Positions 1 to 64,000 of a stretch of DNA of 64,000 nucleotides are shown here, in pieces. The position numbers and the translations under genes are program-made. The stretch covers positions 65,226,646 through 65,290,645 of the forward strand of contig CM037585.1 in assembly GCA_021018995.1 (NCBI GenBank). The letters are read 5' to 3'. The notes under the pieces are model-generated. The model saw only the letters and a program-made list of their open reading frames with translations. It made no database searches and was not told the origin of the DNA. Each line of letters begins with the position of its first letter. Within the stretch, counting starts at the first letter, position 1. This DNA comes from Chloranthus sessilifolius. Taxonomy: Eukaryota; Streptophyta; Magnoliopsida; Chloranthales; Chloranthaceae.

Positions 1-1
1 T

Positions 2-2712
2 GAGGTCCCTGAGTTTGCCCTTGAGGACGAGGAAGATAATGAGTACCTCAGGGTCCCTTTTGAATTTGTGGCTTCAATTAATCTTGAGGCAGAGACTATT
101 TTTGACAAGGTTTGCTTTGAGGAGCTTCCAGAGATAGTTGCCTCCATTGAATACTTAACTAAAGCCACTCTGATACCCCTATTGAGGCCCCCACTGCAAC
201 TAGTCTTCCCTAAACTAGTGCAGCTATTTTATCAAAATATAAGAGTGAAGACTAAGGATGATGGGAACCCAACATTGTTGGTGCTGATAGACAAGTTTGA
301 GATGTTATTCAACCAGTCTGTAATAGCTGAGATACTTGGGATACTAGCCAAGTATAGCCCTGAGTGTGGTTTGGGTCCCCCTTTGATAGCCACCATCTCA
401 GAAATTACCAAGGAGTTGATTGGAGGGATCACAGCCTCAGGGTTATCCATTAGGAAGAGAGATCTGCACCCTAACATGAGATTTATGGATGGGGTGTTGA
501 AGAAAAATATTTATTGCTCTTGACACCAACAGGGGATGAGGTCTCCCATTGCTGATGCACTTTACTCCTTCTACCTGAACCCCTACATAGATGCAGCCAC
601 ACTAATTTTTGAGGGAATAAAGGATATCCATGAGAAGGTGAAGACTGAAACGAAGTTCCATTCATTGCCCTACTATAGGCTCATTATAGCCTTACTGAAG
701 CTAGGAGGATACCAATTTCAAATGGATGAGAAGATCATCACCTTCGCCCCCAGTAAAAGTGGCAAGAAGCAGTGGGGGGTTAGTGGAACTCTCATTGAAA
801 AGAAGAAGAAGAAGAAGAAGAAGAAGGAGCTGCTAGCTGAAGCAACTCCCACAATTCAAGAAGCAACTGCTACTGCTGCTGAAGCTGCTTCAGTCTCTGC
901 CATTGCCAGATCTGCTGCCCTCTCTCAGGCAGCCCACAAGTATGCCAACCAGCTCTACCTTACCATCTCAGCCCATTACCTCATCTTCCATACCCACTCC
1001 CATTGCCATGCCAGCTCCTACCTCAACCCCAACCTTACAACCCCCCATAGTTTCATCACCTCTACCATAGCCAATTTTACCCACTACCTCAAGCATCACT
1101 ACATCTCCTATATCCACCATACATACTGAGACCATTCCTTTATCCTTACCCATATCTGTACCCTTAACTACCTACCCAGCTCACCCTAGCCCACCTATAA
1201 ACACTACATATAGAAAAAGAAAAAATCCAAAGCCCACACAGACCCCAACCCCAGAAACCATAGCCACACCAGACACTACCCTTGAAATCCCTCACAGCTC
1301 TCCAGCTACCTTACATCAGCCCACTTCACCCTTTAAACCTGATACCTTTGAACCCATGGGCCATTCCATTCCTTTTTTCCCCTTCCCATGACCCCTTTGC
1401 ATCTGAGGGGTACTCAGCTATGATGTCCTCTATCATAGGAGAAATTAAATATGAGTTCACCCCTCTCCCAGACTCACCTCAACCTCCGCATTTTACCCCT
1501 CTTCCAAATTCCACACAGCCAACAAACTTTCACCATGCACCCACCTCCCCATTTCAACCAATCCCAACCATCTAAACCACAACAATTATCACCCCTGTCC
1601 CCTTACCTCAAATCCTCAACCTATTACTCTCCCTTCATTCCCAATTATTGGCTAACACCCAAACCCAAATAACCATTGAGGCCAAACTCCAAGCAATGAC
1701 CTCCATCCTCTGATATCAGGCCTCAATTCAAATCAATTTATAAGCCATCCAATCAACCTTGTCACTTTTAACCCAACCATCGCAACAGCCAACTATCCCT
1801 ACACCCACCAATTTACCCACTCCACCCCCTTCTCCCCAACCCATAACCTTAGTTGTAACCTCCCCTGTTACTGCACCCATTAAACCTTTTCCCATTATCC
1901 CTCAAATCACACTTACAAATGCCTCCACCCAAACACACCCTGAACCTGAACCAGAGCCCCAACCTGAAATCCCACCTATAATAGCAACTCTAATGTTGCC
2001 ACAGATGTAGACAATCTAATCCCCACCTCCTTAATTCCAACCCAAAATGACCTTCAGGTAATAGACCTCATTGAGCCTGAACTTGAAGTCCATCACCCTT
2101 TACCCTCAATCCCACCCCAGGCATGCCATTATCCATCCCCTCTCCATTGCTAGCTGGCCCTTCTTCCAGTACTGACCAGCCCATACTACCTGCCTCTTCC
2201 TTTTCCATATCTCCATACTTAACCCTCCTATATGCCATATATAGTAACCCATACCTTAAACATGATGTCATTAGAGACATGGCTAACCTCAGAACCTCAA
2301 TCAGGATGCCCTATGGCACGAAGATAAATAAAATGAAGTTGGATCACAAAATTGAGATGCTGAGAATATCAAAGGGCTGGAAGGAAATGTTGAGGCTATT
2401 TGAAGCTCAAAAGCATACTGCGGTAATAGAGAAAATGAGAGCAAATGCACTCGAGAAAGGTTAGCTACCTCCAGAGAGGTCACAGAGGCCATTCGGGAAT
2501 TGTATGAGAGTAGAGTTGAACTTGCTGAAAAGAAGGTAGAAATACTCGAAAGGAGACTTGCTGAAATGATTGTCGGAGAGCCTACACAAGTAGCTGAGAC
2601 TACCCCTCTTGCCACTACCCCTCCAGCTAGTTCAACTGTTGTTGCTTTGAAGCAAGAAGAAAGAAAAGGAGTCCAACTCAAGGTTGAAATAGCAAAAGAT
2701 TCAGATGATTAG
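2..2712 (+). pseudogene. Accessory protein of element E ('putative plant transposon protein' type), degenerate, 5' end outside window
   Basis: One frame is open from base 2 to an in-frame TGA at 521-523 and continues in the same frame to 1129, so the true start lies upstream of the window. The block LVQLFYQ, then ITASG-SI, KKNIY and LPYYRLI aligns with the accessory proteins of El1 (22509-23755) and El2 (45586-47063), which have LVKLFYQ, RTASGQSI, KKNL and LPYARLI; I place it in the plant transposon protein family of the Transposase_32 type from memory. A (AAG)n tract at 800-827 gives a poly-lysine run. A long proline/threonine-rich segment (about 1130-2110) is full of stops. The C-terminal part (2123-2712, one frameshift near 2455) is a charged coiled coil ending in DSDD. 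No catalytic motif is visible. It lies between pol (outside the window) and the 3' LTR, the usual place of the extra ORF in Athila elements. Confidence 0.62.
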
Positions 2713-4491
2713 ATTTGTACATGTAGTTAGTTAGGATGTTTTTGTATAATCTTTTTGTAGTTATTTTCCCTTGCATTTTATAAATTCCTATGTTATAAAT
2801 AAAAATCCTCTTTGCCTGATTTTGTTTATTTTCATTTATGTATGTTTGTTTGTTTTGCTTTATCTGTTTCTGTGTGTTTTGTTTACTGATATACTTGCTT
2901 TATTTTGTATTTTATTGTCCCAAAATACCCTGCTGCACTTGCACTTCATCTTTGAATCAGTAAGGACACTGCTCCGCATAGGTTTGGGGGCCAATGATGT
3001 AGTTAACCTAAGTGAAGTACAGCTAAGGAAGTAAGATAGAAATAGAGCTTAGTCCACCTAAGGAACTTTGAAAATGTGGAAATTTAAAATTTTACAAACC
3101 TTTAGGCATTAAACACCTTCAAATTTTAACATTTCCATGCAGTGAACACCAAGAAAACTCACTTGTGTCAGCACCTAGTAAATCATTAAAAAGAGAAAAA
3201 GGTAAGGACATGCCTATGAGTTCAATGAAAGACCATACCTAGGGAAATTTGGGCCTATAATAATTTTTTCTCTTTGAGGAGTGTCTTAGGCAATTCTTTT
3301 TGCTCTAAGGACTGGCTGAGTCAATGTCCTCACTAGAAGTTAGGCATCTCCAAGTTCAAACAGTTGATAGTATCCATGACATTTAGGAAAGGATCAAGGA
3401 CTTCTCCTGGACAGTTTGAGCTTTAAAATACCAAACCTAGTAAACTACCCTTGTGCATAAAATTTTTGAGCCTTAATTTCTAGTTTTCATCAAAATACAC
3501 CTGAGTACATGCACCTAAACCTGTGGACGTGATTCAAACCTAACCCCACTCTGAGAATTCAGAAGGTAAAGGAGAAGGAGTTGAAGATGGACAAGCTAGG
3601 GTCAACATTTGGTGAATGGAGGAGAAACACAAAAAGAGAATAACAGTGTAGCAGCTGAAAAGAGGGTGGCATTTCAGAATAATACAAACAAAAAAAAGAG
3701 AAAAATGTATAGAAGGAAAAACAGAAAAACAAATTAATGAAAAGGGATAGAGAGGAGTTAAGAGGGAATTTCATTGGAAAAAGTAAAAATAAGAGGAGAA
3801 GTTGGCCACTTCAAGTCTGAAAAATGTCAAGGAGGATGAAATGTGTGGAACTAAAGAAGGTGAAGTCATGAATCACCTCCTTCACCTGCTGATTTATCAA
3901 TTTTGCATCCTTTTCACCCTTCCATTCTTTATAACCTACACCCATAAGCCACTTTACATCCCACTCTAAGACCTTGTGATCCTAAGTTGAATGAGGTGTT
4001 ATGTGGAGATAAGGAGTTATCCAATCTATGGTGAGAAATAGCCAATGATGCTAGAATTTAGGAGCTTTACCTATGCTCATGCTTGCAGACCCATTTGGGA
4101 ACTGTAACTGCTCTTGAGCTTGTGAGAAAATGAAAACCCTTAAAGTTCTTTGTGAGGGACTACCTTGGTGAGCATTGGGTCTAATATTAAATGTCTTAGG
4201 CATTGCCTAAACCTAATTTTTGAATTAATAGTGAGCTCAGTACTGATATAAACTCGCTGTTTCTTTTGTTGTAAGCTGATTGGAAATAGTATGCATACAT
4301 GTAAGAGGTTTTAATGAGTGAATGGTCTGTGCATACCATTTCTTTAAATTCCTCACATTTTGAATCAAAGGTGAACTAATGCTCTGTGTATTGACAACTG
4401 ACTTGATAATGTTGCACTTTTGTTAACTGTTTCATTGAGAAGTTTGTGGGTACCTTCATTAAAAACCCTCAGGAGACTTCACTCCTCCACT

Positions 4492-4550
4492 AGGGATCAC
4501 CTAGGGGTTTAAAAGGCTTGATGCATAAGCTAAATGCATATGTGCTCCCT
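4492..4550 (+). other. Conserved stem-loop block upstream of the PPT (E copy)
   Basis: Outer arms AGGGATCAC and GTGCTCCCT (8 of 9 pairs) enclose inner arms ATGCAT and ATGCAT. The same block stands at 15939-15996, 58476-58533 and, on the minus strand, 18096-18153, about 70-125 bp before a PPT. In the C copies the inner arms read TTGCAT/ATGCAA, a paired change relative to E. Confidence 0.6.
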
Positions 4551-4620
4551 ACAAAAGTGGCATTTACATTCCTAGAATAGTTGTTTTGATTTTTCCTTTG
4601 CTCAGGGACTAGCAAAGATT

Positions 4621-4631
4621 AAGTTTGGGGG
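4621..4631 (+). promoter_or_regulatory. Polypurine tract of element E
   Basis: AAGTTTGGGGG stands directly before the TG that opens the 3' LTR; it would prime plus-strand DNA synthesis. The same motif precedes the LTRs of the C family. Confidence 0.75.
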
Positions 4632-4964
4632 TGCATTATTCACTGAAAAGTACCACTTTTTATCTCTTAACCTGGCCTTTGCTACACCTTGTAGCTGTCT
4701 GATAATCCTTTGTTTAGTGTGTTTTTAGTTAGTAATAAATTGTACAGCTTAACACAAATTCCATGCCTTTGGTGCCAAGAAGAGACATAATCTAAGCAAG
4801 AGATGGCAGCTAAGCCAAAGACTGATGGAACACTATGGTGACACACACCATGGTGACTAGTTTATGTGTTAAAGTGGACCCATGAAGGCCAGCAGATGTG
4901 AGAAATCTGGATATAAGTGGAGAGAGCTATAATAGTAGCTGCTACAGTGCATAAGAGGAGAAAA

Positions 4965-5600
4965 TGTGTTATCTCGCACAGTAAAAGTGCTACCTCGCGC
5001 TGCTGAAGTCCGCAGCAGAGTTATCTCGTGTAGCTAATATATGTAGCACAAGAGAACTCGCGATGCAGTCATGCACTTCAGTTGCAACCACCACTCAAAG
5101 ACCTCGTGAAGCTCTCGCGCACTAAGCCTTCAGAAATCCAACTTGTGAAGCTCTTGTGAGGAACAGGTTTCATGTCAGTCGCTCGCACTATCTCACGAAG
5201 CTAATTTGTACAAAGAACAATAACAAACTCGCAAAGTCCTCACGTGGTTCAAGAGGAGAGAGAGCTCCAAAAATGTCATTGCGCAGTTCTCGTGCATTTA
5301 ATAGCTTAATCCTCTACCGAGTGAGCTTTGTTATTCCTTCAACAAGAAGCTGAGCAAGATTTACAGGCATCCTTACGACACCCTCGCGAGAGAAAATTTT
5401 GAAGCTCTGTCGCGCGAGCAAGCCAAGCACCGCAATTTCTTCTGCGCGAGTGCATTCAATGCCAAAATAGTTGCGCAATAATACAAAGTCCACCTATGTG
5501 AGTGAACAACTTTCCAAGCCAAATGCTACCTTGTGAGCACTCTGCTAACTGCACGAATGGATTAATGCACTAAGGCCAGCCCCGCGAAGCTCGAGCTCTC
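4965..5600 (+). repeat. CTCGCG-word array in E LTR
   Basis: A diffuse array of CTCGCG, CTCGTG, CTCACG and GCGCGAG words, several in the form CTCGTGAAGCTCTCGCGC. Many units look like CpG-to-TpG/CpA decay of a CTCGCG(AG) word. The reverse E copy has the equivalent array at 41930-42600. It lies upstream of the TATA-like site, that is, in U3. Confidence 0.55.
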
Positions 5601-6169
5601 CACTTCTCAATCTTAACTCAAGGTCCTTTTAGGAATTTTCCTAGGTCTAGGACACACACATCCCGAGGCCTTGATCTCGAGGAACACATCCCAAGGCATG
5701 CAAGGGTTGTAACAGTGCTACATCTGCCCTAAAAATTAGGGTTTACTCTTATGTTGGCTAAGGCATTAGGACTGAGTATTTAAGCTATAGATTTAACTTA
5801 AAATTTTTATCACTCCTTCAACCGTTGTCTATGGTGAGCTCGAACAAACTAGGGTTAGGGTATGATCACCTCTCTTTCCATTTTTTCTTCTCTCTTAGCC
5901 CATCACTTGCTGCCTATATCCACTGTAAGCAATTAGGTCTAGTTTTAATTAGTTTTGTAATGGGTTTTGTAACCTTTGGGATTTATACCTTAATTGTTCA
6001 TTCAATCTATTATTTTTCTATTTGCCCATAATTTTTTTCAAGCTAAGCATGCATTTAGGATTTGAGCTGAATTGAAAGGCCCATGGAAGCATGAGCTTGT
6101 AGCCCTGGGACCATGGTGGCAGCAGCAATTTACATGTTTCTTCTCAGACCTCTGTGGTGTGGATAACCT

Positions 6170-7000
6170 CTGTGGATATCCTGTGACCATTGAAGTGGAC
6201 AGACTATAGCCCTAGGGTGATTCCAATCCATAGATCTGAGAAGGATTATTCTCCTCTGCACTTGAGCTTATAGCCTTGTGAGAGGTTGTTGCAGGCACAG
6301 GCTCCCCTCTATTTTACTTGACCAATATCAGATGTTAGATCTGATTTCTCTGTAGTGATTACAGACTTGTGACCTAAGTCATTGCCGGTCCTTTAAAACA
6401 ATGACCATCTGCATTTATGTCACCAAATAGCCCTTGAACAACTGTGGTCTTCACTAGTTTTTCAAGAACTATTTGCTCTCATGGATTGTTGAGCTTGTAG
6501 CCTGGCATACATGGTGTCTGCAATAGTTTTACTATTCTGATTTGATTCATTGGGTAGTGGACATCTATTGGATAGTCTGTGACCATTTAAGTGGATAGGT
6601 TATAGCCTTAAGATCAGTCTACTCTTTTGGATCAGATTGGTTTTATGACTTAGTCGATGTGATTTGATCCTCTCTATTGGATAGTCTGTGACCATTGAAT
6701 TGGACAGGTTATAGCCTTAAGAGACCAGGTCAAACCATAAGGGTTGAGTTGGATACATCTTCCTTGTAATGATATTAAGGATCTGATTTAAGCCATTGGG
6801 TGGAGGACATCTATTGGATAGTCTGTGACCATTAAAGTGGACAGGTTATAGCCTTAAGATCAGTCTACTCCTTTGGATTAAATTGGTTTTCAGATTTAAT
6901 TTATGTGGTTTGATCCACTCTATTGGATAGCCTATGACCATTTAACTGGACAGGTTATAGCCTTAAGAAATCAGGACAAACCATAGGAGTTGAGTTGGAT
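6170..7000 (+). repeat. Imperfect A-B-A-B tandem repeat in E LTR
   Basis: CTATTGGATAGTCTGTGACC recurs near 6563, 6673 and 6800, with a variant near 6918 and a weaker one near 6173. Units alternate between two versions, giving a dimer period of about 240 bp. The reverse E LTR keeps fewer units. Confidence 0.6.
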
Positions 7001-7485
7001 ACATCTTTCTTGCAGATGTGCTTGAAGCCATCTGAGGGATTCCTAAAGAGACATACCTAAGTCTAAGTTTCATAGCTGATGTAACCCTAGCTTAACTGCT
7101 TACTTCCCATCATTTTATCTTTATTTTAACGCACACCATCACCACCTTCTTCATAACCCTTTCTTTAGAATAGGACTGCACTTTATTTCTCTTCTTTTAG
7201 TGTTAATTTAGTGTAGTTGTGACACCCAACTCCCTTTCTTTAGGATTCTCAAATCTGTAGCCAAATCTGGATGCCTACTATTATAGCCCATTTTGGGTTC
7301 TAGATCAATTTCTTTGTGGGACAAACTCTTACTTAAAACTTGCTACAATAGCCCTGTATCTTGCCGGCCTGTGGTTTGGTTTTGTGCTCTATTCATTCCC
7401 CATTTTGTTTTGTTTTGTTTTGCTTCCTTTAGTTTGTCTTTATCATTTTTATAATAAAAGGAAGTAGCAGAAGCCATTCCCAACA

Positions 7486-8420
7486 ATGCGGGCTCCCTCC
7501 TCGACGGCATTACATACACCACCAAGGAAAGCATCATTGAGGCGCCTGAAGGTCCCGGACCTCCACAGTCAAACTACCAAAGGTACCTAAGGAGCCAGCT
7601 CCAGCAGGATCAGCAGTACCCATCGCTACCCCATCATCATCATCAGAATCACCTCCTTGCTCAAATTGTGAAAAGAAATAGGATTTCCATTAGTCGAGAT
7701 CACAAGTCAATGAAAGCCACAGGGAACCAATCTGAAAGAGAAGGAAGAACTACCTGGGAGCGTGGGCCACCAAAAGCTAAGAATTTTATGCTAGGAACGA
7801 AGCATGAGAGAAGAGATCGATAAGGCAAAGACTCATACCACATCCGATAGTCCCCGGGCATCAGGAAGCCATCGATAAGGACCCATTTTGACGGAATCCG
7901 GTAGTGACCCCCTCCATACTACCCACGGGCACCATGACATCTGCAGGAGGAGCCAAGGGCATAACAGGATAGTCTTAATACTGATGAACTACCCGCTCCT
8001 CCAGGTAATAGGCTTTGACTCATGCCCCAGAGAAAAAGACAATGCGGCGGCCGATGAAGAGGCGAGATGGCCCTACAGTGGCTCGATCCCACTAAGGAGA
8101 ACCAATGTAGGGGTCATATATAATCTACCCAAATCAAGGAGTGTCCAATTAGTCAAACATGCAGCATAATATAAAGGAGAAGTTCAGAAATGAAAAAGGG
8201 GAAAAATAGCCTTACCTACTCCGGTATCAGCAGGTCAAATTGATACCTTAGGCCCATCTCTAGGTGTTTCATGCCAGCATCCCTGCGGCGGTGCGTATTC
8301 CAATTACTCAGAAGCGGATAAGTGTATATATCAGAGTGAAGAAGGGGGCATAAGAGACAAGTTAGAAGTAGAGAATTATCATCCAAATAAATTGAGGAAA
8401 GCAAAAGAGTCATAGGTTAC
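7486..8420 (-). other. Probable 3' exons and tail of the plant-mobile-domain gene
   Basis: GC content and codon-like texture match the upstream PMD region, and splice-like sites are present (for example CCGCAG followed by GGATGCTGG on the minus strand near 8280). No long frame survives and I cannot assign domains. Treat it as a decayed C-terminal portion of the neighbouring pseudogene. Confidence 0.35.
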
Positions 8421-9437
8421 CTCCAAAGCAGGCCAAAAGTCGACAACGAACTTTGCGTTGCCAACAGAGACTTGGACTAGGTTGGACATCAACGAGGCAT
8501 AGGCATCCCCTCCCCAGTCATATCTATGTATGTTATTCCAATTGTCCATGAGGCTGAGTAAGGTTAGGGAGACCCATCCGCCGCTGGCATTTGAGAAGAG
8601 GATCTTACCCAATAGTAAGAGGAGCGAGATGCGGGCCAACATAACCGCGCACTTGGGCTCAATAAAAATGTCCACTTCTGGCTGCCCCAGATCTACCACC
8701 AACTCATTCATCTCAAAAATATCAGACAACCAAGACAATTTTGACCTCAGTACCATGCAGAGTTATGGAGGAGGGATAAGTCCCTATCAATCGAATGATC
8801 TCATCCCGATCAGGCACTACAAGGTTGGCCACCGGAACCCCCCCTATCCAGATCCCCGTAATCATGGCCCAACCTATGAGAGTCAGCGTCATCTTGGCCA
8901 TGGCCATGTGATAGGTCATGGTCTAAAGACGGAAATGCTCAAGAAGGGCCCTCAGATAGGTCGCGTCAGCTCGCATGGCTAGGTATGAAAGGAACTCTTC
9001 AAAGCCGGCCTGCCCAAGCAAGAACTTCACGATCAGTGGACGGTAGCGATAAAACTGTTGAAAGTCCAACCAACATCCTTGAAACATGATATGGGGCATG
9101 TCCTGCACCATGGTAAAAGAGGCGTCAGATCATGCAAATACAGAAAGATCGCACAAGAAAAAAAAAATTGAATTTATCCCTTTACCTTGCCGGCGATACC
9201 GAAATTGGAAATATGAATATGTTGTTGATGGAGGAGGCTAGCATGGGCAACCTCGCCCTGCATTTTATACCAATAGCCGGCAGGTCGTTCCACCACAAAG
9301 AGTTGTTCTCCCTGGGGACCATAGACCATTTTTGGCCCCTCTTCTTGTTCTTCCTCCTGCACGTATTCTTTTTCGCTCAGCATTCTAGGGCAAATATGAG
9401 CAATCATGTTAGGTGTGATCAAATGATGAAAAATCAT
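8421..9437 (-). pseudogene. Plant mobile domain (PMD) accessory gene of TAT-plus, antisense to the element
   Basis: The first ATG of a good frame is at 9437 (minus). Exon 1 is acidic/Gln-rich and ends ...NFGIAGK. An 83-nt GT-AG intron (9185-9103; AAG|GTAAAG ... GTGCAG|GAC) joins it in phase 0 to DMPHIMFQG. The next stretch has the PMD hallmarks: ALLEHFR, then TYHMAMAKMTLTL (family pattern: W-x-P-E-T-H-T-F followed by E-x-T-I-T-L) and GIWIGGVPV, then KLSWLSDIF, LLLLLGKILFSN, HRYDWGGDAY and FWPALEV. Damage: an in-frame TAG within the HFR-TYH segment (about 8923) and a frameshift near 8750. PMD proteins occur in host silencing factors (MAIN/MAIL family) and inside plant transposons; here the gene is transposon-borne. 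A palindrome pair sits upstream of its start (10106-10180). Confidence 0.72.
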
Positions 9438-10105
9438 TGTGCTACAGGTCAAGGGAAGGTAAGTATGCTAATCCCCTCTCCTTTTTCTTCAGAAAAAATA
9501 AAATCAAAATAATAATAATAAATTTTCCCTTCCTTTTTATAAAATTAAAAAATAAAAGAAATCCTTTCTTTATGTGCAAAAAAAAAAAAAAAATTATATA
9601 TACAAAAAAAAATCCTTTCTTTATGTACAAAAATAAAAACAAAAATTATATATATACAAAAATTTCTTTCTTTATGTGTAAAAATAAAAACAAAAACAAA
9701 AAATGGATATATGTCCTAATTAAACCCATAAAAAAAAGCTAAAATAGGGTATCATTCATGGAATAAACATCAAACCCATGATCAATAATCATGCTTACAA
9801 GAGAAATAACCCATTTATCATCTAAGAAAGTAAGATTCATAAAATAATTGTAAAAGATTTCAAGAAAAATAAAAAAAAAATAAGTTTAAAGTAATTACTT
9901 TAAAAAAAAAGTAGGTCCTTGATCCAGCGTAGAGCGGGCGTTTAATTAGCACGAGTGAACACCGGGAATGAAGCACACATGGAATTGATCCAAGGGAACC
10001 CTAGGAAGGGGATGTATTTTGGTTTGGAGAGGGAGGGAGAGAAAAATTCAAAATAACCCTCTTTTGGCTCAGGCTTTGGGGGTTTAAAATCATCCCCAGG
10101 TTTTG
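9438..10105. other. AT-rich leader region of the PMD gene with short tandem repeats
   Basis: There is no ORF. Three copies of a roughly 50-bp unit containing TTTCTTTATGTGC and an A-run followed by ATATATAC lie at 9558-9700. From 9900 to 10100 the sequence is more complex and could hold the transcription start of the minus-strand PMD gene. TTTTAAAC (minus) at about 10083-10090 is a weak TATA-like site. Confidence 0.4.
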
Positions 10106-10180
10106 CTTGGTGCATGAGTTAAATGCGCCAAGTGTATTTTTGCCCCCATTTGGCCTGGCAGAAGTAATGCATGTGCCAGG
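10106..10180 (-). promoter_or_regulatory. Two 27-bp palindromic words upstream of the PMD gene
   Basis: 10106-10132 has arms CTTGGTGCAT and ATGCGCCAAG (9 of 10 pairs). 10154-10180 has arms CCTGGCA and TGCCAGG. The same 27-bp word, CTTGG...CCAGG/CCAAG with a GCAT core, occurs three times in this element's LTR (11551-11709). The weak TATA-like TTTTAAAC lies about 17 bp downstream on the minus strand, so this may be the accessory gene's promoter. Confidence 0.5.
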
Positions 10181-11118
10181 CTACTTTCGGGCTGGGTTCT
10201 GGCTAGGGGTGGTTTGTACACACCTGGCCTGACCCCTTTTCTTTTGTTTTGTCATTCTATTGGTGCAAACGTCCCCAAATGGTACGTCGATCTTCATTTG
10301 ATCTTCCCGAGAAGCTGTGCTAGAATAAATGGATCGAGATCGATGAGCATGCTCAAAGAATCCTGATCACACAAAAAATCATAACATAAAAATCCAAAAA
10401 AAAAATTCACATAAAATCATAACATAAATCCAAAAAAAATCACATAAAAATCCATATCAAAATCCACATAAAATCACAAACAAATCCCATATAAAAATCT
10501 ACATAAAATCATAAAAATCTCCACATAAAATAATAAAAAATTCTACATAAAATAATAATAAAAAGCAACACATACTCCCAAAAAGCGTTGCGATATCTAT
10601 TCACTCCGCTCGGGTAGTAATGCTATATCAATTTTGGGATCGTTGGGTTTACTGAAAGACCTCAAACTCTGCTTCATGTAGGGGCACCCGTGACCAGTCA
10701 AATGGGGCAGTCAATGCCTCATAGGGTTGGACGCAAACTGTGAACCTTTGTGTATTTGCTTTGTGCCTATCTTTAAGTATGGGTCGATCACCCTCTTACT
10801 CACGGAGTTGTTGGATTCAGAATGAAACTTGAACGTCGAACATCTTCAATCATCTTGAGAAGAGGATATTTTTCCCAACATATTGGGCTTTTGCAACTTG
10901 CTCCATCTCGATTATGCCTAGTAATATCGCCAAGCGCTTGGGGACCGATGACCTTTAGAAACAGACATTTTTCCCAGCATACAGGGCTTTCATTTTCTCA
11001 CCATGTTACTCACCTGATGTTTGAGGTTCATTTTGAATATAGTGGACCCATCAGTAATGCCTTGGGCCTCTTTGGATGTCTCTTGTCTTTGGCATTCAAT
11101 CATTAGTGATGAGATGCC
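10181..11118. other. TAT-plus internal region, A-rich repeats then pre-PPT sequence
   Basis: 10360-10575 is an A-rich degenerate repeat of CACATAAAATC-like units. 10580-11118 is ordinary complexity without a credible ORF and leads to the PPT; short open frames here look random. Confidence 0.4.
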
Positions 11119-11131
11119 AAAGAGGGGCATC
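11119..11131 (+). promoter_or_regulatory. Polypurine tract of TAT-plus
   Basis: AAAGAGGGGCATC stands directly before the LTR start TGTAGACACC. The minus-strand TAT element has the identical tract before TGCAGACACC (36798-36786). Confidence 0.8.
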
Positions 11132-11550
11132 TGTAGACACCAAAATTTGGCTCATGGCCCGATCGAAGCACACTTCCAGAAAGGCGCACTTCCGAGCTTT
11201 CGATGGAAGGTATCGTAACCTTAGGAACCTTCCCAAAATCTTAGGAGTCATTCCAAACCCTTAGGAATCACCCCTGATCCCTTAGAAACCTCCTCAAACC
11301 TTTAGAAACCAATCCCAACCTTTTTTTAACCCTTCTGAACCCATACCTACATTTTCCCGGGCAATCATAAAAGTGTGGTGCACTAAGACTAGCTGAGATC
11401 TACTATGATTGAATCATATACAATTGAAAATTAGAAGTCTCCATCTTTCTGACAAGCCAAGAATCATCTCATTCAGAGCTGTCCATCGAAAGATATCGCG
11501 TTTCAAATTTTTCGGCAAAATTAGGGTTTTGGGTGGGGGATCCATATGAA

Positions 11551-11709
11551 TTTGGTGCATGTAATACATGTGCCAAGCCATTTCTGAGAAGAAATGGCTT
11601 GGTGCAAGTATTAGTTGTGCTAGGTTTAAGTGGGTCCTCCCGCGACCTTACTACTTCTCATGCACTGTTTTACTGAACCTTGCTTGGCGCATCTATTAGT
11701 TATGCCAGG
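11551..11709 (+). repeat. Three 27-bp palindromic words in TAT-plus LTR
   Basis: Units at 11551-11577, 11597-11623 and 11683-11709 share the frame CTTGGYGCA ... TGCCAGG. They lie upstream of the TATA box, in U3. The word recurs upstream of the antisense PMD gene at 10106-10180. Confidence 0.6.
11573..11602. other. Perfect 13-bp inverted repeat with GAGA loop
   Basis: Arms CCAAGCCATTTCT and AGAAATGGCTTGG are exact complements around GAGA, a GNRA-type loop sequence. The outer ends of the hairpin are formed by the facing halves of two neighbouring words. Confidence 0.7.
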
Positions 11710-11989
11710 CTTAGCTACACTAATCTTAAGTTTTTTGCTCAAATTTCATCTTTGGGGTTTGACTTGTTGAACATCATGATGCTCTAGATGTGTTTCACTT
11801 GTTCTGTTGCACCCTTCCTTATCATATTTGAAACCCTCAAGTGATTTGATGCACTACCCTATCATCCACCATTGGAGCTACTGTCACACTTTTCTAAGCT
11901 TCAAAGATCCTAGGAAACCTTAGATACATGATTACCTAATTGCTAATCCAACTTAAGCTTCTAAGCATCCTCCTAACCTCTCCTTTTCC

Positions 11990-11998
11990 TATAAATAG
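11990..11998 (+). promoter_or_regulatory. TATA box of TAT-plus LTR
   Basis: TATAAATAG lies in a CT-rich context. The homologous minus-strand LTR has the same sequence at 36026-36034. Confidence 0.7.
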
Positions 11999-12709
11999 AG
12001 AGGTACCCCACCCTTTGAAAGGGCTTGAAAATTTCCCTAAGAGAGAAGATTAAGAAAGAAGCTCCCTCTCCCTTTGGTGCCCCCCTTTTGCATACAAATT
12101 CCAGAATTCCCAAACCTTCTTTAGACCTTACCTATCCTCAAAAATCCCCTAGTTTAGGTGAGAGCCATCCTTTAACCTTCCTTCTCCACCTCTTAGCTAT
12201 CAAGCTCTAGGAGCTAGAACCCTTTTTCTAACCATACAAGCCATTGGAAGCTCATTGAAGAACGCCTACGCAAGGATCCATAGTGGTGCAACAAGGGCCC
12301 GAGAGCTCTGGCTCTCCCCTCTACTCCTCTACCTTCTTTGTTCTTCCTCTATGCTCACATTTGTGTTGTTACGCTGTCGAAATTTTGGTAGGAACGGAGG
12401 GGCACAAATAGGATTTTGGTTCCCTAGGGCAAGAGGAAGGACCTTTTTTTACTTTCATTTTTATTTTGGCCATAAGTAAAGACCACATTAAGCGGGTTTA
12501 TCAGGTGCCTAACACCTTCCCGATCGATAACCGAAGCCCCTACCCAATAGCCTTTGGCGTAGACCGGTGAATCAGAGTCATATTTAGCACTTCAGTGCAC
12601 TTAATATTGATTTAGGTTTCCCAGGACACCAAAGCTCTGAGTGGCGACTCTAAATTTTTCACGAGTGCCCATCGTCGCGACGGGATTGTTAAAAATCCAC
12701 GATTGCTCA

Positions 12710-12870
12710 AATAATCTCCTGGGATCCATTACACGGTTAGAAACTCAGGTTGAGCAATTAACCATTTTGGTTACTCGAGAGAGAGTAATTATTCTTCCTC
12801 ATGGTCAGTTGGCACCCTAGGAGGAAATACTTTTGTGGGAGGAACATCAACTCCCCTTAATCATCATTGA
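12710..12870 (+). pseudogene. C1 gag, C-terminal end
   Basis: The frame GAA ACT CAG GTT GAG CAA (ETQVEQL) matches ETQFEQL in C2 and the LETQVGQLA region of Athila Gag. A frameshift and stops follow; the shared tail GGTSTP is recognisable. This is the part of gag downstream of the TAT-plus insertion. Confidence 0.55.
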
Positions 12871-12974
12871 ATTCCTCTTGAATTTGTCTAGCTACCGACT
12901 CACCCGTAGCAAACACATGTAACATATGTACATAAGTACTTTTGAAATGACTCTTTTACAATTTATACAATATC

Positions 12975-13315
12975 ACTGAATCGTAAAGACCCTTTTCCTT
13001 GGTTTTAATCACTTGGAGCACATGGATTTACAAATTCTCATCAAGAATAGATTCCAGTCGTAGCGAGTACGATTTTCTAGTCGCAGATTCTCGTGATTGT
13101 TATCCAAAATTGTAAACAACAATTCTGGGGAACAGGAAAACCTGGTGATCAGTCTCTTCGGGAACATTAGAATTGAAACCCATTTAAAACCTATATAGGA
13201 ACAGACATGCAGTGCATTCAATTTCACCACTTCCCAACTACCCTAACCTAGAAACCTACGCATCGACACTTATTTTGAAGTGATGATTCAAAACAGAGCT
13301 TCTTCCCTATAAATC
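12975..13315 (+). promoter_or_regulatory. Putative internal promoter of the C1 small ORF
   Basis: A gene-free segment between gag and the small ORF holds AATCGT (12979) and ACGATTTTC (about 13068), the hexamer that is repeated in the C LTR. It ends in a TATA box, CTATAAATC, at 13307-13315, about 60 bp before the ATG at 13377. C2 keeps the same layout. Confidence 0.45.
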
Positions 13316-13376
13316 CATAACCAGCCATAAACCAACTCATCTCTTTCGTCTTCCATTTTCCCTACCTAAAAAACCC

Positions 13377-13935
13377 ATGACAGAAGAGCATAAACAAAGT
13401 GATTTCAGTAAAAGACTCGATCAAATTCTTGTAAAACATAGAGCTGAGCTCCTAGTTCTACAATAGAAGTAGAAGATCTGAAGCGCTAGCGACCTACTCA
13501 AGATGCTGAATCATCCACCAAGACTACCCTTGACCCTAAACCTAACCCAAATCTGAAAACATATGCCATGAACCCATCGTCTCCCACTTCCTACACTTTA
13601 CACCATCACAACCCACCCCAAATGCGTGTTCCTTTATAAGAAGGATGGGGTGTAATTTCTAGTGTTATTTCCCATCCCATCCTTAATCTCCTCACCACCC
13701 GTTTCCATTGCTTACCTACTCCCTTCGCTTGCGCTATATTCCCTTCACAGTTTTCGCAAGGGAGCAATATAGGCAAAAGATGAGTCAGAGAGGCAATCAA
13801 TTCCCGCTCTTCAAAGGACTTTCACAGTGGCTTGTATTTCTTCCCAAAATGAGAAATGTGATGTCCATTACTTGGCGGGACTTGGAAGATAGAGGGAGCG
13901 ACCTACCAAGGAGTGGAAACTCCTTTGTTATGTAG
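13377..13935 (+). pseudogene. C1 small accessory ORF, broken
   Basis: ATG at 13377 starts MTEEHKQSDFSKRLDQIL, with a stop at 13464; frameshifted homology to the C2 ORF (MTKETKQSYFSKQLDRIL) continues to REQY and FPLFKG and ends about 13932. A third copy of the N-terminal part (RRLDHLIER) is on the minus strand near 35.2 kb. I do not recognise the family. The first 30 residues could form a short helix; no membrane segment or zinc motif is visible. Confidence 0.45.
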
Positions 13936-15938
13936 GAATGAGAGACTTTGATTAAAGGTGGTTAGAAGTCGAGGACCGTCCTTCATTGAAGAATCCTTAT
14001 CTCGTACATTGCTGCCAATGTCGTAGTTTAGTGTGTGTCTAGATTTTTTCTAAGAATTTCTTTCGATGTAATTAATTTTTTTTCCATATTTCTCTAAGTA
14101 GTTCATATATGTAAATAGTTCTTTTATTATATTTGTTGTTTCTAATCATTTTTTTTAGATTCTATAGAACCGATAGTAATTTTCTCCCTAGTTCGGGGGA
14201 AGAATTTTTATTCTTTTTGCAGATTATAAGTCCGGTAACTATCATCGTACTAAAATAAGGTAATATTTTTCCTGTGTGTCCCCTGTTTTGCACAATGAAG
14301 ACATTGTCATAATTATGTTTGGGGGGGATACATATCAATTTTAAAAATATAACATATTATAGTTTTTTTTCTTTAGAATTTTTTTTTTGAATTTTCTAAA
14401 ATTAAGAAAGTTAATCATTATATGGGAATTATGATAGAAAATATGAAAATTCAAAATTCTTAGCAACCCATCATAGTAGTAGTTCAAAAATGAAAATAAA
14501 AATAGTTATAATTCAAAGTAAAGCATCTCTAGAACACTATATCAGGAGAATGTTTGAAATTATACGACTATTTTGAACTGCAAATATTTCTGATTATAGT
14601 TTTAAAATCATATAACCAGTGAGCTATAGAGCCTATTTCCTCTTTTATTTTGAGAAAGGGAGACTATTTTTATTAATGCTAAATTTTCCTTGAACTTCTC
14701 TACTAGTTGAAATCTCATAATGTTGAACGTAGAATCATGATATTCTGTAAATATGAAGATTTATTTGTTTAGAATTGTCTATTAAATATATCAAAGCAAT
14801 AAGACATCCATATTAGTAAATCGTGAAAATGACCAAAGGCCATCTTTTGTTACACTAGGCCAAAAAACTCAAAATACCTGAATATTTTATCCTCTGAACC
14901 CATATTAGAAGCCTAAAAACTAAATTTCTTTTTACTAAAATTTTATAAACCTTTAACCATATGCACTGCCCAAAATTTTCTATCCTTGATCCTTACAATT
15001 TTTGAGAGTTTAGAATGTAAAAAAAGGGGAAAAGAGGGAGTGAAAGGAGTATATGCGTAACAGATAAATGATCTGCTTAAAAGGGTACAAGTAAGAAGAA
15101 ATACAATCGTATGAAAATATGGGAAAAGCAATAAAAGAAATCGTAAAAAGACGATTCCACGAAGATAAAAGAATAAAAAAAGAGAAGCAAAAAGCTTCCA
15201 ACTAGAAAAGAAAAATGGGATTTTTACTATAAAAGAAATAGGAAGAAGTTATCCAAAATAAGGATACTTACTGAAACTGAAAAATATAGAAAAAGATGAG
15301 AAGGAAGAGCTAAATTCTCATAAATAATTTTGAATCCTTTTTACCTTTTTTTTTAAACTTGTTAAAAACCTAAAGCCCCATTACAAGTCGAAGGAAGGAC
15401 CTTTGTGATTTACGATATGCAAAATATGAGTCTAGTAGGGATATATAAAATAGATACTATGAATAAATGGAGAACTTATATAAACATAACTTATTATCCT
15501 TTCCATGAGATTTATCTTCTTAGATAATTGTCCGATAAAATTTGCATATATATCTATAATATTGTGAGAACCCAAAACTTTGATTATCTTTTAGAGTATA
15601 CCAATAAGTGAGAGTTTGAATGAAAATATTTTCTAAAAACTGCAGCTTATAAAAATCTATGATAAATAAACTTTTCACTGATATGCACACACTCCACGCT
15701 ATACAGAATTGAAATTATTGAGTTATGATAAAAGATAATTACGATGATGGAAAGCTAAGGATAAAAGATTTAAAAATTTTGAAAAATAATGAAAATCTAA
15801 TGATTGACTGAGTAATTAGTATATAAAAATCTATATTTTGAATTTGTAGTTTTGAAAAATATTTCGAAAAACCTAAAAATATTGGAAGGTTTTAGGTAAC
15901 TTCACTGAAAACCTTCAGCAGACTACAACTCCTTCACT
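13936..15938 (+). other. C1 non-coding region with internal G-rich tracts
   Basis: There is no credible ORF. TTCGGGGGAAG (about 14194) and TTTGGGGGGG (about 14319), the latter after an ATGAAGACATTGTC motif, match paired tracts in C2 (56739, 56868) and C3 (19784, 19660). Such AAGTTTGGGGG tracts are typical after Athila coding regions and may act as extra polypurine primers. The rest is AT-rich. Confidence 0.5.
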
Positions 15939-15996
15939 AGGGATCACCTTGAGGTTTAAAGGCTTGTTGCATCTGCTAAATGCAATCGTGCTCCCT
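15939..15996 (+). other. Conserved stem-loop block upstream of the PPT (C1)
   Basis: Outer arms AGGGATCAC/GTGCTCCCT; inner arms TTGCAT/ATGCAA. See the E copy at 4492-4550. Confidence 0.6.
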
Positions 15997-16082
15997 ACGA
16001 AAGTGGCATTTAAATTTTTAGTTTTAGGATAGTTTAATTTTCCTTGTTTGTTAGGGACTAGAAAAACATAAGTTTGAGGGTC

Positions 16083-17596
16083 TGATCAGTCACATAATTT
16101 ACCATTTTATCACCCTTAACTAAGTGATACTAGGACTTAGTTTGCTACTAATAAGTTACTGATGTGCAAATATTAAAGATAAACAGTTAAAGAGAGCCTA
16201 AGTATTAATATTCATCAAAGTGAACTCAAATAGCAGTAAGAATGATGATTGAGCGTATGAAGATGATTCGCTGATACAAGAAAGCTGAGAAATTGCATTT
16301 AACAATTTTCTGCTACTGCTGAAGTAAAAAGAAGAAAGAAAGAAATAAGACATCATAATTTTACGATTCTTTAAAAAAACGATTCTTCAGAAACGACAAA
16401 AGAGTAAAGATGATTTGATACAGAAGAGAAAGGCAATAAATAATAGAAAATCGTCCAGTATGAAAGTCATGAAAGAAGAGAAAATCGTGATTTACGATTT
16501 TCCAAAGAAGCTACAGGAGAAGAAACTGTTATCTACGATTTTCAAAAAATAGAAGCTTTCCTATTTACTGTTATTGTTGTTGATCACGTGAGAGTTATCA
16601 CCACCATGAACAGAATTAGAAGAGTCTTAGAATTATAAGTTCAGCTAATCACGAATCTAAGAAGATTGATGAAGATATACTCCGAAGGACTCTGCTGCTG
16701 AAGATTAAAGAACCTTCTACAAGCGCATCAACTAAAGGAAGCAAGGAAAGATAAAATTAAAAGTAGAGTTTTATTAGGATAGTTTTTACTTCTTTTAATA
16801 GATTTAAAACTTGTAAACTGACTCCTTAGGAATAATCATCGAAGAATTTCAGCATCAATTGACGCCTGAGGTTGGATTTTCTTTTGATCAGTCGTGTAAA
16901 GAGTTAGAGTAGATTAGATATCAGAGGTTTCTCAAGAGCAATTGACGACTGCAATTGAGTGCTACAAATTATAGTAGATATATGTAGTTTCTTAGGAGCA
17001 ATTGACGACTGCGGCTGAGAAGTGAAGGATATATTTTACTTTGCTTTTTAGTTTAAATTTACAGCTTTATAAACATCTCCAAGTTTGAATTTGAATTGAA
17101 GACTTAAGTTAGAATTTGCAGATTAGTGTAACGATTTTTACTTTTCCATTTTTTGTTTTCTAAGGTTTGATTGATGCCTAGATTTTAGAAAGTTGTGATT
17201 AGATTAAATCTGTATTGATAGGATCTTAGACTTGATTGACAACCAATGCTAAGAAACTAGAGATATGATGTAACGATACTGTTTAAATTTATAAATATCC
17301 AATAGCTGAAGATTGGGATTAACGACATCAATCAGAAGGAGGATTTAGATTTATTTTATGCACTTTAGATTAAAATAAATTCTTTTATTCATATTTCTCC
17401 AGTAGATTAGATTTTAAAGATAAATAGAAGTTTTTAAAATAAGGATTTAAATAGAAGATATAAATAAGAAATAGATAGATAGACAAACTTCCTCGTGGGA
17501 ATGATCCTATGCTAGTATTATGATTTCCATTGTGTGCTTGCAATATGTTATGACTTGAATTTAATATAATTAGATATACATAAAATAAGCCGATCA
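16083..17596 (+). repeat. 3' LTR of C1
   Basis: It runs from TGATCAGTCACATAATTT to ...CCGATCA (1514 bp), preceded by the PPT-like AAGTTTGAGGGTC. It is homologous to 36992-38421 and 58609-60044 and to the reversed fragment 17597-18014. Confidence 0.8.
16340..16570 (+). repeat. ACGATT/AATCGT word array in C LTR
   Basis: Six hexamers ACGATT or AATCGT fall in about 220 bp, including the inverted pair AAATCGTGATTTACGATTTT. The C2 LTRs keep the same pair (ATCGTGATTTACGATTTTC near 37317; a CpG-decayed form near 58935). Confidence 0.55.
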
Positions 17597-18014
17597 ATGA
17601 GCTATATAGTACAAAATCGAGGGTACAATTTTGTATTCTTCTCTGTTTCTTCATTCGATTTCATATTGATCGCTCGTAATTCACCTTGTTCTCTCTCTCC
17701 AGGTCTTCTATTCTACAGAATCGTTAGTTACGATTTCTTTCTTTCTTTTGGTTCGGATTCTCGATTTTGCTTTGACTGACTCATAAACTTTACGATTTCT
17801 CTTTGTCATCTAGAGAATTGGTGCTTCAACTATGATTCTTCTCCGATCTACTTTCTTACTACTTTATGGGATCATTTTGGCATAGGTTAACACTTTATTC
17901 CTCTTTTGTATACTGTTCTACATATTCACCAATCAACCCATCATTAGTAGCAAACTGTTGACTAATAGCTCTTAGCGGTGGGTTCTAAACTGGTAAATTA
18001 TGTTACTGATCTCA
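17597..18014 (-). repeat. Partial 3' LTR of C3
   Basis: The minus strand reads ...AAGTTTGGGGG then TGAGATCAGTAAC, matching the LTR start of C1 and C2, and continues for about 418 bp to the C1 junction. The missing remainder presumably lies left of C1, outside the window. Confidence 0.65.
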
Positions 18015-19828
18015 CCCCCAAACTTAAGTTTTGCTAGTCCCTAGCAAACAAGGAAAGATATGTAAACCTAACTAAAATTTTAATGCCACTTTTGTAGGGA
18101 GCACAATTGCATTTAGCAGATGTAACAAGACTTTAAATCCCTAGGTGATCGCTAGTGAAAGAGTTGTGTCTCCTAAAGGTTTCCAGTGAAGTTAACTACA
18201 AATTTATTTTTTTATTTTTTTGAATTTTTCAATTCTTTTTTTCAAAACTAACTTTTTGAACTATAAACTACTATTACACTAGCTAGTCAATACATGGTTG
18301 TTAAAATTCCAAAAATAATATTCCATCCATCCACTACTTCCCATACTAGAAGTTATCCTTGATTAAATACTCAACAATTTCAATTTATGTAAAGTGAAGA
18401 GCGTGTGCATACTAATGACATAATTCATTCATTATAAATTTTTCTAAGCTGCAAATTTAGAAAATATTTTCATCCAAACTCTCACTGTGACATACACTTA
18501 AAAAGAATATTGAAATTTGTTGGGTCTCTGACAATGATATTTATACTGAATAATTCAAGGACATATGGCAAGAAGATAAATCTGATAGAAAACATAATCT
18601 GTTCTATCTTCATGCTATCAGATTTCGATTGTGCTTATAGAGACATCTCTACTAGGATCTTACCTTATAATTCTAAAGGTCTTTGCTCAGCTTGTAATGG
18701 GGTTTTAGGTTAAAGGTTATAAAGAAAGGTAAATGGATTCAAAGTTCTGAGAATTTAATCTATCTCTCATCTATTAATCTTCATCTTTCTCTTTTTCATC
18801 TTCAGTAAGGATCCAAAAATTTGGATCACTTCATCCCATATTATTTCTTTGGTGAATCCCTCTTTTCCCTTTTTTCTATTTTTGCATACTCCTTCCACTT
18901 TCATATTTCTCCCTTTGTTCTAAATTCTCAGAACTACAAGGGTAAAAGGATGAAAACTTTAGGAAGTACATATGGTTAAGGTTAATAAAATTTTGGTACA
19001 AAGAAATTCAATTTCAGGCTTCTAATATGAGTTCAAGAGGTAAATTGTTAGGGAATTTTACTTTCTGCCTCAAATGTATCAAGAATGGCCTCTTATCATT
19101 TCCAAATTTACTAGCAGTGATGCCATATTGTGTTTTAAGACAAACAATTTTAGAAAAATAGATAACACAATCATAGAGATGGATTCCAAAGGCAGCAATG
19201 AGATTTTAATTAAAAACAGTCACGAAGTTCAAGGAAAAATTAAAACATATAGGCATAGTAGTCTCTCTCAAAGAAAGGAAAAGTTTCAAAAGATCACTTG
19301 GTAAAATATTCTGAAACTATATCTAAATTCTGTAATTTAAAGCAATTATAGTTTTAAAAATTCAGTTATAATACAAGTGTGCAAATGCACTAAACAAGAT
19401 TATTAACTGCTTCCTATCGTAGATCTCAAACTTCTATTAAGATGAGGGTAATGGGTTTGAAATCGGATTTCATCTATTATTTACTCACATGTGATGGTCA
19501 ACTAGAAAAGAAAAACACAGACCTAAAAAAAATCTAGAAATAATCCTAAAAATAGAATTTTCAAATAATTAAATTTTTAAAAAAAATGTTTTTTTTTGCA
19601 GAAATTTTTTATTTTTATTTTATATATAATAATCTACATAATATACACAACATTGTACCCCCCTAAAACTTAAATTGGATAATGTCCTCATTGTTAACAT
19701 GAAAAACAGGGGGTACCAAAAAGATAATCATGGTGCCAAATGTACCGGGCACATAGTATGGGCAAATAAAATTAAGTCCTTCCCCCAAACTTGGAGGAGA
19801 GAACATCCGACAGTAACTAAAGAGAAAC
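18015..19828 (-). other. C3 non-coding internal region
   Basis: Reverse complement of the 14.2-16.1 kb type sequence. It holds the stem-loop block at 18096-18153 (outer arms AGCGATCAC/GTGCTCCCT, one pair lost) and G-rich tracts near 19660 and 19784. No credible ORF. Confidence 0.55.
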
Positions 19829-20015
19829 TGTAACAGCCTAAAAATTTTGACTTTGAATAGTATACCTCAAGATGCGTGCCTGTCTGGTCACTTATTTGAC
19901 CAAGTGAGAATGACTTGGTGGTTTGTGTTAGGTTACACTACATGAGAAAGAGAATGGATGTGTGGTGTAAGAACAGTTCACGTGGGTCATATACAGTCAC
20001 TAGTGTGTGTGTTTC

Positions 20016-22176
20016 TGTGACAGCCCGTATTTCGGCATCCTGAAATCCGTGCCATCTGCACGACCTTCAAGGCCGTGCCTTAAATTCATATCATAACTCG
20101 CCGATATATACAGCCAAACTGTAATTGAAGCACATGCGAACACTCCAAATAAAAATAAGAAGTTATAGGAGAGTTGATCCTACAAGGCTGTCCCTGTTCC
20201 ATGCCAATTCATGGACATAAGGACACACCCAAAAGTTTAATGACAATTATTCTTCTTAAATAGTTTACCAAGAGACAGTATTTAAACCTTCCAAATAATG
20301 AGGTTCGATATATCATGTCATACACAGTACTCTCTCAACTCACTCTTAGGGTATGCAGCGGGTTTCCTAGAAGAATTCCTCAGGAGGAGGTTCTGTCTCT
20401 TCAGTGGGTACGAACTCCGATGCCCTTGGATTAACTTCACCTGAAGTCCCTACCGCCGCTAGTCCTTGACCTGTGACGTATAGTCTAAGGGGGTGAGCTA
20501 CATCCTAGCTCCGTAGGGAAAACAAAAGAGCATATAGATCATCCTTCACACATATGTCAGTAACTTAATAAAACATAAATTTTCAAGAAACATTTATGTA
20601 CAATAATTTGGATAACAGGAAAAACTCAAAGGTTCCAATCACTACTTATCCTAGCTTTGTTTAATCTCTTTATAAGCTTGTTCGTGAACTTGGCCTAATC
20701 ACTTAAATCTTAACTTAATTAATCCTCGAGCAATATAGCATCGAGCCCCGATGGAATACCCGTCATCGTCGTCTAACTAGACAGTTGTTAAGTGTATTCC
20801 CCGAATCTTGCAGCCCCTTCCTCATAGGCGGCGGGGTCTATTCTCAAACTACATCCCTGGGATGTTATAATTGTACGGATTGGCCGCCGTACCGGTCACG
20901 GATATCCTGCCGAGTCAGTCGTGGGTATCCCGCCACGTCGGTGGGGTATTCTAATCAACCTTAAATAACAAAAGTATCAATGTGCTTTACATATAGTTAT
21001 TCACCGTGATTGTGTTAAATATATTACATTAGGCCTTATCACGTTATCTTTGTTTCTCTGTTTGTTTTCTTACGCATCCCTGGGATGCCCATGCTTCTAT
21101 TTCACCTTTCTTTGATTTAACCACATTATCTTTCGTCCCTTGGGGACCTCAGGATTTTCCACATTGGAACACGCACACACACCCTTATCATGAGGATTTA
21201 TGAAAAATATACTATTTAAAAGGACTATACTACACATATGAGTTCACAGAATAATGCACATGTTCGAGAGAATTCCCTACCTCGACGAATCTCAAAGCAC
21301 GCTTGTCCTTAGAGGGTTAAAATGCATCAACCTACATTTAAAAAGAATTTTACTTTAGGATGCTCTAAGGTCTTTGGGGTGTAAGACACCCGAGTTTCTT
21401 ATATTAGGAAACCAATATTTGCCGCGGTCATTATTAGCCCTCGCCGGCGGTCACTTGACCTCGCCGGCGGTCTCTTGACCTCGCCGGCGGTCAAATCGAG
21501 ATCGCTCGAGCGGTTAAATCGAGCTTTCGAATTTTTCTGTGGACCCTCGCTCGAGCGAGCTCCCCTTTAGTTTTAGGGACCGCTCGAGCGAGCCCAGAGC
21601 CACATTTTTCTATATTCATCCTCGCTCGAGCGAGCCTCTTTAGATCGCTCGAGCGAGGAACAATGATTTTGTCCCTCGATCAGATCGAGAATATGCTTCC
21701 ACTCATCATTTACCCTTTATCTTATACAAGGAACCATTTAGCCAACCTCTTTCCTACTATTTAAAACCTTCCTAGGCATCTATCATGTCCTTAACGTACC
21801 TCTGACGATGAAACCGCACCGGTCTGATTTATGATTTGAATATCTACTCGGTTATCCGACCTCCCTGGTTCGTCCTCCCGTCGTTTGCTCTGATCTCCTT
21901 TGCCGACCTAAGTCTCAACGAACCCTAGTTCTCTACCAGGCTCTTTTCTTCTTTCTCTCTATATTCTCCTTCTCTCTATTTAGGTTAGAATAGATTTACG
22001 TAAGGGTTCCTCTCTCTCCTTTTCACTTTTATATCTAAATTTTTTGGGATATACTAGTGTGTCTCCCACGTACACACTTAAAGTATTTGGGTCGTTTTGG
22101 TCTCCTTGTGAAACACATATACCTATGTGTGTATGCGTGCCGTGCACAAATCGTGAAAAAAATCTGGGTTGTGACA
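20016..22176 (-). repeat. El1 3' LTR
   Basis: 2161 bp. It differs from the 5' LTR mainly by small indels in GC-rich parts and by a changed palindrome in three units (21441-21490). It contains hairpin-forming palindromes such as ACATCCC-T-GGGATGT (about 20848) and GCATCCC-T-GGGATGC (about 21074). Confidence 0.88.
21440..21658 (-). repeat. El1 palindrome array, 3' LTR
   Basis: Five exact CGCTCGAGCG cores, mostly as CTCGCTCGAGCGAG or its half-variant ending CGGTC, plus three units at 21441, 21461 and 21481 where the core is CGCCGGCG. Equivalent to 30818-31040 in the other LTR. Confidence 0.85.
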
Positions 22177-22188
22177 ATCACCCCAACT
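22177..22188 (-). promoter_or_regulatory. El1 polypurine tract
   Basis: On the minus strand AGTTGGGGTGAT directly precedes the 3' LTR start TGTCACAACCC. Confidence 0.75.
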
Positions 22189-22508
22189 TATAAGATTTTC
22201 GCCCTCGAAAATCGATATTATTTTCTTAACCAGGTACTACCTCTGTCATACAACTCGCATATCAAATCGGAAATTTACATAAATTGCCGCATTTTGCAGC
22301 AACCAGTGTTGGTCATGCCCACAATTTTCCATACAACAAAACATAACAATTAACCAAAATATTATCGATATCTTATCCCATAAATATTTATCATCTACTC
22401 AAACACAACCTTGTGACATTCATGTCACGATAGTTTGAAGAAAATTTTAACCTACATCTCAAAAGTTTCAAAATATTACATGCCAAGTGTTCAAATGTTT
22501 GCTACTAT
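22189..22508 (-). other. El1 accessory gene 3' UTR
   Basis: A gene-free 320 bp between the accessory stop and the PPT. It includes the minus-strand block TTTCGAGGGCGAAAATC, whose counterpart near the El2 PPT is TTTTCGAGGACGAAAATTC. Confidence 0.5.
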
Positions 22509-23755
22509 CTAATCCTCATCCTCTTCATAGTCGTCGTCGTCGTTGTAGTCATCCTCGCCATCATCATCGCCATCGTCCACCGTGACGGCTGTGGTACCCA
22601 CTGTGGCGCTCCTCGTAGTCGGGCCGGAGCTAGATGCTCCAAAAATAGCGTCCCTCATGGCACCTACGCGCTGCATGTAAGACTGCGGGTATGCCTGGCC
22701 CATGAGGTCTATGAGTAGCGCCTCCTGGAGCCTCTGTGCTCGATCTCCCTCCCTTCTTGTCAAGGATCTCCTGCATCATGCCCGTGTCGAGTGGGTATGG
22801 GCTGCGGTATCGAGTAGAGGAAGTAGTCGGTCTGCCGATTGCTTGATGGGTGGCTGATCGGGAGACTTGTCGGTCTCTCTTTGTCGGCTGGTTTGGAGGG
22901 TCTTAAGGTTTCGGCTCAATCTTGGGCAAGGTATGGGGCGACGTTGTCGGTGAGGAACAACTTCGTCCTCCAATCCTAAATCCTCCCTTCCCATTTCGCG
23001 AATCCAAAGTCGGAAATCAACCGAGCATATGGTAATCGGTTGATCGGTGCTGGAACAGCACCCCTTTCATTCCTTTTGTAGGCATGCGCCATGCCTTTTA
23101 TGACCACCATAGGTGCGTTGATCCACCTATTGTGAAATGCGGTATGTAGTGCTCGCAAAAACGCATCTCAGCGTTCTTGGTCATGGCCGGTTGGGTGCAA
23201 ATTCTTTTTGAAGATAATGTCTAAAAGCCACATGCGCGGCGGTAATTGTGATCGGGTGATGGATTGTCCCGAGGCGGTCCTGCCGCCAGTGATGTCGGAG
23301 ATTATCGTTGGGAAATCTACGTTCCCAGAAAAAGGTGGTAGGATGAGTGGGCTAGGGGTGTAGATGTGAGGACATTTCATGATTGAGGAAATGTCGGCAC
23401 ATCTGAAAATTAACTCATTACCATCGATGGTAACGAGTATGGCATCCTCATCAACGTTCAATTGTAGGGTCTGGTAAAATAATTTCACTAGCCTCGGGTA
23501 GTATCGATCCCCGAACGGCGTAAGTAGGGTCTTGAGCTGATTGTTGGTGATGAAGTCCGATGTCCACTGGGTGGACGCCGGATCTCCGAAACAAGAGGGG
23601 TGTATTTCCCACTCGGCTTCAAAAATTTTTGATCCCCACCAATCATCCAGTGTGATTACCCTAGAGGGTGGGTTTGATGGTTGTTGAGAGTTTTGTGTTG
23701 TGGTAAGCAAAGTCGCCATCCGTTTCTTTGGTTGGGGGTTCGGGCTTGAGGCCAT
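22509..23755 (-). pseudogene. El1 accessory protein (plant transposon protein family)
   Basis: ATG at 23755 follows a putative promoter (23953-24170). The N-terminus is short and basic (PQPKKRM). The core then shows WWGSKIFEAEW, YYPRLVKLFYQ, RTASGQSI, KKNLHPTGHD, an in-frame TGA at 23170-23168, and in the same frame FHNRW and LPYARLISDF to a stop near 22976. The remainder survives in other frames and ends in a strongly acidic Asp/Glu tail. It matches the El2 protein (WWAAKTFEVEY, YYPRLVRLF, LYPMRHD, MPYARLIS) and the E protein. Location is sense strand between pol and the 3' LTR, which is not standard for Tekay elements. Function unknown; basic start, acidic end and target-like arrays suggest a nuclear DNA-associated role (inference). 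Confidence 0.68.
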
Positions 23756-23952
23756 CTAGTATAATAATGCAAAAAGAAGGAAAAACCTTAGGAAATAGGT
23801 AGAGTTTACCTAGGAGAATCGTCTTAACGGATCGGATTGCTCAAATCCGTTTGGAATCGGAAGAAAATTGGTTGAAAACGGCTGCTCTAACCTTTTCCCC
23901 GATCGCCTTTCTTTTCTCTCGCTTGAAGATGAACAGACGCCCTGGTCTGTCA

Positions 23953-23960
23953 TATTTATA
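23953..23960 (-). promoter_or_regulatory. TATA box of the El1 accessory gene
   Basis: The minus strand reads ACTATAAATATGAC, 7 bp downstream of the palindrome array edge and about 200 bp upstream of the ATG at 23755. Confidence 0.65.
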
Positions 23961-23967
23961 GTTCTGC

Positions 23968-24170
23968 CTCGCTCGAGCGGTCATTGGCCCTCGCTCGAGC
24001 GAGAACAGAAATCATATTATTATATACTGTTACCTCGCTCGAGCGGTTATAAATCATCGCTCGAGCGGTCTACATACCTCGCTCGAGCGAGGATTCGTTA
24101 TCGCTCGGGCGAGAGGAGTATGATTGTATGTGGGCTCGCTCGAGCGGTCATAAGTGGTCGCTCGAGCGAG
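23968..24170 (-). repeat. El1 internal palindrome array, before the accessory gene
   Basis: Seven exact CGCTCGAGCG cores and one degenerate (CGCTCGGGCG) in 203 bp, in the same two flavours as in the LTR: CTCGCTCGAGCGAG and CTCGCTCGAGCGGTC. The spacers between units are not repeated. Confidence 0.85.
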
Positions 24171-24189
24171 ACCAGAAACATTTCTCTGG

Positions 24190-24192
<3 letters not shown>

Positions 24193-24223
<31 letters not shown>
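24193..24223 (-). repeat. 31-nt homopolymer (poly-A on the sense strand)
   Basis: A run of 31 T on plus (A on the element's sense strand) lies between the pol stop (24375) and the internal array. It may be a simple repeat, or the scar of a poly(A)-ended joint between pol and the accessory cassette. Confidence 0.7.
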
Positions 24224-24226
<3 letters not shown>

Positions 24227-24374
24227 CATTTAGTTTCAATTTATCACTAGTTTCATCAATTTAGAGTTCAACGAAAAAAATTTCTCAAACATTGTTTGAA
24301 ATCAATATATCAAAAGAAAACATACATAGTCTTCATAGTACCCGAAATTACATATTCTCAAACGAATGAAACCT

Positions 24375-27300
24375 TCAGTTTTCAAGTTCGAACAATTTAG
24401 GATATTGTTCTTTAACATCCGCCTCACGTTCCCATGTTGCCTCTTCGGCCGGATGGTTCTTCCATCGGACAAGCACTAAGGGAATTACTTTTGTTTGCAA
24501 CACCTGTTCCTTTTGATCTAAAATTTCTACGGGTTCTTCAATCATGGTCATATCTTCATGCATTTCGAATGATTGGCGCTCAAAGACGTGATCAGGGTCA
24601 TTGAGATATTTTCTAAGCATAGACACGTGGAACACGTTGTGTACCTGATCAAACAATGGTGGCAAACCAATGCGGTAGGCTACTTCTCCCACTCGACCCA
24701 GAACTTCAAACGGTCCAAGATAACGGGGACTTAGTTTCCCTCTCTTCCCAAATCTCATCACCCCCTTCATCGGTGATACTTTCACGAACCCATGTTCGCC
24801 CACTTTAATGTCTACACTAGTCCGCTTGATGTCAGCATAACTTTTCTGTCTGCTCTGAGCCGCTTTTAGTCTTTCCCTGATCATGCGGACAATGGCAGCG
24901 TTATCTTCAAGTAGCTCGGGTCCCAAAACGAATTTCTCCCCAGTTTCTTCCCAATTGATTGGCGACTTACATCGTCTTCCGTACAAGGCTTCATACGGTG
25001 CCATCCCAATGCTCGTCTGAAAACTATTATTATAAGCGAACTCAATCAATGGTAGATGTTGATCCCATGATCCTTGCAATTCTAACATACATGCCCTAAG
25101 CATGTCTTCAATGACTTGGTTGACCCTCTCAGTCTGTCCGTCTGTTTGTGGGTGAAACGCCGTACTGAAATCCAACTTAGTTCCCATTCCTTCTTGGAAT
25201 TTCCTCCAAAACTTTGATGTATATAATGGGTCTCGGTCTGAAACAATGCTACTTGGAATCCCATGTAGCCGAACGATCTCCTTCAACGCTAATCTTCATT
25301 GTGTACATCGTGTTGTACGGTAAGAAATGTGCCGACTTAGTTAATCGATCAACCACCACCCAAATGGCGTTATGCCTCCTTGCAGTTCGTGGTAACCCGA
25401 CTATGAAATCCATTGAGATAGATTCCCATTTCCATTCCGGTATGGGTAAGGGCTGTAATAGGCCTGCGGGGTGTCTATGATCGATTTTCACTTGTTGACA
25501 CGTCAAACATCGTGACACATACTCTGCCACATCTTGTTTCAAACCTCTTCACCTATAATTCTTTTTCGATCACGATACATCTTCGCTTTCCCGTGGATCG
25601 TGATAGCTTGACTGTGGGATTCATCAAGAATCGTCACGTAATTCGGCGTTGTCCGGAATGCAAAGCCGCCCTTTGAATGTTAAGGAACCGTCTTCCTTGA
25701 TCGAAAACTCAGAGGTCGTACCTTCTATTACATTTTGATGTATCCTTGTTAGAATCGGGTCTTTCATCTGTAGTTCTCGTATGTGTTCAAATATCACTGG
25801 CTTCACTGTTATGTTGGCTAAGAAGGATCCTGTGGCTTGTGGTTGTATGTCTGCGCCACACAATGCCAGAGCTTCCAACAACTTCCATCGATGTATACCC
25901 GAAATTAGTCTAGCCAGTTGGGCCGAACTCTTTCGACTCAAGGCGTCAGCCACTACGTTAGCTTTGCCTAGATGGTACTGTATAGAACAATCATAATCTT
26001 TGAGGAATTCCATCCACCTACGCTGCCTCATATTCAGTTCCTTCTGTGTAAACAGGTATCTGAGGCTTTTGTGGTCAGTGAAAATTTCAAATGTTTCTCC
26101 GTATAGATAATGTCGCCATATCTTTAATGCGAATATGACTGCTGCTAGCTCTAGATCGTGTGTTGGGTAGTTCCTTTCGTGCTCTTTCAACTGTCTGGAG
26201 CCGTAAGCTATCACCCTTTTATATTGATTTAGTACAACCCAACCTGCTATCGAAGCATCATCAGAATCGCAAATCCGCCAACTCGATGGAATGGCTAACA
26301 CTGGGGCTGAGGTGAGCCTCTTCTTGAGTTCTTGAAAACTCTTCTCACTCGCCTCACTCCACTCAAATCTTGAGTCCTTTCTTGTAAGTCTCGTAAGAGG
26401 TCCTGATATTTTTGAAAATCCTTCTGACGTCGATAATAACCACCGAGGAAACTTGAATGTACATCACGGTTTTTGGTTGTTCCTAGTTCACTACTGCCTC
26501 GATCTTAGCGGGATCTACAGTGACACCATGCTTGGAGACGACATGTCCCAGAAAGCTAACCTTTTCTAGCCAAAACTCACATTTGCTGAGCTTGGCGTAC
26601 AGCTGGTGTTGACGCAAGGTTTGTAGAGCGACACGTAAGTGTTCTTCATGCTCTGTTTTCGATTTTGAGTAGATTAGGATGTCATCAACAAATACTACCA
26701 CACAGGAGTCTAAGTGTGGTTTAAACACTCTATTCATCAAGTCCATAAACGCCGTGCGCATTCGTCAAATCCGAATGGCATCACTAAAATTCATAGTGTC
26801 CATATCGTGTTCAAAGCGAAGCCGTTTTACGAATGTCCTCGTACGACTCTTAACTGATGATAACCCGATCTTAGGTCGATCTTGGAAAAATATTTTGCAC
26901 CCTGCAATTGGTCGAATAAGTCATCTATCCTTGGCAACGGGTATCGATTCTTCACCGTGACTTTATTCAATTGGCGGTAGTCGATGCACAACCGCATCGA
27001 TCCATCTTTATTTTTCACGAACAACACTGGTGCTCCCCATGGAGACACGCTTGGTCGTATGAATCCCTTGTCCATGAGCTCTTGCAGTTGTTCTTTCAAT
27101 TCTTTCAACTCTGCAGGGGCCATTCTATAAGGTTCTTTTGAAACAGGTTCCGTTCCTGGTGCTAAGTCGATCGCAAATTCTACCTCCCTTTCTGGAGGTA
27201 ATCCTGGCAATTCTTCTGGGAATACATCTGGGAATTCTCGCACCACAGCTATGTCAGAGATAATATTCTTTTCTTCTTTATCCTCTTTCAAAAATGCCAA

Positions 27301-29330
27301 ATAACCACTACACCCTTTCCTGATTAAACGCTCGCTTCTTCTGACATGAGATATGAGTGGTACCTGAGTCGACCTCTCCCCTTGAAACCGAAACGATCTT
27401 CTCGTGTTAGGACGGAAAACAACAACTTTATCCTTACAGTCCACTGTTGCGCAATGTTGGGACAGCCAATCCATGCCAAGGATTACGTCGAATCCTTGCA
27501 TGTCCAACCATATTAAATTTGCGTCTAATTCGTGGACCGCGTGATCCCGAATGCTTACTACTACCGATTTGCAAACTAACTCAGTGTCCACTAATTCTCC
27601 TGTTGGGATGGACACTGATAACACAAAGTCCAGCGTTTTCGGAATAATTTTCATCCTTTTTGAAAATCTAGGGGTGATGAAAGAGTGGGTAGACCCTGGG
27701 TCTATCAGCACTCGCGCGTCATGTGCTACGTAGCACCCTTTCTCATAAATCTGTAATGTACCTACAATGCATGCATATACGTACATAACATATACTTAAT
27801 ACAAGAATTTTTCACTCTTAAGTTTAATAACAGTTATATAGATATTTATCCTAATGGAAAATTCATTCATTATCTAGAGTTGTATTGCAAACGAAATTCT
27901 TTATTTTAAAGGAGACCTCACCTTGGATAACGTCGTGTACACTCCCTGCTTCTTGGGCGGTAACTGCGTAGGCTCTCCCTCAAATAACAGGCTTTCGAGA
28001 TTGAATAGGTTGTGGCATGGAAGTTGGAGCCGTCTTTTCTTTGACTGCCTCAGGGAAATCTCTAATCATGTGGCCTATCTTGCCACACTTGAAACAGCCT
28101 CGCATTCCCTGCCTACAGTCGGTTGTTTTGTGGGACTTGCCACATTTTGCACAAGTTTCTCTTGGAAATGAATTAGCAGCTCTCGGAAAAACTTGTGGAG
28201 TTGTAGCCCTGCTGGAAAAAGTAGGACCTTGATACCTCATCGATCTCCCCGATGCCAGCAACGGATAATTTTGATGAGTCGGTTGTTGTGCAGCTCTCCC
28301 ATAACTTTGACCGAACGATCAAGCTTTACGATTTGGTGTTATAAACCTCGGTTTCTTATATGCCGATTCATAACCCCCTGTCCTGTTTAGATCGATGCTT
28401 TCTCTGCCTTGATGTTCCCTCTGACGGTATCGGTTATTATTTTCTTCCTCAATCACCAATGCCTTACTCATTACTTCTCCATAAGTTTTCAGCTGGAAGG
28501 GCACAACCCCTCCTCGTATGTCCGACCTTAAGCCCTGTTGGAACCTCTTCGCTTTCATCACGTCTGAGATTACGTAGTCTGGAGCGAAGCGAGCCAATCT
28601 CATGAATTCCACTTCATATTCTCTCACGGTCACTCTTCCCTGTGCTAGTTGTAAAAATTCGGTCTCCATCTGATTCCTCACAACTTCAGGAAAATATTGT
28701 TTATTGAATTCTTCTACAAATTCGTCCCAAGTCCACGGCACATCTGGAGTTTCTTGTGCTCTCGTCCGCGACACTGATTTCCACCAAGGTCCAGCTTCTC
28801 CATCTAACATGTATGCTGCCCAACGGACGCTCTCATCCTCCGTGCATGTTAGTACACTAAACACCTTCTCCATTTCTCCCAACCAGTTTTCGGCGGCCAT
28901 CGTGGTCTACACGCCTCAAAAGTTGGGAGGTCTCATTCTTCTGAACTCGGTGAATGTTGAAGCCACTGAGGGTGTAAGTCCTACTGGAGGGGTAGGTGTT
29001 CGTTGTGGTTCTGGTACTATATGCACTGCTAAGGACGCTGCTTGTTGTGCCATGGCAGTTGCCATGGTCTCCATTGTGTGCATCATTCTCTGGCGTTCTT
29101 CTCTTTCTTCATTTCTTTCTCTCACCCTATCTTGTTCCCTCTGATCTCGATCTTGCCTATCTAGATCTTGCCCCTCTGCTTGATTTTGGTTTCTCGCCAT
29201 TTGCTCTGAATCTCCTGTTTCCCAACGGCACTCTGTTTGCAGGTGAGATGAACCCATCTCCACTGCGCAAATTCCTATCATGGCCACCCTTGGGTCGGCC
29301 TCTCCCTCTAGGAAACATAACGGTCTGCAT
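24375..29330 (-). pseudogene. gag-pol: El1 gag-pol (Tekay-type), broken
   Basis: gag ATG at 29330; frameshift near 29230; Arg/Glu coiled coil; two in-frame stops (TGA, TAG) just before MAAENWLGEMEK; capsid motif GPWWKS; zinc knuckles CAKCGKSHKTTDC and CFKCGKIGHMIRDF, the second with its last Cys replaced by Phe. A 160-nt intron (27762-27921) then leads to protease ([12 protein letters not shown]), RT ([11 protein letters not shown], then a frameshift near 26830; [12 protein letters not shown]), RNase H ([19 protein letters not shown]), integrase ([35 protein letters not shown], with a small deletion near 25250) and a C-terminal chromodomain (VRWKNHPAEEATWE). It would supply the virus-like particle and the replication and integration enzymes; this copy cannot. 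Confidence 0.9.
27762..27921 (-). other. Putative spliceosomal intron between gag and protease (El1)
   Basis: The minus strand reads CCAAG|GTGAGG ... GCATTGTAG|GTACATT, 160 nt, AT-rich and full of stops. Splicing restores [13 protein letters not shown] across a phase-1 junction, the known gag-pro transition of this lineage (VVTGTL type). El2 has an intron at the same codon. Confidence 0.72.
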
Positions 29331-29401
29331 GAGAATTCTTAATCTCGTTAGCAGAAGTCCCTATATTCTGATGATATGATAGTCAGAACTATGGAAAGAA
29401 A

Positions 29402-29415
29402 GGCTTTGATACCAA
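29402..29415 (-). promoter_or_regulatory. El1 primer-binding site (tRNA-iMet)
   Basis: The minus strand TTGGTATCAAAGCC lies 1 nt inside the 5' LTR. It matches the usual iMet site TGGTATCAGAGCC with one change. Confidence 0.8.
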
Positions 29416-29416
29416 C

Positions 29417-31559
29417 TGTGACAGCCCAAATTTTGGCATCCCGAAATCCGTGCCATCTGCACGACCTTCAAGGCCGTGCCTTAAATTCATATCATAACTC
29501 GCCGATATATACAGCCAAACTGTAATTGAAGCACATGCGAACACTCCAAATAAAAATAAGAAGTTATAGGAGAGTTGATCCTACAAGGCTGTCCCTGTTC
29601 CATGCCAATTCATGGACATAAGGACACACCCAAAAGTTTAATGACAATTATTCTTCTTAAATAGTTTACCAAGAGACAGTATTTAAGCCTTCCAAATAAT
29701 GAGGTTCGATATATCATGTCATACACAGTACTCTCTCAACTCACTCTTAGGGTATGCAGCGGGTTTCCTAGAAGAATTCCTCAGGAGGAGGTTCTGTCTC
29801 TTCAGTGGGTACGAACTCCGATGCCCTTGGATTAACTTCACCTGAAGTCCTTGCCACCGCTAGTCCTTGACCTGTGACGATAGTCTAAGGTGAGCTACAT
29901 CCTAGTCTGTAGGGAAAACAAAAGAACATATAGATCATCCTTCACACATATGTCAAGAATTTAATAAAACATAAATTTTCAAGAAACATTTATGTACAAC
30001 AATTTGGATAATGTGAAAACTCAAAGGTTCCAATCACTACTTATCCTAGCTTTGTTTAATCTCTTTATAAGCTTGTTCGTGAACTTGGCCTAATCACTTA
30101 AATCTTAACTTAATTAATCCTCGAGCAATATAGCATCGAGCGATGGAATACCCGCCATCGCCGTAACTAGAGTTGTTAAGTGTATTCCCCGAATATCGCG
30201 AGCCCCTTCCTCATAGGCGGGGTCTATTCTCAAACTACATCCTCAGGATGTTATAATTGTACGGATTGTCCGTGCATCGGTCACGGATATCCTCGAAGTC
30301 AGTCAGGTATCCCGCCACGTCGGTGGGGTATTCTAATCAACCTTAAATAACAAAAGTATCAATGTGCTTTACATATAGTTATTCACCGTGATTGTGTTAA
30401 ATATATTACATTAGGCCTTATCATGTTATCTTTGTTTCTCTGTTTGTTTTCTTACGCATCCCTGGGATGCCCATGCTTCTATTTCACCTTTCTTTGATTT
30501 AACCACATTATCTTTCGTCCCCTGGGGACCTCAGGATTTTCCACATTGGAACACGCACACACACCCTTATCATGAGGATTTATGAAAAATATACTATTTA
30601 AAAGGACTATACTACACATATGAGTTCACAGAATAATGCACATGTTCGAGAGAATTCCCTACCTCGACGAATCTCAAAGCACGCTTGTCCTTAGAGGGTT
30701 AAAATGCATCAACCTACATTTAAAAAGAATTTTACTTTAGGATGCTCTAAGGTCTTTGGGGTGTAAGACACCCGAGTTTCTTATATTAGGAAACCAATAT
30801 TTGAGTGATCACCGGACCTCGCTCGCGCGGTCATTAGCCCTCGCTCGAGCGGTCACTTGACCTCGCTCGAGCGGTCTCTTGATCTCGCTCGAGCGGTTAA
30901 ATCGAGCTTTCGAATTTTTCTGTGGACCCTCGCTCGAGCGAGCTCCACTTTAGTTTTAGGGACCGCTCGAGCGAGCCCAGAGCCATATTTTTCTATATTC
31001 ATCCTCGCTCGAGCGAGCCTCTTTAGATCGCTCGAGCGAGGAACAATGATTTTGTCCCTCAATCAGATCGAGAATATGCTTCCACTCATCATTTACCCTT
31101 TATCTTATACAAGGAACCATTTAGCCAACCTCTTTCCTACTATTTAAAACCTTCCTAGGCATCTATCATGTCCTTAACGTACCTCTGACGATGAAACCGC
31201 ACCGGTCTGATTTATGATTTGAATATCTACTCGGTTATCCGGCCTCCCTGGTTCGTCCTCCCGTCATTTCCTCTGATCTCCTTTGCCGACCTAAGTCTCA
31301 ACGAACCCTAGTTCTCTACCAGGCTCTTTTCTTCTTTCTCTCTATATTCTCCTTCTCTCTATTTAGGTTAGAATAGATTTACGTAAGGGTTCCTCTCTCT
31401 CCTTTTCACTTTTATATCTAAAATTTTTGGGATATACTAGTGTGTCTCCCACGTACACACTTAAAGTATTTGGGTTGTTTTGGTCTCCTTGTGAAACACA
31501 TATACCTATGTGTGTATGCGTGCCGTGCACAAATCGTGAAAAAAATCTGGGTTGTGACA
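29417..31559 (-). repeat. El1 5' LTR
   Basis: 2143 bp, from sense start TGTCACAACCCAG at 31559 to GGCTGTCACA at 29417. The palindrome array lies 520-740 bp from the sense 5' end. TATA-like CTAATATAAG (30779-30788) lies about 30 bp downstream of the array. Confidence 0.88.
30818..31040 (-). repeat. El1 palindrome array, 5' LTR
   Basis: Seven exact CGCTCGAGCG cores plus one CGCTCGCGCG. It is followed in sense direction by the TATA-like CTAATATAAG. Confidence 0.85.
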
Positions 31560-32075
31560 GTTTCACACACTTTGGCGTGTTAGTGTTTCACACTTGAGAT
31601 ATGTGTTTTGGGGTTACACCAATTTGAGTGTATGTTGTTTGCTTGGGAACAAATCCCATTGAGCCTTATGTGAATAGGCAAGCTTCTTGTAGAAGCTATA
31701 CCCGATTTGCACAAGGGGTTTTGGTTTTGGGTTTTTGAGGAGAGAAGAAAGAGAGAAAGAGGAAGAAGAAGAGAGAGTGAAGCTATAGAGAAGGAAGAAA
31801 ATGCTCAAGGATTTGTGTGTGGAGACCGTACACGAGCTTTAAATCCCAACAAAATAGCGCGTATGATTTGGGGATTTGGAAGCTAGGAACCGTAGCTCCT
31901 GATTCAAGCCGTGGAATCGATCATATGATTTGATTTGAGGTAAAGATTTGTAAATCTATGATGTGTATGATAATTTAGTTTAGATCTTATGCATAAATAA
32001 TGGATTAAAGAAGAAAAATTGAAGAAAATTGGGTTTCAAGGTTCAAACCCGAGAAGTGCTCAGAAATTGCCAAAA

Positions 32076-32553
32076 TCGATTGATCGATTTTTGATAGAAT
32101 ATAAATTTGAGAGGAACTTCACGAAACTGATCAATCACAAAAAAAATTTGGTTAATCGATTTTCAAAATCAATTAATCTATTTTGAAGATCGATTAGTCG
32201 ATTTTGCCTGAGCTTACTGACACTAACTCAGTATTTTGGCCATAAATATTTGTGCTAAACTCCGATTGATGTGATTCTTATTGTGTTGGAAAGAAGTTAG
32301 CAAGCCCTACAACTTTTGTGAATTGAACAAACTTATGAATAAACCATTTTACAGGTCAACATTTAGTTATAAGCTGGGTCAAATTTTGATTTTTTCGATA
32401 AATGAAACTGATTAATCAAGTAAAATCGATTAATCAATTTTTAAATTTTGATTAATCGAAATTGAGTCAATTAATCGACTAGTCACAACCAGTGAGCAAG
32501 ATTTTTTATTGTTTGAAAATCGATCAATCGATTTTGGAAAATCGATTAGTCGA
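32076..32553 (+). repeat. Degenerate TCGATTAATCGA array in solo LTR D
   Basis: Scattered units such as TCGATTGATCGA, TCGATTAGTCGA and TTGATTAATCGA lie about 700 bp from the LTR start, the same relative position as the arrays of El1 and El2. The word is the one used by El2, heavily decayed. Confidence 0.6.
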
Positions 32554-33426
32554 TTTTGTCAGAGTTGAGTTGCCAGTACTGCTTTAGTATTTTGACGATA
32601 ACATTCTACTTCGAAATCCGATTGATGCAATAATCATGGCGTTAGAAAGAGGACAACTAACTCTACAACTTTTATGATATAACCATTTCGTGAATCCAAA
32701 GATTTAAAGGTCAAAATTTAGGGCGAAAATTATATCAAACTCTATATTATCATGAACTTGCCCATTTCTGCCTCATTTTTGAGAGACCCTTGAATAAGTC
32801 TAGGTTTTTAGTGAGTAGAGTTAATCCTTGATGCATCATTGTGTGCTTGTGATGTAGATTAAGGGTGAAAGGCCATCGATAGGACCTTGCTTGCTTCAAG
32901 GTTAAGGTAGGGAAAATTTAATATCCTATTGCATTTTTGAAATTGATTCATAGATGCCTTGATTTAATCAAATGAAAATCATAAGTGTAATTTGAAGTGT
33001 TGCTATTTAAAATCAATGCTTGAATCTAATTGGACGTATAGGGGAACTTCAACACAAACTTGTATGTTTAACTTTGATTCATAGTTTCTTTGAGGTATTT
33101 ATATGAAAAATGATAAGTTTCTTTGATGTATTTAGATGAAAAATGATGAGTTTTCTTAATATATTTTGATGTAAGTTTGATAGTGATTTGAAATATAACT
33201 TGAAGTCCTTGCAAAATAGAAATTTGAAATCCTTGAGTTGAAAATGGTGACTTTGAACTATAAACTTAACCTAGAATTTGTACTATGGTATTCGATTTTA
33301 AACTTGATTTTTAAATGGTGAGTTTTAAAACCTTTGAACCAGGAATGTGAGCTTTGTACCGTGAATTAGAAATCTGAACTAGAATGTGAACTCAGAATCG
33401 TTGAGTCTTGTAGATTTGTCAGAAAG

Positions 33427-34000
33427 TACACCCTTGGACCGCTGTGGCAGGATTTATGTACACCCTTGGACACCCTTGGACTGCTGTGGCGGGATATATT
33501 ATGCCCTTGGACTATTTTTATGGGATTTTACAAACTCCTTTGGACACTGTTATGAGTCATGTACGCCCTTGGACCGCTTTCGCGGGATTTTATATACTCC
33601 TTTGGACTTTGTTGTGCTTATGCCTGCCCTTGGACCATTTTTATGGGATTTACGTACCCCTTTGGACTTTGTTGTTCTTATGTACACCCTTGGACTGCTT
33701 TCGCAGGATTTTACGTACTCCTTTGGACCTTGTTGTGACTCGGTACACCCTTGGACCGCTATGACGGTATTCACGTACACCCTTGGACCGCTTTCATGGT
33801 ATTTTACATACTCTTTGAATTATACTTCATGAATCAAATCATAAGTTGTGAGATTAAAGTGGACCGTTATGGGCGGATATTGTGTATGTGGACCACTATG
33901 GGCGGATTATGTGTATGTGGACCGCTATGGGCGGATTATGCTTGTCGTGGACTACTATTGGCGGAGTATAAGTACCATGTGGGCCGCCGGGGTGGATTTT
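33427..34000 (+). repeat. GGACCGCT tandem repeats in solo LTR D
   Basis: Two blocks. Up to about 33830 there are repeats of CCCTTGGACCGCTTTCGCGG with alternating CTCCTTTGGACTTTGTTGT units. From 33859 there are about five units of GTGGACCGCTATGGGCGGAT at a spacing near 28 bp. Confidence 0.75.
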
Positions 34001-34502
34001 ATATGATAAATAAATGTTTTGAAATCACTTTTGTGTCTGAAAATGAAATCAGTTTTGTATGATAAGCAAATCAGCTTTTAAATCAGTTTTGTGTGAAAAA
34101 GGAAATCGGTTTTGAAATCAGTTTTGTGTGATATGGAAGTCAGTTTTGAAATCAGGTTGTGGGATAAGAAAATAGTATTTGAAATCAGTCTTTGTTTGAT
34201 AAGAAAAGTACCTTTGAAATGAGTTTCAATTTTAAATAAGAAAGGTTTGATTATGACATTGAATCTATGTTTCGTTATGCTAAGATGTAAAATTGTGTTG
34301 AGTTTCCTCTACTGAGCTTAGATGTAGCTCACCCTTCGACTATACATCACAGGTATAGCTTCAATTTGGACACCGGACTTGCAGATTGGAGAATTGAGGA
34401 ATGCTATGATGTTCGGGGTCATAGATTGAGTACTTTATGGAGTTTGGTGAGTTCAGACTTGGTACCCTTTGTACTCGTATGTAATTTTGTACACCACTAT
34501 TT

Positions 34503-34522
34503 GGTGATGGTTCGCCATCACC
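34503..34522 (+). other. Perfect 8-bp hairpin with TTCG loop near the D LTR end
   Basis: GGTGATGG-TTCG-CCATCACC, about 205 bp before the LTR 3' end. A UUCG loop would make a very stable RNA hairpin. Confidence 0.7.
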
Positions 34523-34731
34523 GGTGGTTTGTTTGAGTTATGTACTAATGGATATTAGAATTAGAGATTTATTTATGCCATGTTTTTATACCAAGTAATT
34601 CTGTATTCGGATCGTATTCTACGACCCGATGGTCCAGGTTTTCCCATTTGGTTTTGGTGTAAAGTTAAAGAAGAAAAAAAATATATATCTCGAAAAATTC
34701 AGGTTGAAAAAATTCGGGCTGTCACAGAAAC

Positions 34732-35305
34732 AACACCAAAAATTAAAAAGAAAATTAAAGATAATCAACAAAAAAATTTCTATTAATATCTAAGAGAAAC
34801 TAATTACAAAGATGGTGCCAAAAAAAAAAGAAAACTAATTACAAAAGGAGATAACCTAGGGAAAATCTAGACATGGACAGACGCAGACATCGGCAGCAAC
34901 TATCCTTGAGACATTAAGATTTATGCAGTAGAACCATCTTGGGGGTTTCCAAAATTATCCCGTTAAAAAGATCGTCACCTCCCGACTTCGATATGTCCTC
35001 AACTTGTCGCCCCCGAAATAGGAACTGCAAGTCGAGAGGGAAGAAGGGTGGTCTAAGAAGGTGGGGAAGGTGGAGGGTTAGGAGGGGTGTATGGTGAATG
35101 GGGATTGTTATTGATGACTCAGCATCGGATATGGGTCGTTACTGCCTCAGCCTCTTTATATTGGCCAAGAGAACAAGGATCTCGACCTTCTTCCTTTCAA
35201 TAAGGTGATCAAGTCTTCTGCTGAGTTCATCATTATTGGGTTCTTATACCATGCTGATGGGGTTGGAGATAGTAAGCAAAAGAAAATGGAAAATGAATGG
35301 AGAGG
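34732..35305 (-). pseudogene. C3 small ORF region, decayed
   Basis: The minus strand keeps NDELSRRLDHLIERKK, matching the N-terminus of the C1/C2 small ORF, and then runs into stops. Near 34900 the sequence ATTGCTGCC-like to TGTCTAGATTTT aligns with C1 at about 14005-14050. The segment continues the C3 copy after the D insertion and ends where TAT-minus begins. Confidence 0.45.
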
Positions 35306-36025
35306 TGTGCAACCGTGGAATTTATCAATCCGTCACGATGATGTGCTCAAAAATAGAGTCGCCACCCAAAACTTTTGATGTCCCGGGATATCCAAAATCA
35401 AAATCATGGGCACTAAAGGGCTAGATTTGACTCTGATCCAGTCTATGCCAAAGCCTCTAGGCAAGAACTTCGGTTATCAATTGGGAAGGTGTTGGGCACC
35501 TGATTGACCTGCTCATAAGCGGTCTCTACTATGGCCAACTATAAAAAATGAGACTAAAAACGAGCGGCACTTCCTCTTGCACGAAGGCACTGTGATCCTA
35601 TTTGAGTTCCCTGCAATAACAAAAATTTCAGCGGCGTGATGGTTGAAATTCTAGGATAGAGAAAAAGCAAAAGAAGGTAGAGGAAATGAGGGGAGAGCAG
35701 GAGGTCTCGGGCCCTTGTAGCACAGTTTGTCAGATCTTCGCATGGATGCGGCACCGGTGAGCTTCCGAAAGCAAGATGGATTGATAGAAGGGTTCTAACT
35801 TCTAAGGCTTGAAGGCTTGGAAAGCTAAGAATGATGATAGGGTAATGATCTGTGGAAAGGCTTCAAAGCTTAGGTAGGATGGAAATGGCTGCATAATGGT
35901 GTGAGGGTTATGGAAGCTAAGGCTTGGTTTTAGAAAATAAGGAATGGTTGAGATGGAAGGATATTTTTCAAGAGTTTCTTCTCTTAGATTTTCAAAAAGC
36001 GTTTAAATAAGGTGGGGGTGGCTCT

Positions 36026-36034
36026 CTATTTATA
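36026..36034 (-). promoter_or_regulatory. TATA box of TAT-minus LTR
   Basis: Minus-strand CTCTATAAATAGAGAG, conserved with 11990-11998. Confidence 0.7.
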
Positions 36035-36313
36035 GAGTTGAGGGTAATTGGTGAGGGTTTAGGGTGCTAATTGGTAGAGAAATTAGGAAATCCTAGATCT
36101 AAGGTTTTTGAGGTTTTTAAGGGCTCGGGAAGAGGTAGTTGGGTTTTAATGGTAGATGGTAGGGTGAGGTTTTGAATGGCACAAGAGTGAATAATAAGGC
36201 TTATAGGGGCATTATGGTCCTATAGAAACACAACTTGAAACTTGGGGTGGTCCACAAGTCATACCCAGAAGTTGAAATTCGACCATTTTTGAAGAAAAAT
36301 CAGATTTTAAGCT

Positions 36314-36493
36314 GTGCATACATCGGTTGTACGAATAGCTTAGGAATAGTGTTTCCTGTTAAAACTAAGAAGACTAGAGCCCACTTCGGAGCCATTTGGA
36401 AGCAAAAATTTGAAATTTGGTTGTGCGTACATTGGATGTACGCATAGCCAAATTCTGGCCAGAAATTGTTTATGCGTACATCCAATGTACGCT
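36314..36493 (-). repeat. Three GCGTACAT palindromes in TAT-minus LTR
   Basis: 36424-36444 is a perfect inverted repeat TGCGTACAT-TGG-ATGTACGCA. 36473-36493 is the same with spacer CCA and one terminal change. 36314-36334 is degenerate. Between the two good units lies TTCTGGCCAGAA, another palindrome. Confidence 0.75.
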
Positions 36494-36785
36494 GGGGTAA
36501 ATTCCTGCACTTTTCTGCCTTTTTCAAATTGCCATAACTTTTGATGTACAACTCAGAATCAAGCAACTCTTGGCTCGTTGGAAAGCTAAGAACTTCTACT
36601 TTCTAATGGTCTAGGCCTTAGCTCTAGTAGATATCTATATAAACTTTGACTCCTAAGGGTCAGGGAAGGGTTCTCAAGGATTGGGTTTAGTTCTAAGGAT
36701 TCAGGAGGTACTTTTGGAAGCTCAGGAGTACGCCATTCTCAAAGTATGGGTCAATTGAGCCTTGGGCCAATTTTGGGTGTCTGCA

Positions 36786-36991
36786 GATGCCCCTCTTTGG
36801 TGTTTGGCTTCTAGCAACCAAATGCCAAAGAAAGAAACACCCAATCTTGGTCTCTACTAAGGATGAAGTTACAAACGGTTCTACTATGCAGAAACATTGG
36901 CCCATCTGGGGCTACAAACAACAAGGCGATGGAAGTCCTGACCCATGACTACATACAATTTACAGGAACAAATGACCATCCAACAGATACT
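36786..36991 (-). other. TAT-minus internal remnant with PPT
   Basis: On the minus strand AAAGAGGGGCATC (36798-36786) directly precedes the LTR. The remaining roughly 190 bp is internal sequence up to the C2 insertion point; ATACT at 36987-36991 is C2's left TSD. Confidence 0.65.
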
Positions 36992-38421
36992 TGATCAGTC
37001 ACAGAATATACCATTTTATCACCCTTAACTTAGTGATGCTAGGACTTAGTTCCCTACTAATAAGATGCTGATGTGAAAATATTAAAGAAAAATAGTAAAA
37101 GAGAGCCAAAGTGTTAATATTCATAAAAATAAACTAAAAAGCAGTAAAAAGATAATTGAGCGTAAGAAGACGATTCGCCACCTACTGAAAGATGAGAAAT
37201 CATAATTTATGATTCTTCAAAAGACGAATCTTTACAAAGCGACAAAAGAGTTAAAGGTGATATAGAAGAAAGCGATTGTTTGCTATAGAGAATTGTCCAG
37301 TATGAAAAATAGAAAATCGTGATTTACGATTTTCTAAGAAAGAGAAGAGAAAAAGGATAATTGTGAATTATGATTACGATTATGGAAGCTTTCCTATTGT
37401 GCTGATCATGTGAGAATTTCCACCACCAAGAACAAAAGTAGAAATCTTTAATTAGAAGTTTGACTAATCACGAATCTGGGAGATTGATGAAGAAGAATCT
37501 TAAAAGGAATCTGCTGCTGCTATTAAGGAAAGAAATCCGAAACAAATCAAATATCCAGAAGCAAGGAAGAATAAAATTAGAATTAGTGTTATATTAGGAA
37601 TCTTTTATTTTAGTAGTTTCTTTTATTAGAATTAGATCTCTGTAAACCGACCCTCATGATCTATAAATATGTGGGTTCGGTATAGGAATAATAATTGAAG
37701 AATTTTACAACATCAATTGATAGTTGAGGTCTGTGTTTCTCCCGATCAAAGTAGTTTAAGATTCATAAAGTAACATCATCCACAGCTCTCTGAGGTTTTG
37801 CCTGACAATCAAGGCTGAGGAAGCTGAAAGATCAACCATTTGGATGGTTCTACTTCTGCTTTTTAGTTTAAATTTTATTTTATTTTTAGTTTAGATTTTA
37901 TATGGTTTGTAAACATCTTTGAATTTTGATTTGAAGTGACGACTCAGGTTAAAGTTTGCAGAGTAGTGTAACGGTTTTACTTTTCCACCTTCAATTTTCT
38001 CAAATTTGATTGATGCCCAGATTTTAGGAGATTGTTGATTAGATTAAATCTGTGTTGAAGAATTTTAGTATTTGAATGACGACCAAATTTTGGAAGGTTA
38101 TAATACAGTGTAATGGTATTTTAAATTTATAAACATCCGATAGCTAAAGGTTGAGATTGGCGACCTCAATCTGAAGAAGGAGGATTAGTATTTATTTTTA
38201 TGCAATTAGATTAATAAACCAATTCTTTTATTCCTATTTCTCCAGTAGTTTTAGACTTAAAAGATAAAAATAGTCTTTAAAACAGGAATATAAAAATCTA
38301 TAAGAAGATAATCACTTCTTTGTGGGATCGATCCTATCGCTACGTTATAATTTCCATTGTGCGCTTGCAATAGGTTAGGGCTTGATTTTAATTTAAATAT
38401 ATACATACTATAAGTCGGTCA
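36992..38421 (+). repeat. C2 5' LTR
   Basis: TGATCAGTCACAGAATATAC ... AAGTCGGTCA, 1430 bp. It carries the ATCGTGATTTACGATTTTC pair near 37317 and a TATA box CTATAAATA at 37671. Confidence 0.82.
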
Positions 38422-38427
38422 AGTTTT

Positions 38428-38446
38428 TTGTGTCGTTGCCAAGGAA
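38428..38446 (+). promoter_or_regulatory. C2 primer-binding site
   Basis: TTGTGTCGTTGCCAAGGAA resembles the Athila site TGGCGCCGTTGCCGGGGAA. The following leader up to 38725 has no ORF. Confidence 0.6.
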
Positions 38447-38725
38447 GCCCTTTATCTTTTATTTTTATTTATATTCCCATTTTAAAAATAAATATTTATC
38501 TTTCTCGTTTAATACTTTTTTATATTTTAACTTTATTTAAATCACTACTTAATCTTTCGTAGGTTTCTTCGGAGCGACGACTCAGAGTCTCAACTTTCCC
38601 TGATTAGTGAAGCTCGAGGATTAGATTTTCTGTCTCCCTGCTTTCTAGAATAAAAATTAGATAAAATTAAAATTCAAATAGATATTTATAATAACTGTTT
38701 TTAGTCACCTTGCTATGATGTCAGT

Positions 38726-39858
38726 ATGGCAGGAAGAAACCAATATATGGCTAAAACCATAGGGGAATACTATGCATTGACACCTCTTACACCTCCCCCA
38801 TGTATTCAAATATACCCTACAGCTGGTAATACGACCTTCGAAATTACGCCCAATACACTTCAAATACTTTCAACTTTTCATGGGCTAACGGATGAAGACC
38901 CATATTTACATTTAAATAAGTTCGTGAAAGCATGTACTATCATTCAAATTAAGAACTTAATGGAAGAATTCACTCGGCTAAGGCTGTTTGCATATTCCCT
39001 TAGAGATGAAGTAAAGCAGTGGATAAACTCTTTGCCTCATAATTTGATCGCTAACTAGGAAGGATTGGAACCCATGTTTCTTATGAAATTCTTTCCAATC
39101 AGCAAAACGAATAAAATTTGGCACCTTATCAAGACGTTTCTACAATTTCTGGATGAATCTCTTCAAGAATGTTGGAGCCGTCTTAAGGATCTTTTGCACA
39201 AGTGCCCTCACCATAGGATTGCGCATTGGCCACTAGTGCGCATTTTCTATGAAGGCCTTGGAGATGCAACCCGGCATATGATTGATGTGGCCTATGTTGG
39301 TATGTTTCGTAACTTAACATCAAAAGAAGCCTAAGAACTCTTTGAGACCCTTAGCGAGGAACCGGTAAAACACCACGCACTGGTTGAGGTTGACTCAGAG
39401 ACTTTAACAAGTACGCTTCCTAAGCAATGAAGACTTTACAAATTAAAGTCAATGATGAAAGGTTTTTTGAGAATGAAGTTTTGGAAAAAAAAGTTTAACC
39501 TCTGGTGGGTATAAAATCGTACCCAACATCTCAACAAGGAGAAGCCTGTGATCCTAACCATGGCCCAACTCAATCAGTCTCCCGACTTCCTACTATTCCT
39601 TCTTACCGCACAGAGAATCAATACCACGTTGCTACAAAGAATACTTTGTTGTAAATGGCTTACAGCTAAATGCAACAAAGTCATATCCAGACACAGTTAC
39701 TTAACCACCTGGGGTAATCTATCGAAACATTGGAAACTCAGTTTGAGCAGCTATTACCTTTCGATAGAGAAAGTAATGCACTACCTTTACATGCAGTTGG
39801 TACGTCTAGAGGACATATATTTATGGGAGGCACATCAACTCCCTTTGTTTTTAATTAA
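38726..39858 (+). pseudogene. gag: C2 gag (Athila type), with stops
   Basis: ATG at 38726. The retrotransposon Gag core is clear: FHGLTDEDPYLHLNKF, RLRLFAYSLRDEVKQW, SLQECWSRLKDLLHKCPHH, FYEGLG. A TAG at 39056 replaces the Trp of the W-E-E-L motif, and a TAA at 39332 replaces a residue before ELFETL; the frame is otherwise kept. After about 39420 it is frameshifted, and it resumes with SIETLETQFEQLLPFD to a stop at 39856-39858, after GGTSTPFVFN. No zinc knuckle remains. The same ending in C1 suggests the family's Gag normally ends here. Confidence 0.75.
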
Positions 39859-40230
39859 TTCTCTAGAACTTGTCGAGCTACCGACTCACCTATAGCAAGC
39901 ACTTGAAATATATGTATATGATATTTTAAAGAGTATTCGACGATTTACAGTATATGAAAGTACACTTAATCGTAAAGCCTCTTTTCTCGTGTCACAATCA
40001 CTTAAAGTGTATCGATTTACTATTTCTCGTGATTCGTAGAGTTAAATTGTAGCGAGTACGATTTGAAGCGTCATAGAATTTCACTTTCGTTCTATAGAAT
40101 TGCAAATGACAATTTTGGGGAACAAGCGACTACAGTGATCAATCCTATCGGTTGCATTAGAGCTTAAACCCATTTAATTCATAAAGGAAGCAGACACGCA
40201 TCGTATTCAATATCTCCACTTGCCAACCAC
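39859..40230 (+). promoter_or_regulatory. C2 gag-small ORF spacer (promoter-like, split by insertion)
   Basis: It contains AATCGTAAAG (39969) and ACGATTTGA (about 40047), the C LTR hexamer. It is interrupted at 40230 and resumes at 55661-55778, where CTATAAAAC (55712-55720) lies about 60 bp before the ATG at 55779. Homologous to 12870-13376. Confidence 0.45.
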
Positions 40231-41929
40231 TATTGGTTACTTAGGTATACTGATGTTTTTTAAAGTGATGAGATGGAAAAAATCATGAATACAAAGGTGG
40301 AGTGAAATGGTTATGAAAATAGCAACGTAAAGTATACATAGCTTGTAAGATATAGGGCTATTATAGCAAGCTTTAAGTAGGTAAGAGTTTGTCCCACAGA
40401 GAAATTGATCTAAAACCCAAAATGGGCTATAATAGTAGGCCTCCAATTCTGGCTACAGATTTGACAATCCTAGAGAAAGGGAGTTGGGTGTCACAACTAT
40501 ACTAAATTAACACTAAAAGAAGAGAAATAAAGTGCAGTCCTATCCTAAAGAAAGGATTATAAAGAAGGTGGTGATGGTGTGTGTGAAAATAAAGATAAAA
40601 TTGATGGGAAGTAGACAATTAAGCTAAAGTTAATTCAGTTATGTAACTCAGATTTAGGGCTATCTCTACAGCAATTCCCTCAGATGACTACAAGGACATC
40701 TACAAGAAAGAAGTATCTAACTCAACCCTTATGGTTTGACCTGATCTCTTAAGGCTATAACCTATCCCCTTAAATGGTCACAGACTATCCAATAGAGAGG
40801 ATGAAACCTTATGGACTAAGTAAGAAAACCAATCTGATCCAAAGGAGTAGACTGATCTTAAGGCTATAACTTGTCCACTTAAATAGTCATAGACTATCCA
40901 ACAGATGTCATCCACCCAATGGCTTGAATCAGAACATGAAAACCATTGCAGACACCATGTATGCCAGACTACAAGCTCAAGCATCCATGGGAGCAAATAG
41001 TTCTTGAAAAACTAGTGGAAACCATAGTTGTTCAAGGGCTATTTGGAGACTTAAAAGCAGCTGGTCATTGCTACAGAAGGCCTGCAATGACTCAGCTCAT
41101 AAGTCTGCAATCACTACAGAGAAATCAGATCTAACATCTGATATTGGTCAAGTAAAATATTGGTCAAGTGTAGAGGAGAAGAATCCTTCTCAGATTTGTG
41201 GCTTAGAATACCCTAGGGCTATAGTCTGTCCACTTAAATGGTCACAAGCTATCCACAAAGGTTATCCTCACCACAAGAGTCTGAGAAGGAACATGTAAAC
41301 TGTTGTTGCCACCATGGTCCCAGAGATACAAGCTCAAGCTTTCATGGGCCTTTCAATCAGCTCAAATCCTAAAGACATGTTATAGCCTGAACAAAACTAT
41401 GGGTAAATAGGAAAATAACAGATTGAATGAACATTTAAATTACAAATTTCATTTAGCAAAATTACCTACAATGCAATTTCTCAAGGCAATAGCCTTGTGC
41501 ACAATAGCTCTTCACAAAATCCCAAAGATTATAAGACCCATTACAAAACTAATAAAACTAATCCTAATTGCTTACAAAGGCTATAGCCAGCAAATACTGG
41601 ACTAAGAGAGAATAAAAATGGAAAAACAAATGATCAAACCCTAACCCTAGCCTGCTCGAGCTCACTATAGACAGAGGTTGAAGGACAGATAAAGATTCTA
41701 AGTTACAACTGCAACTTATATACTCAGTCCCTAATGCCTTGGCTCAGAGAAGATTTACCCTAATTTCCTAGTAGATGTGGCACTATATCAACCCTTAGAT
41801 GCCTTGGATCTGTGCCTTGAGATCTGGGCCTCGAGATGTGTGCCCTAGACTTGAGGAAATCCCTAAAAGGTCCTGGGAGTTAAGACCGAGAAGTGGGGAG
41901 CCCGAACCCTGTGAGGCTTCCTTCTGCAT

Positions 41930-42600
41930 ATTAAATCTTTCGTGCGGTTTGCAAAGTCCTCGCAGGGTAAGATTTTGGCTTGGGAGGCCCTTGGTTCACA
42001 CATCAAATCTTCAAATGGTTGCGTAGCAACTTTGCACTACAATGCTATCGTGAGGATGAGTTGCACTGCTTAGCTTGCTCGCATAGTACAGCTTCAGAAG
42101 TTTCTCTCGCGAGGGTGTCGCGAGGCTGCATTTTAACTCTCACTCGGCTTCTTTTCACATGATCACACAGTTAGCTTGGTACAGGGTTGAACTTCTAGGC
42201 GCGCGAGAGCTGCGTGAGATATTTTCTGGGCATCTCTATCCTCCAAAGCTACTCGAGAACGTCACGAATTAGTTGTTGCTCTTTATGCAAACTGGCCTCA
42301 CGAGATAGTGCGCATGATTAATATAACCTTTGATCCTCATGAGAACTTCACGAACTGGATTTCTGAAGGCTTAGTGTCTGAGAACCTCGTGAGTTCCTTA
42401 TGTGTTGATTACAGCTTAAGTCTGCGACTGCTGCGCGAGAGACTGCTCTGTGATAATCCCTTCACTAAGCTGCATAGCTTCTTTGCGAGCTCTATTGTGT
42501 TGAATGTAACATCTGCGTGAGAAGACTTTACTAGTGAATTGAATAGCGCAAGGCAACATCTCAATTGTGCGAGATAACTCATTTGCTCCTCTGTTGTTAT
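41930..42600 (-). repeat. CTCGCG-word array in reverse E LTR
   Basis: CTCGCG, GCGCGAG, CTCACG and CTCGTG units (for example CACCCTCGCGAGAGAAAC on the minus strand) match the array at 4965-5600 in position and character, with different units surviving. Confidence 0.55.
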
Positions 42601-42704
42601 GCAGTTGTTGTTATTGTAGCTCTCTCTACTCCCATCTATGCTTCTTTCATCTGTCAGACTTCCTTGGTCCATCATGACATGTAAAATAGTCACCATGGTG
42701 TATA

Positions 42705-45239
42705 TGTGATAGCCCCGGATTTCGGCACCCCGAAACCCGTGCCATCAGCACGATCATCTTGACCGTGCCCTTTGCTAAGCACGGAACACTGGTATATCAA
42801 GCATTGTAATAGAATAATAAATGAAATTGCGGAATTTAAATCTATATCAATCAACTCCCCAAAAGACAGTTCTACCCTCATGCCTCTGCATGAATGGAGA
42901 ACCGATCCGAACCATCGATGACAGCAATCATCACGGATGGTTCGTCCCAAAAGAATTATCCCAACTCCTTATATACATGGTTTTAACAAAATCAAGGCTT
43001 GACATACCGAGCCGTACAAAATCTCTCTAAAAGCCCTCAAAGCGGCACAACGGAGTCCTCTAGAAGAAGTCCTCAGGAGGTGGCTCCAACTCGTCATAGG
43101 CCGCAAGGTCTGACTCGCCGGGATCAGCGTCTCCTGAAGCCTCGGCAGCTGCTAGTAGTGAACCTGCGACGTATAGTCTATAGGGTGAGCTACATCCTAG
43201 CTCAATAGGGAACAAACATGGTTGAACATATAAATTATAACTCACATATATTCCATGATATGCCATGCATGATGTGTCTATGCAGTTATTGATGAAAACA
43301 GTTAAAAGCATTTCATTTTACTATTCATTACTTATGTTTTCATTTATTCATCAATGATGCTGAAAAGGCCTAAAGCAAAACTTAAACTTTCAACTTAAGT
43401 AATCCCCGAGCAATATAGTATCGAGCCCCGATGAGATACCCTTCATCGTCATCTATATAGATAGTTTTAACGTATTCCCTGGGAATACCATATAGTACCC
43501 AAGCCCCTTTCCCCTGGGGATTGGTGGCGGGGTTTCACTTGTCTCAATCCAACACCCCTAGGGTGTGCTTACTATGTACGGATAAGCCTCCACACTGGCC
43601 TACGGTTTCGCCGCCGTATCGGTCACGGATATCCTGCCGTGTCAGTCGTGGATATCCCACCACGTCGGTGGGGTAACCTATCAAACCTCAAATAAAAAAA
43701 ATATCGGTGCCTTACATATAGTTATTCACCGTGTAAGTGTGCTATCTTATATCAGTTAGGCCCTATCAAACATGATTCAAATTTTGGATACATCCCTGGG
43801 ATGTATCCATTTATTTGCATCACACCTGATGCTCTTGTCTCTTTACTTCTTCATCCCCTGGGGATGGCTCATTATGATTACTCTTACGAATGTCACACGC
43901 ACACACACTTTTCACAATTCTTAAGCAATAAAACATTTGAGTTGAATTCTATATCACTACATACATGCTCTTGTAAAATAAAGTACATGTTCAAGGTGTT
44001 CCCTACCTCAACTCTTCATTTGATCAATGCATCAAGGTCCCACGTGGCTCCTTGTGCACTAGTCCATACGTACCACCTATGGTACCACATAACAGGTGAA
44101 ACGCATCACAAAGGATGCAATAAAGAAGGTCTAATACCCTCCAAGAATCTTAAAGTCAAACTCAAAAGTCAACATAACTTATCTCAGTCGATTAATGGAA
44201 CTCCAAAATCGATTAATCGAATCTGATTCGATTAATCGATTTCCAAAATCGATTAATCGAAAGTCAATATCAATTAATCGATTCTCAAATCGATTAATCG
44301 AGATTCTCATTCGATTAATCGAATCTTAATTCGATTAATCAAAATTCTCTGTTCAGCCAAGTCGATTCTCAATTCGAGTAATCGAGTTCCTAAAATCGAT
44401 TAATCGATCCCAAATCGATTAATCAAAAATTGAAATCGATTAATCGAAATCCCATTTCGATTAGTCGATTTTCCCAAGTCTTTTCCTCCAGCCCCCTGGG
44501 GTCCACTGGAGGTTCCCAGTCGATTAATCGATACCTAAATCGATTAATCGAAATCCAAGGTCGATTAATCGAACTCCAATTCGATTAATCGAAATTGGGG
44601 TTCACTGACTTTTCAACTTCCTGGCCAATTTCGATTAATCAAAACCCAATTTCGATTAATCAAAATTGTCAGATTCAGCCCTTTTTGAGCTGTTCTTCCC
44701 CATCTTTTTCCATACTTTTTCCTCTATTTTTCTAAACCATTATCCTATGATTTAAACCATTTTCAACTACAATTTAGACTCTACCATCTATGCATCTTAT
44801 TCACAAAATTTTACCTTGAATCAATCTCAAATTGATTTCAAATCTATGGTTGGAAAGGCTAGGGTTCCAGCTTTGCTTCTAGCGGATCCCTCGCGTCGAA
44901 TCCGACGTTGTTGCAATCTCCCTTCCTCAACTAGCATTTACTCCTCTCTTTACTTCTCTCTCTCTCTTCTTTACTCTCCTTCAACAACCATCAAACTCTT
45001 GCTTTTAGGGCTATTAAACCCTTTTATCCCTTTCCTCACTTGTGTGTTGAGCACATACACCGCGGTAGGTGTATGCGATTTCACATTCACAACACACACC
45101 ACATAGGCATTCAACCCATCACATCTTGTCCGTTCATCACATTCTATGCTAATTATCGAACTCCTAATTGGGCAAACTTGTGACCAATTGGGCACAAATC
45201 CCGAGGTCATAGTTTAGCGTGATTTTTCGGGCTATTACA
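42705..45239 (-). repeat. El2 3' LTR
   Basis: 2535 bp, sense TGTAATAGCCCG ... GGCTATCACA. It is more decayed in the palindrome array than the 5' LTR. Confidence 0.88.
44188..44663 (-). repeat. El2 palindrome array, 3' LTR
   Basis: Eleven exact TCGATTAATCGA and about eight units with one change, mostly TCGA to TCAA (a CpG transition). Equivalent to 54394-54869. Confidence 0.88.
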
Positions 45240-45252
45240 TCCTCCCCACCTT
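45240..45252 (-). promoter_or_regulatory. El2 polypurine tract
   Basis: Minus-strand AAGGTGGGGAGGA before TGTAATAGCCC. Confidence 0.78.
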
Positions 45253-45585
45253 GAGAATTTTCGTCCTCGAAAATAACCCAAGGTTTATCTGTCTAGGTCT
45301 CTCCCCCCCCCACACTCTCAGGTGAGGTGGTCGAGTAGACCTAGACGCATTCAGATAGTTACAATTTTGGCATAGAATTGAAAGTTGACTAATTGAAACA
45401 ATTTATATCAAAAATTGTGATTTGTATTATAATTGAAAATTTTATAATGCCAAATAAATTGGCGTACAAAAGAAATTTACAGGTACACAAGCAAAATGCA
45501 AAAAGAAATACAAGACTCAGACAGTCCCCTCGTCAGGCTGGTTGGGTGCGACAGGAGCTGGTGTGTCTGTTGGAGCTGACGGTGG
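45253..45585 (-). other. El2 accessory gene 3' UTR
   Basis: About 330 bp without a gene. Near the PPT the minus strand carries TTTTCGAGGACGAAAATTC, as in El1. A C-run lies at 45303-45312. Confidence 0.5.
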
Positions 45586-47063
45586 CTACGGTGGTGGCGA
45601 CTGCGCTGGCTGGGTGGTCGGCTGTGGCTGCGGCGTCTCGGTCGGCGGAGCGGAGGTAGATGTGGAAGGAACCGCGTCTGCAGTGGTGGGATGGAAGACG
45701 GGTCCTCGGTGGAAGGCGGTGCGTCCAGCAGTCCACTCCTCCTCCTGTGCGAGGTAACGGCGGTAGTCGGTAGGATAGATGTGGCGGAGGGTGTGAAATA
45801 GGAGGAAGTCCATCCTCCGGTTCATCCTTTCGTTGTTGGCCTCCATACGGGCCAACACCTCCTCGATGGTCGGCCCAGATGATGCGGCGCGCCGGCGGTA
45901 GGATGAGGTGGGTGTCGCGGGCGCGGAGTGGGCAGGTGGCGTCGGTGAGGCTGCGGTGTGAGAGGGAACCCTCTCCACGGATGGCTCGGCGGGGATAGGG
46001 TGTGCTCCACCCACGGGTGGGTCCTGCTGAGGTGGTGGGGGTGGTGGCGGTGCTACCGCTGCTGCTGGGGCTGGAGCGGGACCCGGAGCCGGTAGGGTCC
46101 GCTTTAGCAGATTGTAGCTACGGGTCCATGAAGACTTCGAAAACGTCTTCACGCGATCCGTAGCCCTCACCTCGTGAGGCGAGATGCTGTAGGAGGGGTC
46201 ATTGGAGTAACACTCCAACATGCTCGAGATGAGCCGAGCATATGGCATCTTCTCCTTGGGCCGCATGTTGCCCTTCATCAGCTTCCCTTTGATGTACCTC
46301 ATCCCTTCTAGGATGACCATGGTAGCATCAAACCATCGGCCACAGAAGGCCGCATAAAGTGCCTGTTGCACTTTGTCCACGCGCTCGGTGTCGTGGCGCA
46401 TTGGGTAGAGGTTGCACTTGATTATTGAATCAAGCATCCACATGTAGTGTGGAAAGTCAACCCTCTTAATGGAGGATCCCAACCCCTTTTTCCTGTTGGT
46501 CATACGGGTCATGATTTCTTCGAATCGAGGGTCCTCCTCGAAGGGTGGGAATAGGGTAGTCTCGGGGGTGAAATCGAGGTAACATTCGAGTACCTAGTGT
46601 ATGTGGTGGCGGGTTATTATGTACTCCCGACCCTCAATGGTGGTCTTAACCACGTCGTCGGTAGGGAGAATAATCTAACTAACCTAGGGTAGTAGGAACC
46701 CCGGATTGGTTTGAGAAGGTTGCCGAGGCCGGCATTGTTAAGATAGTTTCGAGCCCATTGGGTCTCGCCCGGCAAATCGGGATTTGTGAATAGGGTAGGG
46801 TCGATGATGTATTCGACCTCAAAGGTCTTGGCCGCCCACCATTCGTTTGGTTGCACCACATTAGTGGGTGGTGGGGGCATTGGGGTCGATTCGCGGGAAG
46901 ACTCGCGCGTAGATGCGCTCGTCGAACCGGAGGTGGTCTCCGATGCCGACGGTGATGGAGTTCTCACCGGCGATGGGGTAGGGGGTGGTGGCGCGGCGTT
47001 CTTACGCCTAACCGGGAGTTTAGAAGTCGCCTTCTTTGAAGATAATCGGGTTTTGGGCGGCAT
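45586..47063 (-). pseudogene. El2 accessory protein (plant transposon protein family), nearly intact
   Basis: ATG at 47063. The N-terminus is basic and NLS-like (KTRLSSKKATSKLPVRRK), followed by a Ser/Pro-rich stretch. Core motifs: EWWAAKTFEVEY, YYPRLVRLF; one frameshift near 46665; one in-frame TAG near 46590; then YMWMLDSIIKCNLYPMRHD, FCGRWFDATMVILEGM, MPYARLIS. A proline-rich linker and a short amphipathic stretch (EEVLARMEANNERMNRRMDF) precede a Pro/Gln/Thr-rich tail. About 480 residues in total with only two lesions, fewer than its gag-pol. Homologous to the El1 and E proteins. No enzyme motif; I infer a nuclear protein of unknown function. Confidence 0.7.
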
Positions 47064-47272
47064 TTTTAGAAAACTAGGGTTTTTCTAATTCAAATTGAAG
47101 GGAAAAGCAAAATTTTAGGGTTTACCGTGGTTTTAGATGCGAAAATGGGTGTGAATCGCCGGAAAATCCAACCCTAGACCGCTTGGTTGGATGGAGAAGA
47201 AGGAGAAGTTGAAGCGCCCAAAAATTCGAAAGCTCAAATGATTTCGAATGGCAAAGAAAATCCCCAAATTTC

Positions 47273-47280
47273 AATATATA
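47273..47280 (-). promoter_or_regulatory. TATA box of the El2 accessory gene
   Basis: The minus strand reads GGCCTATATATTGAAA, 9 bp downstream of the array edge and about 210 bp before the ATG. The same geometry is seen in El1. Confidence 0.65.
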
Positions 47281-47289
47281 GGCCCCGTC

Positions 47290-48010
47290 TCGATTAATCG
47301 AAATTTAGAATCGATTAATCGAGATTCAAAACTAGGTTAAGCCGCGTAAAATCGATTAATCGATTAATCAAAAGCCAAATTCGATTAATCGAAACCATTT
47401 CGATTAATCGAAATCGTATCTGTTTAAAATTTTAAATTTTTGAGCTCACTGGCGCGAGCCAGTCGATTAATCGAAATCCATTTCGATTAATCAAAATTCC
47501 AAAATTGATTAATCGAATTTCACTTCGATTAATCGAAATCGTGTAGTAACTTCTTAATTTCCAGAATTCCTTAAGTAATCGATTACTCGAAATCCATTCC
47601 GATTAATCGAAATTTCAAAATTGATTAATCGAAATTATCTTCGATTAATCGAAATTGTCTATCTGCACTCAATTTCTTCCAAGTCTCTTTAGTAAATCGA
47701 TTAGTCGAGTTTCCAGTTCGATTATTCGAAATCTCAAAACCGATTCATTAGTTTACTCTCAATTGTTCTTACATTCCCAGTTTGTTCGATTAATCGAACC
47801 TGCAGTTTGATTAATCGAATTCCCAAAATCGATCAATCTATCCCAAATCGATTAATCGAAATTATAATTCGATCAATCGAAATTGCATCCTATGTATATT
47901 CCAACTCTCATTTTCATTTCCAGACACTGGCACATGCCAGTCGACTAATCGAACAAAATCGATTAATCGAAATTCCAAATCGATTAATCGATTTGAAATT
48001 TGATTAATCA
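47290..48010 (-). repeat. El2 internal palindrome array, before the accessory gene
   Basis: About 12 exact TCGATTAATCGA and a similar number of one- or two-base variants (TTGATTAATCGA, TCGATCAATCGA, TCGACTAATCGA) in 720 bp, with non-repetitive spacers of roughly 5-40 bp. Confidence 0.88.
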
Positions 48011-48200
48011 GTTTTGCCCAATTTCTGCAGATTTTCTATTTCTTTGGTTCTTTGATTTCTTTTGGTAGTTTATGACCTCAAGTGGTTCATAGTTCCATAG
48101 AGTTGCATACACTTGATCATGTACTCTTGCTTGATCTCTAGATCCAAACTTTTGGTTCCTCTATCATGCTCATGTCCTAACATCTCTATAGGTTGCTTTC

Positions 48201-51200
48201 CTAACACATGAGCGGATCATTCACGTACACGAGCATCGATATGTGGAAGACATTATGTACTCGATCAAACAGCGGTGGTAAACCAATGCGATATGCAACT
48301 TCACCTACTCGTCCCAAAATTTCAAATGGTCCAACATAACGTGGACTTAACTTCCCTCTCTTGCCAAATCTCATTACACCTTTCATAGGTGACACTTTCA
48401 CAAACACATGCTCGCCCACTTTGTAGTCAACACTAGTCTGCTTCATATCGGTATTAACTTTTACGTCTACTACATCTTTGTCTTCAACCTTTCTCGATAA
48501 TTGAACAACGGTGGCGTTGTCTTCAAGTAGTTTGGTCCTAATACAAATTTCTCACTGTTTCCTCCCAATTGAGGGTGACTTGCATCGTCGTCCATCTGAG
48601 CTTCATACGGTGCCATGCCAATGCTCGTTTAGCTGTTGTTATACGAACTTCGAGCATCGGTAGATACTCATCCAGTATCCTTGCATATCAAGCATGCATA
48701 CGCTCGAGCATGTCTTCTATTACTTAGTTCACTCGCTCTCGCCCATCGGTTTGAGGATGGAAAAATTTGAACTAAAGTCTAGTCGTGTTCCCATTCCTTC
48801 TTGAAATTTCTTCCAAAACTTGGGCGTATATAGTGGATCACGATGCGAAACTATCTTGCTTGGAATCCCATGTAATCTTACAATCTCCTTCATGTATAAA
48901 TCTGCGATCTTCTGCTTTGTATGTAGTATTATTGTCGGCAAAAGTCTTGTTGATTTGGTCAATCGGTCTCTGACGACCCAAATGGCATTGTGTCTCTTGG
49001 CGATGCAGAGGTAATCCAACAATGAAGTCCATTGATATCGATTCCCACTTCCATTCTGGTATTGGTAAAGGTTGCAATAGTCCAGCAGGATGTCTATGAT
49101 CAACCTTCACTTGTTGACAAGTCAAACACCGTGACACGTACTCGGCCACGTCTTGTTTCAGTCCTCTCCACCAGTAGTTCTTTTTCAAATCTTGGTACAT
49201 TTTGGTGCTACCAGGGTGGATAGCATAATTTGACTTATGGGCCTCATCAAGAATCGTTCGTCTTAGATCGGCATTGTCCGGAATGCAGAGACGGCCTTTA
49301 AACAACAACGAACCGTCTTCTTTTACTGAGAAGTCCGACCTAATGCCTTCACTCACGTCTTGATGAATTTTCGTTAATGCCGGATCTTTCATCTGTAGAT
49401 CGTGGATATGCTCAAATATCACTGGCCTTACTGATATGTTAGCCAAAAAGGATCCGGTGTCCTTTGACTCAATGTTCGCATCATAGAATGCCAGGTCTTC
49501 CAATAATTTCCATCGGTGCATACCCAAAATCAAACAAGCTAACTGAGCTGAACCTTTTCGACTCAATGCATCAGCTACAACATTCGCCTTGCCAGGATGG
49601 TATTGTATGGAGCAATCATAATCCTTGAGGAATTCCATCCACCTGCGCTGTCTCATGTTGAGCTCTTTCTGTGTAAAGAGATATCGGAGGCTCTTATGAT
49701 CGGTGAAAATTTCAAAAGTCTCGCCATACAAGTAATGTCTCTAAATCTTCAGCGCAAAAATGACTGCTGCTAGTTCCAAGTCATGAGTCGGGTAATTTTT
49801 CTCGTGTTCTTTCAGCTGTCTTGATCCGTAAGCTATCACCTTCTTGTGTTGGTTGAGCACACAACCAAGGCCAGTCAGACACGTCATTGTGCAGATCCTC
49901 CATTGCTGAAGGAATCGCTAGCACTGGAGCCGAAGTGAGTCTCATTTTGAGTTCTTGAAAACTCTTCTCGCATGCCTCACTCCACTCAAACCTTGAATCT
50001 TTTCGTGTCAGCTTTGTGAGAGGTCCCGATATCTTTGAAAACCCCTCGACGAAATGTCGATAATAGCCTGCTAAGCCCAGAAAACATCAAACATCGGTCA
50101 CTGTCTTTGGTTGCTCCCATTTAACTATTGCTTCTATCTTTGCTGGATCTACAGTGACACCATGCTTTGAGACAACATGTCCCAAAAAGCTAACTTCTTC
50201 CAACCAAAACTCACACTTGCTGAGTTTGGCGTACAATTGGTGTTCACGTAGCGTCTGTAGAGCAATCCTCAAATGTTCTTCGTGTTCCGTCTTGGATTTG
50301 GAGTATATCAAAATATCATCAACAAATACTACGACGCAGGAGTCTAAGTGTGGTTTAAACACTCGGTTCATCAGATCCATAAACGACGCCGGAGCATTCG
50401 TCAATCCAAACGGCATCACAAGGAATTCATAGTGTCCATATCGTGTCCGGAAAGCTGTCTTCTGGGCAAAGGGTAGCGGTTCTTCACAGTGAGTTTGTTC
50501 AATTGTCGATAGTCAATGCATAGCCGCATTGACCCATCCTTTTTCTTGACAAACAAGACCGGTGCTCCCCATGGAGATACACTTGGTCTAACAAACCCCT
50601 TGTCCATAAGTTCTTGTAGTTGTTCCTTCAACTCCTTTAACTCAGCAGGAGCCATTCTATAAGGTGCTTTTGAAATAGGCTCCGTTCCTGGTGCTAAGTT
50701 AATGGCGAATTCTACTTCTCTTTCTGGTGGTAATCCAGGCAATTCTTCTGGAAACACGTCGGCGAAGTCTCGCACAACTGCTATCTCAGAAATGACGTTC
50801 TTTTCTTCCTTGTCCTCCTTTAAGAAAGCTAAGTATCCACTGCAACCCTTTCTGATCATTTTCTCGGCCCTTACTGCTGAAATCAGTGGCACAGATGACG
50901 ACCTCACTCCTTGAAACCGAAATGATCGTCTTGTGTTGGGTCTGAAAATGACTACCTTGTTCTTGCAATCGACGGTTGCACAATGCTGCGCCAACCAGTC
51001 CATGCCAAGGATCACATCAAACCCTTGCATGTCTAACAGTATCAACTTTGCTTCTAGTTCGTGCACCTCTAAGTCTCGAACTGCTACAATGATGGATTTG
51101 CATGCTAACTCCGTGTCTACTAACTCTCCAGTTGGAATAGACACAGATAGGACGAAATCCAACGTCTCTGGAACAATCTTCATCTTCTTGGCGAAACGTG

Positions 51201-52847
51201 GAGTGACGAATGAGTGGGTAGACCCTGGGTCTATCAACACTCGAGCGTCATATCCACCGAAGCATCCTTTTTCATATATGTTTAAAGTACCTATAGTGTA
51301 CATACATACATACAATAATTTACACATCAATTTACACTCTTAATTCACATACAGCTTTTTGTATTGAGAAAAGAATCTATACAATTTCTAATGCATGCTC
51401 CTTCTCTATCTAAAATTTTAATGAAATGAAAATTTTCTTTAATTTTAACGAGTCTCACCTTGGATGACGTCATGCACGTTCCCTGCTTCCTGAGCAGTGA
51501 CTGCATAGGCTCTCCCCTGAACGATCGGCTTCCTTGCTTGAATGGGTCGTGGTGCTGCAACTGAAACCGTCTTTCTCTTATCCGTCTCGGGGCAATCCTT
51601 GATCAAGTGGCCCACCTTGCCACATCGGAAACAACCCCTAGTTCCCAATCTACAATCCACCGTCCTATGAGGCTTGCCACACTTTGCGCAAGTCTCCAGG
51701 TCTCGAAAAGAAGACGAGAACCCTGTGTGATAGTGGCGCCAGTAGACATGGCAGGGCTCTCATAGCGAAAAGGTCTTCCCGACGCAAGTAACGGAAACCT
51801 CTGTTGGTGTTGTTGTTGCGCCGGTCTTCCGAAACCCCCTTGGAACTGTGGTCTCTGATTTTGGGCTACGAACCTCGGCTTTTTGTTCACCGGTTCGTAG
51901 GCCCCCGTCCTTCCTTGTTCATTTCCTCCTCTCTGCTGCTCCCTCTGTCTATATCTATTTGTATTTTCCTCTTCGACCACCAGTGCTTTACTCATGACCT
52001 CTTCATAGGTCCTCAGTTGAAATGGAGCTACGCCTCCCCTAACCTCAGGCTTCAAACCTTGCTGAAACCTCTTGGATTTCATCACTTCGGTAGCGACGTA
52101 ATCCGGAGCAAAACGGGCAAGTCGTAGAAACTCTACCCCATATTCTCTCACTGTCATTCTCCCTTGCACTAATTGTAAAAATTGTATCTCTAATTGGTTC
52201 CTCACCACTTCTGGAAAATATTGTTTGTTGAACTCCTCAACAAACTCCTCCCAAGTCCAAGGCAACTCTAGGGTCTCCTGAGTCCGAGTTCATATCACGG
52301 ACTTCCACCAAGGCCCAGCCTCCCCATCCAACATGTAAGCTGCCCATTTCACACTCTCATCTTCCGTGCATGTCAGCACGCTAAAGACTTTCTCCATCTC
52401 CATCAGCCAGTTCTCAGCGGCCATTGTGTCTGCCTGCCCAGAAAATGAAGGAGGTCTCATCCTCCTAAACTCTGTAAAAGATGAGGGCACAGGCAACACA
52501 GGTCCTACAGGTGGTGTAGGTGGCTGTTGTTCTCTTGACGCATGAGCTACAAAGGATGCGGCTTGTTGTGCCATGGCAGCTGCCATAGTCTCCATAGTGT
52601 GCATCATCCTTTGTCGCTCCTCTCTATCTTCTTGTCTTTCTCTCAATCTTTCTTGCTCTCTTAGATCTTGATCCTGATGATCTCGATCCTCTTCATCACG
52701 TTGTCTACTACTACTGCCCCCTGGGGCCTCAGTACCTCCTAAAGGCACTCTATTAGTAGGAGAGATGTAACCATCTCCACTACGTAGACTCCTCTGTTGG
52801 ACTCCCCTTGGTCGGCCTCTTCCTCTAGATGAGATTTGCGGCTGCAT
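48201..52847 (-). pseudogene. gag-pol: El2 gag-pol (Tekay-type), broken
   Basis: gag ATG at 52847; RGRGRPRG start; Arg/Glu coiled coil; GPWWKSVI followed by an in-frame TGA (52290); PWTWEEFVEEFNKQYF; a frameshift near 51705 around the first zinc knuckle; the second knuckle CFRCGKVGHLIKDC is intact. After the intron (51291-51458): protease [12 protein letters not shown] and RT start. A deletion near 50470 removes the segment that should hold the first catalytic Asp ([10 protein letters not shown] in El1). RT continues with [10 protein letters not shown]; RNase [11 protein letters not shown]; integrase [17 protein letters not shown]; then deletions and frameshifts around 48500-48850. It stops at SMLVYVNDPLMC; the chromodomain seen in El1 is absent here. 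Confidence 0.88.
51291..51458 (-). other. Putative spliceosomal intron between gag and protease (El2)
   Basis: Minus-strand CCAAG|GTGAGAC ... ACACTATAG|GTACTTT, 168 nt. Splicing gives [13 protein letters not shown]. Same codon, same phase and same donor as El1, with diverged interior. Confidence 0.72.
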
Positions 52848-52923
52848 TTGAAACCAAAGTTTCGTTAGCAGAAGCCCCTATGTTCTGACCCAAAGAATAA
52901 TTGTCAGAATTGCTAAAAGAATT

Positions 52924-52937
52924 AACTCTGATACCAA
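52924..52937 (-). promoter_or_regulatory. El2 primer-binding site (tRNA-iMet)
   Basis: Minus-strand TTGGTATCAGAGTT, 1 nt inside the 5' LTR; 11 nt match the iMet site TGGTATCAGAG. Confidence 0.82.
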
Positions 52938-53678
52938 CTGTGACAGCCCCGGATTTCGGCACCCCGAAACCCGTGCCATCAGCACGATCATCTTGACCGT
53001 GCCCTTTGCTAAGCACGGAACACTGGTATATCAAGCATTGTAATAGAATAATAAACGAAATTGCAGAATTTAAATCTATATCAATCAACTCCCCAAAAGA
53101 CAGTTCTACCCTCATGCCTCTGCATGAATGGAGAACCGATCCGAACCATCGATGACAGCAATCATCACGGATGGTTCGTCCCAAAAGAATTATCCCAACT
53201 CCTTATATACATGGTTTTAACAAAATCAAGGCTTGACATACCAAGCCGTACAAAATCTCTCTAAAAGCCCTCAAAGCGGCACAACGGAGTCCTCTAGAAG
53301 AGGTCCTCGGAGGTAAGGTGACTCACGGGATCAGCGTCTCCTGAAGCCTCGGCAGCTGCTAGTAGTGGACCTGCAACGTATAGTCTATAGGGTGAGCTAC
53401 ATCCTAGCTCAATAGGGAACAAACACGGTTGAACATATAAATTATAACTCACATATATTCCATGAAATGCCATGCATGATGTGTCTATGCAGTTATTGAT
53501 GAAAACAGTTAAAAGCATTTCATTTTACTGTTCATTACTTATGTTTTCATTTATTCATCAATGATGCTGAAAAGGCCTAAAGCAAAACTTAAACTTTCAA
53601 CTTAAGTAATCCCCGAGCAATATAGCATCGAGCCCCGATGAGATACCCTTCATGGTCATCTATATAGATAGTTTTAAC

Positions 53679-54072
53679 GTATTCCCTGGGAATACCATAT
53701 AGTACAGAAGCCCCTTTCCCCTGGGGATTGGTGGTGGGGTTTCACTTGTCTCAATCCAACACCCCTGGGGTGTGCTTACTATGTACTGATAAGCCTCCGC
53801 ATTGGCCTACGGTTTCGCCGCCGTATCGGTCACGGATATCCTGCCGTGTCAGTCGTGGATATCCCACCACGTTGGTGGGGTAACCTATCAAACCTTAAAT
53901 AACAAAAATATTGGTGCCTTACATATAGTTATTCACCGTGTAAGTGTGCTATCTTATATCAGTTAGGCCCTATCAAACATGATTCAATCCTGGATACATC
54001 CCTGGGATGTATCCATTTACTTGCATCACACCTGATGCTCTTGTCTCTTTACTTCTTCATCCCCTGGGGATG
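53679..54072 (-). repeat. Series of CCCTGGG-centred palindromes in El2 LTR
   Basis: 53679-53695 GTATTCCCTGGGAATAC; 53759-53773 ACACCCCTGGGGTGT; 53991-54015 with 12-bp perfect arms around CCC-T-GGG; 54058-54072 CATCCCCTGGGGATG. Each has different arms, but the arms match perfectly. El1 has an analogous series. Confidence 0.75.
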
Positions 54073-54393
54073 GCTCATTATGATTACTCTTACGAATGTC
54101 ACACGCACACACACTATTCACAATTCTTAAGCAATAAAACATTTGAGTTGAATTCTATATCACTACATACATGCTCTTGTAAAATAAAGTACATGTTCAA
54201 GGTGTTCCCTACCTCAAGTCTTCATTTGATCAATGCATCAAGGTCCCACGTGGCTCCTTGTGCACTAGTCCATACGTACCACCTATGGTACCACATAACA
54301 GGTGAAACGCATCCCAAAGGATGCAATAAAGAAGGTCTAAGACCCTCTAAGAATCTTAAAGTCAAACTCAAAAGCCAACATAACTTATCTCAG

Positions 54394-54869
54394 TCGATTA
54401 ATCGAACTCCAAAATCGATTAATCGAATCTGATTCGATTAATCGATTTCCAAAATCGATTAATCGAAAGTCAATATCGATTAATCGATTCTCAAATCGAT
54501 TAATCGAGATTCTCATTCGATTAATCGAATCTTAATTCGATTAATCGAAATTCTCTGTTCAGCCAAGTCGATTCTCAATTCGAGTAATCGAGTTCCTAAA
54601 ATCGATTAATCGATCCCAAATCGATTAATCGAAAATTGAAATCGATTAATCGAAATCCCATTTCGATTAGTCGATTTTCCCAAGTCTTTTCCTCCAGCCC
54701 CCTGGGGTCCACTGGAGGTTCCCAGTCGATTAATCGATACCTAAATCGATTAATCGAAATCCAAGGTCGATTAATCGAACTCCAATTCGATTAATCGAAA
54801 TCGGGGTTCACTGACTTTTCAACTTCCTGGCCAATTTTGATTAATTGAAACCCAATTTCGATTAATCGA
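54394..54869 (-). repeat. El2 palindrome array, 5' LTR
   Basis: Sixteen exact TCGATTAATCGA plus variants (TCGAGTAATCGA, TCGATTAGTCGA, TTGATTAATTGA). It is split by a CCTCCAG...CTGGAGG inverted repeat at 54691-54718. Confidence 0.9.
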
Positions 54870-55778
54870 AATTGTCAGATTCAGCCCTTTTCAAGCTGTT
54901 CTTCCCCATCTTTTTCCACACTTTTTCCTCTATTTTTCTAAACCATTATCCTATGATTTAAACCATTTTCAACTACAATTTAAACTCTACCATCTATGCA
55001 TCTTATTCACAAAATTTTACCTTGAATCAATCTCAAATTGATTTCAAATCTATGGTTGGAAAGGCTAGGGTTCCAGCTTTGCTTCTAGCGGATCCCTCGC
55101 GTCGAATCCGACATTTATTGCTCGAATCTCCCTTCCTCAACTAGCATTTACTCCTCTCTTTACTTCTCTCTCTCTCTTCTTTACTCTCCTTCAACAACCA
55201 TCAAACTCTTGCTTTTAGGGCTATTAAACCCTTTTATCCCTTTCCTCACTTGTGTGTTGAGCACATACACCGCGGTAGGTGTATGCGATTTCACATTCAC
55301 AACACACACCACATAGGCATTCAACCCATCACATCTCGCCCGTTCATCACATTCTATGCTAATTATCGAACTCCTAATTGGTCAAACTTGTGACCAATCG
55401 GGCACGGATCCCGAGGTCATAGTTTAGCGTGATTTTTCAGGCTATTACAGTATACCACCATGGTGTCATATCAATCTTTGGCTCAACTATCATTCTTTGC
55501 TTGAATTCTCTCTTCTTAGCACAAAAGGCATGGACTTTACGTTAAGTTGCACAAATTATTACTAATCTACAAAACAAGCTAAACAAGAGTTATTAATCTG
55601 CTTCAAGGTTCAGCAAAGGCTAGGTTAAGAGGTAAAAAGTGGTACTTTCAGTGAATAACAACCACCCAAGCCTATAAGCCTATGCCTTGACACGTGAACC
55701 ATTCCCCTTCTCTATAAAACCAGCCTTCACCTTCTCAAAATCTTATCTCTTTCGTCTTCCTTTCATACCCTAACCCTA

Positions 55779-56162
55779 ATGACGAAAGAAACCAAACAAA
55801 GTTATTTTAGTAAGCAACTTGATAGAATCCTTGAGATACATAGAGATGAGCTCATGGCTGTAGAACAAAGAGTTGAAAACCAAAAGCGCCAACAACCTAT
55901 TCAAGATGTTGCATCATCCTCTGAAACTACCATTCACCCTAAACATAACCCAAATCCGACATTACATTTCAAAATCCCATTTTCCCCACTTCCTAACCTT
56001 TATACCATCACAACCCACCCTGAATGCGAGCTCCTATATGATGATGGTGGGTTGAGCCATCCCTCGCCACCCCTCCCCATTGCTTATCTTCTCTCTTTGC
56101 TTACGCTACATTCTCTTAACATAGTCTTCACAAGAGAGCAGTATAAGTGGAGGATGATCTAG
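55779..56162 (+). CDS. C2 small accessory ORF (unknown)
   Basis: 127 codons from ATG at 55779, about 60 bp after a TATA box (55712-55720). Starts MTKETKQSYFSKQLDRIL; polar and helix-prone for about 50 residues, then proline-rich, ending EQYKWRMI. In C1 the homology runs past this stop (FPLFKG and on), and C2 keeps FPLFKG downstream to about 56415, so this stop may be a lesion and the original protein nearer 200 residues. Family not recognised. Its conservation in position across C1, C2 and C3 argues that it is a real gene of the element. Confidence 0.5.
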   Translation: MTKETKQSYFSKQLDRILEIHRDELMAVEQRVENQKRQQPIQDVASSSETTIHPKHNPNPTLHFKIPFSPLPNLYTITTHPECELLYDDGGLSHPSPPLPIAYLLSLLTLHSLNIVFTREQYKWRMI

Positions 56163-58475
56163 AGATGTGTTCACTTTCCTCTCTTCAAAGGACCTCCACA
56201 AAAGGATTGCATTTCTTCCACGAAAGGAATGTGAGGTGCCCTTTTTATGGGAGGAGGGAGAGGTGTCCGCTTCCATCTCCTCAACTTCTTTGATCAACTA
56301 CAATAAGGGTGTAGTTGATGGGTCAAGGGGGATGCACGATAAAGAAGGGCACAGAGAAGTGTTCATCAACTTTTGGAAGAGCGGCCCTGCCAAGGTGTGG
56401 ATACTCCTTTGGTAGGAAGGAATGGGAGACTCTGATTGAAGGTGGTTAGAAGCCGAAGACCGATCTTTATCGAAGATTTCTTTTCAGACGTTGCTGCCTT
56501 TGTCATGTCTAACATAGTATGTTTTTAGATTTTTCCTAGGTTTACACTCTTTTATGTAAATAGTTTTTCTTCGTTGATGTTCATTGTAAATATTCAGTTA
56601 TATATATAATTTTTTTTTTACTAACTATCATTTTTTTTTTAGTAACAGTGTGTGTTACTAACATTACAAACATTTTTTCTTCTTACTAACATTTTTGTTA
56701 TTGATACTCCGAGAATAAGCTGTAGATATTTTCTCTCAAGTTTGGGGGAGAGTATATATCTGGTAACAATTTTTTTCAGTAAATAATCAGTATATCAATA
56801 ATTATTTTATTATTATTATTTTGTGTCTCTTATTTTTTATGCCAATGAGGGCATTGTCCGATTTAAGTTTGGGGGGACACATAATTTCTGTGTAGAGTAG
56901 TTTTATTTTTTTATTTTTAGTAAATTTACATTTTTTTCTGATCAATGCATAGGTATTATGATAGAAGAAATTACAAATGCAGAAAACTTATGATTCATTA
57001 TAATAGAAGTTTAATAATTTTAAAATTTAAAATAGCTATAATTCATGCTTAGCTCATTGAAACACTATATTAGAATGAATGTTTGAAATAATAGATTGAT
57101 CTAAACTATAAAAAGTTAGACTAGAGTTTCAAAAATCATAAATCAGTGAGATTTTGAGTCATATTTCCTCTTTTCTTTTGAGAGAGACTATTTTTATTCA
57201 AATCGCAAAAAATTCTTTGAACTTCTATACTGATATGAAATCTCATATTGCTGAATTTAGAATCGAATTATTTTATGAATATGATGAACTGATTTTTTGT
57301 CTAGAGCTATCTATTAGAAATATAAAAGCAATAAGGTATTTATGCTAGTAAATCGTAAAGATGATTTAAGGCCATCTTTTGTTTAAATCAGAGCAAAAAA
57401 ATCTAAAATTCTAAAATATTTTATCCTTTGAACTCATATTAGAAGCATAAAATGAAATTTCTTTGTACCAAAATTTTATAAACCTTTAACCATATGTACT
57501 ACCCAAAGCTTTCTACCTTTAACCCTTACAATTTCTGAGAGTTTAGAAGAGAAAAAGAGGGAGTGAAAGGAGTAAAAGAAGAACAGATAAAGGGAATGCT
57601 AGAAGAGGTATAAAGAAAGAAATTTAAAGAAAATATGAGAAAAGAAAGAAAAATCGTAAAAAAATAATTTTTGAAAAAGAAAATTACAATTTAGCATAAA
57701 GCTATAAGGAAGGGAAAAATCGTAAAACATGATTTTATAGCTTAAGAACTGGGATATATATATATATAAAAGAAATAAATGGGAAGAAGTTATCCAATCA
57801 TGGATACTTACTGAAGTGGAATAGTAGAAGAAGATAGGAAAAAGAAGAGCTAAATTCTCATAAAAACTTTGAATCATTTTTTACCTTTACTTGATACCTT
57901 CTGAAACCCAAAACCCCATTACAAGCTGAAGGAAAGACCATTCTGATTTATGATTTGTAAAGGCATAAGCCTAGTAGAGATAGGGATAATAGATATTATG
58001 GATTGTATAAGGAATCATAAGAATAGGATAGGTTTATCTTTTCCATGAAATTTATTTTTGCAATTATCTTTGACTGAATTCTTCTGAAAAATATACTGAG
58101 AGAACCCAAAAGTTTTGATATCTTTTTGAGAGTATGTCAATAGTGAGTTTTTGAATAAAATATTTTCTAAATTTATGATTTGGAAAAATTTATGAAGAAT
58201 AAACTATTCACTAGTGCATATACACTCTGTTCTTATTATGAATTGAAATTGTTGGAGTTCTAATCAAGGATAACTGTTGTAATGGAAAATAAGGATAAAG
58301 GACTAGTAAGTTAAAAAAATCGTAATAGACTATGTATTGACCAATTAAGTAGATTAGTTAGATTTTTATTAACTTTTTATTTTTAAAGAAAAAAATAGAT
58401 TAAAAATAAAAATAAAAAATATTTGATGTTTGTAGTTAACTTCACTAAAAACCTTTAAGAGACTACAACTCCACT
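56163..58475 (+). other. C2 non-coding region
   Basis: AAGTTTGGGGGAG (56739) and TTAAGTTTGGGGGGAC (56866) after a GCATTGTCC motif are internal PPT-like tracts. The rest is AT-rich without a credible ORF and collinear with C1. Confidence 0.5.
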
Positions 58476-58533
58476 AGTGATCACCTAGGGGTTTAAAGGC
58501 TTGTTGCATCCGCTAAATGCAATCGTGCTCGCT
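58476..58533 (+). other. Conserved stem-loop block upstream of the PPT (C2)
   Basis: Outer arms AGTGATCAC/GTGCTCGCT: relative to C1 one G-C pair has become T-G, still a wobble pair in RNA. Inner arms TTGCAT/ATGCAA. Confidence 0.6.
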
Positions 58534-58608
58534 ACGAAAGTACCATTTAATTTCTTAGTTTATACTTCCTTGTTTGCTAGGGACTAGCAAAGTTTAAGTT
58601 TTGCAGCG

Positions 58609-60044
58609 TGATCAGTCACAAAATATATCATTTTATCACCCTTAACTTAGTGATGCTAGGACTTATTTTTCTATTAATAAGATACTGATATGCAGATATT
58701 AAAGAAAAATAGTAAAAGAGAGCCAAAGTATTAATATTCATCAAAATAAACTCAGAAAGCAGTAAAAAGACAATTGAGCGTAAGAAGATGATTCGCCACC
58801 TACTGAAAGCTGAGAAATAGTAATTTACGATTCTTCAAAAGACGATTCTTCAGGAAGCAACAAAAGATTAAAAGGCAATACAGAAGAAAGTGATCGTTCA
58901 TTATAGAGAATTGTCCAGTATAAAAGATAGAAAATCATGATTTACGATTTTCTAAGAAAGAGAAGAGAAAAGGGATAATCGTGAATTATGATTATGATTA
59001 TAGAAGTTTTCCTATTGCTGCTGATCACAAGAGAATTTCTACTACCAAGAACATAATTAGAAGAACTCTTTAATTAGAAGTTTGGCTAATCAGGGATCTG
59101 CGAGATTGATGAAGAAGAATCTTAAAAGGACGCTGCTGCTTGTATTAAGAAAAGAAATTCGGAACACATCAAACAGCTAGAAGCAAGGAAGAATAAAATT
59201 AGAATTAGAGTTATATTAGGAATCTTTTATTTTAGTAGTTTCTTCTATTAGAATTAGATCTCTGTAAATTGACCCTTATGATCTATAAATAAGAGGACTC
59301 AGCATAGGAATAATCATAAAAAAATTTCACAGCATCAATTGACAACTGAGGTCTGTATTTTCTCTCGATCAAAGTAGTTTAGGATTTATAAAATAGCATC
59401 TTCTATAATTCTCCGAGGTTTTGCCTGACAACCAAGACTGAGGAAGTTGAAAGATCAACCCTTTGGATGGTTCTACTTTTGCTTTCTAGTTTAGATTTTA
59501 TTTTATTTTTAGTTTAGATTTTATATGCTTTGTAAACATCTTTGAATTTTGATTTGAATTGCTGACTCAGGTTAAAGTTTGCAGATTAGCGTAACAGTTT
59601 TACTTTTCCATCTTTAATTTTCTTAAATTTGATTGACCTCCAGATTTTAGGAGATTGTTGATTAGTTTAAATCTATGCTGAAGAATTTTAGTGTCTAATT
59701 GATGACCAAATTCTGGAAGTCTACAATAAGGTGTAACGGTATTTTAAATTTATAAACATCCAATAGATGAAGGTTGAGATTGATGACCTTAATCTGAAGA
59801 AGGAGGTTTAGGATTTATTTTTATGTAATTAGATTTGGAAACCCATTCTTTTATTCATATTTCTCCAGTAGTTTAAGACTTAAAGGATAAAGATAGTCTT
59901 TAAAACAGAAATATAAAAATCTATAAGAAGATAATTACTTCTTCGTGGGATCGATCCTATCGCTACGCTATAATTTCCATTGTGTGCTTGCAATAGGTTA
60001 AGTCTTGATTTTAATTGAAATGTATACATACTATAAGCCGGTCA
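58609..60044 (+). repeat. C2 3' LTR
   Basis: TGATCAGTCACAAAATATAT ... AAGCCGGTCA, 1436 bp, with TATA box CTATAAATA at 59283. The preceding PPT AAGTTTTGCAGCG is eroded. Confidence 0.82.
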
Positions 60045-62047
60045 ATACCCAGACGCATCAGCGTACACTTTATAGGGATACCGTACCCAAATGCAGGTTT
60101 TAAGCCAACAACTGAGAATGATTAAGGGAAAGGAACCGATTGATCGACTTTTAAGATTTACGTAAAGCAAAGACGCGAAGATCTAATGGTTGTGCCCAAT
60201 CTCATGAGACATTTGATTTCCCTACTTTGGTTGGTAGAGGTGCCCCTATGCGAGGTAGGGTTCGAGGTCTTGGAGCATACTCATCGACTCCAAAGTTAAT
60301 TTAGCACAACAACTCGGGCGGAACAAATATTGATGTCGAACCACCTTTTGGGAATGTTTGCAACTTACCATTTTGTACTTTATTAGTTTTGTTTTTTTTC
60401 TTTTTCTTTTCTTCTTCTTTTTTTCTTATTTTTGCTTTTTGTATGAGTGCCTTGAAAAAGACCAAGTACGAGTTGTGGCTTTGGAATACGAGAACCCTCA
60501 TTTACATGCTTCTCGAAAGTGCTATGAAGGCCTTCTTGGTCAACGGATGAGTGACCGCAATGCTCGCAAAGACGTGCTTCTCTGTAGGATCTGTGCCTTG
60601 TTGGCCTGACCTGTACATACTTCAAAAATAGATCAAACAAAAAAGGAGAGGGGTAAAAAAACCCTAATAGATTATATTTTTGTTTTTCGGGTTATATGTT
60701 TATTTTGTTTTTGTTTCTTTTTCAAAGGTGTAAAGGTTGAAAGCACAACACCATACAAATTTTTTTTTTTTTTTGTGATGTGGTACAAGCAAAGTATAAA
60801 AATGAAAATGAAAAGGGAACTCTTTTTTTTGGTTTACATACATTTTTGTTTGATGCCATAAACGTGAGGGGAGGTAATGAGAGTCCCATTTTGAGAATTG
60901 TCGAACCCGTTCATGCAGTTGGGCCGGAGTGAGGTCCATAATTTTATCAAAGTTGAAGGATCCATCCCTTCAGATTGGGTTAACCTTTTATCCTTACCTT
61001 TGGTCATGTGTTTGACGGTGTAATCTGTAGATACACCTGATCAGGATCCGATTTGAGCTAACATGAGCAGCCCGATTGAAGACCAGATAGTCTGAAATTA
61101 TAATCAAAGGAGTAACTGATAATATTTTTCTTTTCTTTTTCTTACTTTTTTTCTTTTCTTTAACAACCTTTTTACTCACAACGCCCAAGATGGGTTTTCA
61201 CCATGCCTGCTATCGCCCTCGTTTTTACCTGTAGCGTCCTTTCGAGTTTTTACTGTGTCCATAGGTTTCTTACTTTTTTACCCCAGGCACCTTTTCTTGT
61301 TTTCACCTGGTCCGTACAAGCTCGCTCTTTTTACCACTGGCGCCCTTGCAGGTTTTTACCACGTTCATTTTGCTTTGAGCTTGTAAAATTTTTCTTTATT
61401 TTCTTTTTTCTTTCATTCATTTTATTTTCAAAGACCACGTCATGGACGTCGATTCTGTCATAGACAGCTGGATGGCATTCTTTGTTGCCTCTTAGCTTGG
61501 CTTGTGCTGACATAACTAATACTGTGACTGCTCATAGACCTTAAAGAGGGCTTTCTCTAGGGATGTATCATTGCCATGGGTTAGAAGGGATAGGTTAGGA
61601 ATTTTGACGGTATTATTGGATTTAAAGATTTTTCTTGATTGCGTTTCAGCTGCCGTAATACACTTCTCCCTTGGGGGATTTTTACTGTACATGCCCCATA
61701 TTTTTTCGTTTCTATTTTTTATTCTTTTTGTATTTTTTTCAGACATCCTCACTTTGGGATTTTGCTTTTTGATTTTTTTATTTTTGATAATAACTCCTTT
61801 TGCTTCTTGTTTTGGGAGTTTCTCTCTTTTTTCTTTTTTTGGTATATATATACATTTTTTGGGAGGGGTTTATGAAAGAAAGGCCACTAGCTCAAATTTG
61901 GTAGCAAAGGCTATGAGCATTCAGCAACGCTTTTTGACTACTTGGCTTTGAAATAATGGCCTTATTTAAGAGGCCCCTAAGCAGTCACGTATATATTTTT
62001 ATCAATACTTACCTTACCGCAGGACACTAAGGGTAGAATCACCGTAC
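60045..62047 (-). other. TAT-minus spacer between pol and 3' LTR
   Basis: No recognisable gene on either strand. Several T-rich low-complexity tracts (60385-60440, 60757-60775, 61700-61860). A GCGTACAC half-word of this element's LTR palindrome occurs at 60062, but there is no array. Tandem motif at 61210-61370. Confidence 0.4.
61210..61370. repeat. Degenerate GTTTTTACC tandem motif
   Basis: CGCCCTCGTTTTTACCTG, CCTTTCGAGTTTTTACTG, CACCTTTTCTTGTTTTCACC and GCGCCCTTGCAGGTTTTTAC recur at roughly 35-50 bp spacing. Confidence 0.55.
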
Positions 62048-64000
62048 TTATCCAGCATTGATTGGCTTGGGAAAGTGATCTACATCCATTGTGGCGAGAT
62101 GAAGCGTGTATCCAAGGAGCACCTCTCTGATGACGTAGGGCCCTTCCCAGTTGGGCTTGGATTTCCCTCGAGTATCTATGTGAAGAGAAGGGAAAAAATT
62201 CTTGAGTACCGTGTCACTCACTTTCAATGCTCGAATGCATACACATTTGTTGTAAGCATGGGTAATTCTTCCCTGATTGACATAGGTACGACACAAGGCA
62301 TGAAGCCTCTTCTCATCGATCAGGCTCAACTATTCGAATCAAGCTCACTATCTTTTGGCGTTCAGCAAATCGGACTCAATGAGGATACAGGGTGAGGGTA
62401 CTTCGACCTCAATTAGAAGCAATGCCTTGGTTCCACACAAAAGGGAAAATGGTGTTGCCCCTGTAGCGGTACGAATTGACGTTCGATAGGCCCATAGTGT
62501 GAAGGGTAGCATTTCACTCCAATCTCGATATATGACGACCATCTTCTCAAGGATTCAGACCAATATTTTATTAGCAGCTTCGACGGCTCTGTTGGTTTGC
62601 GGCCAGTATGGTGAAGAGCGATGATGCTTTATTTTATATTTCTCGCAGAAGGCTCTGATGCACTTGTTCACAAAGTTTGCGTCATTGTCCGTGATGATAT
62701 CTTTGGGCATGCCGAAGCGACAAATGATGTTGTTCTTGATAAACTTCTCAACATAGATGGCCGTGATGTTCATGTAGGATGTTGTCTCTACTCATTTGGT
62801 GAAGTACTCGATGGGAACAAGGATGAACGGATGCCCGTTGGAAGCTTTTGGGTTGACCTTTTCAACGACATCGAAGCCCCAGGTGGCAAACGGCCATGGA
62901 GTGGTCATGCTGTGAAAATCTATAGCAGGATTGTGTATCAGACTAGAGTGTTCTTGGCACTTGTAGCACTTCTGAATATGCTTGTAACAGTCAGTTTCCA
63001 TGGTGGTCTAAAAATATCCTTATCGTAGGATCTTTTTAGCGAACATGTGTTCGTTGACGTGTGCCCCGAATTCCCCTTCAAGGATCTCCTTCACGAAGTT
63101 GGGTACCTCACTTTCAGTTAGGCAACTGAGCAGAATCTTATTATATGATTACTTGTAGAGGCATTCACCGCAGATAACATAATTCAACGTTAGACATTGG
63201 ATGGTTCATCTGTCTATCCTTGACGTGCCTTCAGGGAATGCATGTGTTTCGAGGAAGTTCTTGATATCTAAGGACCATGGAGGCTCATCATCTAACTTTG
63301 CTGATCTCTCAATCTAAAGGCAGAAGGCCGGCTCATTCCTTTGCTCAATCATAATTGGCTTCATCTCGACGCCATAGGAGATTTCTACCATTGATGCCAA
63401 AGTTGCTAGTGCATCAGCAAATTGATTTCTCGCGCACAAAACATAGGAGAAAGTAACATCATCGAAGCACGTGATTAGATCTTTAAGGTGCTCGTGCTAA
63501 GGGATTAACTTCTCATCCTGTCTTCCAATCTCCGTTGGTTTGGCATATGATCAGCTGGGAGTTGCCAAACACTCTAAGGTGGGTTGCATTTAGGTCCAGA
63601 GTTGCCTGCAAGCCAGCTATGCAGTCTTCATACTCGGCCATATTATTGGTGCATGGGAAATTGAGCTTGATGTGGACGGGTATGTGAGACCCATTTGGTG
63701 AGATTAAAATGGCGCTGACTCCTTGACCTTCAGCATTTGATGCCCCATCAAAGTGTAATACCTAGGACTCTTCTACATCTTCTGTGTCACCCTCTGTCAT
63801 GAACAAGATGTCCTTATTAGGAAACTTGGTTCTCAGGGGTTCATAATTTGGTAAAGGATTCTCAGCAAGATGATCAACGAATGCTTGCCCCTTAATTGAC
63901 TTTTGGGTGACATACATGATGTCAAACTCTAATAAGAGGAGCTGTTAGTGTGCGGTCCACCCAGTAAGAGCCAGCTTTTTGAACAGATACTTCAACAGAT
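62048..64000 (-). pseudogene. pol: TAT-minus pol: RNase H tail, second RNase H, integrase
   Basis: In sense order: the RNase H tail (EFDIMYVTQKSIKGQAFVDHLAENP), then the second, archaeal-type RNase H typical of TAT (LHFDGASNAEG, CTNNMAEYEDCIAGL, NSQLIICQTNGDW) with TAG for Trp just before LHFDG, then a decayed linker. Integrase: KCYKCQEHS, WGFDVV, DYFTK-type IEYFTK, TDNDANF, RAVEAANK (D, D, E all present), LWAYRTSIRTATGATPF, ending in a WEGPYVIREV-type tail at about 62048. Several stops and frameshifts separate the blocks; the copy is dead. It would have encoded genome replication and insertion functions. Confidence 0.82.

Follow-up and report, generated by a model that had tools for sequence, protein, structure and literature searches.

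Palindromic word arrays in the LTRs and at the accessory-gene promoter of a Ty3 chromovirus-type retrotransposon, and their possible recognition by an element-encoded protein

Introduction

In the Sireviruses (Ty1/copia), palindromic CpG-bearing words of 10 to 20 bp occur in the LTR and a second time before the ENV-like gene (Bousios et al. 2010, PMC2829016). According to the available text of that report, the words differ between families, four elements without an ENV-like gene are also without the second array, and a CGG-CCG core is common to the words except in Tnd-1; the authors proposed stress factors, not a protein of the element, as the agents involved. In Arabidopsis, VANDAL elements encode VANC proteins, which bind tandem motifs specific to the family and bring about loss of methylation, as given in the accessible part of PMC5735166. 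The plant sequence-specific activators and anti-silencers named in the portions of the literature at hand (VANC, TnpA and MURA) all belong to DNA transposons.

Here we describe El2, a Ty3 retrotransposon in a 64-kb window (the whole stretch of DNA that was analysed) of a 2.17-Gb assembly, and compare it with El1, a second element of the same window.

Results

Anatomy of El2 and El1

The features of the two elements are as follows.

42705..55449, minus strand: El2, LTR retrotransposon of the Ty3 chromovirus type with both LTRs; 5-bp TSD, GTATA
52939..55449, minus strand: El2 5' LTR, 2511 bp
42705..45239, minus strand: El2 3' LTR, 2535 bp, 2.6% substitutions relative to the 5' LTR
54394..54869: El2 5' LTR array, 16 exact TCGATTAATCGA, 19 with up to 2 mismatches
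44188..44663: El2 3' LTR array, 11 exact TCGATTAATCGA (44209-44592), 19 with up to 2 mismatches
47290..47991: El2 internal array, upstream of the accessory gene, 12 exact TCGATTAATCGA, 24 with up to 2 mismatches
47273..47280, minus strand: El2 TATA box TATATATT (TATATAT), 9 bp past the last word
46617..47063, minus strand: El2 accessory gene, first open piece, starting at the ATG (47063-47061), frame broken beyond
45586..46593, minus strand: El2 accessory gene, second open piece, in a different frame, with a proline-rich tail
48201..52877, minus strand: El2 gag, protease, RT, RNase H and integrase pieces in Ty3 order
20016..31559, minus strand: El1, comparison element, TSD GTTTC, LTRs at 29417-31559 and 20016-22176
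23970..24168: El1 internal array, 7 exact CGCTCGAGCG, 8 with up to 1 mismatch
30820..31038: El1 5' LTR array, 7 exact CGCTCGAGCG, 8 with up to 1 mismatch
21503..21655: El1 3' LTR array, 5 exact CGCTCGAGCG
23168..23755, minus strand: El1 accessory gene up to an in-frame stop, ATG at 23755, with a weak Transposase_32 match below the cut-off

The first-pass annotation had described El2 as repeating the two-site layout of El1 with a different palindrome, and this description is borne out: each element carries its word in both LTRs and again before the accessory gene. The unit numbers given for El2 (16, 11 and about 12) were recovered as 16, 11 and 12. Its internal array, said to end 9 bp before a TATA box and about 230 bp before the accessory ATG, was measured at 9 bp (the last word is followed by GACGGGGCC and then by TATATATT) and 226 bp. 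The corresponding distances in El1 are 9 bp (AGGCAGAAC) to TATAAATA and 214 bp to the ATG. The LTR arrays lie 580-1055 bp into the LTR in El2 and at a similar depth, 521-739 bp, in El1, and downstream of the array the LTRs of the two elements are homologous (60% over 1363 bp). Since the arrays sit at corresponding LTR depths and the distances to TATA and ATG match, the layout is common to El1 and El2 and the word has been swapped. Only the internal arrays abut a TATA box; none abuts the LTR arrays of either element in the sequence read. Gap lengths within the arrays concentrate around 20-22 bp, roughly two turns of the helix.

RVP_2, RT and RNase H stand ahead of the integrase, which is the Ty3 order and not that of Ty1/copia. 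A chromodomain was found in El1 (PF00385, E 2.3e-6, 27.9 bits against a cut-off of 25.1), and the corresponding end of El2 is decayed.

All 39 exact copies of TCGATTAATCGA in the 64-kb window are inside El2 and none is outside it. The word was absent from all of 200 order-1 Markov sequences of El2 length and composition, in which no 12-bp palindrome of any kind occurred more than twice. A scan of the window for exact palindromes (8, 10 or 12 bp long, built from three or four different letters, four or more in a span of 800 bp) returned only words that belong to or overlap those of El1 and El2. Allowing one or two mismatches gave 11 sites for TCGATTAATCGA outside El1 and El2, 9 of them at 32076-32553. 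El1 is inserted in a solo LTR, El3 (19829 to about 34727, with a GAAAC flank on each side). Over 930 bp, array included, El3 and the El2 LTR are about 57% identical, yet the El3 array can still be read as altered TCGATTAATCGA. When 10-bp palindromes were scanned with up to one mismatch, the El2 word was also found 7 times near 32076-32553, GGCTATAGCC appeared 5 times in 6001-7000 at a 246-bp tandem repeat, and A+T-only words were returned too.

Words and accessory genes across the genome

Genome-wide, the El2 word occurs 241,617 times, compared to 55 for its reversed control and about 230 predicted from the base composition of the window; for the El1 word the numbers are 52,187, 918 and about 479. 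Protein searches gave 40,683 first-look candidates for the El1 accessory piece, 31,412 for that of El2 and 30,342 for that of a third group, ElC, numbers that are loose and may overlap, and 150 candidates per query were scored. Counted by eye, stop-free open frames of at least 400 aa were present in at least 40 of the 150 scored rows for the El1 piece, and of at least 490 aa in at least 40 of 150 for the El2 piece, so the accessory gene is open in many copies, though broken in El1 and El2 themselves. Among 17 stretches picked for the El2 word, 13 had exact words and only 3 an accessory homologue, for which solo or cut elements and the ends of the stretches may be the reason. One of eight random stretches contained the accessory gene, in a relative of El2. 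An El2-family copy (L011) has kept most of the gene and has lost the promoter, the array and the gene start by deletion.

The word agreed with the type of accessory gene in every El1- and El2-type promoter examined. El1-type promoters contained CGCTCGAGCG in 11 of 11 cases (2-10 exact copies) and the El2 word, at up to one mismatch, in none; these were 11 of the 150 scored rows, all 88% identical to the query, the lowest value among the rows listed. El2-type promoters contained CGATTAATCG in 9 of 9 cases (11-18 exact copies) and the El1 word, again at up to one mismatch, in none, these being 9 of 150 scored rows at 90-95% identity. Eight of these 20 copies were fetched with their 3' LTR, and in all eight (four El1-type, four El2-type) the LTR word agreed with the accessory type and the other word was absent. 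The 9-bp distance from word to TATA was present in 10 of 11 El1-type promoters, the remaining one (L044) being without a TATA in range. It was present in El2, L013 and L031 and, as read by eye, in 9 of 9 El2-type promoters (for these the script counts from the 10-bp core and, in five rows, takes the last TATA of a TATATATA run). Agreement between word and type within a family is expected from descent. In El2, El1 and ElC alike, the word carried by the two LTRs recurs ahead of the accessory gene, and the tie of the word to that gene is established by anatomy, rather than by binding.

A third accessory group

The ElC copies (L014, L015 and L027) have a diverged accessory gene, 44-47% identical to that of El1 and 30-36% to that of El2. 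Their promoter contains GCTCGCGCGAGC-like words, the last of them 8 bp upstream of TATATAAG, and both LTRs carry the same kind of word in decayed form. The wider ElC-type sample consisted of 10 of 150 scored rows (which ranged from 100% down to 54% identity) together with L015. Each of the 11 promoters had two or more sites, in part overlapping, that differ from CTCGCTCGCGCGAG at no more than 3 positions, where about 0.05 such sites per promoter are expected by arithmetic at even base composition; TCGATTAATCGA within 2 mismatches was found in 0 of 11. The exact 14-mer of El1 was present in 4 of the 11 (L067-L070). By eye, a word-like stretch 8 bp before TATATAAGG could be seen in 5 of the 10 new promoters (L064, L066, L070, L071 and L073), and this pair was not found in the other 5.

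El1 and the ElC-type elements have in common a CTCGCTCG[A/C]GCGAG-like word, while their proteins are about 38-46% identical over the piece compared, and by that comparison El1 is not clearly closer to the ElC type than El2 is. The idea that word similarity simply tracks protein identity was not upheld by this three-way comparison. Group and word class do not correspond one to one, there being three accessory groups for two word classes. The class of El1 and ElC has persisted through large divergence of the proteins, so that a diverged protein need not come with a new word. A strict pairing of one protein with one word is thereby weakened; a slower, stepwise change would fit.

Divergence and conservation of the accessory protein

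The claim that the accessory proteins of El1 and El2 are homologous holds (43% over 68 aa, E 7e-19; 35-39% by tblastn). Within the El2 family the gene is constrained by purifying selection, with dN/dS of 0.04-0.21 in six comparisons (El2 against L011, L013 and L031). Between families we compared dN alone, since most synonymous comparisons were saturated. Accessory dN between El1 and El2-type copies was 0.62-0.71 (0.65-0.71 against L013 and L031), compared to 0.10-0.12 for protease-RT, 0.13-0.20 for gag and, for the integrase, 0.058 (L013) and 0.061 (L031). Two integrase values do not fit this pattern, 0.097 for L011 (64 codons) and 0.37 for El2 itself (decayed frame). The accessory protein diverges between families far faster than pol does.

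In three promoter comparisons within the El2 family, words were more conserved than spacers (0.79/0.63, 0.95/0.84 and 0.87/0.66), with gap columns left out and word columns chosen by matching in one copy, which favours words somewhat. Fewer CpG transitions after insertion were found in words than elsewhere (4/49 compared to 31/141, pooled, p 0.033; El2 alone p 0.20, El1 alone p 0.06) in a test from which 11 otherwise changed CpG pairs and 4 TG/CA pairs were dropped; this is no more than a hint of word protection.

No recognisable DNA-binding domain was found in the accessory pieces of El1 or El2. The El1 piece matched Transposase_32 (PF20167) with E 0.0034 and 17.7 bits against a cut-off of 45, and the El2 pieces had no such match; neither DUF1985 nor DUF287 was matched, at E values as high as 10, by the El1 piece or the two El2 pieces scanned. 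The El1 piece had no relative in the PDB or in viral contigs, and its structure model, built from a 4-row alignment, was unusable (pLDDT 37.7). The El2 piece, searched whole and as residues 1-145, had no relatives in the protein database, where plants are perhaps sparse. Two adjacent exact words in a viral contig (L001) lie in GC-rich DNA unlike the retrotransposons and were taken as unrelated.

Discussion

Our best reading is that the accessory protein would be a VANC-like, element-encoded, sequence-specific (auto)activator or anti-silencer. In El2 an additional gene lies between pol and the 3' LTR and is probably driven from its own TATA promoter, and the palindromic word is the likely binding site of the product of this gene, which would probably bind each palindrome as a dimer and act cooperatively along the array. 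At the internal array the protein might activate its own promoter or keep it open, and at the LTR array it might activate or unsilence the element, through the same word in all copies of the family. Sister families with diverged proteins could use other words and would hence be kept separate. We consider it slightly better than an even bet that the accessory protein is the reader of the word and that it serves auto-activation together with family-wide activation or unsilencing.

The proposal that protein and target site have co-evolved, made in the first-pass annotation, stands in part. It agrees with the common layout, the swapped word, the homologous and fast-diverging protein and the match of type and word in 20/20 promoters and 8/8 LTRs; against it are the three accessory groups for two word classes, with the El1/ElC-type word in common.

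The main rival explanation is that the arrays are enhancers for host transcription factors, a different one for each family, and that the accessory protein has another job, such as movement or suppression of RNA silencing. Repeated LTR palindromes upstream of TATA have indeed been described as cis-activators, with stress factors considered by the Sirevirus authors (available text of PMC2829016), and the extra ORFs of grass Tekay elements have been compared with dsRNA-binding proteins (PMC11728184, in the part accessible). However, host factors do not by themselves explain why both families place a second array at the promoter of the accessory gene, a constant 9 bp from the TATA box, nor why the accessory protein alone diverges fast, and we regard this explanation as unlikely on balance. 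Silencing or chromatin functions independent of the accessory protein, in which the CpG-rich repeats attract small RNAs, set the phasing of nucleosomes or act as insulators, would suit the word spacing near 21 bp. We find them improbable, as a selfish element should not retain a word that attracts silencing, and the word is kept while spacers change, at a precise position adjacent to the TATA box. That the arrays are functionless products of repeat slippage and gene conversion is very improbable: tandem arrays do grow and shrink, and the El1 3' LTR has 5 words where the 5' LTR has 8 (one mismatched), but each family has the same word at two separate sites, at a fixed distance from the TATA box and kept where spacers have diverged, and the El2 word has 241,617 copies compared to 55 for the control, even if copy number also reflects amplification.

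Returning to the protein as reader of the word, a wider proposal can be made tentatively, with a chance that we put somewhat below even. The accessory protein could be a family-specific self-recognition protein of the Ty3 chromovirus group that binds the palindromes of its promoter and of the LTRs. It would be a VANC-like switch against silencing that originated separately in a retrotransposon and may have helped the very abundant families of this 2.2-Gb genome to spread, and the Sirevirus motifs could be the same in a third lineage. Should the accessory protein bind its own word, sequence-specific activators or anti-silencers would exist in plant LTR retrotransposons as well. Each word-protein pair would then be a candidate tool for steering epigenetic state, word swaps could probe how elements avoid cross-activation, and an explanation would be offered for the Sirevirus palindromes, left open in the available text of PMC2829016 (2010).

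Comparison with known systems

In the parts of the literature at hand, a Ty3 element that repeats a single palindromic word in the LTR and at an accessory promoter was not found. Nearest is Retand (Ty3, non-chromovirus; PMC11963269), which combines repeats with a putative DNA-binding gene. That gene is antisense to gag-pol and has another domain (PF04195), and a palindromic word or matching LTR array is not described in the accessible text of that report. Grande, from what is available on it, has a comparable accessory gene, located in the 3' internal region and under a promoter of its own, whose product is nuclear; it differs in that the gene is antisense to gag-pol. Sunflower Tekay and Athila elements (PMC11728184, available portion) resemble El1 and El2 in having an additional ORF. 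In Athila this ORF has a partial match to Transposase_32, as the El1 gene has a weak one. The Tekay ORF is a 5' one without a Pfam match, and word arrays are not described in that portion.

Sireviruses are like El1 and El2 in the palindromic word in the LTR and ahead of an extra gene, and since this same layout exists in another superfamily, the layout itself is not new. They differ as Ty1/copia elements with an ENV-like gene, while El1 and El2 are Ty3. The CGG-CCG core is absent from TCGATTAATCGA and CTCGCTCGAGCGAG, as it also is from Tnd-1 according to the text at hand.

VANC differs, in the accessible accounts, in belonging to a DNA transposon and in containing DUF1985 and DUF287, neither of which was found in the El1 and El2 pieces. 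The VANC21 motif is a non-palindromic 9-mer, and binding and demethylation, proposed for the El2 protein, have been demonstrated for VANC. The likeness lies in an element-encoded, fast-evolving protein with family-specific short tandem motifs in non-coding regions (available parts of PMC5735166 and PMC10398659), and a family-specific motif in dense arrays in the non-coding parts of the element is what is present here.

Results

Besides El1 and El2, the two chromovirus-type LTR retrotransposons whose accessory genes lie between pol and the 3' LTR, the window holds the following features.

2-1129, + strand: third accessory-like reading frame, 32% to the El1 protein
19829-20015 and 31560-34727, + strand: El3, a solo LTR flanked by GAAAC
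24193-24223, - strand: run of 31 A, just upstream of the El1 internal array
62363-62728, - strand: distant integrase remnant, 28% to El1

The reading frame at 2-1129 belongs to a different element, and we presume that this element may be Athila/Tat-like because of a polypurine-like stretch near 4620. Apart from GGCTATAGCC at 6001-7000, no dense short-palindrome arrays were seen in positions 1-9000. The promoter of this frame falls beyond the window.

The A run beside the El1 internal array gives the impression that the accessory module arrived as a copy of an RNA. The two parts of El3 are separated by the insertion of El1, and at 32076-32553 El3 carries an array, now decayed, whose unit is the El2 word, the short palindrome of the El2 family. 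The insertion of El2 itself split an inverted repeat in the middle; its two arms, CACCATGGTGTATA / GTATACCACCATGG, are at 42691-42704 and 55450-55463. In the El2-family copy L011 (G000:C1:25600-25730), the integrase end, the array, the promoter and the gene start are absent, and the remainder of the accessory gene is retained.

A TCGATTAATCGA-like palindrome was also present in three spaced copies, two of them exact, at 4990-5060 of the viral contig L001, where the surrounding DNA is GC-rich.

Discussion

Two further word arrays were observed in the same genome. Near the ATCGGCCGAT array at G000:C1:1744213-1744432 of one stretch (L021), reading frames judged by eye resemble Mutator-type transposase, and array and frames together are a possible case like VANDAL, the DNA transposons with anti-silencing VANC proteins. 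The other stretch (L022) holds a TCAATCGATTGA array at G000:C1:1757677-1758020; no frames of at least 120 aa were found in it, and its word is close to the palindromic motif of the Ty1/copia Sirevirus Tnd-1.
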